Positions 1-43,236 of a stretch of DNA of 43,236 nt are shown here, in pieces. A program made the translations under genes and the position numbers. Origin of the DNA: Coriobacteriaceae bacterium (GTDB lineage Bacteria; Actinomycetota; Coriobacteriia; Coriobacteriales; Coriobacteriaceae). Where the stretch lies: assembly GCA_902362275.1 (NCBI GenBank), contig CABIWB010000004.1:99230-142465 (forward strand). Reading direction: 5' to 3'. A model generated the notes under the pieces. It was not told where the DNA came from and searched no databases. It saw only the letters and a list, made by a program, of their open reading frames with translations. How positions within the stretch are numbered: position 1 is the first letter of the stretch; every line of letters starts with the position of its first letter.

Positions 1-44
1 CCGCATCAAGACGGAGCCGGGCCTTGTTGCATTTGCCCAGATAA

Positions 45-81
45 AACCTGCCAAAATAAACCTGTCCCTTTTTGGCAGGTT
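45..81. repeat. Palindromic intergenic repeat after the GntR gene
   Basis: Perfect 12-bp inverted repeat AACCTGCCAAAA (45-56) and TTTTGGCAGGTT (70-81) with a 13-nt loop that contains CCTGTCCC. It overlaps the stop codon of the minus-strand GntR gene (80-82), so it may also act as its transcription terminator. The CTGTCCCTTT core is shared with the hairpin at 28984-29036 and with the palindromes at 26514 and 39678. Confidence 0.75.
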
Positions 82-781
82 AGCGGAGCTTGCTGGTCTC
101 GAAGTACTCGGGGAACTGGTCCAGAACTTCGGTTTGGTTGCGGAACATCATGTGCAGGTGCTTGCTGACCAAAAAGCTCGCTTCGATGGGGTCGCGACCG
201 GCGATAGCGCGGCGAATCTGCTTGTGCTCGTTCACGATGTCCTGATTGTCGAGAACCTGCGTGGCAGCGCGCAGCCAGCGGAAGCGCTCCAGGTCGGCAT
301 TGGTCTCCTCGAGCCACGACCACACGGTGCTGCGGCATGCGATGCTAAAAATCATGTGATGCATGAGGTTGTCGCTCAAAAAGAAGCCGATGCGATCCTC
401 TTCGGCCATGGCCTTTTCCTGCAGCGCGATGGCGCGGTCGAGCTGCTCGATGCCGGCCGACGTGGCGCGCGCACAGCACTCCACGATCACCTGCTTTTCC
501 AGATGTTCGCGGATGTAACAGGCGCTTTCGGCAAGGGTGAGGTTGATGGGCGAAACATAGGTACCGCTTTGGGGCACGGTGCGCACCAAGCCTTCCTGCG
601 CCAAGCGAACCAAAGCCTCGCGCACGGGCGTGCGCCCCATATCTAGGTCGTCGCAAAGCTGTTTGACGCCGAGCTTTTCGCCCGGCTTATAGTCCAGATA
701 GACGATTTTGCGTCGAATGGTGTGGTAGGACTGGTCCTGTAGGCTTGTTTCTTGCTCGCCGACGTGCATCGATTCTTCCAT
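80..781 (-). CDS. GntR-family (FadR subfamily) transcriptional regulator
   Basis: The 233-aa protein has an N-terminal winged helix-turn-helix of the GntR type: the recognition region reads DDLDMGRTPVREALVRLAQEGLV, followed by the typical GTYVSPI wing. An all-helical FCD ligand-binding domain fills the rest, with His residues (in MHHMIFSIA and KHLHMMF) that in this family bind a metal or an organic acid. Start chosen at the ATG at 781, preceded by GCGAGG at good spacing; an in-frame ATG at 811 has no visible Shine-Dalgarno. The gene is divergent from the YeiH-type transporter at 975, which makes that transporter a plausible target. The ligand cannot be told from sequence. Confidence 0.88.
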   Translation of the reverse strand: MEESMHVGEQETSLQDQSYHTIRRKIVYLDYKPGEKLGVKQLCDDLDMGRTPVREALVRLAQEGLVRTVPQSGTYVSPINLTLAESACYIREHLEKQVIVECCARATSAGIEQLDRAIALQEKAMAEEDRIGFFLSDNLMHHMIFSIACRSTVWSWLEETNADLERFRWLRAATQVLDNQDIVNEHKQIRRAIAGRDPIEASFLVSKHLHMMFRNQTEVLDQFPEYFETSKLR

Positions 782-974
782 AGTGCCTCGCAACCACTCT
801 TTCACACTCATATGTCAGTTGTTTATTATGCCGCGAATCAGCTCTCCGCGGTGGGTAATTCGGCTGTCGCCCGAGAACTATTGCGGCATCTTAGTCTGTA
901 TTTGCGCAAGGCTATGCCCAATGTTGCCGTATAAAAAGCCGTCGCAAACGTGAAATAGAAAGAAGGAATCCTAT

Positions 975-2008
975 ATGCAACTGGCGAATACCGTACGCGA
1001 GCGCTGGAAGGGCGTCTTGTTCTGCCTGATCATCGCTATCCCCGCAACGCTGCTCGGCAAACAGATTGAGGTGGTCGGTGGGCCAGTATTTGCCATCCTC
1101 TTTGGTATGGTTCTGGCGCTCGTCTTTCCCAAGAATCGCCGCGAACAGCTCGCCGCCGGTGTCACCTATACGTCTAAAAAAGACTTGCAGTACGCGGTTA
1201 TCCTGCTTGGCTTTGGCATGAACCTCTCCCAGATTCTGTCCAAGGGCGCCCAGTCGCTGCCGATTATCGTGGCGACGATCTCGATCTCGCTTGTCATCGC
1301 CTTTGTGCTCTGCCGCGTCATGAACGTGCCGGGCAAGATCGCGACGCTTGTGGGTGTGGGTTCGTCGATTTGCGGCGGTTCGGCCATCGCCGCGACCGCG
1401 CCCGTCATCGATGCCGACGATCGTGAGATTGCCAGGCTATTTCGGTCATCTTCCTGTTTAACGTTATCGCGGCGCTCGTGTTTCCGACGCTCGGAGGCAT
1501 GCTCGGACTGACCAACGAGGGCTTTGGCCTGTTTGCCGGCACCGCCATCAACGACACCTCGTCCGTAACGGCTGCGGCGAGCGCTTGGGACAGCATGCAT
1601 CCCGGCGCCAACGTGCTCGAGAGCGCCACGGTGGTCAAGCTCACCAGGACGTTGGCCATTATCCCCATCACGTTGGTCCTTGCGTGCCGGCAGATGCATC
1701 TGGCGCGCAAGGCCGGGGGCGACGCCAAAAGCACGTTCTCGCTTAAACGCGCGTTTCCCATGTTTGTGCTGTTCTTTGTGCTGGCGAGCGTAATCGCCAC
1801 GGTGCTTCAGCTTCCCGTGTCCATCACGGCGCCCATCAAGGAGCTGTCGAAGTTTTTTATCGTGATGGCCATGGTGGCTATTGGCTTTAATACCGATATC
1901 GTCGAGCTGGTCAAAAAGGGCGGCAAGCCCATCTCGTTGGGCTTTTGCTGCTGGATTGGCATTGCGTGCATAAGTTTGGGGATGCAGCACGTGCTGGGAA
2001 TCTGGTAA
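975..2008 (+). pseudogene. YeiH/UPF0324-type putative sulfate exporter, frameshifted
   Basis: Two adjacent reading frames together give one 344-aa member of the YeiH family of polytopic membrane proteins (about 10 helices, usual length about 340-350). The first frame runs from the ATG at 975 (Shine-Dalgarno AAGGAA) to the conserved GSSICGGSAIAA segment and ends DADDREIA. The second resumes with QAISVIFLF and contains [12 protein letters not shown]. They join if one C is restored to the CC at 1432-1433 (GCC-CAG expected, GCCAG observed). Without repair the first frame stops near 1511, so the product would be a half protein. The single-base loss lies in a short C run, so it may be a true mutation or a sequencing error. 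The protein is otherwise well preserved, which favours a recent event or an error. Confidence 0.85.
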
Positions 2009-2060
2009 AGAGGCAACTGATTTGCGTGCTGCGTGCTGGTGCGCGCATTCTCACGGTGGA

Positions 2061-2149
2061 GCGATAGGAGCTCTTGCGGGTATGGCTTGTCCGCAGGTTT
2101 ATAAGTCCCGAAGAGCTCTTATCGCCCCGCCAGGATGGCGACGCGGGGC
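2061..2149 (+). promoter_or_regulatory. Nested and overlapping hairpins in the leader of the NtrC-like gene
   Basis: GCGATAGGAGCTCTT (2061-2075) pairs with AAGAGCTCTTATCGC (2111-2125), giving 15 pairs including one G.U. Inside it TGCGG/CCGCA forms a smaller hairpin. A second perfect hairpin, GCCCCGC (2124-2130) with GCGGGGC (2143-2149), overlaps the base of the first by two bases, so the two compete. No T run follows. It sits in the 266 bases between the YeiH-type gene and the start at 2275, so it could be an attenuator-like leader, an operator or a mobile palindrome. Confidence 0.5.
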
Positions 2150-2274
2150 AACACCTATACTCGCAGGACGGCGCTTTCTGTCCTATAGTGTTTGGTGAGC
2201 AATATCGTTCAATTTTGAAACACTCGGTCGTGGGACCGTCGGCGGTTGCATGTCGCTGCGGACAGGGGCAAATC

Positions 2275-3492
2275 ATGGATAGCGATGCCAAGCTGAACAT
2301 CTTGACCGAGGCCCTGGCTGCTGCCGGGGCCTCGGCATTGGCAATTGATGCGCGTGGGGACGTCGCGATCTCGACCATGAATGACGCGGCGCTTGAGCGG
2401 GATGTGGTGACTTTTGTCGCTGAGCGCCTCGACCGTATAGGAGACGGCGGGCGTCTGGTTATGGGGCGTGCGGGTACGCGCCTGAGCCTGACCGTTCGCC
2501 CCACCGACAAAGAGGGCGGGTGCCTTTGGGTCGTCGTGGTCCGCGAGGTGCGCGGCGCCGCCGCGCATGCGGGCATCGAGTGGCTTAACGCCGACGAAGT
2601 TGAGGCCCGCTACGAATCGAGCGCGTACGGCATCGTTGAGGGGGCGGCCTCGGTGGCTGCGCCGGTTGCCGAGAGCTACGCGCGCGGTGTGCCCCTTATG
2701 CTCGAGGGCCAGCTGGGAGCGGGTCAGGTCGAGATCGCCAAGCGCCTCTATCTGGACGGTCCTTTTGCCGATCAACCCTTTGTTTCCGTTGCGCTCGATG
2801 AGCTTACCGATCGCGGTTGGCGCCACGTGCTCAAAAGCGTCGAATCGCCGTTGTTCCAAACGGGGCTGACACTTTGCATTGCGGGCTGGAATGCGGTTGG
2901 GCCCCAGCGCCTTCGCGAGCTCGTTTCCACGATGGCCGACACCGCGTTGGCGACGCGCTGCCATGTGGTGTTGACGGCGAATGACATGCCGGGTGGCAGC
3001 GAAAGTGATCAAGCCGCCTTTGTGACCGAGCGCTTCGCCTGCGCGGTGAGCGTGGCGCCGGCAATCGTCGAGCAGGGAGCCGCGTCGACGAAGGTTGCGT
3101 GCTATTTGGAATATCTCGCTGATGCATTTGGGACGGCAGCGCCCACGCTGTCTGCCGCGGCGACGAAGGCGCTCGATGCTTACCGCTGGCCGCGCAATTA
3201 TCTGCAGCTCCGCGAGGTCTCGGAACGACTGTATATATTGGTGGGGACGGGCACGGTGGACCGCGCTGTGGCGGAGGAAGTGCTCGCCCAAGAGGACGTG
3301 ATTAAGACCGCAACCTTTGGCGCCCCGACACTCGAAAGCGACCTGTATATCCTGCGATCGCTGGCCGATACCGAGCGAGATATCGCGCATCTGGTTGTAG
3401 ACCATCTCCACGGCAACCGAACCCGTGCGGCGGAGGTGCTGGGTATAAGCCGAACAACGCTGTGGCGCTTGCTGAAGGACGATGACCGTTGA
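2275..3492 (+). CDS. NtrC-like regulator with decayed AAA+ domain and Fis-type HTH
   Basis: The 405-aa protein keeps the outline of a sigma-54 activator. A central region matches the AAA+ fold: LEGQLGAGQVEIAKRLY where Walker A is expected, then VVLTAND near the sensor-1 position and the YRWPRNYLQLREVSERL helix equivalent to the usual YxWPGNxREL. The C-terminus is a Fis-type helix-turn-helix (GNRTRAAEVLGISRTTLWRLL). Two things essential for sigma-54 activation are missing: the Walker A lysine is replaced by Gln (GAGQ) and no GAFTGA loop is visible. It therefore probably works as an ordinary DNA-binding regulator rather than as an ATP-driven activator. Start: ATG at 2275 after GACAGGGGC; an upstream in-frame extension runs through the hairpin region and does not look like protein. 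Confidence 0.7.
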   Translation: MDSDAKLNILTEALAAAGASALAIDARGDVAISTMNDAALERDVVTFVAERLDRIGDGGRLVMGRAGTRLSLTVRPTDKEGGCLWVVVVREVRGAAAHAGIEWLNADEVEARYESSAYGIVEGAASVAAPVAESYARGVPLMLEGQLGAGQVEIAKRLYLDGPFADQPFVSVALDELTDRGWRHVLKSVESPLFQTGLTLCIAGWNAVGPQRLRELVSTMADTALATRCHVVLTANDMPGGSESDQAAFVTERFACAVSVAPAIVEQGAASTKVACYLEYLADAFGTAAPTLSAAATKALDAYRWPRNYLQLREVSERLYILVGTGTVDRAVAEEVLAQEDVIKTATFGAPTLESDLYILRSLADTERDIAHLVVDHLHGNRTRAAEVLGISRTTLWRLLKDDDR

Positions 3493-3576
3493 GCGAGGCG
3501 CCCGTGACCGCGCGCGACGCCTGTGCTACAGTCCAAAGCGTTATTGTTTCGATTTGGTTACGGCGTGCGAGGGCAT

Positions 3577-4152
3577 ATGGCTGAGACTTCAAAACCGAGC
3601 CGCAGAAGGCGGAGCGCCGCGCCGGTCAACCGACGCACAACATCGGTGACGTGGGGCAAACACGCCTCGGGGTTTGATGGCTCGTTCAAGCGCACTAAAT
3701 ACGGATATCCTTCGGCAAGCGCTCGCTTGGCCATGCAAGTAGAGTCCTCGTTGTGGGGCCGCAAGTGCGTGGTGGGCTCAAAGCTCAAGCACGACGGAAC
3801 GCTCGGTTACATCAGCCGCGGGGCGGCTCGTCGCAGCGGACTCAATCCGGCTGGTTGGCATCGTTATGTTCCGATCGCGGTCGTCGTTGCAGTGATCGTC
3901 ATCGCGCTCGCAGCGCTTGGCTACGCCGGTGGTGGCGCCAACTTGGACGCAGTGTTTAAATCGCCCGAGCTCGCGCATGCAGGCACAGAAGTTGTCGAGG
4001 GCGCTCAGACCCAGACGGGCGTCGCGCCCCAGCGCGGTATCGTTGCGGCGGCCTCCACCATCGCCGACGCTCAAAAGGACGACGGCGAACAGGGCGACGG
4101 CGCCGAAACGACCCACACGAACGAAACGACGACAACGGCGATGTCAATATAA
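3577..4152 (+). CDS. Uncharacterised single-pass membrane protein
   Basis: The family is not recognised. The 191-aa protein has a very basic N-terminal half (SKPSRRRRSAAPVNRRTT at residues 5-22), then one hydrophobic segment at about residues 92-112 (VPIAVVVAVIVIALAALGYAGG). A Thr/Asp/Glu-rich, low-complexity tail follows (AETTHTNETTTTAMSI). By the positive-inside rule the basic half should be cytoplasmic and the tail outside. Start at the ATG at 3577 with GAGGG upstream. It lies 84 bases after the NtrC-like gene and could be cotranscribed with it. The Arg-rich N-terminus could bind nucleic acid or phospholipid, but nothing in the sequence proves this. Confidence 0.65.
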   Translation: MAETSKPSRRRRSAAPVNRRTTSVTWGKHASGFDGSFKRTKYGYPSASARLAMQVESSLWGRKCVVGSKLKHDGTLGYISRGAARRSGLNPAGWHRYVPIAVVVAVIVIALAALGYAGGGANLDAVFKSPELAHAGTEVVEGAQTQTGVAPQRGIVAAASTIADAQKDDGEQGDGAETTHTNETTTTAMSI

Positions 4153-4162
4153 GTTGCGAGTG

Positions 4163-4199
4163 GGGTGGCTAAAATAGCCCCGTCCCAAATTAGCTACCC
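4163..4199. repeat. Palindromic repeat, family C (short form)
   Basis: GGGTGGCTAA (4163-4172) and TTAGCTACCC (4190-4199) are inverted with one G.U-type mismatch, around a core AATAGCCCCGTCCCAA. The string GCCCCGTCCCAAATTAGCTAC recurs at 16724-16744, and its relatives form the large inverted repeat at 42961-43070. It sits between convergent genes (stops at 4152 and 4216), so it may serve as a shared terminator. Confidence 0.75.
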
Positions 4200-4215
4200 C
4201 TATGACGCTCCTGGG

Positions 4216-4737
4216 TTACCTTACGTAGACGACGTTGTCGCGGCGGGGTTTGGGCTCGGGAAGCGCGTCTTCGGCATAGCCCAGAATGCAGTGACCGACG
4301 CCGCGCAGGCTGCCGTCGGCGGGCAGGCCCCAGCTGGCCAGCAGCTCCAGGCCCTCGGGCGAGTCAAAGACCTCATGCGCGCGGTGAATCCAGCACGAAT
4401 CGACACCCAGTGCATAGGCGGCGTTGAGCAAGTTGCCCATGGCGAGCGAGCCGTCTTCCAGATGTGTGGGCACGCTGCGGTCAACCAGCACCACCACAAC
4501 GGTCTTGGCGCCATAGAAGGGGTCGCTGTTGCTGCCCATGACCTGGGCGTTGAGCTGCGAGAGACGCTCGACGGTCTCGGGGTCGGTGACGGCGACAAAC
4601 GTCACCGGCTGGCGGCCCATGCCGCTCGGTGCATATTGGCCGGCTTCGATAATACGTGCAAGCTTTTCGGCCTCGACGGGACGATCGCTGTAGTTGCGGC
4701 AGCTGCGGCGGTGAATGAGTGCTTCGATAGTCTCCAT
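4216..4737 (-). CDS. Nitroreductase-family flavoprotein
   Basis: The 173-aa protein shows the nitroreductase fold: an N-terminal RRSCRNYSDRPVEAEKLARIIEAG (the IxxRRSxRxF motif that binds FMN), then APSGMGRQP, and a C-terminal GHCILGYAED segment. Members are FMN-dependent NAD(P)H oxidoreductases, usually dimeric and cytoplasmic; the natural substrate cannot be predicted. Start at the ATG at 4737 with AAGGAG eight bases upstream; in-frame codons further upstream lack a ribosome site. Its 3' end converges on the 191-aa membrane protein. The 294 bases upstream, to the next gene at 5032, hold no other gene that I can support. Confidence 0.87.
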   Translation of the reverse strand: METIEALIHRRSCRNYSDRPVEAEKLARIIEAGQYAPSGMGRQPVTFVAVTDPETVERLSQLNAQVMGSNSDPFYGAKTVVVVLVDRSVPTHLEDGSLAMGNLLNAAYALGVDSCWIHRAHEVFDSPEGLELLASWGLPADGSLRGVGHCILGYAEDALPEPKPRRDNVVYVR

Positions 4738-5031
4738 GGTGTCTCCTTGCGGTGGCGTTGCAGATGCCACGTTCATACCCGTCGGGCTCAAACGATAGAC
4801 GGTCAATTGCCCGGCCAAAAGGATAGATTCCAATTGGGAAAGTGGGTTTGCATAAAAGTACCTTCAGAATGTGACAAACAAATGGGATGGTTAAACGTTT
4901 TATCCCGTCTACCCTGCGGTTTTTTACCACTTGCCTAAATGACGAACGCATAACCTCTGATAAAGGTTTTACTAAAGGAGTACCAACGTTTATCAATGCG
5001 CCGTGGTGGCGCCGGGCCAGGAGGTAACATC

Positions 5032-5322
5032 ATGTTCCAGGCTGGAGATGTCGTCGAGACCGACTTCGAAGGATTTCTGAAGCTGCTGCGTTCCAAGACG
5101 CGCGCTTTCGTGTCGATCAACGATCACGAGTACTACATCACGCACACCGATGGCTATTGGCGTGTTCAGGATTGCGAGGCCCTCAACGACAAGGGCCACT
5201 TTACTGACTGCTCCGAGCTGGTCAACACGGTCTGCGAGGTCGTCGAGCTGCCGTGGATTGCCGGTAAGAGCCTGCATGACAGCTTCTCGGGCGCTACGGT
5301 CTATGAGGCCGTCGCCGCCTAA
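5032..5322 (+). CDS. Conserved-looking 96-aa protein of unknown function
   Basis: The family is not recognised. The product is acidic and soluble, begins MFQAGDVVETDFEGFLKLL, and has an aromatic strand-like middle (YYITHTDGYWRVQD) and three Cys residues (in QDCEAL, FTDCSEL and NTVCEVV). It has no signal peptide or membrane segment. The start is secure: an AGGAGG ribosome site lies eight bases before the ATG. The gene is monocistronic, with a strong terminator 27 bases after its stop. Codon use matches its neighbours, so it is not obviously foreign. Confidence 0.8.
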   Translation: MFQAGDVVETDFEGFLKLLRSKTRAFVSINDHEYYITHTDGYWRVQDCEALNDKGHFTDCSELVNTVCEVVELPWIAGKSLHDSFSGATVYEAVAA

Positions 5323-5348
5323 CAGGCAATAAAACCCGATTTTCACGT

Positions 5349-5384
5349 GACCGCTGGCGCCGCCCCCGCGCCGGCGGTCTTTTT
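5349..5384 (+). terminator. Rho-independent terminator after the 96-aa gene
   Basis: GACCGCTGGCGC (5349-5360) pairs with GCGCCGGCGGTC (5368-5379) with one G.U, followed by TTTTT (5380-5384). Confidence 0.9.
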
Positions 5385-5427
5385 CTGCCGATAGGCCATA
5401 AAAGTGCAGGTATTTGCGGAGAGCCTG

Positions 5428-5488
5428 TTGACGATAGTCAAAACTCGGACTAATCTAGAGACACAAAATTGGTCAAAATTCGGACAAT
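5428..5488 (+). promoter_or_regulatory. Promoter and probable MarR operators
   Basis: TTGACG (5428-5433), 17 bases, then TAATCT (5451-5456) makes a good sigma-70-type promoter. The direct repeat GTCAAAACTCGGACTAAT (5437-5454) fills the spacer and the -10 box, and a second copy, GTCAAAATTCGGACAAT, lies at 5472-5488, 35 bases downstream. The -35 box is also part of the dyad TTGAC-GATA-GTCAA (5428-5441). This is what an autorepressed MarR promoter looks like; the next gene encodes a MarR protein starting at 5504. Confidence 0.7.
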
Positions 5489-5503
5489 CGAATGGTGGGA
5501 TAG

Positions 5504-6004
5504 ATGAATAGTGCGGTTACGCTGGTCGACTTCGATCGGTTGCTCAATGGACTCGACCATATCTATTCGGAGTTCTCGCGCGCCTGCGGCCTTTCGGACT
5601 GTGCTTACTGGATGCTCGTCGATACCAGCACGGCGGGCGGTAGCATCGCTGTGAGTCGTCTGACAAGCGAATGGTTCTATAGCAAACAGACCATCAACTC
5701 GGCAATTAAAACCTTGATGGCGCGGGGCTTCGCAACGTTGGAGTTTGCCGAAGGCAGCCGTAAGAACAAGGTTGTGTGTTTGACCGAAGCGGGCATGCGG
5801 TTTGCCGAGCGCTATGCGCTGCCGGCACTCAAGGCCGAGCAGCGAGCCTTTGGCGCGCTTGAGCCGTGTGAACAACGCGAGATTATGCGCCTAATCGGAA
5901 AATTTTCCCATGCGCTCGGCGATGAGTGCGATGCTTTTAAGCAGCATATCGCTGCCGAGAGCCAAGCCGAGAATCAAGGTGAGGGGGAGTCGTGCGACTC
6001 TTAA
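5504..6004 (+). CDS. MarR-family transcriptional regulator
   Basis: The 166-aa protein has a central winged helix: AVSRLTSEWFYSKQTINSAIKTLMARGFATLEFAEGSRKNKVVCLTEAGMRF (about residues 47-99) contains the recognition helix and the Arg-rich wing typical of MarR. Flanking helices should form the dimer interface. Its stop overlaps the GTG start of the ABC exporter gene by 13 bases, so the three genes form one operon. It most likely represses its own promoter and the exporter by binding the repeats just upstream, with release by an exporter substrate. The substrate is unknown. Confidence 0.9.
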   Translation: MNSAVTLVDFDRLLNGLDHIYSEFSRACGLSDCAYWMLVDTSTAGGSIAVSRLTSEWFYSKQTINSAIKTLMARGFATLEFAEGSRKNKVVCLTEAGMRFAERYALPALKAEQRAFGALEPCEQREIMRLIGKFSHALGDECDAFKQHIAAESQAENQGEGESCDS

Positions 6005-7728
6005 TGAAGTTTATGAAGCCCTATCGCAGGCTTGCCGCAGTGACGCTGCTGGCGCTGCTGGTGGATAACGTCGGTACGCTGTTGGTTCCCACGATGCTGG
6101 CGAACATGGTCAACACCGGAATTACCACGGGCGATGTCGACTACATTTTACGCAACGGCCTATACATGTTTATCGCGACCAGCATGGCTAGCGGCGGCAC
6201 GGTGCTGGGCTGCTATCTTTCGGCGCGCCTGGCCGCCAACGTGGCCTGCGATATCCGCAATGCCGTGTACGACAAATCGCTCGAGCTAGCGGCCAGCGAT
6301 TTTGAGCGCTTTGGCACCGGATCGATGATCACGCGCTCGCTCAACGACATCAACGTGATTCAGCAGGCGATTCTGCAGACGATTCAGCTGGTGCTGCCCG
6401 TGCCGTTTTTGGCTGTGGCGGGCATCATTTTCGCCTGGTTTATCGATCCTGCCATGGGCACGCTTCTGGGCGTAGTCGTTGCGATTGTGCTGGTGGCGGC
6501 GGTCTTTACGGTTGCCAACGCGGCTCCGATCTTTATGCGCTTGCAGAGCTTTATCGACCGCATGAACGTGGTGCTGCGCGAAAACATCGTGGGCGTGCGC
6601 GTCATCCGTGCGTTTAACAAGGAGCGTCACGAGGAGCGGCGCCTGGACGAGGTGTTCAGCGACTACGCCGCCAACGCCATCAAAGTCAACCACCTGTTTG
6701 TGGGCCTCGACAGCTCAAGCTTCTTTTTGATGAACATCGCCGAGGTAGCGGTGCTGTGGGTTGGCGGCAACCGCGTGGGCGCCCACGCCATGCAGATCGC
6801 GAGCATCTCGGCGGTGCTGGAGTACGCGCTTCTGATCCTGTTCTTTGTGATGATGGCGCAGATGGTGGTGCTAACGCTGCCACGCGCCGCGGCATGCCTA
6901 AGCCGTGCACGGCAAGTGCTGGAGATTGAGCCGAGCATCGTGGACGGCGAGCGTACGCTGGGTGACGGGGCGCCTGCCTCCGAGGACGATGCGGATGCTG
7001 TTGCCGTGTTCGACCACATGTCGTTTCGCTTTGACGATGCCGACGAGGACACCCTGCGCGACCTGAGCTTTGCCTGTCGTCGTGGTCAGACGACCGCGAT
7101 TGTGGGCTCGACGGGCTCGGGCAAGTCGACGGTGGCAAAGCTTCTGCTGCGCTTCCACGATGCCACCAAGGGCGCCATTCGCTTGGACGGCATCGATCTG
7201 CGCGAGCTTTCGCAAGGTGAGATTCGCGGGCGCATTGCCTATGTGCCACAGAAGGCGTGGCTGTTCTCGGGCACCGTGGCAAGCAATCTGCGCTTTGGCA
7301 ACGAGGACGCGACCGAGGCGGACATGCTTCATGCGCTGCAGGTTGCCCAGAGCACCTTTGTGCTCGATCAGCCGCAGGGGCTCGATACCCCGGTTGCCCA
7401 GGGCGGTACGAACTTCTCGGGTGGTCAGCGCCAGCGCCTGGCCATTGCTCGCGCGCTCATGAAGCGCGCCGACCTGTATATCTTCGACGACAGTTTTTCT
7501 GCTCTGGACTTTAAGACTGATGCGGCCCTGCGCCATGCGCTGCAGGACGAGACGCGCGACGCCGCGGTGCTTATCATCGCGCAGCGCATCTCGACGATTC
7601 TGCACGCCGACCAGATTGTCGTGCTCAAGGACGGCGAGGTCGTGGGCTTGGGCACGCACGAGGAACTTATGGAAACCTGCGAGGTGTACCGCGCCATCGC
7701 GGAATCGCAGATGAAGGGAGGTGAGTAG
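5992..7728 (+). CDS. ABC exporter half-transporter, degenerate-site subunit
   Basis: The 578-aa protein combines a six-helix exporter membrane domain (about residues 1-310) with an ATPase domain. Walker A is GSTGSGKST, the signature is FSGGQRQRLAIARAL, and Walker B reads YIFDDSFSALD. The catalytic Glu after Walker B is Asp, and the switch His is Gln (IIAQRIST). These two changes mark the non-hydrolysing site of heterodimeric exporters such as TM287/288 and BmrCD. The next gene supplies the partner with canonical residues. Start is GTG 5992 after GAGGGGGAG, overlapping the MarR gene; an ATG at 6004 is the alternative. Likely role: drug, lipid or peptide export from the cytoplasmic membrane under MarR control. 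Confidence 0.93.
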   Translation: MRLLMKFMKPYRRLAAVTLLALLVDNVGTLLVPTMLANMVNTGITTGDVDYILRNGLYMFIATSMASGGTVLGCYLSARLAANVACDIRNAVYDKSLELAASDFERFGTGSMITRSLNDINVIQQAILQTIQLVLPVPFLAVAGIIFAWFIDPAMGTLLGVVVAIVLVAAVFTVANAAPIFMRLQSFIDRMNVVLRENIVGVRVIRAFNKERHEERRLDEVFSDYAANAIKVNHLFVGLDSSSFFLMNIAEVAVLWVGGNRVGAHAMQIASISAVLEYALLILFFVMMAQMVVLTLPRAAACLSRARQVLEIEPSIVDGERTLGDGAPASEDDADAVAVFDHMSFRFDDADEDTLRDLSFACRRGQTTAIVGSTGSGKSTVAKLLLRFHDATKGAIRLDGIDLRELSQGEIRGRIAYVPQKAWLFSGTVASNLRFGNEDATEADMLHALQVAQSTFVLDQPQGLDTPVAQGGTNFSGGQRQRLAIARALMKRADLYIFDDSFSALDFKTDAALRHALQDETRDAAVLIIAQRISTILHADQIVVLKDGEVVGLGTHEELMETCEVYRAIAESQMKGGE

Positions 7729-7729
7729 C

Positions 7730-9745
7730 ATGACCGAGGAGCTCAAGAAGCGCAGCGACGCTATCGATGCCGCCGCTGCGGACGCTGCCGAGGAAGCGGT
7801 CGAGCAGGCTGTCGCGCCGACCGAGCTGGATGACGTTGCCAAGGCCGCGGCCGAGCGTGAGGCTCGCCGCCAAGCGCTGTACGAGGAAAACGAGCGCGCC
7901 GAGGACGAGCGTGCTCGCGCCGAGGCAGAGCGCATGCGCGACGTGGACGACGAAGACGAGGACGAGACGCCCCGTGATACCTGGGCGACGGTGCGCCGCC
8001 TGTGGAGCGAGGCTGCCGGCGACCATTGGCGCTTCTATATCGTGTTCGCGAGCATTGTGTTCTATGTCATCTTTAACACTGCCGCGCCGGCATATAGCGC
8101 CCGCGTGATCGATGAGCTGTGGGGCCACATTCAGGTGGCGTTTGCCAACGACACCACTTTCAGCATCACCTGGGAGAACTGCGGCAAGACCATTTTCGTC
8201 TACTTTATGATCTGGACTGCCGCCGCCTCGTTCTATGCGCTCCAGAGCTTTTTGATGTCGAGCGTCGCTGAGCGTCTCAATCTGCGCCTGCGCAACCGCA
8301 TCGCGCAAAAGCTCAGCCGCCTGCCGCTCGCCTACTTTGACGCGCATCGTCCCGGCGAAGTGGTCAGCCGCGCGACCAACGACTTGGACAAGATGTCCGA
8401 GAGTATGCAGCGCGGATTGCTGCAGCTGCTGGTATCGGTCGGTACCGTGACGGGTGCCATCATCATGATGTTCGTCTATAGCGTCAAGCTCACGTTGGTC
8501 TTTTTGGGCTTTACGGCGGTATCGCTGCTGGTGACCAAGGTGGTTTCGCGCCGTACGCATGATGTGACGGGCGAGCGTCAGGAATGGGTGTCCAAAATCA
8601 CGAGTGCGGTCGAGGAGGGCTATTCGGGCCGTTTGGTGATTCGCGCATTCAATCGCGAGCACCAGAGCTCTGCCGAGGTGCACGAGGCCTCGGGCGAGCT
8701 GGCCCGCGTGAGCACCAAGGCCGACTTTATGATCAACGCCGTCGGACCTGCGGTTCGCTTTACTGGTCGCCTGGCGCAGATCGTGATTGCGCTCGTGGGC
8801 TGCAGCATGCTGGTCGCCGGTCACATGACCGTCGGCGTGTTCCAGGCGTTCTTCCAGTTTATCTACGAGGCGTCCGAACCCATGACGCAGCTGTCGTTCA
8901 CTTTCAACTCGCTGCAGAGCGCGCTGGCGAGTGCGGAGCGCGTGTTCGACCTGCTCGATGAGCCCGAGATGGAGGCCGATCCGCTGCCGGACGAGGCCGA
9001 CAAGCTGCCGGGTCGCGTTGAGGGTCGCGTCACTTTTGAGCATGTGCGCTTTGGCTATTCGCCCGACAAGCCGCTTATGCGCGACGTGTCGTTTACCGCC
9101 GAGCCGGGTCAGAAGATCGCCGTGGTGGGAACCACGGGCGCGGGTAAGACCACGCTCATCAACCTGCTCATGCGCTTTTACGAGATCGACGGCGGCCGCA
9201 TTACGCTCGACGGTGTGGATACGCGCCTCATGAACCGCGGTGAGCTACGTCAGCAGTTTGGCATGGTGCTGCAGGACGCCTGGCTATTTGATGGCACGAT
9301 TGCCGAAAACATCGCCTACGGGTGCCCCGAGGCAACGCGCGAGGAGATCGTGGCGGCCGCTCGCGCCGCGCAGGTCGACTTCTTTGTGCGCACCATGCCG
9401 CAGGGTTATGACACGCGCGTGGCCAACGATGCCGAGAGCATTAGTCAGGGCCAGCGCCAGCTGCTGACCATTGCGCGCGTGCTGCTCAACAACCCGGCGA
9501 TTCTCATCCTGGACGAGGCGACCTCAAGCGTGGACACGCGCACCGAGTTTGCCATCGGCCGCGCCATGGACGCGCTCATGCGCGGGCGTACGAGCTTTGT
9601 GATCGCGCACCGTCTGTCGACGATCGTTGATGCCGACCTGATCTTGGTCATGGACCATGGCAACATTATCGAGCAGGGCACGCATAGGGAACTGCTGGCT
9701 GCCGAGGGTGCCTATGCCGACCTCTATCTGAGTCAGTTCGCATAA
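7730..9745 (+). CDS. ABC exporter half-transporter, canonical-site subunit
   Basis: A 671-aa exporter with an unusual N-terminal extension of about 85 residues, rich in Glu, Ala and Arg and probably coiled-coil. The membrane domain and ATPase domain follow. Walker A is GTTGAGKTT, the signature is ISQGQRQLLTIARVLL, Walker B is ILILDEATSSVD with the catalytic Glu, and the switch His is present (VIAHRLST). It pairs with the degenerate subunit just upstream. The ATG at 7730 has GGGAGGTGAG at proper distance and lies right after the previous stop (7726-7728); a GTG at 7721 is inside that ribosome site and unlikely. The acidic extension is not part of the usual fold and may contact a partner. Confidence 0.93.
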   Translation: MTEELKKRSDAIDAAAADAAEEAVEQAVAPTELDDVAKAAAEREARRQALYEENERAEDERARAEAERMRDVDDEDEDETPRDTWATVRRLWSEAAGDHWRFYIVFASIVFYVIFNTAAPAYSARVIDELWGHIQVAFANDTTFSITWENCGKTIFVYFMIWTAAASFYALQSFLMSSVAERLNLRLRNRIAQKLSRLPLAYFDAHRPGEVVSRATNDLDKMSESMQRGLLQLLVSVGTVTGAIIMMFVYSVKLTLVFLGFTAVSLLVTKVVSRRTHDVTGERQEWVSKITSAVEEGYSGRLVIRAFNREHQSSAEVHEASGELARVSTKADFMINAVGPAVRFTGRLAQIVIALVGCSMLVAGHMTVGVFQAFFQFIYEASEPMTQLSFTFNSLQSALASAERVFDLLDEPEMEADPLPDEADKLPGRVEGRVTFEHVRFGYSPDKPLMRDVSFTAEPGQKIAVVGTTGAGKTTLINLLMRFYEIDGGRITLDGVDTRLMNRGELRQQFGMVLQDAWLFDGTIAENIAYGCPEATREEIVAAARAAQVDFFVRTMPQGYDTRVANDAESISQGQRQLLTIARVLLNNPAILILDEATSSVDTRTEFAIGRAMDALMRGRTSFVIAHRLSTIVDADLILVMDHGNIIEQGTHRELLAAEGAYADLYLSQFA

Positions 9746-9776
9746 TGTGACAAAGGGACGGTCCCGCATGTCACAT
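9745..9776. repeat. Palindromic repeat, family A (diverged copy)
   Basis: ATGTGACAAAGGGACGGTCCC then GCATGTCACAT. The outer arms ATGTGAC/GTCACAT and inner arms GGGAC/GTCCC match, but the segment between them on the right has changed relative to the perfect copies at 26514 and 39678. Its first base is the last base of the exporter stop codon. Confidence 0.8.
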
Positions 9777-9784
9777 CAAAAAGA

Positions 9785-9819
9785 AAGGCGCGCCGGGGAT
9801 GAATTCCCTGGCGCGCCTT
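9785..9819. terminator. Bidirectional terminator between the exporter and cysE
   Basis: AAGGCGCGCCGGGG (9785-9798) with CCCTGGCGCGCCTT (9806-9819) forms a GC-rich stem between two convergent genes. The flanking A-rich left side (AAAAAGAAAGG) supplies a T run for the minus strand; the plus-strand tail (CTTCTT) is weaker. Confidence 0.7.
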
Positions 9820-9859
9820 CTTGCGTTGATGCCGATGTCGTTTTGTGCCGCTTGCGTTC

Positions 9860-10564
9860 CTAGCGCTCGTCCACGAGCTTGGAGACGAGGGCTTTGAGCT
9901 CGGCAACCTCTCGCTCGAGTTCCTTGACGCGGCGGGCATTCTCGGTGATGCCCTGGCGGTTGAGGGCACTCTGCTCGGCGGCGTCATCGGGCATGTACTC
10001 GCGATGCTGCTTGGCATCGAAGCTCTCCTCGAACACGCGGCAGCCGTTGCGCTTGATGATGCGTCCCGGCACGCCCACGACGGTGCAGTTGTCGGGCACG
10101 TCCTTGACGACAACCGAGTTGCCGCCGATTTTGACGTTGTTGCCGATGCGAATGTTGCCGAGCACCTTGGCGCCTGTGCCCACGGTGACGTTGTTACCCA
10201 GAGTGGGGTGGCGCTTGCCGGTCTCGTTGCCGGTACCGCCGAGTGTAACGCCCTGGTAGAGCACGCAGTTGTCGCCCACGACGGTGGTCTCGCCGATGAC
10301 GACGCCCATGGCATGGTCGATAAAGAAGTGCTTGCCGATCTGTGCGGCGGGATGAATCTCGACGCCGGTGATATGACGGGTGAGCTGCGAGAGCACGCGG
10401 GCGAGCGAGCGATGGCCATGCTCCCAGAGCCAGTGCTCGGGCACGTGGTTCCACTTGGCATGCAGGCCGGGGTACGAAAGGAAAATGACCAGACCGTTTT
10501 GCGCGGCGGGGTCCTGCGCCTGGACGGTCTTGATGTCCTCGCGAATGGTATTGATAAAGCTCAC
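9860..10564 (-). CDS. cysE: Serine O-acetyltransferase
   Basis: Transfers acetyl from acetyl-CoA to L-serine, the first step of cysteine synthesis, in the cytoplasm. The 234-aa protein has a short N-terminal helical domain and a left-handed beta-helix of hexapeptide repeats. The active-site region [34 protein letters not shown] and the following KRHPTLG are diagnostic. The N-terminal domain is shorter than in E. coli CysE (273 aa), as in Gram-positive enzymes. After the catalytic domain a coiled-coil tail ([25 protein letters not shown]) extends the C-terminus, possibly stabilising the trimer. Start is GTG 10564, with GGGAGGG upstream; the in-frame ATG at 10639 would add residues unlike the family. 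No cysK is adjacent. Confidence 0.93.
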
Positions 10565-10736
10565 CGGCCGCCCTCCCTTAGCGCCATGGCAATGCGATTC
10601 AATAAAGTATAGCGATTCGCTAGGGATTAGGAAGAGCAATCTTTCACGGCTTTGCGTGACAGGTGTCAGTTATGCATACTTGCTGGTAATGGAGTCATGC
10701 TTTTGTGCGGTCGTGTGCATGGTCGCGTCGCAACCG

Positions 10737-10742
10737 TATACT
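10737..10742 (+). promoter_or_regulatory. Probable -10 box of the DedA gene
   Basis: TATACT at 10737-10742 lies 47 bases before the DedA start. No convincing -35 box stands at the right distance (TGTGCA at 10714 is the nearest). Confidence 0.4.
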
Positions 10743-10788
10743 AGTTAACTTGGACGTGTCCGCGCCCACAACTGAGAGGTTTTACTTC

Positions 10789-11427
10789 ATGGGTTTCATC
10801 AATTTCATTGCCGAGCTGCTTAAGGACCCGCGCACTGCGATCGCCAGCTGGATCGCCGCCGGCCCGCTCATGGCTTACGGCTGTGTGTTCCTGATCATCT
10901 TTATCGAGACGGGCGTGGTATTCTTCCCATTCCTTCCCGGCGATTCGCTGCTGTTTGCCTCGGGCTTCTTTGCCCACAACGGCGGCTTTAACATCGTGGC
11001 GCTTCTGGCCACCACATGGGCCGCAGCTATCCTGGGCGATCAGTGCAATTTTATGATCGGTCACTTCTTTGGCAAAAAGATCATCGCCTCGGGCAAGGTT
11101 AAGGCCATGACGCCCGAGCGCATCAAGAAGTCCGAGGATTTCTTGGACAAGTGGGGTCACCTGGCCATCTTCCTGGGCCGCTTCTTTCCGTTTATCCGCA
11201 CCTTTGTGCCCTTTATTGCCGGCATGGGCGGCATGCACTGGCGCAACTTTGTCATCTTTAACGTGCTGGGCGGCATTACCTGGTCGACGCTCTTTACGCT
11301 GCTGGGCTACTTCTTTGGTGGCATTCCCTTTGTGCAGGAGCACTTTGAGCTGCTGATTATCGGCATCGTCGCCGTGTCGATCATCCCGACCGTGGTCGGT
11401 CTGGTTAAGGCTAAGCTGGGCAAATAG
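10789..11427 (+). CDS. DedA/VTT-domain membrane protein
   Basis: The 212-aa protein is a DedA-family membrane protein; members act as lipid carriers (undecaprenyl-phosphate or phospholipid flipping) in the cytoplasmic membrane. Visible family marks are the FFPFLPGDSLLFASGFF re-entrant loop, the ILGDQCNFMIGHFFGKK segment, and the FLGRFFPFIRTFVPFIAGMGGMHWRNFVIFN motif with its conserved Arg and Gly residues. It starts at the ATG at 10789 with GAGAGG upstream and is a single gene ending in a strong terminator. The cargo lipid cannot be decided from sequence. Confidence 0.92.
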   Translation: MGFINFIAELLKDPRTAIASWIAAGPLMAYGCVFLIIFIETGVVFFPFLPGDSLLFASGFFAHNGGFNIVALLATTWAAAILGDQCNFMIGHFFGKKIIASGKVKAMTPERIKKSEDFLDKWGHLAIFLGRFFPFIRTFVPFIAGMGGMHWRNFVIFNVLGGITWSTLFTLLGYFFGGIPFVQEHFELLIIGIVAVSIIPTVVGLVKAKLGK

Positions 11428-11466
11428 AACGCCTAGCTCGAGTCGTCACGCAAATCGTGTCGTTGA

Positions 11467-11499
11467 GGCCCGTCACCGCTTACGGTGGCGGGCCTTTTT
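11467..11499 (+). terminator. Rho-independent terminator after the DedA gene
   Basis: GGCCCGTCACCG, a CTTA loop, CGGTGGCGGGCC (one G.U pair), then TTTTT. Confidence 0.93.
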
Positions 11500-11565
11500 G
11501 CTTCGGCCAAATGAAAATACTTTAGTTAGTTAAAGAAAAACGTTTTATCCGACGCGCGTGCGGAG

Positions 11566-11728
11566 TACAATCTCGTGCATGCGAATCGACGTGCCATCGG
11601 CTTTGATGCCGTTCGCGTGTCCCGTCCGGCTCTACGCTCCGGGCGTGCGACGTTGCGACGCGGTCGGCCTCGGTCCTTGCGTGCGGGTTCGCGAGTATGC
11701 AACTGTGTATGTAAGGAGCGACATATGA
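11566..11728 (+). promoter_or_regulatory. ilvE promoter and leader with a possible short upstream ORF
   Basis: TACAAT (11566-11571) is a good -10 box; the -35 region is weak. An ATG at 11579 lies about where transcription should begin. It opens a 49-codon frame that ends in TGA overlapping the ilvE start (ATGA, 11725-11728). The predicted peptide contains eight Val, three Leu and two Ile codons, but none are in runs, so it is only weakly like a leader peptide. The ilvE frame itself is also open across this leader, so openness alone proves little. Confidence 0.35.
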
Positions 11729-12777
11729 CTGTCGAGAAGAAGGATATCGATTGGGGTAGCCTCGGCTTTGGCTACATGAAGACCGATTACAGCTACGAGG
11801 CCCATTGGAAGGATGGCGAGTGGGACGAGGGCGGCCTGACCACCGACCATACCCTGCATGTCTCCGAGTGCGGTGGCATCTTCCATTACTGTCAGGAGGT
11901 CTTTGAGGGCCTGAAGGCCTACACCGCCGAGGATGGCAGCATCGTCTGCTTCCGTCCCGACATGAACGCCGAGCGTATGTACAACTCTGCGCAGCGCCTC
12001 GAGATGCCCCCGTTCCCCAAGGACAAGTTCGTTGAGGCCGTCAAGCGGGTCGTTTCTGCCAACGCCGCCTGGGTTCCGCCCTTCGGTTCCGGCGCGACCC
12101 TGTACGTGCGTCCGTTTATGATCGGCTCCGGTGACGTGATTGGCGTGGCTCCCGCTCCTGAGTACACGTTCCGCATTCTCGTGACCCCGGTCGGTCCGTA
12201 CTTTAAGGGTGGCCTTAAGCCCGTCAAGCTGCGCGTTTCCGAGTACGACCGCGCCGCACCGCACGGCACCGGCAACATCAAGGCCGGGCTCAACTACGCC
12301 ATGTCCCTCAAGCCCACGATGGAGGCCCATCGCGAGGGCTATGCCGAGAACCTGTATCTCGACTCCGAGTCCCGCACCTATGTCGAGGAGACCGGTGGCG
12401 CTAACGTCCTGTTCGTGAAGGAGGATGGCACCCTCGTCGTTCCGCAGTCGCACACCGACTCCATCCTGCCCTCCATCACCCGCCGTTCGCTCGTTCAGGT
12501 TGCTCAGGACCTGGGCATGACCGTCGACCAGCGTCCCGTCGAGTGGGCCGAGGTCAAGGCCGGTACCTTTGTCGAGTGCGGTCTGTGCGGCACCGCTGCC
12601 GTCATCTCTCCGGTTGGCGAGATCGACAACAAGGTTTACGGCGCCGACGAGACCGTGACCTTCCCGGCTGGCTACACCGAGATCGGCCCTGTGATGAAGA
12701 AGCTTCGCGAGACCCTGACCGGCATCCAGTCTGGTGCTGTCGAGGATAAGCACGACTGGGTTTACACCGTCGCGTAA
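11725..12777 (+). CDS. ilvE: Branched-chain amino acid aminotransferase
   Basis: PLP enzyme that interconverts Val, Leu and Ile with their 2-oxo acids using glutamate/2-oxoglutarate. The 350-aa length and sequence fit group II BCATs. The PLP-binding lysine is in GTGNIKAGLNYA, preceded by the YVRPFMIG substrate loop; VEETGGANVLFV and ECGLCGTAAVISPV are further family signatures. The start at ATG 11725 has AAGGAG eight bases upstream. The gene stands alone between a DedA terminator and a large hairpin, without other branched-chain genes nearby. Codon use is strongly biased, as for a well-expressed gene. Confidence 0.96.
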   Translation: MTVEKKDIDWGSLGFGYMKTDYSYEAHWKDGEWDEGGLTTDHTLHVSECGGIFHYCQEVFEGLKAYTAEDGSIVCFRPDMNAERMYNSAQRLEMPPFPKDKFVEAVKRVVSANAAWVPPFGSGATLYVRPFMIGSGDVIGVAPAPEYTFRILVTPVGPYFKGGLKPVKLRVSEYDRAAPHGTGNIKAGLNYAMSLKPTMEAHREGYAENLYLDSESRTYVEETGGANVLFVKEDGTLVVPQSHTDSILPSITRRSLVQVAQDLGMTVDQRPVEWAEVKAGTFVECGLCGTAAVISPVGEIDNKVYGADETVTFPAGYTEIGPVMKKLRETLTGIQSGAVEDKHDWVYTVA

Positions 12778-12793
12778 GCTGTCTTAGCTGTCC

Positions 12794-12918
12794 GGCCCGA
12801 GGGCGACCTTCCTTTCCGGCGCGTCCTCGGACATGAAAGAACCTCCGCTGCGCACTTCGTGCGGCGGAGGTTCTTTCGTCCTGCGGAGTGCGCCGGAAAG
12901 GCAGGTTGCCCTCGGGCC
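12794..12918. repeat. 125-nt near-perfect hairpin after ilvE
   Basis: The arms 12794-12848 and 12864-12918 are inverted copies of each other. The outer 29 positions match at 27, a mismatched middle of about 12 follows, and the inner 14 (GAAAGAACCTCCGC) match perfectly around a 15-nt loop. The inner stem ends in TTCTTTCG, so it could terminate ilvE, but the outer arms are far longer than a terminator needs. It lies between the convergent ilvE and lemA genes. Confidence 0.8.
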
Positions 12919-12972
12919 TGCGTTACCTCGGTGCTGCCGTTACGGGCAATATAGATCTGAAGTAAAGATGGT

Positions 12973-13038
12973 GCGCGGCCTATTGGCCGCGCGTTGTGCA
13001 TGGATACGAAAAGGGCCCAAGGTTTGTGCCTTGGGCCC
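12973..13038 (-). terminator. Two hairpins downstream of lemA, one a likely terminator
   Basis: GGGCCCAAGG (13013-13022) and CCTTGGGCCC (13029-13038) form a perfect 10-bp stem. On the minus strand it is followed by TTTTCG, which suits termination of lemA. Beyond it GCGCGGCC-TATT-GGCCGCGC (12973-12992) forms a second perfect hairpin. Confidence 0.75.
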
Positions 13039-13078
13039 CAAAGGGTTGATGAACTGGCTTAAGACTCGGCCGTGATTG

Positions 13079-13630
13079 TTAGAACTTGACGGTCGGTGCC
13101 TGGCGGGTTGCCTCGGCGGCCTCGAAGCCCTGACGCTCCTTAAACTGGAAGATGCCGGCAAAGATAACAGCCGGGAACGTCTGGATGGCGTTGTTGTAGC
13201 TGAGCACGCAGTCGTTGTAGCTTTGGCGTGCATAGCTAATCTTGTTCTCGGTATCCTCGAGCGATGCCTGAAGCTGCGTAAAGTTGGTGTTTGCCTTAAG
13301 GTCGGGGTAGGCCTCAGCTACGGCAAAGAGCTGGCGCAGCGCACCGGTCAGCACGTTGTCGGCTTCCATCTTGGCCTCAGGGGTGGTGGCGCTCACGGCG
13401 GTGTTGCGCGCGCTGACCACGGCGGCGAGCGTGTCCTGCTCGTGCTTGGCGTAGCCCTTGACGGTCTCCACCAGGTTGGGGATCAGGTCGTTGCGGCGCT
13501 GCAGCTGCGTGTCGATGTTCTGCCAGGCGTTATCGATGCGATTGCGCTCGGTGACCATGTTGTTGTAGATGCCGGCGATGGCGCAGACAATCACAATGAC
13601 AACAACGATGCCGATGATGACGGTAATCAT
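13079..13630 (-). CDS. lemA: LemA-family membrane protein
   Basis: The 183-aa protein begins with one membrane segment (MITVIIGIVVVIVIVCAIAGIYNNM). The helical LemA domain follows, with the diagnostic RIDNAWQNIDTQLQRRNDLIPNLVETVKGYAKHE and ITFPAVIFAG-like end (AIQTFPAVIFAGIFQF). LemA proteins have an outside N-terminus and a cytoplasmic helical bundle; their role is unclear. Here no TPM-domain partner gene is adjacent, although one often is. Start is the ATG at 13630 with GGAG upstream; longer in-frame readings run into non-coding sequence. Confidence 0.92.
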   Translation of the reverse strand: MITVIIGIVVVIVIVCAIAGIYNNMVTERNRIDNAWQNIDTQLQRRNDLIPNLVETVKGYAKHEQDTLAAVVSARNTAVSATTPEAKMEADNVLTGALRQLFAVAEAYPDLKANTNFTQLQASLEDTENKISYARQSYNDCVLSYNNAIQTFPAVIFAGIFQFKERQGFEAAEATRQAPTVKF

Positions 13631-13829
13631 GATGTCTCCGTTTCGAAAGGCCGCGGCGGCATGCGCCAGCTGCCGTTGGTATAACGCTACTAGTATACCC
13701 GCAACGTTTTGCCGTGCCGAACTTTCCGGTAAGCGTTGTGTTTTCGGCGGGGTTGGCACCGGGACAAAGCGCGCGAGGTACAGGTGTAAGATATGCGACA
13801 GATTGACGAGTGTTGTCTTTGCCCTGAGG

Positions 13830-14426
13830 ATGGCGATACCAGTGGACCTTCGCATTAAGAAAACCTACCGCGCCCTGTTCGATGCCTTCACCGAGCTTCT
13901 CGAGGAGCATCGTTTTGAGGACCTGACGGTTGCCATGCTGTGCGACCGCGCCATGATTCGCCGCACGACGTTCTACAAGCACTTTCGCGACAAGAACGAT
14001 TACTTCGCCTTTTATATCGATGAGCTCATGTCGGGCTTGCCGCAAAAACAGCCCGATGAGGCCGGCGCAGTGTCTGCCGAGGACGTGCGCGCGCTTCGGC
14101 ACGCGATTTTGGACGATGCCATGGATTTGATTCTGGCGCACGAGCAGCTCATGGATAACATTTTGGCAAGCAGCATGTCGGGCATGTTGACCAACGTTAT
14201 TTGCGACCGCATTGCCCGCTCCATCCGCGAGCGTGTGATGAACGTGCTTGCCGAGGATGCCCTGGCCCCCGTGTCACTCGAGACGACGTCTGAGTTTGTC
14301 GCCGGCGGTATTATTCGACTTTTCACGATATGGTGGGAATCGGGCCACAATCTTGAGCGTCGACCTGAGATAGCCGATGTGGTCGATGCGCTGTTTGAGC
14401 GGACCATGACACCGGTGGATCACTAA
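13830..14426 (+). CDS. TetR-family transcriptional regulator
   Basis: A 198-aa regulator whose N-terminal DNA-binding domain reads IKKTYRALFDAFTELLEEHRFEDLTVAMLCDRAMIRRTTFYKHFRDKNDYFAFYI. This is the short TetR form resembling the dihydroxyacetone-kinase regulator group (TetR_C_8 type). The C-terminal domain is helical, with WWESGHN near the end as in that group. The start is uncertain: ATG 13830 directly abuts GAGG and would need another ribosome site, while GTG 13842 (VDLRIKK...) has GAGG about 12 bases upstream. The regulated genes are not evident; lemA is divergent and is one candidate. Confidence 0.85.
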   Translation: MAIPVDLRIKKTYRALFDAFTELLEEHRFEDLTVAMLCDRAMIRRTTFYKHFRDKNDYFAFYIDELMSGLPQKQPDEAGAVSAEDVRALRHAILDDAMDLILAHEQLMDNILASSMSGMLTNVICDRIARSIRERVMNVLAEDALAPVSLETTSEFVAGGIIRLFTIWWESGHNLERRPEIADVVDALFERTMTPVDH

Positions 14427-14428
14427 GG

Positions 14429-14518
14429 TGGCGGAGAGAGGGGGATTCGAACCCCCGGAACGCTCTCGCGCTCAACGGTTTTCAAGACCGCCGCATTCAA
14501 CCGCTCTGCCATCTCTCC
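14429..14518 (-). tRNA. tRNA-Ser (anticodon UGA)
   Basis: On the minus strand GGAGAGA (from 14518) pairs with TCTCTCC to form the acceptor stem. The D arm is GCAGAGCGGTTGAATGC, and the anticodon loop CTTGAAA has TGA at its centre. A long variable arm (GAGCGCGAGAGCGTTC) is typical of class II tRNA-Ser, and the T arm is GGGGG-TTCGAAT-CCCCC. The discriminator is G at 14432, and CCA appears to be encoded (14429-14431). The TadA gene starts 52 bases away on the other strand. Confidence 0.95.
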
Positions 14519-14569
14519 GTGAGTCGTAATGATAGCATCGTTTTGAATTTGCAACAGGGAAGGCGAACG

Positions 14570-16351
14570 ATGACGATCACCGAAATCGACGAGAAGTTCA
14601 TGCGCGAGGCGCTGGCGGAGGCGCGAGCCGCCGCGGCGGTGGGCGAGGTGCCCATCGGAGCCGTAGTGGTGCGCGACGGCGAGATCGTCGCGAGGGCGCA
14701 CAATCGGCGCGAGCTCGATCAGGATCCTTCGGCTCATGCCGAGTTTGCGGCCTTGTGCGCTGCCGCTCGGTCGCTCGGTCGCTGGCGCCTTTCCGATTGC
14801 ACGGTCTACGTGACGCTCGAGCCCTGCTGCATGTGTGCGGGCCTTATGGTCAACGCGCGCGTCGGACGCTGCGTGTATGGCGCGGCTGATGCCAAGGCCG
14901 GCGCACTGGGTTCGCTGTATGACCTGAATGCCGATTCGCGCCTGAATCATCGGTTTAACGTGACGGCTGGGGTCCTGGCGGATGAATGCCGCGAGCTGCT
15001 GAGTAGCTATTTTGGCGGTCTGCGCGGAGCGGGCGGCGCTGATTGCGGTTGTGGGGCCGATCTTGAAGCACACGCCGCTCACGCCGCAGCGCTTGCAGGT
15101 GCCGGTGAGGATGCTGGCACGGCGGTTGACTTTGATCCTGCGTGCCGCCGACCTCGCCGTGTGCTGTTGGCGATCGACTCCTTTAAGGGCAGCGTTTCGA
15201 GCGCGCAGGCGGAGGCGGCGGTTGCCGAAGGCGTGCGCCGCGTTTGGCCCGATGCCGAGGTGTGCGCATTGCCGCTGGCAGATGGTGGCGAGGGAACGCT
15301 CGATGCCGTTGCCGCCTGCGGTGGCGAGCTTGTGACCTGCGAGGTAGCAGGCCCCTTTGGCGAGCGTGTGCCTGCCCGGATGTTAGTGGACGGCGAGCGC
15401 GAGTCGGCTGTTATTGAGATGGCCGAAGCCGCGGGCATTGGGTGCTCACCTTGCACGGAGTCGGCGGCGCTGGCTGCTACAACCTATGGCGTGGGCGAGC
15501 TCATGCTCCGTGCGGTTCGTGCCGGGGCAAAGACTATCTATATTGGTCTGGGCGGCAGTGCCACCAACGACGGTGGCGCCGGCATGCTGCAGGCGTTGGG
15601 CGCGCGTGTGGTCGATGATCAGGTCTGCGATGTCGCCCCCGGTCTTGCTGGCCTTGAGCGGGTGGCGAGCGTTGATTTGGCGCCCGCGCTGCAGGCTTTG
15701 GATGGCGCTCGTATCGTTGTGCTTTCGGATGTCGAGAATCCGCTCGTAGGGCGTCGCGGCGCGCTTGCGGTGTTCGGCGGACAGAAGGGTCTGCCGGCGG
15801 ATGATGCCGAGGTACTGCGCAGGTACGACAGCTGGATGGTCGGCTACGGTCGCTTGCTCGACGCTGCGATTGCCGGAGCTCGAGCCCAGGGTTTGTTGCG
15901 CACACCCGAGGGCGCACGGACATTTGGCTCGGTGCTCGGCGTGCCCGGCGCGGGCGCTGCCGGTGGCTTGGGCGCGGCGCTGCTGGCGCTCGGGGCGAAG
16001 CTGCGCTCGGGTGTGGAGACGGTGCTCGATCTCGTGGGGTTTGACGAGCGCGTGCGCGATGCCGACCTGGTCATAACGGGTGAGGGCAATATGGATGAGC
16101 AATCCGCCGCCGGTAAGGCACCAGTGGGTGTGGCTCGCCGCGCCAAGCGATATGGCAAGCCGGTGGTCGCCGTCGTGGGCGGTCGCGCTGTCAACCTGGA
16201 TGCGGTATATGGGCAGGGTATTGACTTGGTTTTGCCGATCTGCCGCAAGCCCATGGACCTGGAACGGGCACTCGATTCGCAAGAAGCCACAACCAACCTC
16301 ATCTGCGCCGGCGAGTCAGCCGCACAAGCCTATGACCTCGCTCGCCTCTAA
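14570..16351 (+). CDS. TadA (tRNA adenosine deaminase) fused to glycerate kinase
   Basis: One uninterrupted 593-aa frame. Residues 1-150 are a full TadA domain that converts A34 to inosine in tRNA-Arg: the zinc site is His56/Glu58 in SAHAEFAAL and Cys86/Cys89 in EPCCMCAG, with the MREALAEARAA N-terminal helix. Residues 151-196 are an Ala/Gly/Asp-rich linker. Residues 197-593 are a complete type-1 (GarK/GlxK) glycerate kinase: LLAIDSFKGSVSSAQ, PLADGGEGTLDA, GLGGSATNDGGAGML, LGVPGAGAAGGLGAAL and VITGEGNMDEQSAAGKAP. The last motif has Asn where Arg is common. The start ATG 14570 follows GGGAAGG. No internal ribosome site is seen before the kinase. Each half has the normal length of a stand-alone enzyme, so this is a true fusion and not a remnant. 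Confidence 0.93.
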   Translation: MTITEIDEKFMREALAEARAAAAVGEVPIGAVVVRDGEIVARAHNRRELDQDPSAHAEFAALCAAARSLGRWRLSDCTVYVTLEPCCMCAGLMVNARVGRCVYGAADAKAGALGSLYDLNADSRLNHRFNVTAGVLADECRELLSSYFGGLRGAGGADCGCGADLEAHAAHAAALAGAGEDAGTAVDFDPACRRPRRVLLAIDSFKGSVSSAQAEAAVAEGVRRVWPDAEVCALPLADGGEGTLDAVAACGGELVTCEVAGPFGERVPARMLVDGERESAVIEMAEAAGIGCSPCTESAALAATTYGVGELMLRAVRAGAKTIYIGLGGSATNDGGAGMLQALGARVVDDQVCDVAPGLAGLERVASVDLAPALQALDGARIVVLSDVENPLVGRRGALAVFGGQKGLPADDAEVLRRYDSWMVGYGRLLDAAIAGARAQGLLRTPEGARTFGSVLGVPGAGAAGGLGAALLALGAKLRSGVETVLDLVGFDERVRDADLVITGEGNMDEQSAAGKAPVGVARRAKRYGKPVVAVVGGRAVNLDAVYGQGIDLVLPICRKPMDLERALDSQEATTNLICAGESAAQAYDLARL

Positions 16352-16366
16352 GGCCTATCTCCCTAT

Positions 16367-16435
16367 AAGTTGCGGTGGAATACGGAGTGTTTTTGCCTTT
16401 AAGGGGCCAATTCAGTCCGTATTCCACCGCAACTT
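16367..16435. repeat. Palindromic repeat, family B, perfect 19-bp arms
   Basis: AAGTTGCGGTGGAATACGG (16367-16385) and its exact reverse complement (16417-16435) with a 31-nt loop. It lies 15 bases after the fusion gene stop. The same arms recur at 31433-31499, and the 5' arm beginning AAGTTGCG is also seen at 4151. The 888 bases from 16352 to 17240 hold no protein gene that I can support, only repeats, the SRP RNA and a terminator. Confidence 0.9.
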
Positions 16436-16488
16436 CGAGAATGGCCATTCGAGGTTGGCTGCCTTGGGTCTTGGGTCGGACCGTTTGC

Positions 16489-16648
16489 CACGAAATGCGG
16501 CCATCTACTACGTTAAGCCGACCACCCTCGACCATCCCGGAATTTGTAAAAATAAAACCGCAGGTAGAAAGCTTGCCGATTTTCGAAAAAGTCGGCTATG
16601 GTCGGCCCCTGCGACCTAAACGTAGTAGATGGGCCCTTTTCGTGGCAC
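16489..16648. repeat. 160-bp element with imperfect terminal inverted repeats
   Basis: The left end (TGCCACGAAATGCGGCCATCTACTACGTTAAG, from 16489) is matched inverted by the right end (CTAAACGTAGTAGATGGGCCCTTTTCGTGGCA, to about 16648), with a core of exact CATCTACTACGTT. The inside is AT-richer and holds a small GCCGATTTT/AAAAGTCGGC hairpin. No ORF is supported. It looks like a miniature element or a large structured transcript end. Confidence 0.6.
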
Positions 16649-16662
16649 AGCACCAGATCAGT

Positions 16663-16741
16663 CTATTTAGGACGGGGCCTCCTTGACTACTTTCGCCACC
16701 CTGACGCCCCACCAGTCAAAAAAAGCCCCGTCCCAAATTAG
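16663..16741. repeat. Palindromic repeat, family C
   Basis: CTATTTAGGACGGGGCCTCCTTGACT (16663-16688) is inverted imperfectly by AGTCAAAAAAAGCCCCGTCCCAAATTAG (16714-16741). The GGGACGGGGC core and AGTC/GACT ends match the larger copy at 42961-43070. Its right end runs into the SRP RNA promoter. Confidence 0.7.
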
Positions 16742-16746
16742 CTACC

Positions 16747-16775
16747 TTGCTCTGGCGGGCGGGAGCAGGTAAGAT
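16747..16775 (+). promoter_or_regulatory. SRP RNA promoter
   Basis: TTGCTC (16747-16752), 17 bases, TAAGAT (16770-16775). The expected start, about 16782, coincides with the first paired base of the SRP RNA. Confidence 0.7.
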
Positions 16776-16780
16776 ATACC

Positions 16781-16902
16781 GAGCGCCTAGCGCGTTCGAT
16801 GGGTTCGGATGACGACATGTTCCGAATCTGGTCAGGTCCGGAAGGAAGCAGCCATAAGGAGCCTCTGTCGGGCATCCGAATCCATCGAGCGCACGGGCGC
16901 TT
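16781..16902 (+). ncRNA. ffs: Signal recognition particle RNA (small bacterial type)
   Basis: The core GGTCAGGTCCGGAAGGAAGC with AGCC after it is the universal SRP helix 8 with the GGAA tetraloop and the asymmetric loop that binds Ffh. The flanking arms CGATGGGTTCGGATG and CATCCGAATCCATCG pair to make the long rod. AGCGCC (16782-16787) pairs with GGCGCT (16896-16901) to close the molecule, and the closing helix runs into TTTTTT (16901-16906), which also works as terminator. The RNA targets ribosomes making membrane proteins to the membrane. dnaX, a common neighbour of this RNA in other bacteria, is not in this window. Confidence 0.96.
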
Positions 16903-16925
16903 TTTTGGTGCCGCGACATGGCCCG

Positions 16926-17005
16926 GCCGGCGGCGAGGTGTTTGGTGTCTCGCTGGTCCTCGGCTGCGCCTGCGGGATCGCTCGACTACCAAACAGCCCG
17001 CCGGC
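16926..17005. repeat. Nested inverted repeat after the SRP RNA
   Basis: GCCGGCGG (16926-16933) with CCGCCGGC (16998-17005), and inside it TGTTTGGT (16939-16946) with ACCAAACA (16988-16995). The loop is about 41 nt. No ORF of interest is present. Confidence 0.6.
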
Positions 17006-17154
17006 ACCGGGACCATTTCGTCCAAAAATCACCCGTAGAGGCGCGTTAGCCTAATTAAATCTATCCCTTAAGGAATGCTGCTCGTTGGCGTTGTTTGGAG
17101 CGCGGTGGCGATGTGCTCCAAGAGACAGTGGCATTACCATTTGTTTTTACAAGT

Positions 17155-17197
17155 AAAGAGGCCCGTTTCCCTGGGTGGGGGAAACGGGCCTCTTTTT
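17155..17197. terminator. Strong terminator between the SRP region and the LANTG protein
   Basis: GAGGCCCGTTTCCC (17158-17171) with GGGAAACGGGCCTC (17179-17192) is a perfect 14-bp stem, followed on the plus strand by TTTTT and on the minus strand by TTTACTTG. It probably ends the minus-strand surface protein gene and insulates the SRP side. Confidence 0.9.
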
Positions 17198-17240
17198 GTT
17201 TCTGGGCTTGTGGATTGGCGGAGACAATAACCGCTGGCAG

Positions 17241-18290
17241 CTATTTTGAGTTCTTGATGCGGCGTGTGGCTGTGGCGGTTATTCCGAGGCCTGCGGTGGC
17301 GATTCCTGCGAGTGCGATTGCGCTCGACGCTGCGTCGCCCGTGTTCGCGAGCTTGCCGGCGGTCGTATCTGCTTGCTTGCCGCTGCTCGAGTTCGCCTGC
17401 TTGGTGGAGCTCAGCGGGGTATTTTTGCCGGTCGCGGACGAGCCGGTGGGCTGTGTCGCCTCGGCCGGTTGCGCCGAGTTGGAGGGAGGCGTCATCTCGG
17501 TCGGTTGCGTTATCTCGGGCGAGGTGGCCTTGTCTGCCGCGGCTTTCGCCTCTTCGTATGCCTTGCAGGCGTCGTCATAGGCCGTTTGCGCTTTTTTCAA
17601 ATTGTCGAGGAGCGCATCTCGCCAGGCTATGAACTGGTCGGTATGGGCTTTATACTTCTCTGCAGCACGTTCACAGTCATTAACTCGTCTTTCCTGCCTT
17701 TTGAGGCCGTCGCAGCGCTCGCGGAGCTCCGTTTTGCAAGAGTCTTCTTGCGCTTTTGCCGTTACGATTTCACTGCGCAACTGCTTAATATGCTCTTTAA
17801 TAGTTATGCTGGGCTCCTCGTTGCCGAGTGCTTCAAGTGCCTTATCTAATTCTGCCTGGAGCTCGCTTACCCGGTTGATGGCCTCGTCGTATTTGGCTTG
17901 GGCTGCATCGATGTCCGCTTGCATGGTGGGAAGGAGTTCCCTCTCTTCGGCGGCTTGCGCCGCCATCTTGTCGCGGAGCTCTTGAAAACGGGCAATGTCA
18001 TCATTGAATCTCGCAATTTTCTCGGGACTTGCGGCGTCTTTTGCGGTCTCGAGGTTTTTGAGCGCTTCCTGCATGGCTGCATACGCTTTTTCTTTTGCGG
18101 CGGCCGCGTCTTCTGTCTGCGGGGCGCCCGAATTGCCGTTGGCGGCGCTCGTCTGCGAAACGGCCGCACCGGTGGGGGCGCTAGTTTCTGCCGCGATCGC
18201 CGTTGCGGGGGCGATTCCCGCGACAAGTGCCGCGGAAAGTGCGATGCCCACAGTTGCTCGTCTTGCTCTTCTTGCGAGAATGTCGTTCAT
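17241..18290 (-). CDS. Sortase-anchored (LANTG) coiled-coil surface protein
   Basis: The 349-aa precursor has a signal peptide: basic start MNDILARRARRATVG, then a hydrophobic stretch to AIAAE, with cleavage expected near residue 34. Residues about 60-250 are Ala/Glu/Lys-rich heptad-like helices (AKEKAYAAMQEALKNLETAK and similar), so an extended coiled-coil rod is likely. A Pro/Thr/Ser-rich wall-spanning stretch follows (about 255-310). The end is a cell-wall sorting signal: LANTG at 314-318, a hydrophobic helix (AIALAGIATAGLGITATA), and the basic tail RRIKNSK. LANTG is a variant of LPXTG. No sortase gene is in the window. Function is unknown; adhesion or wall spacing would fit. Confidence 0.85.
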   Translation of the reverse strand: MNDILARRARRATVGIALSAALVAGIAPATAIAAETSAPTGAAVSQTSAANGNSGAPQTEDAAAAKEKAYAAMQEALKNLETAKDAASPEKIARFNDDIARFQELRDKMAAQAAEERELLPTMQADIDAAQAKYDEAINRVSELQAELDKALEALGNEEPSITIKEHIKQLRSEIVTAKAQEDSCKTELRERCDGLKRQERRVNDCERAAEKYKAHTDQFIAWRDALLDNLKKAQTAYDDACKAYEEAKAAADKATSPEITQPTEMTPPSNSAQPAEATQPTGSSATGKNTPLSSTKQANSSSGKQADTTAGKLANTGDAASSAIALAGIATAGLGITATATRRIKNSK

Positions 18291-18505
18291 CTCGGCACCT
18301 CATTTCAAGGGTCGGTGACTCACTTGGTAGCACTAATGTAAGAATATCAGGCGGTTTGCCCGCCATTGATCGGGCGTGCGCGTGCCTCTCCGCTTCTTTG
18401 GAAACCGAATCCCATTAGAAATGGCGAGTTGTTTACTCGTCTTTTGGGCTCACCGTACTATCATGATTCGAAATGAGTGTGAATGATGATAGGGAGCGCC
18501 TTTTT

Positions 18506-20365
18506 ATGATTGAGCTGCTCGGACGTTTTGGTGGCAAGTTTCGCCGGTATATGGTGATCGGCCCAGTGTGCAAGCTGATCGAAGTGATTTTTGACCTGCT
18601 GACGCCGCTGGTGATTGCCCAGATGATCGATAAGGGCATCGGCGCACGCGATGTGAACGCTGTCGTCCACTACGGCATGGTGCTCGCCGTCATGGCCGTG
18701 ATCGGCATCTCGTTTACGCTCGTCTGCCAAAAGATGGCGGCGCTCACCTCGCAGGGCATGGGTACCGATATCCGCGGCGCGCTCTACGAGCACATCAACA
18801 AACTGAGCTATGCCGAACTCGACCGCTTTGGCACGCCGTCGCTTATCACCCGCATCACCAACGATGTCAACCAGGTGCAGCTTGCCGTGGCGCTGGGCGT
18901 GCGCATGCTCATCCGCTGGCCCTTCTTGGCGGTGGGCTCCATGTGCGCGGCCCTTGCCATCGACCTTAAGCTCGGCATCATCTTTTTGATCTGCACGCCC
19001 GCTATCGGCCTGGTGTTTTGGTTTGTCATGGCGCGCTGCATCCCGTACTACAAGCAGCTGCAGGCAAAGCTCGACCGCATCGCGCTTATCTGCCGCGAGG
19101 GCCTTTCGGGCGCCCGCGTGGTTCGCGCCTTTGTGCGCGAGGGCCACGAGCGCGAGCGCTTTGCCCAAGCCGCCGACGACCAGGCCAATACCGCCGTCGT
19201 GGTGGGCAAGCTTTCGTCGATTCTCAACCCCGTCACGTTTTTGGTGATGAACCTGGGCGTGTGCGCCATCCTGTGGGTGGGCGGCATCCAGGTCAACGTG
19301 GGTGAGCTTACGCAGGGCCAGGTTATGGCGTTCGTCAACTACATGACGCAGACGCTCACCTCCATCGTGTACGTTGCCAACCTGGTCGTGGTCTTTACCA
19401 AGGCGAGCGCCAGCGCGTCGCGCATCAACGAGGTGCTCAATTGCGTGCCGAGCATCACTGACGAGGACAACGAGCCGGTCGCGCTGCCCGAGCCGAGCGA
19501 ACTGGCGGGCGGCGCTGTTCCGGTCCCCGCGCTGAGCTTGAGTCATGCGAGCTTCTCGTTTGGCACCGGCGCGGCCAATGCTGTCAACGATGTGACGCTG
19601 GAACTCTCGCTGGGCAAAACACTCGGCATTATCGGCGGCACGGGCAGCGGCAAGTCCACGCTCGTCTCGCTTATCCCGCGCCTGTACGATGCGAGCACCG
19701 GCAGCGTGAGCGTGATGGGCTCCGACGTGCGCGCTTGGCCGCTCGACCAACTGCGCCATGTGGTCGCGACTGTACCGCAGCGCGCGTCGCTGGTGAGCGG
19801 CACCATCCGCAGCAACCTGACCTGGCGTGACGAGTCGGCAACCGATGAGGAGCTCTGGGCGGCGCTCGACATGGCGCAGGCGAGCGAGTTCGTGCGCAAC
19901 AAGCCGCAGGGGCTCGATGCCCCGGTCGAGGCGGGCGGCAAGAACTTTAGCGGCGGTCAGCGCCAGCGTCTGACCATCGCGCGCGCCCTGGTGGGCTCGC
20001 CTCAGATATTGATCATGGACGACTCCGCCTCGGCGCTCGACTTTAAGACCGACGCGGCGCTTCGCCATGCCATTCGCGAGCGCGGCGTGCGCGGTGCCGC
20101 CGAGGGCGGGCTGCCACTCACGACGGTGATCGTAAGCCAGCGCGTCCCGACCGTGCGCGACGCCGACATGATCTGCGTGCTCGACCACGGCTCGGTCGCG
20201 GGCCTGGGTACGCATGACGAGCTCTACGCAAGCTGCCAGCTCTATCGCGAGATTTGCCAGTCGCAGCTGCGCCGCGAGGAGCTCGAGGGCCGTCAGGGGA
20301 GTGCGGCGCCCGCGTCGCCCCAACCGTCCCCGCATCCGTCTGCGCAAAGGAGGGCTGCTAGATGA
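18506..20365 (+). CDS. ABC exporter half-transporter, degenerate-site subunit (second pair)
   Basis: A 619-aa exporter with a six-helix membrane domain and an ATPase domain. Walker A is GGTGSGKST, the signature is FSGGQRQRLTIARAL, Walker B is ILIMDDSASALD with Asp in place of the catalytic Glu, and the switch His is Gln (VIVSQRVPT). This is the same degenerate pattern as in the first exporter pair. A Pro/Ser/Ala-rich C-terminal tail ends the protein. The ATG at 18506 follows AGGGAG at nine bases; an earlier in-frame ATG at 18473 lacks a ribosome site. TACTAT at 18456 is a plausible -10 box. The gene overlaps its partner by 4 bases. Confidence 0.92.
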   Translation: MIELLGRFGGKFRRYMVIGPVCKLIEVIFDLLTPLVIAQMIDKGIGARDVNAVVHYGMVLAVMAVIGISFTLVCQKMAALTSQGMGTDIRGALYEHINKLSYAELDRFGTPSLITRITNDVNQVQLAVALGVRMLIRWPFLAVGSMCAALAIDLKLGIIFLICTPAIGLVFWFVMARCIPYYKQLQAKLDRIALICREGLSGARVVRAFVREGHERERFAQAADDQANTAVVVGKLSSILNPVTFLVMNLGVCAILWVGGIQVNVGELTQGQVMAFVNYMTQTLTSIVYVANLVVVFTKASASASRINEVLNCVPSITDEDNEPVALPEPSELAGGAVPVPALSLSHASFSFGTGAANAVNDVTLELSLGKTLGIIGGTGSGKSTLVSLIPRLYDASTGSVSVMGSDVRAWPLDQLRHVVATVPQRASLVSGTIRSNLTWRDESATDEELWAALDMAQASEFVRNKPQGLDAPVEAGGKNFSGGQRQRLTIARALVGSPQILIMDDSASALDFKTDAALRHAIRERGVRGAAEGGLPLTTVIVSQRVPTVRDADMICVLDHGSVAGLGTHDELYASCQLYREICQSQLRREELEGRQGSAAPASPQPSPHPSAQRRAAR

Positions 20366-22221
20366 ATCCGTATACTTCTTCCGGTTCGGTCGCCACGATG
20401 ACGGCCAATGTGTCCGGCAACGATAGTCTCAACGACCTGGGCGACGGTCCGCGCCAGCCCGGCGATCCTGAGCGCTATCCCGTGGGTGCGGTGACTCGCC
20501 GCCTGATGGGCTACGTTCGTCCGCATCGCATTTCGTTTGTTGCGTCGTTTGTGAGCGCCGCCATCTCCGTTATCTTGCAGCTCTACACGCCTATCCTTAT
20601 CGGCGAGGGCATCGACCTGATTGTTGCGGCGGGCCAGGTGGACTTCGATGCGTTGCTGCCGCTTGTCACCAAACTCGCGATTGTCGTGGTGGGTGCTGCG
20701 GCCTTCCAGTGGCTGCAGGGCTACTGCGTCAACCGCCTGTCCTACGAAACGGTGCGCGATATGCGCGTGGAGGCGAGCGACAAGCTCAGCCGCATGCCGC
20801 TCAGCTTTATCGACAGCCATGCCCACGGCGACCTCATGAGCCGTGTGGTCAACGACGTCGATCAGGTGGGCGACGGTCTGCTGCAGGGCTTCACGCAGCT
20901 CTTTACCGGCGTTATCACCATCGTGGGCACGCTTGCGTTTATGCTCTCCATTAACCTGACCATGACGCTTGTGGTGGTGCTCGTCACACCGCTTTCCATT
21001 TTTGCAGCCGGCGCCATCGCCAAGCTTTCCAACAAGAGCTTTACGGCACAGCAGCGCATCCAAGGCCAGCTTGGCGGTCATATTGAGGAGTACGTGGGCG
21101 AGCAGAAGCTCGTGGACGCGTTTGCCTACGGCCCGCACGCTCAGCAGCGCTTCGATGCCCTCAACGCTGAGCTCTACACCGCGGGCGAGCGCGCGCAGTT
21201 TATGGGTTCGCTCTCCAACCCCGGTACGCGTTTTATCAATAATATCATCTATGCCGTGGTCGCTGTGATCGGCTGCGTGGGCGTGATCACGGGCGTGCCC
21301 GCGGCGCTTACGGTGGGCGGCGTGCAGATCTTCCTGTCCTATGCCAACCAGTACACCAAGCCGTTCAACGAGGTCACCAACGTCATTACGCAGATCCAGA
21401 CCGCGTACGCCTCGGCGCGCCGCATGTTTGCGCTGCTCGATGCCCGCGAGCAGGAGCCCGATGCGGCGGATGCCGTGGAACTTGCCGCCCCGCAGGGCGA
21501 GGTCGCCTTTGAGCATGTGGACTTTAGCTACGTGCCCGACCGCAAACTGCTGCAGGATATCTGCATCGATGCCAAGCCCGGCATGCGCTTTGCCCTCGTC
21601 GGCCCCACGGGCTGTGGCAAGACAACGCTCATCAATTTGCTGCTGCGTTTTTACGATATCGATGCCGGTCGCATCGCGGTCGATGGCCGTTCCTCGCGTG
21701 ACTACACGCGCGCAAGCCTGCGCCGTGCCTTTGGCATGGTACTGCAGGACACTTGGCTGTTTGAGGGCACGGTGGCGGAAAACATCGCTTACGGTTGCCC
21801 GGATGCCACGCGCGAGCAGGTTATCGAGGCTGCCAAGCGCGCGCATGCGCACAAGTTTATCGTGCAGCTGCCAGGCGGCTACGATACGGTGATCGGCGAG
21901 GACGGCGGCACGTTTAGCCAGGGTCAAAAGCAGCTGCTGTGCATCGCGCGCGTCATGCTCACCGACCCGGCGATCTTGCTGCTGGACGAGGCAACGTCGA
22001 GCATCGATACGCGTACCGAGCTGCAGGTGCAGGCGGCATTCGACGAGCTCATGGCAGGTCGCACAAGCTTTGTCGTGGCGCACCGCTTGAGCACCATCCG
22101 CAACGCCGACTGCATTCTGGTCATGCGCGACGGCCAGATTATCGAGCGCGGCACGCACGACGAGCTGCTGGCATCGGGCGGTTTCTATGCCGAGCTCTAC
22201 CGCAGCCAGTTTGCCCAGTAA
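20362..22221 (+). CDS. ABC exporter half-transporter, canonical-site subunit (second pair)
   Basis: The 619-aa partner of the preceding subunit, with ATGA overlap between the genes. Residues 1-50 are a polar extension, and the membrane domain covers about 50-345. Walker A is GPTGCGKTT, the signature is FSQGQKQLLCIARVML, Walker B is ILLLDEATSSID with the catalytic Glu, and the switch region is VVAHRLST. The pair is paralogous to the exporter at 5992-9745 in gene order and in which subunit is degenerate, but it has no regulator attached. The likely role is lipid, peptide or drug export. Confidence 0.93.
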   Translation: MNPYTSSGSVATMTANVSGNDSLNDLGDGPRQPGDPERYPVGAVTRRLMGYVRPHRISFVASFVSAAISVILQLYTPILIGEGIDLIVAAGQVDFDALLPLVTKLAIVVVGAAAFQWLQGYCVNRLSYETVRDMRVEASDKLSRMPLSFIDSHAHGDLMSRVVNDVDQVGDGLLQGFTQLFTGVITIVGTLAFMLSINLTMTLVVVLVTPLSIFAAGAIAKLSNKSFTAQQRIQGQLGGHIEEYVGEQKLVDAFAYGPHAQQRFDALNAELYTAGERAQFMGSLSNPGTRFINNIIYAVVAVIGCVGVITGVPAALTVGGVQIFLSYANQYTKPFNEVTNVITQIQTAYASARRMFALLDAREQEPDAADAVELAAPQGEVAFEHVDFSYVPDRKLLQDICIDAKPGMRFALVGPTGCGKTTLINLLLRFYDIDAGRIAVDGRSSRDYTRASLRRAFGMVLQDTWLFEGTVAENIAYGCPDATREQVIEAAKRAHAHKFIVQLPGGYDTVIGEDGGTFSQGQKQLLCIARVMLTDPAILLLDEATSSIDTRTELQVQAAFDELMAGRTSFVVAHRLSTIRNADCILVMRDGQIIERGTHDELLASGGFYAELYRSQFAQ

Positions 22222-22326
22222 GGGCTGTCGATTAGCGGCAGGTGGTTTACATCTGCGTCGTTAGTACTAAGATATGCTTCTAACAAATTGCATTAATGGC
22301 TCGAGTTTCGGGGGAAACGAGGCAAC

Positions 22327-22884
22327 GTGACTATGACATGCTCTATGGTGGTCAACAGCAAGAGCGGTAATACCAGGATGGTTTCGGGGGCGATTAAGCG
22401 CGCGCTGCAGGCTGCGGGTGTCGAGTTTATTCACGCCGCCGCGTTGAGCGATGGTGCAGACCAAGAGCAGGTTATGTGCGAGGCACAGGGTGCTTGTGCC
22501 GCCGATGTGGTGCTCGTGGGCTTTTGGTGCGATAAGGGCGCCTGCACGCCTTCGGTGGCGACTTTGCTGTCTGCCCTACATGGCAAGCGCGTCTTTTTGT
22601 TTGGCACCTGCGGTTTTGGTGCCGATCGGAGCTATTTTCAGCAGATTGTCGACCGCGTGTCGTCCAATTTAGCCGAAGATGCCGAGCTTGCGGGCTGGGC
22701 GATGTGCCAGGGCAAGATGGGGCCTGCCGTAAAGCAGCGCTACGAGGCGATGCTTGAGCAAGAACCCGAAAACGCGCGCTATAAGATGCTGCTCGACAAC
22801 TGGTTTGCCGCAAAGGACCATCCCACCAAGGAAGATCTGGACAACATGGCCGCAGCCGCCAAGAAGGCCGTGCTGGGCGATTAA
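22327..22884 (+). CDS. Flavodoxin-like protein
   Basis: The 185-aa protein has the flavodoxin phosphate-binding loop (VVNSKSGNTRMVSGAIKRAL) followed by a Rossmann-like fold: VLVGFWCDKGACTP, then VFLFGTCGFGADRSYF contacting the flavin ring. A helical C-terminal extension follows (DNWFAAKDHPTKEDLDNMAAAAKKAV). It would carry electrons through FMN in the cytoplasm. The GT-GFG segment and C-terminal extension recall the BilS type of gut flavodoxin, but no bilirubin reductase gene is adjacent, so this is only a possibility. The start is GTG 22327 or ATG 22333, both served by GAGG. Confidence 0.85.
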   Translation: MTMTCSMVVNSKSGNTRMVSGAIKRALQAAGVEFIHAAALSDGADQEQVMCEAQGACAADVVLVGFWCDKGACTPSVATLLSALHGKRVFLFGTCGFGADRSYFQQIVDRVSSNLAEDAELAGWAMCQGKMGPAVKQRYEAMLEQEPENARYKMLLDNWFAAKDHPTKEDLDNMAAAAKKAVLGD

Positions 22885-22927
22885 CTTCGTCGTTCGTGGT
22901 GTTTCGTGCAAAACAATACAAATGTGA

Positions 22928-22954
22928 AAGCCTCGAAATTCCCGAGGCTTTTTT
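22928..22954 (+). terminator. Terminator after the flavodoxin gene
   Basis: AAGCCTCG (22928-22935) with CGAGGCTT (22943-22950), then further T residues (TTTTTT in all). Confidence 0.9.
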
Positions 22955-23006
22955 CTTGACACTCGTGGGCGCAACCGTGGCAAGCGTTCGCTGGATGTAT
23001 TCAGGG

Positions 23007-23052
23007 TGGGACACGGTTTCCGGATGGGCGGGCTTCCGGAAACCGTGTCCCA
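23007..23052. repeat. Perfect 18-bp palindrome
   Basis: TGGGACACGGTTTCCGGA (23007-23024) and its exact reverse complement (23035-23052) with a 10-nt loop. It contains GGGAC/GTCCC like families A and C but has different flanks. A half-like sequence, ATGGGACGCATTTTCCGCG, follows at 23069. Confidence 0.85.
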
Positions 23053-23146
23053 GAATTTGTCTTTGGAATGGGACGCATTTTCCGCGATATGCATGACAGA
23101 CCTTTCCCGTACCTCCGCCTGCCGCCGATTCGGGCCCCCGACCCCG

Positions 23147-25447
23147 TTACTTGATCTTGGTCGTGCCCGGTGCCAGGTTGGGGTCGGTCTCGTTGGCCTC
23201 GGTCTGGAAGTGCTCGGTATACACGTTCTTACCGTCGCGGAACATCTCGTAGTACTGCATCTTGGCGTAATCCTCGCGTGCCTTGGTGGCGGCTGCGGCA
23301 ACGGCGTCGTCGCCGGTGACGTTGGAGGAGAGCGCCCAGCGCAGGCTGGCGTCCTCGTAGCCCACGGAGTTGATGGCGGGCAGCGACTCGCGCAGCGTCA
23401 TGTGCGCTTTCTGGTAGTCGGTCAGCGGTGCGCCGATCAGTTGCATCAGCTGGGTGGACAGGTAGTTGGTGGACAGGTCGCTGGTCTCACTTGTCTGGTC
23501 GCAGCCGGCAACGTCGTAGTTAGCCCAAATGATGTAGTCGGTCTGCCACAAGCGCTCCTGGTGGGTGGCGTCGTCCTCGCCGGTAAACCACTTGTCATTG
23601 AACTCGGACGGGAAGAACGGCTGATGGTCGCCCCAGAACACCACGACCACCTTGCGGTCGAGCTTGCTCAAGGCGTTGAGGAAGTAGCGAAGCGCCTGGT
23701 CGGACTGCTCGATGCACGAGACATACTCGTCGACATCGGAGAGCGTGCCGTCCTCGACGGTCTTGGCGTCCAGGTCGGTCGTGTCGATGTTCAGGTGCAT
23801 CTGCTTGTCGACCGGCAGCAGGCCCGTGTCGTAGCCCGAGTGGTTCTGCATGGTCACGTCGAAGATAAACTGCGGATCGGCGTTCTGGTCGAGCAGCTCA
23901 AGAATCTTGTCGTAGGTAGCCTGGTCGGTCACCATGCCGCGCAGGGTATCGGCGCCCTGGAAGTCGTTGATAGACAGGAACTGGTCAAAGCCAAAGTCCT
24001 TGTAGACGTTCTCGCGGTTCCAGTTGGTCGCGTGGTTGGGGTGCATGGCCGTGGTGGAATATCCGAGCGACTTGAACTGCTCTGCCAGGTTCCCGGTCGT
24101 TTCCATGTTGTAGATGGTGTAGGGGTACACGCCCGAGCCCAGGTTGGCCATGGAGTTGCCGGTCATAAACTCAAACTCGGTATTGGCCGTGCCGCCGCCG
24201 TAGGCGCTCACGTAGAGCTTGCCGCGGCTGAGGCAGTTGGACAGACTCTTAAAGTACTGCGGACCCTCGTAGCCGGCGCGCATGTTCTGGTAGATCGACA
24301 GATCCGAGAAGGTCTCGTTCATGATGGCGATGACCGTGGGCTTCTCGCTGTCGAATTGCTCCTTTGCGGCGGCGCGCTCGTCGCTCTTGGCGGCATCGGA
24401 TTTGTCGTAGGCCTTGGCATACTTTTTGAGCGTGGCCTTGGCGTCATCGACAGAATAGTCGGCGGGTTTGGGCGGCTTGATGGACTGTGCCGCACTAATA
24501 AAGGCAGGCAGGTAGCCCTCGCGCCAGTAGCTCTCAAGCGGGCGCCAGGTGTAGACGGTGATGCCGAGGGTGTTGTAGTAGTCGATGAGGGTGACGTGCG
24601 CGGTCACGCCGCCCAGGCACAGCACGGCGACGAGCAGGTTGGTGAGCAGCATGCGCTTGGCGTCGGCGGCGCCCTTCTGGCGATGCGGCGCGACCAAGCC
24701 GGCGTACTCGCACAGCAGCATCGCGACGGCGGTAAAGCCCATGGACAGCACACAGAACAGCGAGATCGAGAAGGTGTAACCGTTGCCGGCGACCGCGGCG
24801 GCGGTGGAGATGGCCGAAAGGTCGCCCGGCTGGATGGGCATGGATTTAAACGTGATGACGAAAAACTCGGCAATGCCCAGGACAAAGAGGGCAAAGGCCA
24901 GGATCGCGGGAGCTGCGCCGTGGCGCTGGAACAGGAAGAACAGGCCGACCATGAGCGTGGTGATGATGGCCCACTCGAGCAGGATGCATAGGGGGTAGAC
25001 CCAGGTAAAGTCGTGGTTGGACGAAACCTCCATGCCCAGCAGCGCAAAAACGCCGGCGAGCAGCAGGCACAGGACGGCGGCGACGAGTGGCTTGCCCACA
25101 AAGGCGCCGCGCAGGCGGGCGAGCTTGCCGGTGGGGGCGGGGGCGTCGGGCGCGGCGAACGCAAAGACGCGCGGGGCGATGCGGTCGCGTGCGATGCTGG
25201 CCCAAGCGCAGCCGGTGAGGATGGCGTTGGTCAGGATGAGCATCACAAAGGCGAGCGGCTCGTTTTGAGCGACGAGGCCCACGGCGCCCCAAATAGTCAA
25301 AAAGACCTGGAGCAGGCCGAAGGCGACACTCCACCCAAGAGCGCTTTTGGCAACGGTGCCCGACTGAGCGCGAATGGCCTTGGCCTCGCGCAAGACAAGG
25401 TAGACGGTCGCCGCAAGACCGACGAGCGAGATGGCGGCAGCGAACAT
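23147..25447 (-). CDS. LTA synthase-like membrane sulfatase (phosphoglycerol transferase family)
   Basis: The 766-aa protein has roughly eight membrane helices in residues 1-300 and then a large extracellular alkaline phosphatase/sulfatase domain. Metal and active-site marks are VIAIMNETFSD (first metal site), GGGTANTEFEFMTGNSM (catalytic Thr region), MHPNHATNWNRE, and FWGDHQPFF (C-terminal metal site). The family moves phosphoglycerol or related groups onto wall polymers or glycans. Coriobacteria do not make ordinary lipoteichoic acid as far as is known, so the acceptor is open. The ATG at 25447 has GAGGAG at seven bases; the GTG at 25462 lies inside that site. The gene is single. Confidence 0.9.
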   Translation of the reverse strand: MFAAAISLVGLAATVYLVLREAKAIRAQSGTVAKSALGWSVAFGLLQVFLTIWGAVGLVAQNEPLAFVMLILTNAILTGCAWASIARDRIAPRVFAFAAPDAPAPTGKLARLRGAFVGKPLVAAVLCLLLAGVFALLGMEVSSNHDFTWVYPLCILLEWAIITTLMVGLFFLFQRHGAAPAILAFALFVLGIAEFFVITFKSMPIQPGDLSAISTAAAVAGNGYTFSISLFCVLSMGFTAVAMLLCEYAGLVAPHRQKGAADAKRMLLTNLLVAVLCLGGVTAHVTLIDYYNTLGITVYTWRPLESYWREGYLPAFISAAQSIKPPKPADYSVDDAKATLKKYAKAYDKSDAAKSDERAAAKEQFDSEKPTVIAIMNETFSDLSIYQNMRAGYEGPQYFKSLSNCLSRGKLYVSAYGGGTANTEFEFMTGNSMANLGSGVYPYTIYNMETTGNLAEQFKSLGYSTTAMHPNHATNWNRENVYKDFGFDQFLSINDFQGADTLRGMVTDQATYDKILELLDQNADPQFIFDVTMQNHSGYDTGLLPVDKQMHLNIDTTDLDAKTVEDGTLSDVDEYVSCIEQSDQALRYFLNALSKLDRKVVVVFWGDHQPFFPSEFNDKWFTGEDDATHQERLWQTDYIIWANYDVAGCDQTSETSDLSTNYLSTQLMQLIGAPLTDYQKAHMTLRESLPAINSVGYEDASLRWALSSNVTGDDAVAAAATKAREDYAKMQYYEMFRDGKNVYTEHFQTEANETDPNLAPGTTKIK

Positions 25448-25661
25448 GCTGAGACTCCTCACAAACTTAAAACCTACGAAAGCGGGGGTTTACCCGATTG
25501 TTACCTAAATATGCGCTGCATTTGCGGGCTGTGCACAACAACCAGCCATATTAACGCGCATGTGCGGCGGTGTGGCGCAATGTAGTGGCGACCTGCGCGA
25601 TAATGGACGGGAATTACACGGAAACGTAAAGGCTTCTTAAAGAATTGGCGAGGATGAGGCG

Positions 25662-26510
25662 ATGAACGAGCAGGTTTGCACCAAGGCTGTGGATGCGTGC
25701 GGCTATCCGTTCGAGACTACGGGCAATGCGGTGTTGGACATCTTGGAGCATCGCTCGTCTACGCGTGCCTTCGCGCGTGATGACGACGACCGTCCCGTGG
25801 TAGTGACCGACGAGCAGCGGGCGGCGATTCTGCATGCGGCGAGTCGTGCGCCGTCGGCGGGCGCCATGATGATGTATTCCATCGTGAGCATCCGCGAGCA
25901 GGCAACGCTCGACCGCCTGGCCGACCTGTGCGACCACCAGCCCATGATCGCCAAGGCGCCCTGGGCACTTATATTTGTGGTCGATTATGCCAAGTGGATC
26001 GATCTGTTTGAGCACGTGGGCTGCTTTGAGCCCGAGTTTGTCGAGCGCACGGGCAAGGCGCCCCGCCGCGCGCCGGGTTTGGGCGACTTTGCCATCGCGG
26101 CTCAGGATGCCGTGATCGCCGCGCAAAACGCCGTGGTTGCCGCCGAGGCCCTGGGGCTGGGGAGCTGCTACATCGGTGATATCGTCGAGAATGCCGAGGA
26201 AGTGGCCGAGCTGCTCGATCTGCCGCCCTATACTATGCCGCTGTCGATGCTCATCATCGGCACACCTCGCAAAGAGCGCCCGGCGATTGCGCATTCCGTG
26301 GTGAACCTGGTGCACGAGGAGCGCTACTGCCGCGCGGATGCCGCGACCATGGATGCACAGGTGGCCGAGATGGATGCGATGTTTCGCCCGCATGCCCGCG
26401 AGGTGGGGGAGCGCGTCGTGGACATCTATACCCGCAAGCACACGAGTCCCTTTATGGCCGAGATGAGCCGCTCTATGGAGTGGTGGTTCAAAAACTGGCT
26501 CGGCAAGTAG
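25662..26510 (+). CDS. Nitroreductase-family protein with C-terminal extension
   Basis: The 282-aa protein is longer than the 170-220 aa common for the family. The FMN motif is LEHRSSTRAFARDD at residues 28-41, then SRAPSAGAMMMYSI. The second half has the AAEALGLGSCYIGDIVENAEEVAELLDLP segment seen in NfrA/FRP-like enzymes, then LSMLIIGTP. About 80 C-terminal residues (YCRADAATMDAQVAEMDAMF... MEWWFKNWLGK) are an added helical part. Start ATG 25662 with GAGGATGAGG upstream. It is followed within four bases by a family A palindrome. Substrate unknown. Confidence 0.88.
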   Translation: MNEQVCTKAVDACGYPFETTGNAVLDILEHRSSTRAFARDDDDRPVVVTDEQRAAILHAASRAPSAGAMMMYSIVSIREQATLDRLADLCDHQPMIAKAPWALIFVVDYAKWIDLFEHVGCFEPEFVERTGKAPRRAPGLGDFAIAAQDAVIAAQNAVVAAEALGLGSCYIGDIVENAEEVAELLDLPPYTMPLSMLIIGTPRKERPAIAHSVVNLVHEERYCRADAATMDAQVAEMDAMFRPHAREVGERVVDIYTRKHTSPFMAEMSRSMEWWFKNWLGK

Positions 26511-26513
26511 CAG

Positions 26514-26544
26514 ATGTGACAAAGGGACAGTCCCTTTGTCACAT
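26514..26544. repeat. Palindromic repeat, family A, perfect 15-bp arms
   Basis: ATGTGACAAAGGGAC, one central A, and the exact reverse complement. It begins four bases after the nitroreductase stop. It is identical to the copy at 39678-39708 except for the central base. Confidence 0.92.
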
Positions 26545-26604
26545 TCCATATCGCCGCGGTAGCATAAAGACTGTATAAATGTTTATCTAGCTGGGAAAAC
26601 AGTG

Positions 26605-26633
26605 CATTAAAACATGGGCCGATTACCTATAAT
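26605..26633 (+). promoter_or_regulatory. kup promoter
   Basis: A consensus TATAAT stands at 26628-26633, 35 bases before the kup start. The -35 region (CATTAA at 26605) is poor, so an activator may be needed. Confidence 0.5.
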
Positions 26634-26668
26634 CCCTTCGAACATTAAAGTTGGGAGGAAACCGGCTT

Positions 26669-28696
26669 ATGGAACAAAAGGCCAAGAAGGCAGCCTCGCA
26701 CGCTGCGATTCCTGTGAGCATCTCGGCGATGCTCGTCACGCTGGGCGTGGTGTACGGCGATATCGGCACCAGCCCTATGTATGTAACCAAGGCGCTCGTT
26801 GCCGGCAACGGCGGCATCGGAAGCGTCACGGAGGAGTTCGTGCTCGGCGCGCTCTCCCTTGTCGTGTGGACGGTCACGCTGCTGACGACCATCAAGTACG
26901 TGCTGATCTCGCTGCGTGCCGATAACCATGGCGAGGGCGGTATCTTTGCCCTGTACAGCCTAGTCAAGCGCTGCGGCAAGTGGCTTATCATCCCCGCCAT
27001 GCTGGGCGGGGCGGCGCTCCTCGCCGACGGCATCCTGACGCCTGCCGTTACCGTTACCACGGCTATCGAGGGCCTGCGCACCATCCCGGCGGTCCATGCC
27101 GTGCTTGGTGACGACCAGGGCCGCGTCGTGGCCATCACGCTTGCCATCATCATTGTGCTCTTCTTGGTGCAGCGCATCGGCACGGCCAAGATCGGCCGTG
27201 CCTTTGGCCCCATCATGACGCTGTGGTTTCTGTTCCTGGGCGGTACGGGTCTGTTCTTTGTCTTCCAGCACCCCGCGGTGCTGCTGTGCCTCAACCCGCT
27301 GCGCGGCATCGGCTTTTTGTTGAGCCCCAACAACCATGCGGGCATCATGATCTTGGGCAGCTGCTTCCTTGCCACCACCGGTGCCGAGGCGCTCTATTCC
27401 GACATGGGCCATGTGGGTCGCGGCAATATCTACGCCACCTGGCCGTTCGTTAAGTGCTGCCTGCTGCTGTCCTACATGGGCCAGGGCGCGTGGCTCATGA
27501 ACAACGCCGGCAACCCGGAGCTCATGGGTATCGCCGACCTCAATCCCTTCTACCAGATGCTCACCCCGGGCCTGCGTCCCTTTGCTGTCGGCCTTTCCAC
27601 CGTCGCGGCCATCATTGCCTCGCAGGCGCTCATCACCGGCGCATTCTCGCTGGTGTCCGAGGCCAGTCGCCTGGACCTCATGCCGCACATGCAGGTCTTC
27701 TATCCTGCCGAGACCAAGGGCCAGCTCTATATTCCCATGGTCAACAACGTCATGCTTGTGGGCTGCGTCATCGTGGTGCTGCTGTTCCAGAGCTCGGCGC
27801 ACATGGAGGCCGCCTACGGCTTGGCGATTACCCTGACCATGATGTGCACGACGCTGTTGCTCTTCTTCTATTTGCATGTTGATCGCGGCCTTAAGGTCGC
27901 CCCGTATATCTTCGTTGCGTTCTTCCTCATGCTCGAGGGCTTCTTCTTTGTGAGCTCGCTTACCAAATTTTTCCACGGTGGCTATTTCACCATTCTGATG
28001 GCCATGCTCATCATGGGCGTTATGGTGTGCTGGTACAACGGCACGGCGGTTGAGCGGCGCCAGTTTACGCTGCTGCCGCTGCGCAGCTATCTGCCGCAGC
28101 TCAAGCGCCTGCGCGATGACGACCGCTATGAGCGCCTGAGCGACAACATCGTGTACCTGACCAAGGACACCCATACCGATTACATCGACCGCGATATCGT
28201 CTACTCGATCTTGGACAAGCATCCCAATCGCGCTCGCGCCTGGTGGTTCGTGAATGTCGAGACCATGGACGAGCCGCATACCTTTGCCTATTCGGTCGAG
28301 ACGTTCGGCACCGACTACGTGTTCCGAGTGCATCTGTACCTGGGCTACAAGATCAACCAGCGTGTCAATGCCTACCTGCGCCAGATCGTTCAGGACCTGG
28401 CCGCCACCGGCGAGCTGCCGGCGCAGACGCATGACTACTCGGTCTACAAGGATCCGGGCAATATCGGTACGTTCAAGTTCGTCCTGATTCGTAAACTTCT
28501 GGCGCCTGAAAGCGATGTGGAGCCGCGCGAGCGTACGGCCATCACGCTCAAGTACATCATCCGCCGCGCCGCCGGCACGCCTGCGCGTTGGTATGGCCTG
28601 GAGAACTCCAACGTGAGCTTTGAGTACGTGCCGCTGTTCACCAAGTTCAAGGCCGTGAACAAGATGCAGCGCCTGGCCCCCAACGAGCGGCCGTAG
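26669..28696 (+). CDS. kup: Kup-type potassium uptake transporter
   Basis: Proton-coupled K+ uptake permease in the cytoplasmic membrane. The 675-aa protein opens with the family signature LGVVYGDIGTSPMYV and continues with RADNHGEGGIFALYSLV, a dozen hydrophobic helices to about residue 440, and a hydrophilic C-terminal domain that ends NVSFEYVPLF. The start at ATG 26669 has GGGAGGAA upstream. It heads a cluster with a small membrane protein and a KdpD/KdpE-like two-component system, which suggests K+-responsive control. E. coli Kup has 622 residues, so this form is somewhat long, chiefly at the C-terminus. Confidence 0.95.
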   Translation: MEQKAKKAASHAAIPVSISAMLVTLGVVYGDIGTSPMYVTKALVAGNGGIGSVTEEFVLGALSLVVWTVTLLTTIKYVLISLRADNHGEGGIFALYSLVKRCGKWLIIPAMLGGAALLADGILTPAVTVTTAIEGLRTIPAVHAVLGDDQGRVVAITLAIIIVLFLVQRIGTAKIGRAFGPIMTLWFLFLGGTGLFFVFQHPAVLLCLNPLRGIGFLLSPNNHAGIMILGSCFLATTGAEALYSDMGHVGRGNIYATWPFVKCCLLLSYMGQGAWLMNNAGNPELMGIADLNPFYQMLTPGLRPFAVGLSTVAAIIASQALITGAFSLVSEASRLDLMPHMQVFYPAETKGQLYIPMVNNVMLVGCVIVVLLFQSSAHMEAAYGLAITLTMMCTTLLLFFYLHVDRGLKVAPYIFVAFFLMLEGFFFVSSLTKFFHGGYFTILMAMLIMGVMVCWYNGTAVERRQFTLLPLRSYLPQLKRLRDDDRYERLSDNIVYLTKDTHTDYIDRDIVYSILDKHPNRARAWWFVNVETMDEPHTFAYSVETFGTDYVFRVHLYLGYKINQRVNAYLRQIVQDLAATGELPAQTHDYSVYKDPGNIGTFKFVLIRKLLAPESDVEPRERTAITLKYIIRRAAGTPARWYGLENSNVSFEYVPLFTKFKAVNKMQRLAPNERP

Positions 28697-28757
28697 GCGC
28701 CGACGGGTTGCACGGAGTTGGTTTTCGATGGACAAGATTGAGACCGGGGAGGCAAAC

Positions 28758-28952
28758 ATGGATGCAAGGATGCTTGATGGCCGCGAGGTGGTTGCCGAGC
28801 TGGTACGTGAGGCACGCGCTGACGCCGCCGAAGATCGGTTTTTGACGAACCGTGCCAACATGGATATGGCCGATCGCGTAATTTCGATCGTGGCACTGGT
28901 ATTTGGAGCGGCGTGCGTGTGTGCCCTGCTCGCGCACGTGCTGTTTGTCTAG
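28758..28952 (+). CDS. 64-aa single-pass membrane protein between Kup and the KdpD-like kinase
   Basis: The family is not recognised. A charged N-terminal half (REVVAELVREARADAAEDRFL, helical) is followed by one membrane segment near the C-terminus (VISIVALVFGAACVCALLAHVLFV). The ATG at 28758 has an excellent GGGGAGG site six bases upstream; an in-frame ATG at 28728 would add ten residues but lacks such a site. Position between a K+ transporter and a K+-type sensor kinase suggests a small subunit or regulator of either, in the way KdpF attends KdpABC, but no sequence likeness to KdpF is claimed. Confidence 0.7.
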   Translation: MDARMLDGREVVAELVREARADAAEDRFLTNRANMDMADRVISIVALVFGAACVCALLAHVLFV

Positions 28953-28983
28953 CGACCGCCGGTCGTAGAAGGCTTTACACTTG

Positions 28984-29040
28984 AAACCACCACAAGGGAA
29001 ACCACTACAAAGGTGCCTGTCCCTTTGTGGTGGTTTTTGT
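28984..29040. repeat. Palindromic repeat and probable terminator
   Basis: AAACCACCACAAGGG (28984-28998) pairs with CCCTTTGTGGTGGTTT (29021-29036) with one bulged base. The right arm continues into T-rich sequence (TTTTTGTTTTTG), so it can terminate the kup transcript. It shares CCTGTCCCTTT with the hairpin at 45-81. Confidence 0.8.
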
Positions 29041-29064
29041 TTTTGAGAGAGGGGCGGGGCGCTG

Positions 29065-30690
29065 ATGGACGTCCGTACGGACGGCGATATTGCCGATAGC
29101 TTTTGGTGGCGGCGCACAACGCTGACGCGCCGCACTCCTCTGTATGACGCCTGCGTGTCGGTGGGGCTGCTGGTCACGGCGACGATTGTGGGCGCGCTGC
29201 TCGACCATCCGGGTCTCGCGCCGAGCATCATGATCGTCTATGTGTTCGCCGTTCAGCTGTGTGCATTCTTTACTTGGAGTCGCCTGTATTGCTTGCTGAG
29301 CTCGGCTGTCGCCGTGGCACTCTACAACTTCTTGTTTGTTGACCCGCGCTGCTCGCTGTCGTTTATCGACCGCGTCTATCCCGGCATGTTCTTCGTCATG
29401 TTTGTGGTCTCGCTCGTGTCGAGCTCGATTGCCTTGGCCCTGCGCCGTGCCCTGGCGCAGGCCGCTGTCAGCGACCGCCGCACGCATATGGTGCTCGAGA
29501 CCAACCGCATGCTGCAGCGGTGCGCCGATCAGCAGCAGATTGTCCATGCCATGGCAACGCAGCTGGCGCGTCTTTCGGGCTGTCCGGTCGTGTGGTACAG
29601 CGCCGATCCGGAAGACGATGACCTGCTGCCGCGCGCGACGTACACGGCCGTGGGCGATGCCGCGCCGGTGCATGAACTGGCGCCGCAGATGCCGCCGCGG
29701 CTCTCGGCGTCCGCCTATGTGGGAACGCCGCTCGATGCCACCTATGGCGGCTCGGCGTTTTATGGCATCTACCTGACGGTTCGCACAGGCGACGGCTTCG
29801 TGCGCTCGGGCGACCCCGCCTCGGTGGTTGGCGTGCTGGCTATCGTTGCCGAGCCCGACGTGCTGACGCACGAGGAGCGGACACTTGCCGATGCCATCGT
29901 GAGCGAAGGCGAGCTGGCGCTCGACCGCGCCCGCGCCATGGAGGCCCGCGAGGAGGCGGCGGTGCTCGCCAAAAACGAACAGCTGCGCGTCAACCTGCTG
30001 CGCTCCATCTCGCACGATCTGCGCACGCCGCTTACCAGTATTTCGGGTAATGCCGACGTGCTGCTCGATCAGGGCTCGACCGGCACCGCGGTGCTCGATG
30101 CCCAGACGCGCCGCGGCCTGCTTCTATCCATTCGCTCGGATGCGCTGTGGCTCAACGCCACCGTCGAGAATCTGCTCGCCATCACCAAGATCGAGGGTGG
30201 CGGTATGCGCCTGTCGACCACGCTCGAGCTCATGGACGATATCGTCGAGGAGGCGCTGCGCCACGTGAACCCTGCCGTGCGCGAGCACGACCTTAAGGTG
30301 GTGGCGTGCGATGAGCCGGCGCTCGTCAACGTCGATGCACGCCTGATGGTGCAGCTGGTGGTCAATCTGGTGAACAACGCCATCACCTATACGCCCGCGG
30401 GCTCGCATATCATGATTTCGATTAGCGTCGACGATGGACGCGTGGCGTGCTCGGTGGCCGATGATGGTCCGGGCATCGCACCCGAGGATCGCGAGCGGAT
30501 CTTCGAGTCGTTCTATACCGCCAACCATGGTCTGGCCGACAGCCACCGCAGCGTTGGCCTGGGTCTTTCGCTCTGCCGTTCCATTGCGTTGGTACATGGC
30601 GGTAGCATAGAGGTTGCCGCGGCGGACCCGCACGGTTCGGTCTTTACGATTGAACTTCCCGCCGCCGACATTTCGTTTGATAAGGAGTAG
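29065..30690 (+). CDS. KdpD-like sensor histidine kinase lacking the N-terminal KdpD domain
   Basis: The 541-aa membrane kinase begins with a DUF4118-type four-helix block (about residues 25-130) including YNFLFVDPRCSLSF, as in KdpD. A GAF-like sensor region follows (about 140-290). His317 in SISHDLRTPL is the phosphorylation site; NLVNNAITY (N434-Y441), DDGPGIAPEDRERIFESFY and GLGLSLCRSI form the ATP-binding domain. Full-length KdpD (about 890 aa) also carries a KdpD domain and a USP domain in front; both are absent here. It likely senses K+ or osmotic state and signals to the regulator encoded four bases downstream. The ATG at 29065 has GAGAGGGG upstream. Confidence 0.87.
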   Translation: MDVRTDGDIADSFWWRRTTLTRRTPLYDACVSVGLLVTATIVGALLDHPGLAPSIMIVYVFAVQLCAFFTWSRLYCLLSSAVAVALYNFLFVDPRCSLSFIDRVYPGMFFVMFVVSLVSSSIALALRRALAQAAVSDRRTHMVLETNRMLQRCADQQQIVHAMATQLARLSGCPVVWYSADPEDDDLLPRATYTAVGDAAPVHELAPQMPPRLSASAYVGTPLDATYGGSAFYGIYLTVRTGDGFVRSGDPASVVGVLAIVAEPDVLTHEERTLADAIVSEGELALDRARAMEAREEAAVLAKNEQLRVNLLRSISHDLRTPLTSISGNADVLLDQGSTGTAVLDAQTRRGLLLSIRSDALWLNATVENLLAITKIEGGGMRLSTTLELMDDIVEEALRHVNPAVREHDLKVVACDEPALVNVDARLMVQLVVNLVNNAITYTPAGSHIMISISVDDGRVACSVADDGPGIAPEDRERIFESFYTANHGLADSHRSVGLGLSLCRSIALVHGGSIEVAAADPHGSVFTIELPAADISFDKE

Positions 30691-30694
30691 CGCT

Positions 30695-31408
30695 GTGCCG
30701 AACTCTGCCGTAAAGCCGCTCATCTTGGTCGTTGAGGACGACCCCGCCGTTCGCAATCTTATTGTTGCCGCGCTCGAGGCGCACGGCTTGCGTCATATGG
30801 CTGTGGAGACCGCCCATGCCGCCATCGTCGCCGCCTCATCGCAGGCGCCGAGCATTGTGCTGCTCGATCTGGGCCTGCCCGATATGGACGGCGTCAAGGT
30901 GGTGGAGTCGGTGCGCGCATGGTCGGGCATGCCGATTATTGTGGTCTCGGCGCGCAGCGAGGATGCGGACAAAATCCGCGCGCTCGATGCCGGCGCCGAC
31001 GACTATCTGACCAAGCCGTTTTCGGTCGAGGAACTGCTCGCGCGCATTCGCACGACGCTCAGACGCCTCTCGTATGCGCAGACGGGCGGCGTTGTCTCCG
31101 AGGGCTCGTTCGATACCGGTGAGCTGCATATTGACTTTGATGCCGGCATTGCCACGATGGATGGCGAGGAGCTGCATCTGACGCCGATCGAGTACAAGCT
31201 CTTGTGCCTGCTGGCACACAACGCCGACAAGGTGCTGACGCACCAGTTTATCCTACACGAGATTTGGGGCACGGCAACTAAGAGCGACTTGGCGAGCCTG
31301 CGTGTCTTTATGGGCACGTTGCGTAAGAAGATCGAGTCCGACCCCGCGCATCCGCGCTATATCCAAACACACGTGGGTATCGGCTATCGACTGGTCACCC
31401 AAGGCTAG
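30695..31408 (+). CDS. KdpE-like OmpR-family response regulator
   Basis: The 237-aa regulator has a receiver domain with the phosphate-accepting Asp58 (LLDLGLPDMDG), acidic pocket VEDDPAV, Ser/Ala switch VVSAR and Lys in YLTKPFSVEELLARI. An OmpR-type winged helix follows, LTPIEYKLLCLLAHNADKVLTHQFILHEIWG and VGIGYRLV. Start is GTG 30695 with AAGGAG upstream, four bases after the kinase stop. Likely targets are kup or another K+ system; no kdpABC genes are in this window. Confidence 0.9.
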   Translation: MPNSAVKPLILVVEDDPAVRNLIVAALEAHGLRHMAVETAHAAIVAASSQAPSIVLLDLGLPDMDGVKVVESVRAWSGMPIIVVSARSEDADKIRALDAGADDYLTKPFSVEELLARIRTTLRRLSYAQTGGVVSEGSFDTGELHIDFDAGIATMDGEELHLTPIEYKLLCLLAHNADKVLTHQFILHEIWGTATKSDLASLRVFMGTLRKKIESDPAHPRYIQTHVGIGYRLVTQG

Positions 31409-31432
31409 ATCGCCAACCATCATCCCAATATG

Positions 31433-31499
31433 AGTTGCGGTGAAATACGGTCTAAATTTGCCTAATTCCAGGCAAAACAGTCCGTATTCCACCGCAACT
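31433..31499. repeat. Palindromic repeat, family B (second copy)
   Basis: AGTTGCGGTGAAATACGG (31433-31450) and CCGTATTCCACCGCAACT (31482-31499), one mismatch, with an inner TTTGCCT/AGGCAAA hairpin. The arms match the copy at 16367-16435, but the loop differs. It lies between convergent genes (stops at 31408 and 31503). Confidence 0.9.
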
Positions 31500-31502
31500 T
31501 TG

Positions 31503-34061
31503 TTATTTGCCCTTGGGCTTGCTGGCGTAGAACTTCTTCTTTTTGGACTTGCCGGCAGGGGAGGGTTTGCCGGCAAAGTTGGACTTGCCGTTGCCGGTCT
31601 GCGCGTGCGCGGGTACTACCGCACGGGGTTTGCGGGCTTCGGGGTTGCGCAGCTCCTCGGTTCGCTCGGCAATCTCCTCGGCGCTAAAGCCGACCTCGGC
31701 CATGGCGTCCTCAATGGGCAGGCGGCGCGCGATATAGCAGTGGTGCACCTTCTGGTTGCGCGCGAAGTCCTCGGGGATGGTCTGTGCCGTAATGTCCTGT
31801 AGCACCACGCCCGCGCGTGCGAGCTTGCGCGTCTCGGGACGGAAGCCGCGCAAGTTGCAGCTAAAGATGGCATGGCCACCCTGCGTGAGCAGGCGCGACA
31901 CGCCGGCCAAAAGCTCAACATGGTCACGCTGGACATCCCAGGTTCGGCGGCCCATCTTGGACGAGTTCGAGAACGTGGGCGGGTCGACAAAGATCAGGTC
32001 CCAGCGGTTGCGCGTCTGACGCTGGTCGCGAATCCAGGCGAGCACGTCGTCGCGCACAAAGTGATGCTGTGGGCCAACAAAGCCGTTCTGGCGCATGTTG
32101 CGCTCAGCCCAGTCCAGGTAGGTGTTCGAGAGGTCGACCGTCACGGTCTCCTCGACGCCGCCGTCGGCCGCGTAGCAGGTGGCGGTACCGGTATAGGCGA
32201 ACAAGTTGAGGAAGCGGCGCGCCTGTTTGGCGTGCTCGCGCACCAGGTTGCGCGTGACGCGATGATCCAGGAAGATGCCGACGTCCAGGTAGTCATCAAA
32301 GTTGACGGCAAAGGTAAGGCCGCCTTCCTCGATGAGCGGCAGGCGACGGCGTGCAATATTGGCACGCTCGCCCGAGCCGCCCTTGCCGGCGCCCTGCTTG
32401 CCGTACTGCGAGCCGCCGCGCGAACGCATGCGGGCCTTGGCGTGCACGTGCTCGGCCGGAACATCCAGGATGCGCGGCGCGATGGCTAGAATGTCGAGCA
32501 TACGGGCCTGGGCCAGTGCGGGGTCGATGGTCTTGGGCGCGGCGTATTCGGCGATGACGAGCCAGCGGCCCGGCGTCTGCGGGCAGCCCTCGTACAGATC
32601 GATGGCGGCGGAGTAATCGGGCAGGTCGGCGTCGTAGACACGGTAGCAGGTAACGCCCTCGCGCTTGGCCCACTTGCGACGCAGGCGGGCATTCTTGCGC
32701 AGGCGGTTGGCGAACTGCTCCGACTCGGGGATGAGCACGGGCAGCGGTTTGCCGTCGCCCAGGTCGAGCGTGGCGGCAGGCTCGGACATGGGGGTGTTGG
32801 CGGCTTCGTCTTCGGCGTTCGCGGACTGTTCCTCGGCATCCTCACTGGTCGCAGCCTCAAACGCTGCGGCGGCGTGGTCGAGCGAGGGCCAAACCTCAAT
32901 AGCCGCCTCCTCGTTATTGGGCATGACGGCGATGGAGCGCTCGGGCTCGGCGTGGAGCGCACGGGCCAACAATCCGTCGCGGGTGAGCGCGGCGACCGGC
33001 GCCGAAGCGAGCTCGGGCGCGCGGCGCAGCTCGCCGACCAGCGTCATGGCGTCGTGCATGAGCGAAAGCGGTGTCTCGGTCGTATCCGCGACCACGGCGG
33101 CACCGGCGACGGCGCCCGCGTGGTCCAGTACGGTTGCGGACTTGGCGGCGCAAAAATCGACAAAGCGCTTGTAGCCGGCACACTTAACCATGCGCTCAGC
33201 GGTCTTGCGGGCGGCGGGGTCAACATCCACAGCAACGATGCGCGCCAGGCGCTCGCGTGCCGCCGTCTCGCGCTCGCGCGCCTCGGCACGCAGCTGCTCC
33301 CACAGAGCAGCGTCATGCAGCTGCCAACCCTCAAAGCCCCAGCGCTCGCGTGCGGCGCCCGGGGCGCGGTTGGCCAGAATGTTCACGGCTTCCAGCAACA
33401 GGCCGCCGCCGGCGCACGAGGCATCGATTAGCGTGGGAAGGGCTTCATTCTCGTAATCGTCGGCCGTCAACTCGCGCTCGCACAGTGCGGTCCAGCCGAC
33501 CTGCGCCAGCACCAGGGCGGCGTAGTCGGGGCGCAACACGTGCGAACCCTCGCCGGCACGGGTCGCCGCGGGCGGCAGGCGCTTGAACAGCGGGTCGCCC
33601 GAAAGGTCCAGGCTTATGCTCGCGCGGCGCTGGCGCAGTGAAAGCAGTAGGTGAACATCGGGGTCGGCGGCATCGACGTCGGCACGACGTCCCGTGGTCT
33701 CGGCCAGGCGGTCGCACAATGCGTCCTTGGCGCGCAGGGCCGAGAAGCGCGTGTTGCGCAGCTGCTCGGTCACGCCGCGGGCAGTGATGGCGATGGTGGC
33801 ACCGGGTCGGATGATGGTCTCCCAGGCGATGTCGTAAACGCTGTCGTACAGTTCATCGGCATTCTGCGCCTCAAAGCGCCCAAGCACCACGAACACGCGG
33901 CTCGCTAGGCGCGACCACAGACAGGCGCGGTAGCCTTCTTCGAGCTCGCCCTCAAATGTAGCACGGCCTTTCAGGCGGCGGACATGCGAAAGCCCGAGGC
34001 GTTTAAGCTCATCGGCGAGTGCTGACTCAAAGCCCTCGGGGCAGCTTGCGTAAAATTCCAT
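31503..34061 (-). CDS. rlmKL: RlmKL-type 23S rRNA methyltransferase, RlmL half apparently inactive
   Basis: The 852-aa protein has the layout of the E. coli fusion: N-terminal ferredoxin-like/THUMP region (about 1-160), an RlmL-like methyltransferase domain (about 165-400) and an RlmK domain at the C-terminus. The RlmK half is intact, with LNLFAYTGTATCYAADGG, TVDLSNTYLDWAERNM and FVDPPTFSNSSKMG; it makes m7G2069 (E. coli numbering). The RlmL half keeps an altered SAM motif (LIDASCAGGGLLLEA), but the catalytic NPPY-type motif is not found. At the expected place (about 325-335) the sequence is ADTTETPLSLM. An acidic Ala/Glu/Asn linker (about 410-435) is extra. Start ATG 34061 with GGGAGG upstream. 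Confidence 0.87.
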   Translation of the reverse strand: MEFYASCPEGFESALADELKRLGLSHVRRLKGRATFEGELEEGYRACLWSRLASRVFVVLGRFEAQNADELYDSVYDIAWETIIRPGATIAITARGVTEQLRNTRFSALRAKDALCDRLAETTGRRADVDAADPDVHLLLSLRQRRASISLDLSGDPLFKRLPPAATRAGEGSHVLRPDYAALVLAQVGWTALCERELTADDYENEALPTLIDASCAGGGLLLEAVNILANRAPGAARERWGFEGWQLHDAALWEQLRAEARERETAARERLARIVAVDVDPAARKTAERMVKCAGYKRFVDFCAAKSATVLDHAGAVAGAAVVADTTETPLSLMHDAMTLVGELRRAPELASAPVAALTRDGLLARALHAEPERSIAVMPNNEEAAIEVWPSLDHAAAAFEAATSEDAEEQSANAEDEAANTPMSEPAATLDLGDGKPLPVLIPESEQFANRLRKNARLRRKWAKREGVTCYRVYDADLPDYSAAIDLYEGCPQTPGRWLVIAEYAAPKTIDPALAQARMLDILAIAPRILDVPAEHVHAKARMRSRGGSQYGKQGAGKGGSGERANIARRRLPLIEEGGLTFAVNFDDYLDVGIFLDHRVTRNLVREHAKQARRFLNLFAYTGTATCYAADGGVEETVTVDLSNTYLDWAERNMRQNGFVGPQHHFVRDDVLAWIRDQRQTRNRWDLIFVDPPTFSNSSKMGRRTWDVQRDHVELLAGVSRLLTQGGHAIFSCNLRGFRPETRKLARAGVVLQDITAQTIPEDFARNQKVHHCYIARRLPIEDAMAEVGFSAEEIAERTEELRNPEARKPRAVVPAHAQTGNGKSNFAGKPSPAGKSKKKKFYASKPKGK

Positions 34062-34136
34062 GGGTGACCTCCCTGGTTGCGTCGCTCCATTATATGATGG
34101 ATGCTTCGTTTGCCCTTATTCTCGAAAGGAACCCAT

Positions 34137-34964
34137 ATGATTGATGCGTGCTCCGAATCCGCTGTGCTCTTTTTTGACGTGGACGGCACGCTGACGTCGT
34201 TCGATCCCGACGATATGACCGATAAGGACTTCAATGCGGTCCATCCGTCGAAGGCTGTTGTCGATGCATTTGGTCGCCTGCGCAATGCGGGTCACCAGGC
34301 ATTTATCTGCACGGGTCGCCCCTTGTGGCTGATTGCCGATGGCTTGCGTGCACTGAACCCGGCGGGTATCGTTGCCATGGCAGGCGCCACGCTCGAGGTC
34401 GAGGGCCGCGTGGTGCACGAGGATTGCTTTGACGAGGACGTTATCGTGGAGCTCGCGCGTCGCATTACTGTGGCGGGCGGCGAGGCGCTGTTCGAGACGA
34501 ACGGTGCCACCTATTCACTTGAGCCAGTTGGTGTCGAACAGTCATTTCTGCTAGGCGCCGGTGTGGTGCATGACGTTGATCAGATGCGCGTCGATGGCCG
34601 CTTGCTCGTAGGCAAGGTGTGCATTAACGCGTGCGACTTGGCTCGCGTAGCCAACGATGATGGCTTTATCGATCGCGAGTTTGAGCTGTGCAACACCGGT
34701 GGCCAGAATCGCGAGCTGAGCCCCAAAGGCATCGACAAGGGCGTGGGCGTGGCGCGAGCGCTGGAGTATCTGGGCCGCACTGGCAACGCATGCACCTTTG
34801 GCTTTGGCGATTCGGGCAACGACCTGGGCATGCTCGTCGCCGTCGAGACGGCCGTGGCCATGGGCAACGCCATGCCCGAGGTCAAGGCGGTCGCCGACTA
34901 CGTGACCGACGATGTGGTACACGACGGCACCGTCACAGCGATGCAGCATTTCGGCCTCATCTAA
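34137..34964 (+). CDS. HAD-superfamily phosphatase (Cof/SPP-like)
   Basis: The 275-aa enzyme has HAD motif I FFDVDGTLTSFD (nucleophile and acid Asp residues), motif II ICTGRP, a cap domain in the middle, the Lys of motif III in SPKGIDKGVGV, and motif IV FGFGDSGNDLGML. This order, with the C2-type cap between motifs II and III, fits the Cof-type subfamily that hydrolyses sugar phosphates, nucleotides or FMN. Start ATG 34137 with GAAAGGAA upstream. It is divergent from rlmKL and precedes transaldolase, a loose link with sugar phosphate metabolism. Substrate not predictable. Confidence 0.9.
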   Translation: MIDACSESAVLFFDVDGTLTSFDPDDMTDKDFNAVHPSKAVVDAFGRLRNAGHQAFICTGRPLWLIADGLRALNPAGIVAMAGATLEVEGRVVHEDCFDEDVIVELARRITVAGGEALFETNGATYSLEPVGVEQSFLLGAGVVHDVDQMRVDGRLLVGKVCINACDLARVANDDGFIDREFELCNTGGQNRELSPKGIDKGVGVARALEYLGRTGNACTFGFGDSGNDLGMLVAVETAVAMGNAMPEVKAVADYVTDDVVHDGTVTAMQHFGLI

Positions 34965-35157
34965 TGAATCCCGCATTCTGACGTTTGCCCAAACTGCGAC
35001 TCTTTGCTTTTGCATGCTCAATCGATTTATCAATCCAAACACTGAGGTGTTTATACCGTTCGCCGAGAAGATAAAAACCCGCAGCTCACGCCTTGATAAA
35101 CATAGGTAAAGTTTTTAGCAGTGCAACGCCCATGTGCAAACGAAAGGAATCAGGCAG

Positions 35158-35862
35158 ATGGCAATCAAGGTGTTCGCTGACGGTGCAAACCTCGAGGGCA
35201 TGCTCGACATGTACGAGAACGGCAACGTTCAGGGTTTCACGACCAACCCGTCCCTTATGAAGAAGGGCGGCGTGACGGATTACCGCGCGTTTGCCAAGGA
35301 GGTCCTGGCCCACATCACCGATGTGTCCGTCTCGTTTGAGGTCTTTGCCGATGAAGTCAAGACCATGGAGGTCGAGGCCCGCGAGATCGCTACCTGGGCC
35401 GAGAACGTCTACGTCAAGATTCCGTGCGTGACCACCAAGGGCGAGTCCACCGCCGAGCTGGTCCGCAAGCTTTCGGCCGACGGCATCAAGGTCAACGTCA
35501 CCACCGTCTTTACGCCTAAGCAGGTCGACGAGATGGTCGAGGCCGTTGACGCCGAGACGCCGTCCATCATTTCGCTCTTTGCCGGCCGCATCGCCGATAC
35601 CGGCGTCGACCCCATTCCGTTTATGACGGAGTCGGTCAAGAAGGCCGCCGCCAAGCCCAACTGCGAGGTCCTGTGGGCGTCCACGCGCGAGCTCATCAAC
35701 ATTTACCAGGCGGAAGGATGCGGTTGCCAGATTATCACGGTACCCAACAGCATCCTGGCCAAGCGCAAGAACATTGGTCGCGACCCGTACGAGGTCTCGC
35801 TCGACACCGTCCGCGGCTTTGCCAAGGATATCGCGGCGCTCGGTTTCCATATCCTGCCGTAG
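35158..35862 (+). CDS. Transaldolase family protein (short form)
   Basis: The 234-aa TIM-barrel protein has the Schiff-base lysine in NVYVKIPCVTTKGE, the start motif IKVFADGANLEGM with the substrate Asp, and GFTTNPSLMKKGG, VNVTTVFTPKQV and SLFAGRIADTG as further family segments. Short transaldolases and fructose-6-phosphate aldolases share this size; the two cannot be told apart safely here. It works in the non-oxidative pentose phosphate pathway or as an aldolase. Start ATG 35158 with AAAGGAA upstream. Its last 28 bases are repeated 155 bases downstream (see 35835-36017). Confidence 0.9.
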   Translation: MAIKVFADGANLEGMLDMYENGNVQGFTTNPSLMKKGGVTDYRAFAKEVLAHITDVSVSFEVFADEVKTMEVEAREIATWAENVYVKIPCVTTKGESTAELVRKLSADGIKVNVTTVFTPKQVDEMVEAVDAETPSIISLFAGRIADTGVDPIPFMTESVKKAAAKPNCEVLWASTRELINIYQAEGCGCQIITVPNSILAKRKNIGRDPYEVSLDTVRGFAKDIAALGFHILP

Positions 35863-36017
35863 CGCGAACACTGACTACGCCGCGGGCTGCTCGCCCCGGC
35901 TTTCCTTTCCCTATCGCTCACGCGCTTCGCGGGGGTCGCGCTAGGCAAAGGAAAGGCCGGGGCTGCCGGCACGAGCTTGCCAGCAAGTTGGCGCTTGGCT
36001 TCCATATCCTGCCGTGG
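35835..36017. repeat. Duplicated transaldolase 3' end flanking a hairpin
   Basis: The last 28 bases of the transaldolase gene (35835-35862) reappear at 35990-36017 with 25 of 28 identical, including TTCCATATCCTGCCGT; the stop TAG has become TGG. Between them lies a hairpin: GCCCCGGCTTTCCTTT (35893-35908) with AAAGGAAAGGCCGGGGC (35947-35963), one base bulged. The 381 bases from 35863 to 36243 hold no gene; besides this repeat they contain only the terminator at 36104. Confidence 0.8.
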
Positions 36018-36103
36018 ACAAAGGTACCCCCGCCTGCGCCGTGCAAAATTGAGAGTATTCAGCAAGGTAAAGGTCTTTATCAGTTAACCGAAGCATGGAA
36101 CGG

Positions 36104-36148
36104 CCCCCGTTTTGGCTCTGACGACGCTAAAACGGGGGATGTTTTTTT
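36104..36148 (+). terminator. Terminator downstream of the transaldolase region
   Basis: CCCCCGTTTT (36104-36113) with AAAACGGGGG (36129-36138), then ATG and a run of seven T residues. It should end plus-strand transcription before the convergent tex gene. Confidence 0.9.
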
Positions 36149-36243
36149 GTTTTTTCGTCTCTGAGGGGCATCCGGAACGGCGGAAATTGCAGAATACTCG
36201 CGATTTTGCACGTCGCTGCAGGGGGTACCCTTACTTTGGCGGT

Positions 36244-38391
36244 TTACTTCCCCTGTACCATGGTGAGCGAGATCTTCTTGCGGTCGCGATCGACCTTCTC
36301 GACCCACACCTTGACCGTGTCACCGACGCGCACCACGTCGCTCGGGTGCTTGACAAAGCGGTTGGCCAGCTTGGAGATATGCACGAGGCCGTCCTGGTGC
36401 ACTCCCACGTCGACGAAGGCGCCAAAGTCCACAACGTTGCGCACCGTGCCCTTGAGTTCCATGCCGGGCTCTAGGTCGTCGATGGAAAGCGCCGAGCGGC
36501 TAAAGACCACCTCGGGCGCGTCGTCGCGCGGGTCGCGGCCGGGCTTCTTGAGCTCGTTAACGATGTCGATGAGCGTTAGGGTGCCGCAGTCCAGGTCGCT
36601 TGCCAGCGCCGAGATGCTGCCCAGGCGGCGCTCGATGTCGGGCACGCCGCCGCGGCTGAGCTCGCTTGCTTTAACGCCGGCGCGCTCCAGGACGGCCGTG
36701 GCCACCTCGTAGCTTTCGGGGTGGACGCTTGTCGCGTCGAGCGGGTTCTTGCCGCCGCTGATGCGCAAAAAGCCTGCAGCGTTGAGATATGCCTTGGGTC
36801 CCAGTTTAGGGACCTTCTTAAGCTGACGGCGATCGGTAAAGGCGCCGTTTTCCTCGCGGTAGGCCACGATGTTCTTGGCCACGCTCGGCGTGATGCCCGA
36901 TACGTATCCCAGCAGGCTCGCGCTCGCGGTGTTGACGTCGACGCCCACGCGGTTGACGACGTCCTCCACCACGTGGCCCAGGGTGCGCGAAAGCTCGGCC
37001 TGGTCAAGGTCGTGCTGGTACTGGCCAACGCCGATAGACTGGGGCGGAATCTTGACGAGCTCTGCCAGCGGGTCTTGCAGGCGACGGCCCAGGCTCATGG
37101 CGCCACGCACGGTGACGTCCAGGTCGGGATATTCCTGGCTGGCGAGCTCGGAGGCGGAGTACACCGATGCGCCGGCTTCGTTAACGATGGTGTATCGCAG
37201 CCCAGGCGCCTGCTCGGCAATGAACTCCGAGACGACTTCCTCGGTCTCGCGGCTGGCGGTGCCGTTGCCGATGACGATGGTGTTGACGCCGTCCTTCTTG
37301 ACGAGGCGGGCGAGCTCGCGCTTGGTGCCGGCGACGTCGTGGCGCGGCTTGGTGGGGTAGACCACGCCGTGGTCGAGCAGCTTGCCGGTCTCGTCCATGA
37401 CGGCGACCTTGCAGCCGGTGCGGTAGCCCGGATCGAGCGCGAGCACGCGGGCGCCGCGCACGGGGCGTGCCGAGAGCAGGCCCTCGAGATTCTTGGCAAA
37501 GACGTTGATGGCCTCGGCCTGGGCACGAACGGTGAGTTTGGCGCGGGCCTCGCGCTCCAGCGAGGGGGCCATGAGGCGCTTGTAGCCGTCGGCGATGGCG
37601 GCATCGAAGATGGGAGCAAACACGCCCTGGCGTCGGGGCCAACGGCTGCCGAGGCGTGCCGTGGCGGCGGCGCCGTCGACGTTCACGCGCACGCGGAGCT
37701 TGCCCTCGCGCTCGCCGCGGTCGATGGCCAGCACGCGGTGGTTGGGAATACGGCGTAGCGGCTCGTCAAAGTTGTAGTAGGGCTCGTAGGGAGTTTTCTC
37801 CGCGGGGTCGGTGGCCTCGACGACGATGTCGGCGGTGTTTTGCGTAAAGGCGCGCAGGTCGGCGACGTTCTCGGGGTCCTCGGCCACCGTCTCGGCCACG
37901 ATGTCGGCGGCGCCGGCGAGCGCCTTTTCGGGCGTGTCGAAGCCGGCCTCCTCGTTGACGTATGCCGCGGCGGCGTCGAGTGCGCTGCCCTTGGCCGAGG
38001 CCTGCATGATGATCATGTTGGCGAGTGGCTCCAGGCCTGCCTCGCGGGCCTTCTGTGCGCGAGTCATGCGCTTTTTGCGGTAGGGCTTGTAGAGGTCCTC
38101 GACACGCTGGAGCTGCGTGGCCTCGCGAATCTGCTGCTCGAGTTCGGGCGTGAGCTTGCCCTGGGCGTCGATGAGCAGAATGACGTCCTCTTTGCGCTGT
38201 TCAAGATTGCGCAGGTAGGACAGGCGCTCGTCGAGGGCGCGCAGGGCGACGTCATCCATGCCGCCCGTGGCCTCCTTGCGGTAGCGCGAGATAAAGGGGA
38301 TGGTGTTGCCCTCGTCGATGAGCTTGACAGCCGCCTCGACGTTGGCGGCCTTAAGGTTGAGCTCGCGGGCAAGCTGAGCGATTAGGTCCAT
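36244..38391 (-). CDS. tex: Tex-family RNA-binding transcription accessory protein
   Basis: The 715-aa protein has the complete Tex layout: N-terminal helical Tex domain (IPFISRYRKEATGGMDD), a YqgF-like RNase H fold (VLALDPGYRTGCKVAVMD), helix-hairpin-helix repeats (VDVNTASASLLGYVSGI and VAKNIVAYREENGAFTDRRQLKKV), and a C-terminal S1 domain (GMELKGTVRNVVDFGAFVDVGVHQDGLVHISKLA). Tex binds structured RNA and acts at the RNA polymerase/ribosome. Start ATG 38391 with AAGGAG upstream. It is single and converges on transaldolase. Confidence 0.95.
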   Translation of the reverse strand: MDLIAQLARELNLKAANVEAAVKLIDEGNTIPFISRYRKEATGGMDDVALRALDERLSYLRNLEQRKEDVILLIDAQGKLTPELEQQIREATQLQRVEDLYKPYRKKRMTRAQKAREAGLEPLANMIIMQASAKGSALDAAAAYVNEEAGFDTPEKALAGAADIVAETVAEDPENVADLRAFTQNTADIVVEATDPAEKTPYEPYYNFDEPLRRIPNHRVLAIDRGEREGKLRVRVNVDGAAATARLGSRWPRRQGVFAPIFDAAIADGYKRLMAPSLEREARAKLTVRAQAEAINVFAKNLEGLLSARPVRGARVLALDPGYRTGCKVAVMDETGKLLDHGVVYPTKPRHDVAGTKRELARLVKKDGVNTIVIGNGTASRETEEVVSEFIAEQAPGLRYTIVNEAGASVYSASELASQEYPDLDVTVRGAMSLGRRLQDPLAELVKIPPQSIGVGQYQHDLDQAELSRTLGHVVEDVVNRVGVDVNTASASLLGYVSGITPSVAKNIVAYREENGAFTDRRQLKKVPKLGPKAYLNAAGFLRISGGKNPLDATSVHPESYEVATAVLERAGVKASELSRGGVPDIERRLGSISALASDLDCGTLTLIDIVNELKKPGRDPRDDAPEVVFSRSALSIDDLEPGMELKGTVRNVVDFGAFVDVGVHQDGLVHISKLANRFVKHPSDVVRVGDTVKVWVEKVDRDRKKISLTMVQGK

Positions 38392-38502
38392 GCGACTCCT
38401 TGCGTTTAAGATGCGTTTGCAGCACAGGGCTACCAAGGATACCACCCGCCGCTCCACCCAAGTAGTCTTTTTGGGTCCCGGTTGATAGGGTCAAGGTGAC
38501 CA

Positions 38503-38538
38503 AAATGCCCCGCAGGCAGGAGGCTGCTCGCGGGGCAA
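38503..38538 (-). terminator. Terminator of the Gfo/Idh/MocA gene
   Basis: TGCCCCGC (38507-38514) and GCGGGGCA (38531-38538) pair, with an inner GCAG/CTGC-like stem. On the minus strand TTTT follows (38503-38506). A fragment like family C (AGTAGTCTTTTTGGG) lies just beyond at 38463. Confidence 0.8.
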
Positions 38539-38609
38539 AGAAGAGGGGCTTATTTGTGGCGGACCGAGGGGCTCGGCATGGGGTTTCTGTCGTGACCGCT
38601 CTTAAGGCA

Positions 38610-39648
38610 TTACAGCTCGACGAGCTGGCCGGTCTCGGCGGCCTCCTTGATGGCGTTAAGCAGCGTGAGTGTCTTGACGTTGTCGGCGGGGGTCACGACG
38701 GGCTCGACCTCGCGGCGGACGACCTTCACAAAGTGCTTGAGCTGCATCTTGTGCGGCAGCGCCGGGTCGACGGCCGGAATCTCCATCTGCAGCGGCTTGT
38801 GCCAGTTGGGGGCGCCGTCGTAGGAGAACTGTTGCAGGCGGGGCAGCGACAGGGCGCCCTTGGTGCCGCCAATAAAGTAGGCGTCGGCGTCGAAGGGACG
38901 GTACTGCGGATCCTCGCGAGCGGTGGCCTCCCAGTTCCAGGGGCTGGCGGTGGCATCGGAGATGGTCATGCTTGCGAGCGCGCCATCGGCAAAACGGACG
39001 TTGACCACGGCGGAGTCCTCAGTCTCAAAACCGCGGGCGGCGCTGGACTGCATACCCTGGACGGCAACGGGCTCGCCCAGCAGATAGCGGAGCAGGTCGA
39101 CGTCGTGAACCAGGTTAACTAGGATCGGGCCGGCACCCTTCTTGCGGCGCCACTCGACATCGAAGTACTCGTCGTTCTTATAGATCATGTAGTGGAAGCT
39201 CGACACGGTGAGCTCGCCCAGTTCGCCGGACTCGATGATCTCCTTGGCCTTGTTGACGAAGGGGTTGTGGCGACGGTGCTGGCCCACGAGCACGGGCACG
39301 CCGGCGGTCTCGGCCTCGGCGGCGAAGGCCTGGGCATCCTCGAGGTCGTTGGAGATCGGCTTTTCGACCAGCGGCACGATGTTGCGCTTCACAGACTCGC
39401 GGGCAACGCCCAGATGCAGGTCGTTGGGGTGGCGATGATGACGGCCTCGGGCTTGACCTCGTCCATCATCTGGGCGGGATCGGTGTAAAACGGCACGCCG
39501 GCGGCCTCGGCCGTGGCGCGGGCGCCTCAAAGGCGTCGGCGATGGCGACGAGCTCGGCCTCGGGCTCCTCGGTGACAAAGCGGATGTGGTTGCGGCCCAT
39601 GGCGCCGGCGCCGATAACGGCAATGCGGACGCGGTTGAGCTCAGACAT
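38610..39648 (-). pseudogene. Gfo/Idh/MocA-family oxidoreductase with two frameshifts
   Basis: If two single bases are restored, a 346-aa NAD(P)-dependent sugar or inositol-type dehydrogenase appears. The N-terminus (ATG 39648) reads VRIAVIGAGAMGRNHIRF, the dinucleotide-binding motif. The first break is at the GGG at 39520-39522, where one G is missing on the plus strand. The middle frame would read RATAEAAGVPFYTDPAQMM and so on. The second break is the GGGG at 39426-39429, one base short, after which PNDLHLGVARESV, VEKPISNDLEDA and the C-terminal domain follow intact. EKPI is the conserved EKP motif. As it stands no full product can be made. It is the last gene of the SDR-MFS-Gfo operon. Confidence 0.88.
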
Positions 39649-39677
39649 TTCGACTCCTTAATACTGGTGGCTGGTGA

Positions 39678-39708
39678 ATGTGACAAAGGGACTGTCCCTT
39701 TGTCACAT
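39678..39708. repeat. Palindromic repeat, family A, perfect 15-bp arms
   Basis: ATGTGACAAAGGGAC, one central T, and the exact reverse complement, located between the MFS stop and the Gfo/Idh/MocA start, inside the presumed operon. On the minus strand it could act as an internal attenuator. Confidence 0.92.
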
Positions 39709-39716
39709 CGGTAAAA

Positions 39717-40889
39717 CTAGGCGGACTTCTTCTTGCTGTCGGAGACCATCATGTAGACGGTGAGCGCGACAGCGATGGCGGCGATCACGATGGCGCTGTA
39801 GAAGGACTGCTGGTAGGCGGCGCTGCCGGCCTCGGCGTGATACAGCACGGCAGTGATGGGCTGGCTGATCCAGGTGGAAGCGGCGTAGCCCAAGAACATG
39901 ATGCCGTAGTTGACGCCGATGTTGCTGGTACCGAAGGCGCCACCGGTGAGCGGCGGGTAGATGACGAGCAGGGCGCCAAAGCCAAAGCCAAGCAGGGCGA
40001 GCGCCACAAAGAACATACTCTGCGTAAAGCTCATCGACATGATGACGAGCGCGACGATGGTGACGACAAGGCTGATGAGCAGCGACTTGTAGGCGCCGAG
40101 CTTGTCGATGATCTGGCCAAAGGACAGACGACCGACCAGGTTGGCGCAGGTGTTGACGGAGACCACCACGCCGCCGAGGGCGACGGCCGCGGCGCTCGTG
40201 GGGTCGGCGAAGAGCTGGACGGCGGCGATGGAGGCAACTTTGCCCACGAGCAGGGTGCCGGCGGTGGCGGCAAAGGCGAAGGTGACGATGAGGATCCAGA
40301 AGCGCGGGGTCTTGACCATCTCGCCCGGGGTGAGGTCGCCGAAGGTGCCGGCGTGCGCGCCACCCTTGGGGGTCTCGAAGCCCTCGGGCAGCCAACCGGC
40401 CTCGGGGGCCTTCAGGAACAGGGCGGAGGCGGCGATCGTCACAAAGAAGATGACGCCGAGTGCCTTGAGGGCGCCAAAGATGCCCAGGCTCGGGATGAGC
40501 AGCGAGGCGAGCACCGGGGACAACACGGCGGGGCCGGCGGTCGAAGCGGCCAGGGTGATGCCGGAGGCGAGACCCTTCTTGTCGATGAACCACTTTTGGC
40601 CGGTGGTGAGTGCCGGGTTGTAGCCCACGCCGTAGCACACAGCGGCGGCGATCACGACGTTGCGGGGGCCGATCTTATCGGAGATGCGGCCGGCGAAGAT
40701 GCCCGTCACGGCCATGATGGTCTGGAAGACCGGGAAAGCCCAGGTAAGGGCGCTCGACCACTCGGGGTAGACGGCGAGCAGGTTTTTGCTCACGACGGAA
40801 TACAGCGCGATGGAGCTGATGAAGAACATGGTGACGCACGCGGCGGAAAGCACGACGGCGCGACCCTTGTTGGAGTTGGTGGAAGCCAT
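39717..40889 (-). CDS. OFA-type MFS transporter, two helices probably missing
   Basis: The open frame of 390 aa resembles oxalate/formate antiporter-family permeases: GRISDKIGPRNVVI is the loop 2-3 motif, then YNPALTTGQKWFIDKKGLASGITLAASTAGPAV. Compared with the family plan the part between helix 3 and the end of helix 4 is absent. NVVIAAAV runs straight into CYGVGYNPAL (junction near 40637), a loss of about 30 residues without change of frame. The remainder shows about ten hydrophobic helices. The substrate is unknown; the neighbours suggest a sugar acid or polyol. Start ATG 40889 with GAAAGAG upstream. With both flanking enzyme genes broken, this transporter is probably no longer functional. 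Confidence 0.8.
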   Translation of the reverse strand: MASTNSNKGRAVVLSAACVTMFFISSIALYSVVSKNLLAVYPEWSSALTWAFPVFQTIMAVTGIFAGRISDKIGPRNVVIAAAVCYGVGYNPALTTGQKWFIDKKGLASGITLAASTAGPAVLSPVLASLLIPSLGIFGALKALGVIFFVTIAASALFLKAPEAGWLPEGFETPKGGAHAGTFGDLTPGEMVKTPRFWILIVTFAFAATAGTLLVGKVASIAAVQLFADPTSAAAVALGGVVVSVNTCANLVGRLSFGQIIDKLGAYKSLLISLVVTIVALVIMSMSFTQSMFFVALALLGFGFGALLVIYPPLTGGAFGTSNIGVNYGIMFLGYAASTWISQPITAVLYHAEAGSAAYQQSFYSAIVIAAIAVALTVYMMVSDSKKKSA

Positions 40890-40955
40890 TGGACTCTTTC
40901 TAATCGATGCGGGGGAGGGGCAGGCGTGTTCACGTTGCCTCCCTGTCAGGATGGT

Positions 40956-41836
40956 TTACTGGTCGGTCGGCTTTGCGATGCCGGACTCGTCGGACCAAAG
41001 CTCGACACCCTTGTTCTTGAGGTAGTTGTCGGCAAAGGCTCGGCGGCCGCCGGGCTTGGCGGTGAGGTCGCCCATCATATTGGAGAAACCGCCATCGACC
41101 TTGATGGCGTCGCCGGTGGTAAAGTCCGAGCGCTTGGACGCCAGGAACATGACGGCGTTGGCGATATCGCTGACCTCGCCGATGCGACGCGTGGCGATGA
41201 GACGGCTGCGGCTCTTCTCGACCTCGGGGTCGGCGTAAAAGCTTGCCGACATGGGGGTCTTGACGAAGCAGGGCTCGACGCAGTTGGAACGGACGCCGTA
41301 GGGGCCCACTCGGCGGCAAGCATCTTGGACATCATGTTGACGCCGGCCTTGGTGGAGCTGTACACGCCCGAGAACGTCTCGGGGGAGTGGCTGGCGACGG
41401 TCGAGATATGCACCAGGCGGCCCTGGCCGGCCTTGATCATCTCGCGACCAAAGCGCTGCGAGGTGATGAAGTAGCCGGTGAGGTTGACGTTGAGCACCTG
41501 CTCTCAGTCGCTCAGCGGCAGGTCCTCCATGGCGGCGAAGCGCAGGATGCCGGCGGTGTTGACGAGGACGTCGACGCGACCGAAGTCGGCGATGGTGGCG
41601 TCGACGGCGGCCTGAACCTCGGCCTCGTCGGTGGGGTTCATCTTGTAGCCCTCGGCGTGGATGCCAAACTCGGTGGCGAGGTCGGCGGCTGCAGCCTTGA
41701 CCTTTTCCTCGTCCAGATCGAGCAGGACGACGTTGGCGCCGTTGCGGGCGAACTCGCGGCAAATCTCGACGCCCATACCGCCGAGTGCGCCGGTCACGGC
41801 GCAGACATCGCCCTCGAGCTTAAGCCAGTTGCTCAT
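40956..41836 (-). pseudogene. Short-chain dehydrogenase with an in-frame stop and a frameshift
   Basis: A repaired reading gives a 293-aa classical SDR: GDVCAVTGALGGMGVEICREF (NAD-binding TGxxxGxG), VDVLVNTAGILRFA (NxAG), STVASHS with the catalytic Ser, and YSSTKAG with the catalytic Tyr and Lys. A TGA at 41504-41506 replaces the Trp expected in LPLSDWEQVLNVN. Further on the GGGG at 41301-41304 is one base short of the expected GCC-CCC-TAC, after which YGVRSNCVEPCFVKTPM and the C-terminus continue in another frame. Two independent lesions make this a pseudogene unless both are errors. It is the first gene of the operon that faces LysR. Confidence 0.88.
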
Positions 41837-41909
41837 AGGAACTTCCCTTCTTGTGCCTCCCGGTGGGCCGTTCCCATTAATCGACCCATGTGGTTTTCGC
41901 AGGTTATCG

Positions 41910-41941
41910 TATGCTTTGCATTTGCGCAGGTAAATTGCATA
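41910..41941. promoter_or_regulatory. Possible LysR binding region in the divergent spacer
   Basis: TATGC and GCATA flank ATTTGCGCAGGTAAAT (41920-41935), which has the T-N11-A form of LysR sites. It is 134 bases before the LysR start and 74 bases before the SDR start. The dyad is imperfect, so this is only a candidate. Confidence 0.3.
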
Positions 41942-42069
41942 TTTGTTAGAATGGCGTTAACCATTGGTTTATAGCTTGCAAGACGATGTGTCTTTAATTG
42001 AGTGTGTGACCTGCCAAAACAACCACCTTCGGCAGTTCATTGCCATACGTCTGGAAACGGGAGATTGAC

Positions 42070-42948
42070 GTGTACGATCGAAGACTTGAGGCCATATCGG
42101 CCGCCGCGGAGCTGGGAAGCTTTTCGCGTGCGGCGGCAAAATTGCGTGTGTCGACTCCGGCGCTCGTCAAGCAGGTGTCGGGCTTCGAGGCCGAGTTCGG
42201 CATCACGCTGTTCGAACGCTCGCACTCGGGCGTCAAAGTGTCGCCGGCGGGCGCGCTGCTGGTGGATGATGCGCGCTCGATTATGCGGCAGTCCGAGGAC
42301 GTGCTGCGCCGTGCCCGCCGCGCGGCGGGCGATGGCGGTGCCGTGCGCCTGGGCGTGTCGATGATGTGCCCGGGGCGCCAAACGCTGTCGATGTGGTCGG
42401 GCATCCACGATCTGGAACCATCGCTGCGATTTGAGATCGTGCCGGTAAGCGACCTCTACGCCGAGCGCGAGACCGTCATGCGCAGCCTCGGTCGCGAGGT
42501 GGATGTGGTGCAGTCGAGTTTTTCGACCCCGCGCTGGGGTGACGTCTGCCAAAAGCTCCGCATCGTTAACGTGCCGTTTTATATCGACGTGCCACGCACG
42601 AGCCCGCTGGCGCGCAAGACACGCATTACGGTTGCCGACCTGGAGGGCATGCGCCTGCGCGTACTCCGTCACGGCAACGACGCTATGGACAGTCTGCGTA
42701 TCGATCTGTTGGCCGACGGCGGCGTTGACGTGATCGACGTGGATAGCTTGGACTTTGCGCTCTTTAACGAGGCAGAGGAAAAGGGCGACGCGGTGCTCAC
42801 CTGCGGCGCATGGTCGGGGGTGCACCCGGCCTTTGTGGGCATGCCGTTCCTGTGCGGGCGAGAGGCGCCGGTCTTTCTGCACTACCCGCTCGAGCCCACC
42901 CTCCAAGTCCAAAAATTCGTCAACGCCATGGCCCAACTCCTCAAGTAG
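42070..42948 (+). CDS. LysR-family transcriptional regulator
   Basis: The 292-aa regulator has an N-terminal winged helix (LEAISAAAELGSFSRAAAKLRVSTPALVKQVSGFEAEFGITLFERSHSGVKVSPAG) and a periplasmic-binding-like effector domain. Start is GTG 42070 with CGGGAG upstream; the longer frame from TTG 42040 lacks a ribosome site. It is divergent from the SDR-MFS-Gfo operon, the usual arrangement for a LysR activator and its target. The protein is intact although the operon it faces is broken. Effector unknown. Confidence 0.92.
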   Translation: MYDRRLEAISAAAELGSFSRAAAKLRVSTPALVKQVSGFEAEFGITLFERSHSGVKVSPAGALLVDDARSIMRQSEDVLRRARRAAGDGGAVRLGVSMMCPGRQTLSMWSGIHDLEPSLRFEIVPVSDLYAERETVMRSLGREVDVVQSSFSTPRWGDVCQKLRIVNVPFYIDVPRTSPLARKTRITVADLEGMRLRVLRHGNDAMDSLRIDLLADGGVDVIDVDSLDFALFNEAEEKGDAVLTCGAWSGVHPAFVGMPFLCGREAPVFLHYPLEPTLQVQKFVNAMAQLLK

Positions 42949-42960
42949 CTCATTTGGCGC

Positions 42961-43070
42961 GGGTAGTCTTTTTGGGACGGGGCTTTTTTAGCTACCCAAT
43001 CTGGTGCCGTCGAAGCATGACGCCGTATTTGGCATAGGGTAGCTAAAAAGCCCCGTCCCAAAAAGACTAA
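42961..43070. repeat. 110-bp inverted repeat, family C (long form)
   Basis: The left arm 42961-42997 (GGGTAGTCTTTTTGGGACGG then GGCTTTTTTAGCTACCC) is repeated inverted at 43037-43070 with about 32 of 34 matching. Each arm itself starts with GGGTAG and ends with CTACCC-like sequence. The spacer is 39 bases. It starts 13 bases after the LysR stop. The 288 bases from here to the window end hold only this repeat, a terminator-like hairpin and a further inverted repeat. Confidence 0.88.
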
Positions 43071-43076
43071 CAAAAC

Positions 43077-43104
43077 GAGGCCCTGACCAAACGGCCAGGG
43101 CCTC
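43077..43104. terminator. Terminator-like hairpin after LysR
   Basis: GAGGCCCTG (43077-43085) and CAGGGCCTC (43096-43104) pair perfectly. There is no T run directly after on the plus strand; on the minus strand the following bases are GTTTTG, so it may act in the minus direction. Confidence 0.6.
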
Positions 43105-43167
43105 ACTAACCTTTATTCCGTTTTAAACAACGGGCTGATTGCGCGCAGGAGGGTGCCCCGGGGCGGC

Positions 43168-43233
43168 GGGGTATTTCCTCCGCGCGCAGTTTCGCAGCGA
43201 AGCGAGAATGTTTGAGCACGGAGGAATTACCCC
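43168..43233. repeat. Inverted repeat at the window end
   Basis: GGGGTATTTCCTCCG (43168-43182) and CGGAGGAATTACCCC (43219-43233), one mismatch, around a GC-rich 36-nt loop. It may extend past the window. Confidence 0.65.
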
Positions 43234-43236
43234 GAC

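What the first reader, a model, noticed from the sequence alone, without database searches (positions are those of the whole stretch)
14570..16351. tRNA adenosine deaminase fused to glycerate kinase
One frame encodes a complete TadA (zinc residues H56, C86, C89; EPCCMC) and a complete type-1 glycerate kinase joined by an Ala/Gly-rich linker. TadA edits A34 of tRNA-Arg and is generally essential; glycerate kinase is a carbon-metabolism enzyme. I know of no functional reason for them to be one polypeptide. The fusion could couple decoding capacity to glycerate flux, or simply fix co-expression. The kinase motif GEGNMDEQ has Asn where Arg is usual, so its activity is worth testing.
Basis: partly seen in the sequence, partly recalled or inferred. 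Interest (0 to 1): 0.72.

Follow-up and report, generated by a model that had tools for sequence, protein, structure and literature searches.

The report
TadA–glycerate kinase fusion in Collinsella
In Collinsella gut bacteria a tRNA-editing enzyme and a sugar-acid kinase are encoded as one joined protein; the joining seems to have happened once in an ancestor and been kept in several genera, and it looks like two ordinary enzymes tied together by a loose linker rather than a new kind of system.

Summary
Window 14570-16351 (+) is one frame of 593 codons: complete TadA (residues 1-152), disordered linker (153-195), complete class I glycerate kinase, GK (196-593). It is no assembly error: 19 of 19 related Collinsella loci carry it full length, and I count the fusion junction in 56 of 65 genomes of the family, in four of six genus codes. 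No spanning match was listed for non-family genomes in class, phylum and order samples (124, 193 and 83 genomes). Fused GKs form one clade (SH-aLRT 99). Both domains are under purifying selection (dN/dS 0.066 and 0.144). Three genomes inside the fused clade lack the fusion, two of them well nested; all three own a standalone GK, against 3 of 56 fused genomes (post-hoc Fisher p 0.0006). That suggests glycerate kinase activity is what keeps the domain, and that TadA can do without it. Best reading: two independent enzymes on one tether, GK riding on the tadA gene; I found no evidence for coupling of decoding to metabolism. Asn in GEGNMDEQ: Arg is not universal there, but most fused GKs lost the Arg/His of their standalone kin.

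The parts
14570..16351 (+). tadA-GK fusion gene, 593 codons plus stop
   Evidence: open frame; both families
14570..15025 (+). TadA domain, residues 1-152
   Evidence: PF14437 and NF008113; Foldseek 2b3j TMt 0.93
14735..14743 (+). His56 (zinc) to Glu58 (catalytic) codons of the HAE motif
   Evidence: both invariant; roles recalled from TadA literature
14825..14836 (+). Cys86 to Cys89, zinc-ligand codons (CCMC)
   Evidence: both Cys invariant; roles recalled
15026..15154 (+). linker, residues 153-195, Ala/Gly-rich
   Evidence: pLDDT under 50 for 153-192; dN/dS 0.225; two in-frame GTG/TTG codons, no ATG and none with a Shine-Dalgarno match of 4 or more
15155..16348 (+). class I glycerate kinase domain, residues 196-593
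   Evidence: PF02595 and TIGR00045; Foldseek 3cwc E 6.3e-37, TMt 0.86; dN/dS 0.144
16079..16102 (+). GEGNMDEQ motif, residues 504-511; Asn507 codon at 16088-16090
14557..14563 (+). Shine-Dalgarno-like GGGAAGG upstream of the ATG
14429..14518 (-). tRNA-Ser (anticodon TGA), divergent neighbour that marks the tadA locus
   Evidence: a tRNA-Ser(TGA) in 15 of 17 relatives' tadA loci scanned, fused and unfused

Best explanation
This is a bifunctional two-domain enzyme. The N-terminal domain is TadA, which makes inosine at position 34 of tRNA-Arg(ACG). The C-terminal domain is a class I glycerate kinase, which converts glycerate plus ATP to phosphoglycerate, most likely 2-phosphoglycerate. The two work independently on a flexible tether. 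In close kin each is the only copy of its kind that I found. It arose once, in an ancestor of Collinsella and three sister genera after the split from genus code g67, when a kinase gene related to those of glucarate/galactarate operons was joined in frame to the 3' end of tadA at its old place beside tRNA-Ser. The join gave the kinase the steady expression of a housekeeping gene and fixed both products in one chain; selection then held the kinase domain because no other GK was left. Shown here: one frame, both families and folds, purifying selection, one clade of fused GKs, an unfused first branch, absence of the fusion only where another GK exists. Inferred: both activities, the product, steady expression, the absence of cross-talk, and one full-length protein in the cell.
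For: One frame and both families at full length. Full length in 19 of 19 Collinsella loci; junction in 56 of 65 family genomes (my count, for G043 and G186). One strong TadA match per fused genome, and no second class I GK except in G041, G042 and G188. dN/dS over 231 pairs: TadA 0.066, linker 0.225, GK 0.144. Of 79 columns conserved in standalone GKs, 52 are kept in 28 of 28 fused GKs and 60 in at least 27, among them D203, K206, DGGEGT 238-243, E283, D387, QKG 405-407, GEG 504-506, D509, Q511 and GK 515-516. Fused GKs one clade, SH-aLRT 99. RpoB plus LeuS tree: all sampled members except g67 grouped at 99/99; G014 beside G020 at 100/98 and G017 with G015 and G038 at 99/99. Unfused members of the fused clade have a standalone GK in 3 of 3, fused ones in 3 of 56; Fisher p 0.0006. 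tRNA-Arg(ACG) confirmed by ARAGORN in 13 of 14 kin genomes tried, with three copies each in G001, G003 and G008. Model: two confident domains and a linker under 50.
Against: No expression, proteomic or enzymatic data. 19 of the 79 columns conserved in standalone GKs vary in two or more fused GKs; the window itself has Gly for Pro at 404 and Gly for Ala at 427. The usual Arg/His of GEGxxDxQ is kept in only 3 of 28 fused GKs, so kinetics or substrate could have changed. In 6 of 29 fused genes an ATG, or a start codon with a Shine-Dalgarno match of 4 or more, lies within five codons of the GK start, so separate initiation is possible there. The glycerate source of most fused species is unknown: only 5 of 64 genomes hold a tartronate semialdehyde reductase over its cut-off, none of them the window's closest kin. 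The Fisher test was made after seeing the pattern and ignores shared ancestry. The TadA tree is weakly resolved, RpoB shows signs of recombination, LeuS alone does not resolve which group branches first, and G184 has no settled place, so its lack of the fusion may not be a loss.
Confidence: 0.7

Rival explanations
1. The fusion couples the two activities: glycerate or ATP binding to the kinase domain alters wobble editing, or the kinase helps TadA dimerise, bind tRNA or sit near the ribosome.
For: The fusion has been kept in four genus codes. In the window the basic C-terminal tail seen in several lone Coriobacteriaceae TadAs is replaced by linker and kinase. The solved GK and TadA relatives have two or more chains per entry, so tethering could build larger assemblies.
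Against: The linker runs from 29 to 102 residues, is not conserved between distant members and is predicted disordered. TadA stands alone in G014, G017 and G184, and all three have another GK, which the coupling idea does not predict.
Confidence: 0.12
2. Two separate proteins are made, by translation restart near the kinase or by cleavage in the disordered linker; the fused frame is mainly a translational coupling device.
For: The linker is disordered and fast-evolving, hence open to cleavage. 6 of 29 fused genes have a candidate start close to the kinase.
Against: In 16 of 29 fused genes, the window's among them, there is no ATG and no start codon with a Shine-Dalgarno match of 4 or more from the end of TadA to about 25 codons into the kinase, while 18 of 18 standalone GKs have an ATG within seven codons of the domain start. 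Each of the 22 close relatives keeps the frame, with in-frame length changes only. No + strand promoter match was found in 14300-17300 (a crude scan that also gives none for tadA itself).
Confidence: 0.12
3. The kinase domain has lost kinase activity and is kept for another role, such as a scaffold or a ligand sensor.
For: Loss of the usual Arg/His at residue 507 in 25 of 28 fused GKs and 19 further-varying columns; glycerate source unknown in most fused species.
Against: 52 of 79 conserved columns are invariant, selection is purifying, Ser or Lys occur at 507 in 12 of 19 other actinobacterial GKs, and within the fused clade the domain is missing only where another GK exists.
Confidence: 0.07
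4. Assembly or sequencing artefact.
For: None found.
Against: Assemblies of many strains and species carry the same join.
Confidence: 0.005

Closest known systems
TadA, tRNA(adenosine-34) deaminase (NF008113; PDB 2b3j, 7cph, 1z3a)
   Same: Family, fold, HAE and CxxC-type zinc site, NCBIfam cut-off passed; place beside tRNA-Ser as in unfused relatives
   Different: Followed in frame by a linker and a kinase; the basic C-terminal tail of several lone Coriobacteriaceae TadAs is absent in the window
Class I glycerate kinase, GarK/GlxK type (PF02595, TIGR00045; PDB 3cwc, 1to6)
   Same: Family and fold; 52 of 79 conserved columns kept in 28 of 28 fused GKs
   Different: No start codon of its own in the window and joined to TadA; usual Arg/His of GEGxxDxQ mostly lost, 19 other columns vary
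Glucarate/galactarate (gud/gar) clusters of relatives: dehydratase, DapA-like aldolase, GK, tartronate semialdehyde reductase
   Same: Their GKs form the standalone group next to the fused clade plus L076 and L077 (those two fall nearer, support 89). Genes seen. Pathway described in PMC11775122 (passages read), which calls garK polyphyletic
   Different: Standalone kinase in a catabolic cluster; the reductase over cut-off is found in only 5 of 64 family genomes

Membership tests
TadA | Passes curated TadA model | tested here: met
   NF008113 159.1 bits, cut-off 150
TadA | Zinc ligands His, Cys, Cys and catalytic Glu | tested here: met
   H56, E58, C86, C89; invariant in 15 and 28 fused proteins
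TadA | Substrate tRNA-Arg(ACG) in the organism | tested here: met
   in kin, not in the window's own assembly, which is not held: ARAGORN finds it in 13 of 14 loci from 14 genomes (L125 is cut by a contig end); pattern matches in 14 of 14; an earlier, stricter pattern matched 10 of 64
TadA | A34 deamination | not testable with these tools
   needs an assay
Class I glycerate kinase | Passes curated model over full length | tested here: met
   TIGR00045 357.6 bits, cut-off 168.45, positions 1-372 of 375
Class I glycerate kinase | Fold of 3cwc/1to6 | tested here: met
   Foldseek TMt 0.86 and 0.88
Class I glycerate kinase | Columns conserved in standalone GKs kept | tested here: inconclusive
   52 of 79 kept in 28 of 28 fused GKs, 60 of 79 in at least 27, 19 vary more; which of them are catalytic was not established here
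Class I glycerate kinase | Kinase activity and product 2-phosphoglycerate | not testable with these tools
   needs an assay
Bifunctional fusion enzyme | One frame in many independent genomes | tested here: met
Bifunctional fusion enzyme | One full-length protein in cells | not testable with these tools
   needs proteomics

The most novel reading that the evidence does not exclude
The kinase domain has become a metabolic sensor or an altered-substrate kinase for the wobble-editing enzyme: the change at residue 507 marks a shift in ligand handling, and glycerate or phosphoglycerate levels tune inosine-34 formation, linking CGN decoding to lower glycolysis in a common gut genus.
Probability: 0.06. 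Interest if true: 0.9.

Novelty: new variant of a known kind. Interest (0 to 1): 0.5.

Why it matters
To my knowledge a fusion of a tRNA-editing enzyme with a carbon-metabolism enzyme is unusual, and this one covers several genus codes that include a common gut genus. It suggests how a catabolic kinase can be kept by capture on a housekeeping gene, with natural exceptions that act as a test. It also matters for annotation: the few public names seen give one half only, TadA or glycerate kinase, even for one and the same protein (P0124, P0153, P0205). Anyone reading a tadA effect in Collinsella must consider the kinase, and the reverse.

Tried and rejected
Assembly artefact: rejected. Apparent loss of the kinase core in G043: the break sits at a single N in the assembly, so I do not count it as a deletion. 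Short frame in G186: it runs on to near the contig end. Operon read-through as the route of fusion: no frame with a GK match lies within about 3 kb of tadA in the 14 unfused tadA loci fetched, and tblastn found no remnant in seven of them (best E 0.42). RpoB tree: rejected, because I had taken the longest frame instead of the coding frame; redone. Literature: searches listed no paper that I could see describing the fusion. I saw listings only for (1 of 1, 2 of 2, 10 of 53 and 12 of 87 papers, except passages of PMC11472039); held none; of the 6 I read passages of two (PMC2063504, PMC11775122). So 'not in print' holds only for those searches in that library. Class II and III glycerate kinases were not searched, so 'only GK' means only class I GK.

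Rows dropped before counts: dN/dS used 22 fused sequences of the close group, some of them near-identical, and left out further fetched copies of that group; the GK tree left out L049 for its gap; the AU tests left out the long row L090; the concatenated tree left out G180 for its short RpoB, and G176 was in no species tree; the 19 other actinobacterial GKs were picked by me from well-scoring places.

Full report
What is there. Window 14570-16351 (+) is one frame of 593 codons and a stop. TadA occupies residues 1-152 and a class I glycerate kinase (GK) residues 196-593; both pass curated cut-offs. The start has a Shine-Dalgarno-like GGGAAGG. Upstream and divergent lies tRNA-Ser(TGA). An AlphaFold model from 28 sequences has mean pLDDT 82.7, with residues 153-192 (the linker) and 108-114 (a TadA loop) under 50. 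Foldseek places the two parts on GK 3cwc/1to6 and on TadA 2b3j/7cph/1z3a.

Who has it. The window's own assembly is not held; the nearest genome shares 35% of its sampled words. Nineteen of 19 distinct loci found in named genomes are Collinsella, with residues 1-593 matched at 87-95% identity (the patterns came from the fused protein). In the family (65 genomes) I count the fused frame or its junction in 56: 40 of 43 in genus code g1, 8 of 9 in g34, 5 of 5 in g48, 3 of 3 in g16, 0 of 4 in g67 and 0 of 1 in g79. This takes G027 and G183 (split over contigs, junction inside one piece), G043 (break at one N) and G186 (frame cut near a contig end) as carriers. Seven genomes have a separate TadA (G014, G017, G147, G174, G175, G176, G184). 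Two have no match (G033 and G182, 72% and 89% complete). Outside the family, no listed match spans both domains among 124 non-family genomes of the class sample (149), 193 of the phylum sample (198) and 83 of the order sample (118). The samples overlap and the match lists are cut at weaker scores; I would not expect a fusion there, but did not see those rows. A few non-family TadA matches run on past TadA with a stop inside (G374, G384, G372) and do not reach far into the kinase.

One origin, some absences. The 28 fused GKs form one side of a branch with SH-aLRT 99 against 18 standalone GKs. RpoB plus LeuS group all sampled family members except g67 (three of its four genomes sampled) at 99/99, and place G014 beside G020 (100/98) and G017 with G015 and G038 (99/99), that is, among fused genomes. 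G184 lies in the same larger clade but its place is unresolved, so its lack of the fusion may be original. RpoB alone and LeuS alone both put G014 and G017 among fused genomes, but with different partners for G014 (G103 or G020); LeuS alone leaves the first branch open; and RpoB splits two members of g34 (G103, G180), a sign of recombination. TadA alone is too short to decide: the quick tree mixes fused and unfused rows; the best tree without the long row joins the fused TadAs with those of G014, G017 and G184 (support 50/88), and a clade of fused TadAs only is not rejected (p-AU 0.28). A tRNA-Ser(TGA) is found in 15 of 17 tadA loci scanned, fused and unfused (exceptions L042 and L090), so the kinase was most likely added at the old tadA place.

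What holds the kinase. dN/dS in 22 close relatives (231 pairs) is 0.066 for TadA, 0.225 for the linker and 0.144 for GK. Of 79 columns conserved in standalone GKs, 52 are kept in 28 of 28 fused ones and 60 in at least 27; 19 vary more, among them 404 and 427, where the window has Gly for Pro and Gly for Ala. Of 59 genomes in the five genus codes other than g67 with a TadA match, six have a second class I GK: G014, G017 and G184, which lack the fusion, and G041, G042 and G188, which keep it; none of the other 53 lacks the fusion (Fisher p 0.0006; genomes are not independent, and the test was made after seeing the pattern). Where a second GK exists beside the fused one (L047, L048, L067), the fused GK is not visibly more diverged. 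In G014, G041, G042, G184 and G188 the standalone GK lies beside a tartronate semialdehyde reductase and a glucarate dehydratase-like and/or DapA-like gene (family scans were run on the G041 genes only, where the dehydratase stays under its equivalog cut-off; the others I read from like sequence starts). In G017 the GK is of a distant group beside a class II aldolase. The simplest reading is that a second GK makes the fused one redundant and lets it go. GK is not needed by the family as such: G175 and G176 show no class I GK at all.

Substrate and product. tRNA-Arg(ACG) is present in 13 of 14 kin loci by ARAGORN, three copies each in G001, G003 and G008. Characterised class I GKs such as the E. 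coli enzyme of glucarate/galactarate use make 2-phosphoglycerate (passages of PMC2063504), hence the product proposed here. Where the glycerate comes from in C. aerofaciens I could not tell; a weaker reductase-like gene, under the cut-off, is found in the other family genomes (NCBIfam scan of one gave no model over cut-off).

Motif remark. Position 507 is Arg in 11 and His in 7 of 18 standalone Coriobacteriales GKs; in 28 fused ones it is Met 7, Asn 6, Ala 4, Phe 4, His 2, Ser 2, Arg 1, Thr 1, Leu 1. In 19 other actinobacterial GKs it is Arg 7, Lys 7, Ser 5. So Arg is not needed as such, but the fused clade is unusual in accepting large hydrophobic residues. This is the best lead for changed kinetics.

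One product or two. 16 of 29 fused genes, the window's among them, have no ATG and no start codon with a Shine-Dalgarno match of 4 or more between TadA and about GK residue 25; 6 of 29 have a candidate within five codons of the GK start. One chain is likely, but not shown.

Known or not. Both enzymes are well known; the join is a new domain architecture as far as my searches go. Databases already hold the protein under one-sided names.

Noticed in passing
L071:336-5151 (also L051, L055, L072, L073, L082): Standalone sister GKs lie in a glucarate/galactarate-type cluster with a GudD-like dehydratase (TIGR03247 730 bits, below its cut-off of 828.7), a DapA-like aldolase and a tartronate semialdehyde reductase, in a minority of Coriobacteriaceae.
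   Followed up: partly
L048, L044, L065, L070: Some fused GK domains match in two parts with an extra stretch between them (G042, G036, G115, G189), possible insertions in the kinase.
   Followed up: no
L154 and L156: RpoB of G103 and G180, same genus code and sister fused GKs, fall in different parts of the RpoB tree; possible recombination of rpoB, though the G180 piece is short.
   Followed up: no
window 17241-18290 (-): 349 aa frame without Pfam match, long charged middle and a C-terminal LANTG followed by a hydrophobic stretch and basic tail, like a sortase-anchored surface protein (read by eye).
   Followed up: no
window 5992-9742 and 18473-22218 (+): Two pairs of adjacent ABC transporter genes, each with membrane and ATPase domains; each pair may form a heterodimer.
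   Followed up: no
window 23006-24988 (+) and 26960-28861 (-): Frames of 661 and 633 aa with no Pfam match; may be unknown proteins or non-coding GC-rich frames.
   Followed up: no
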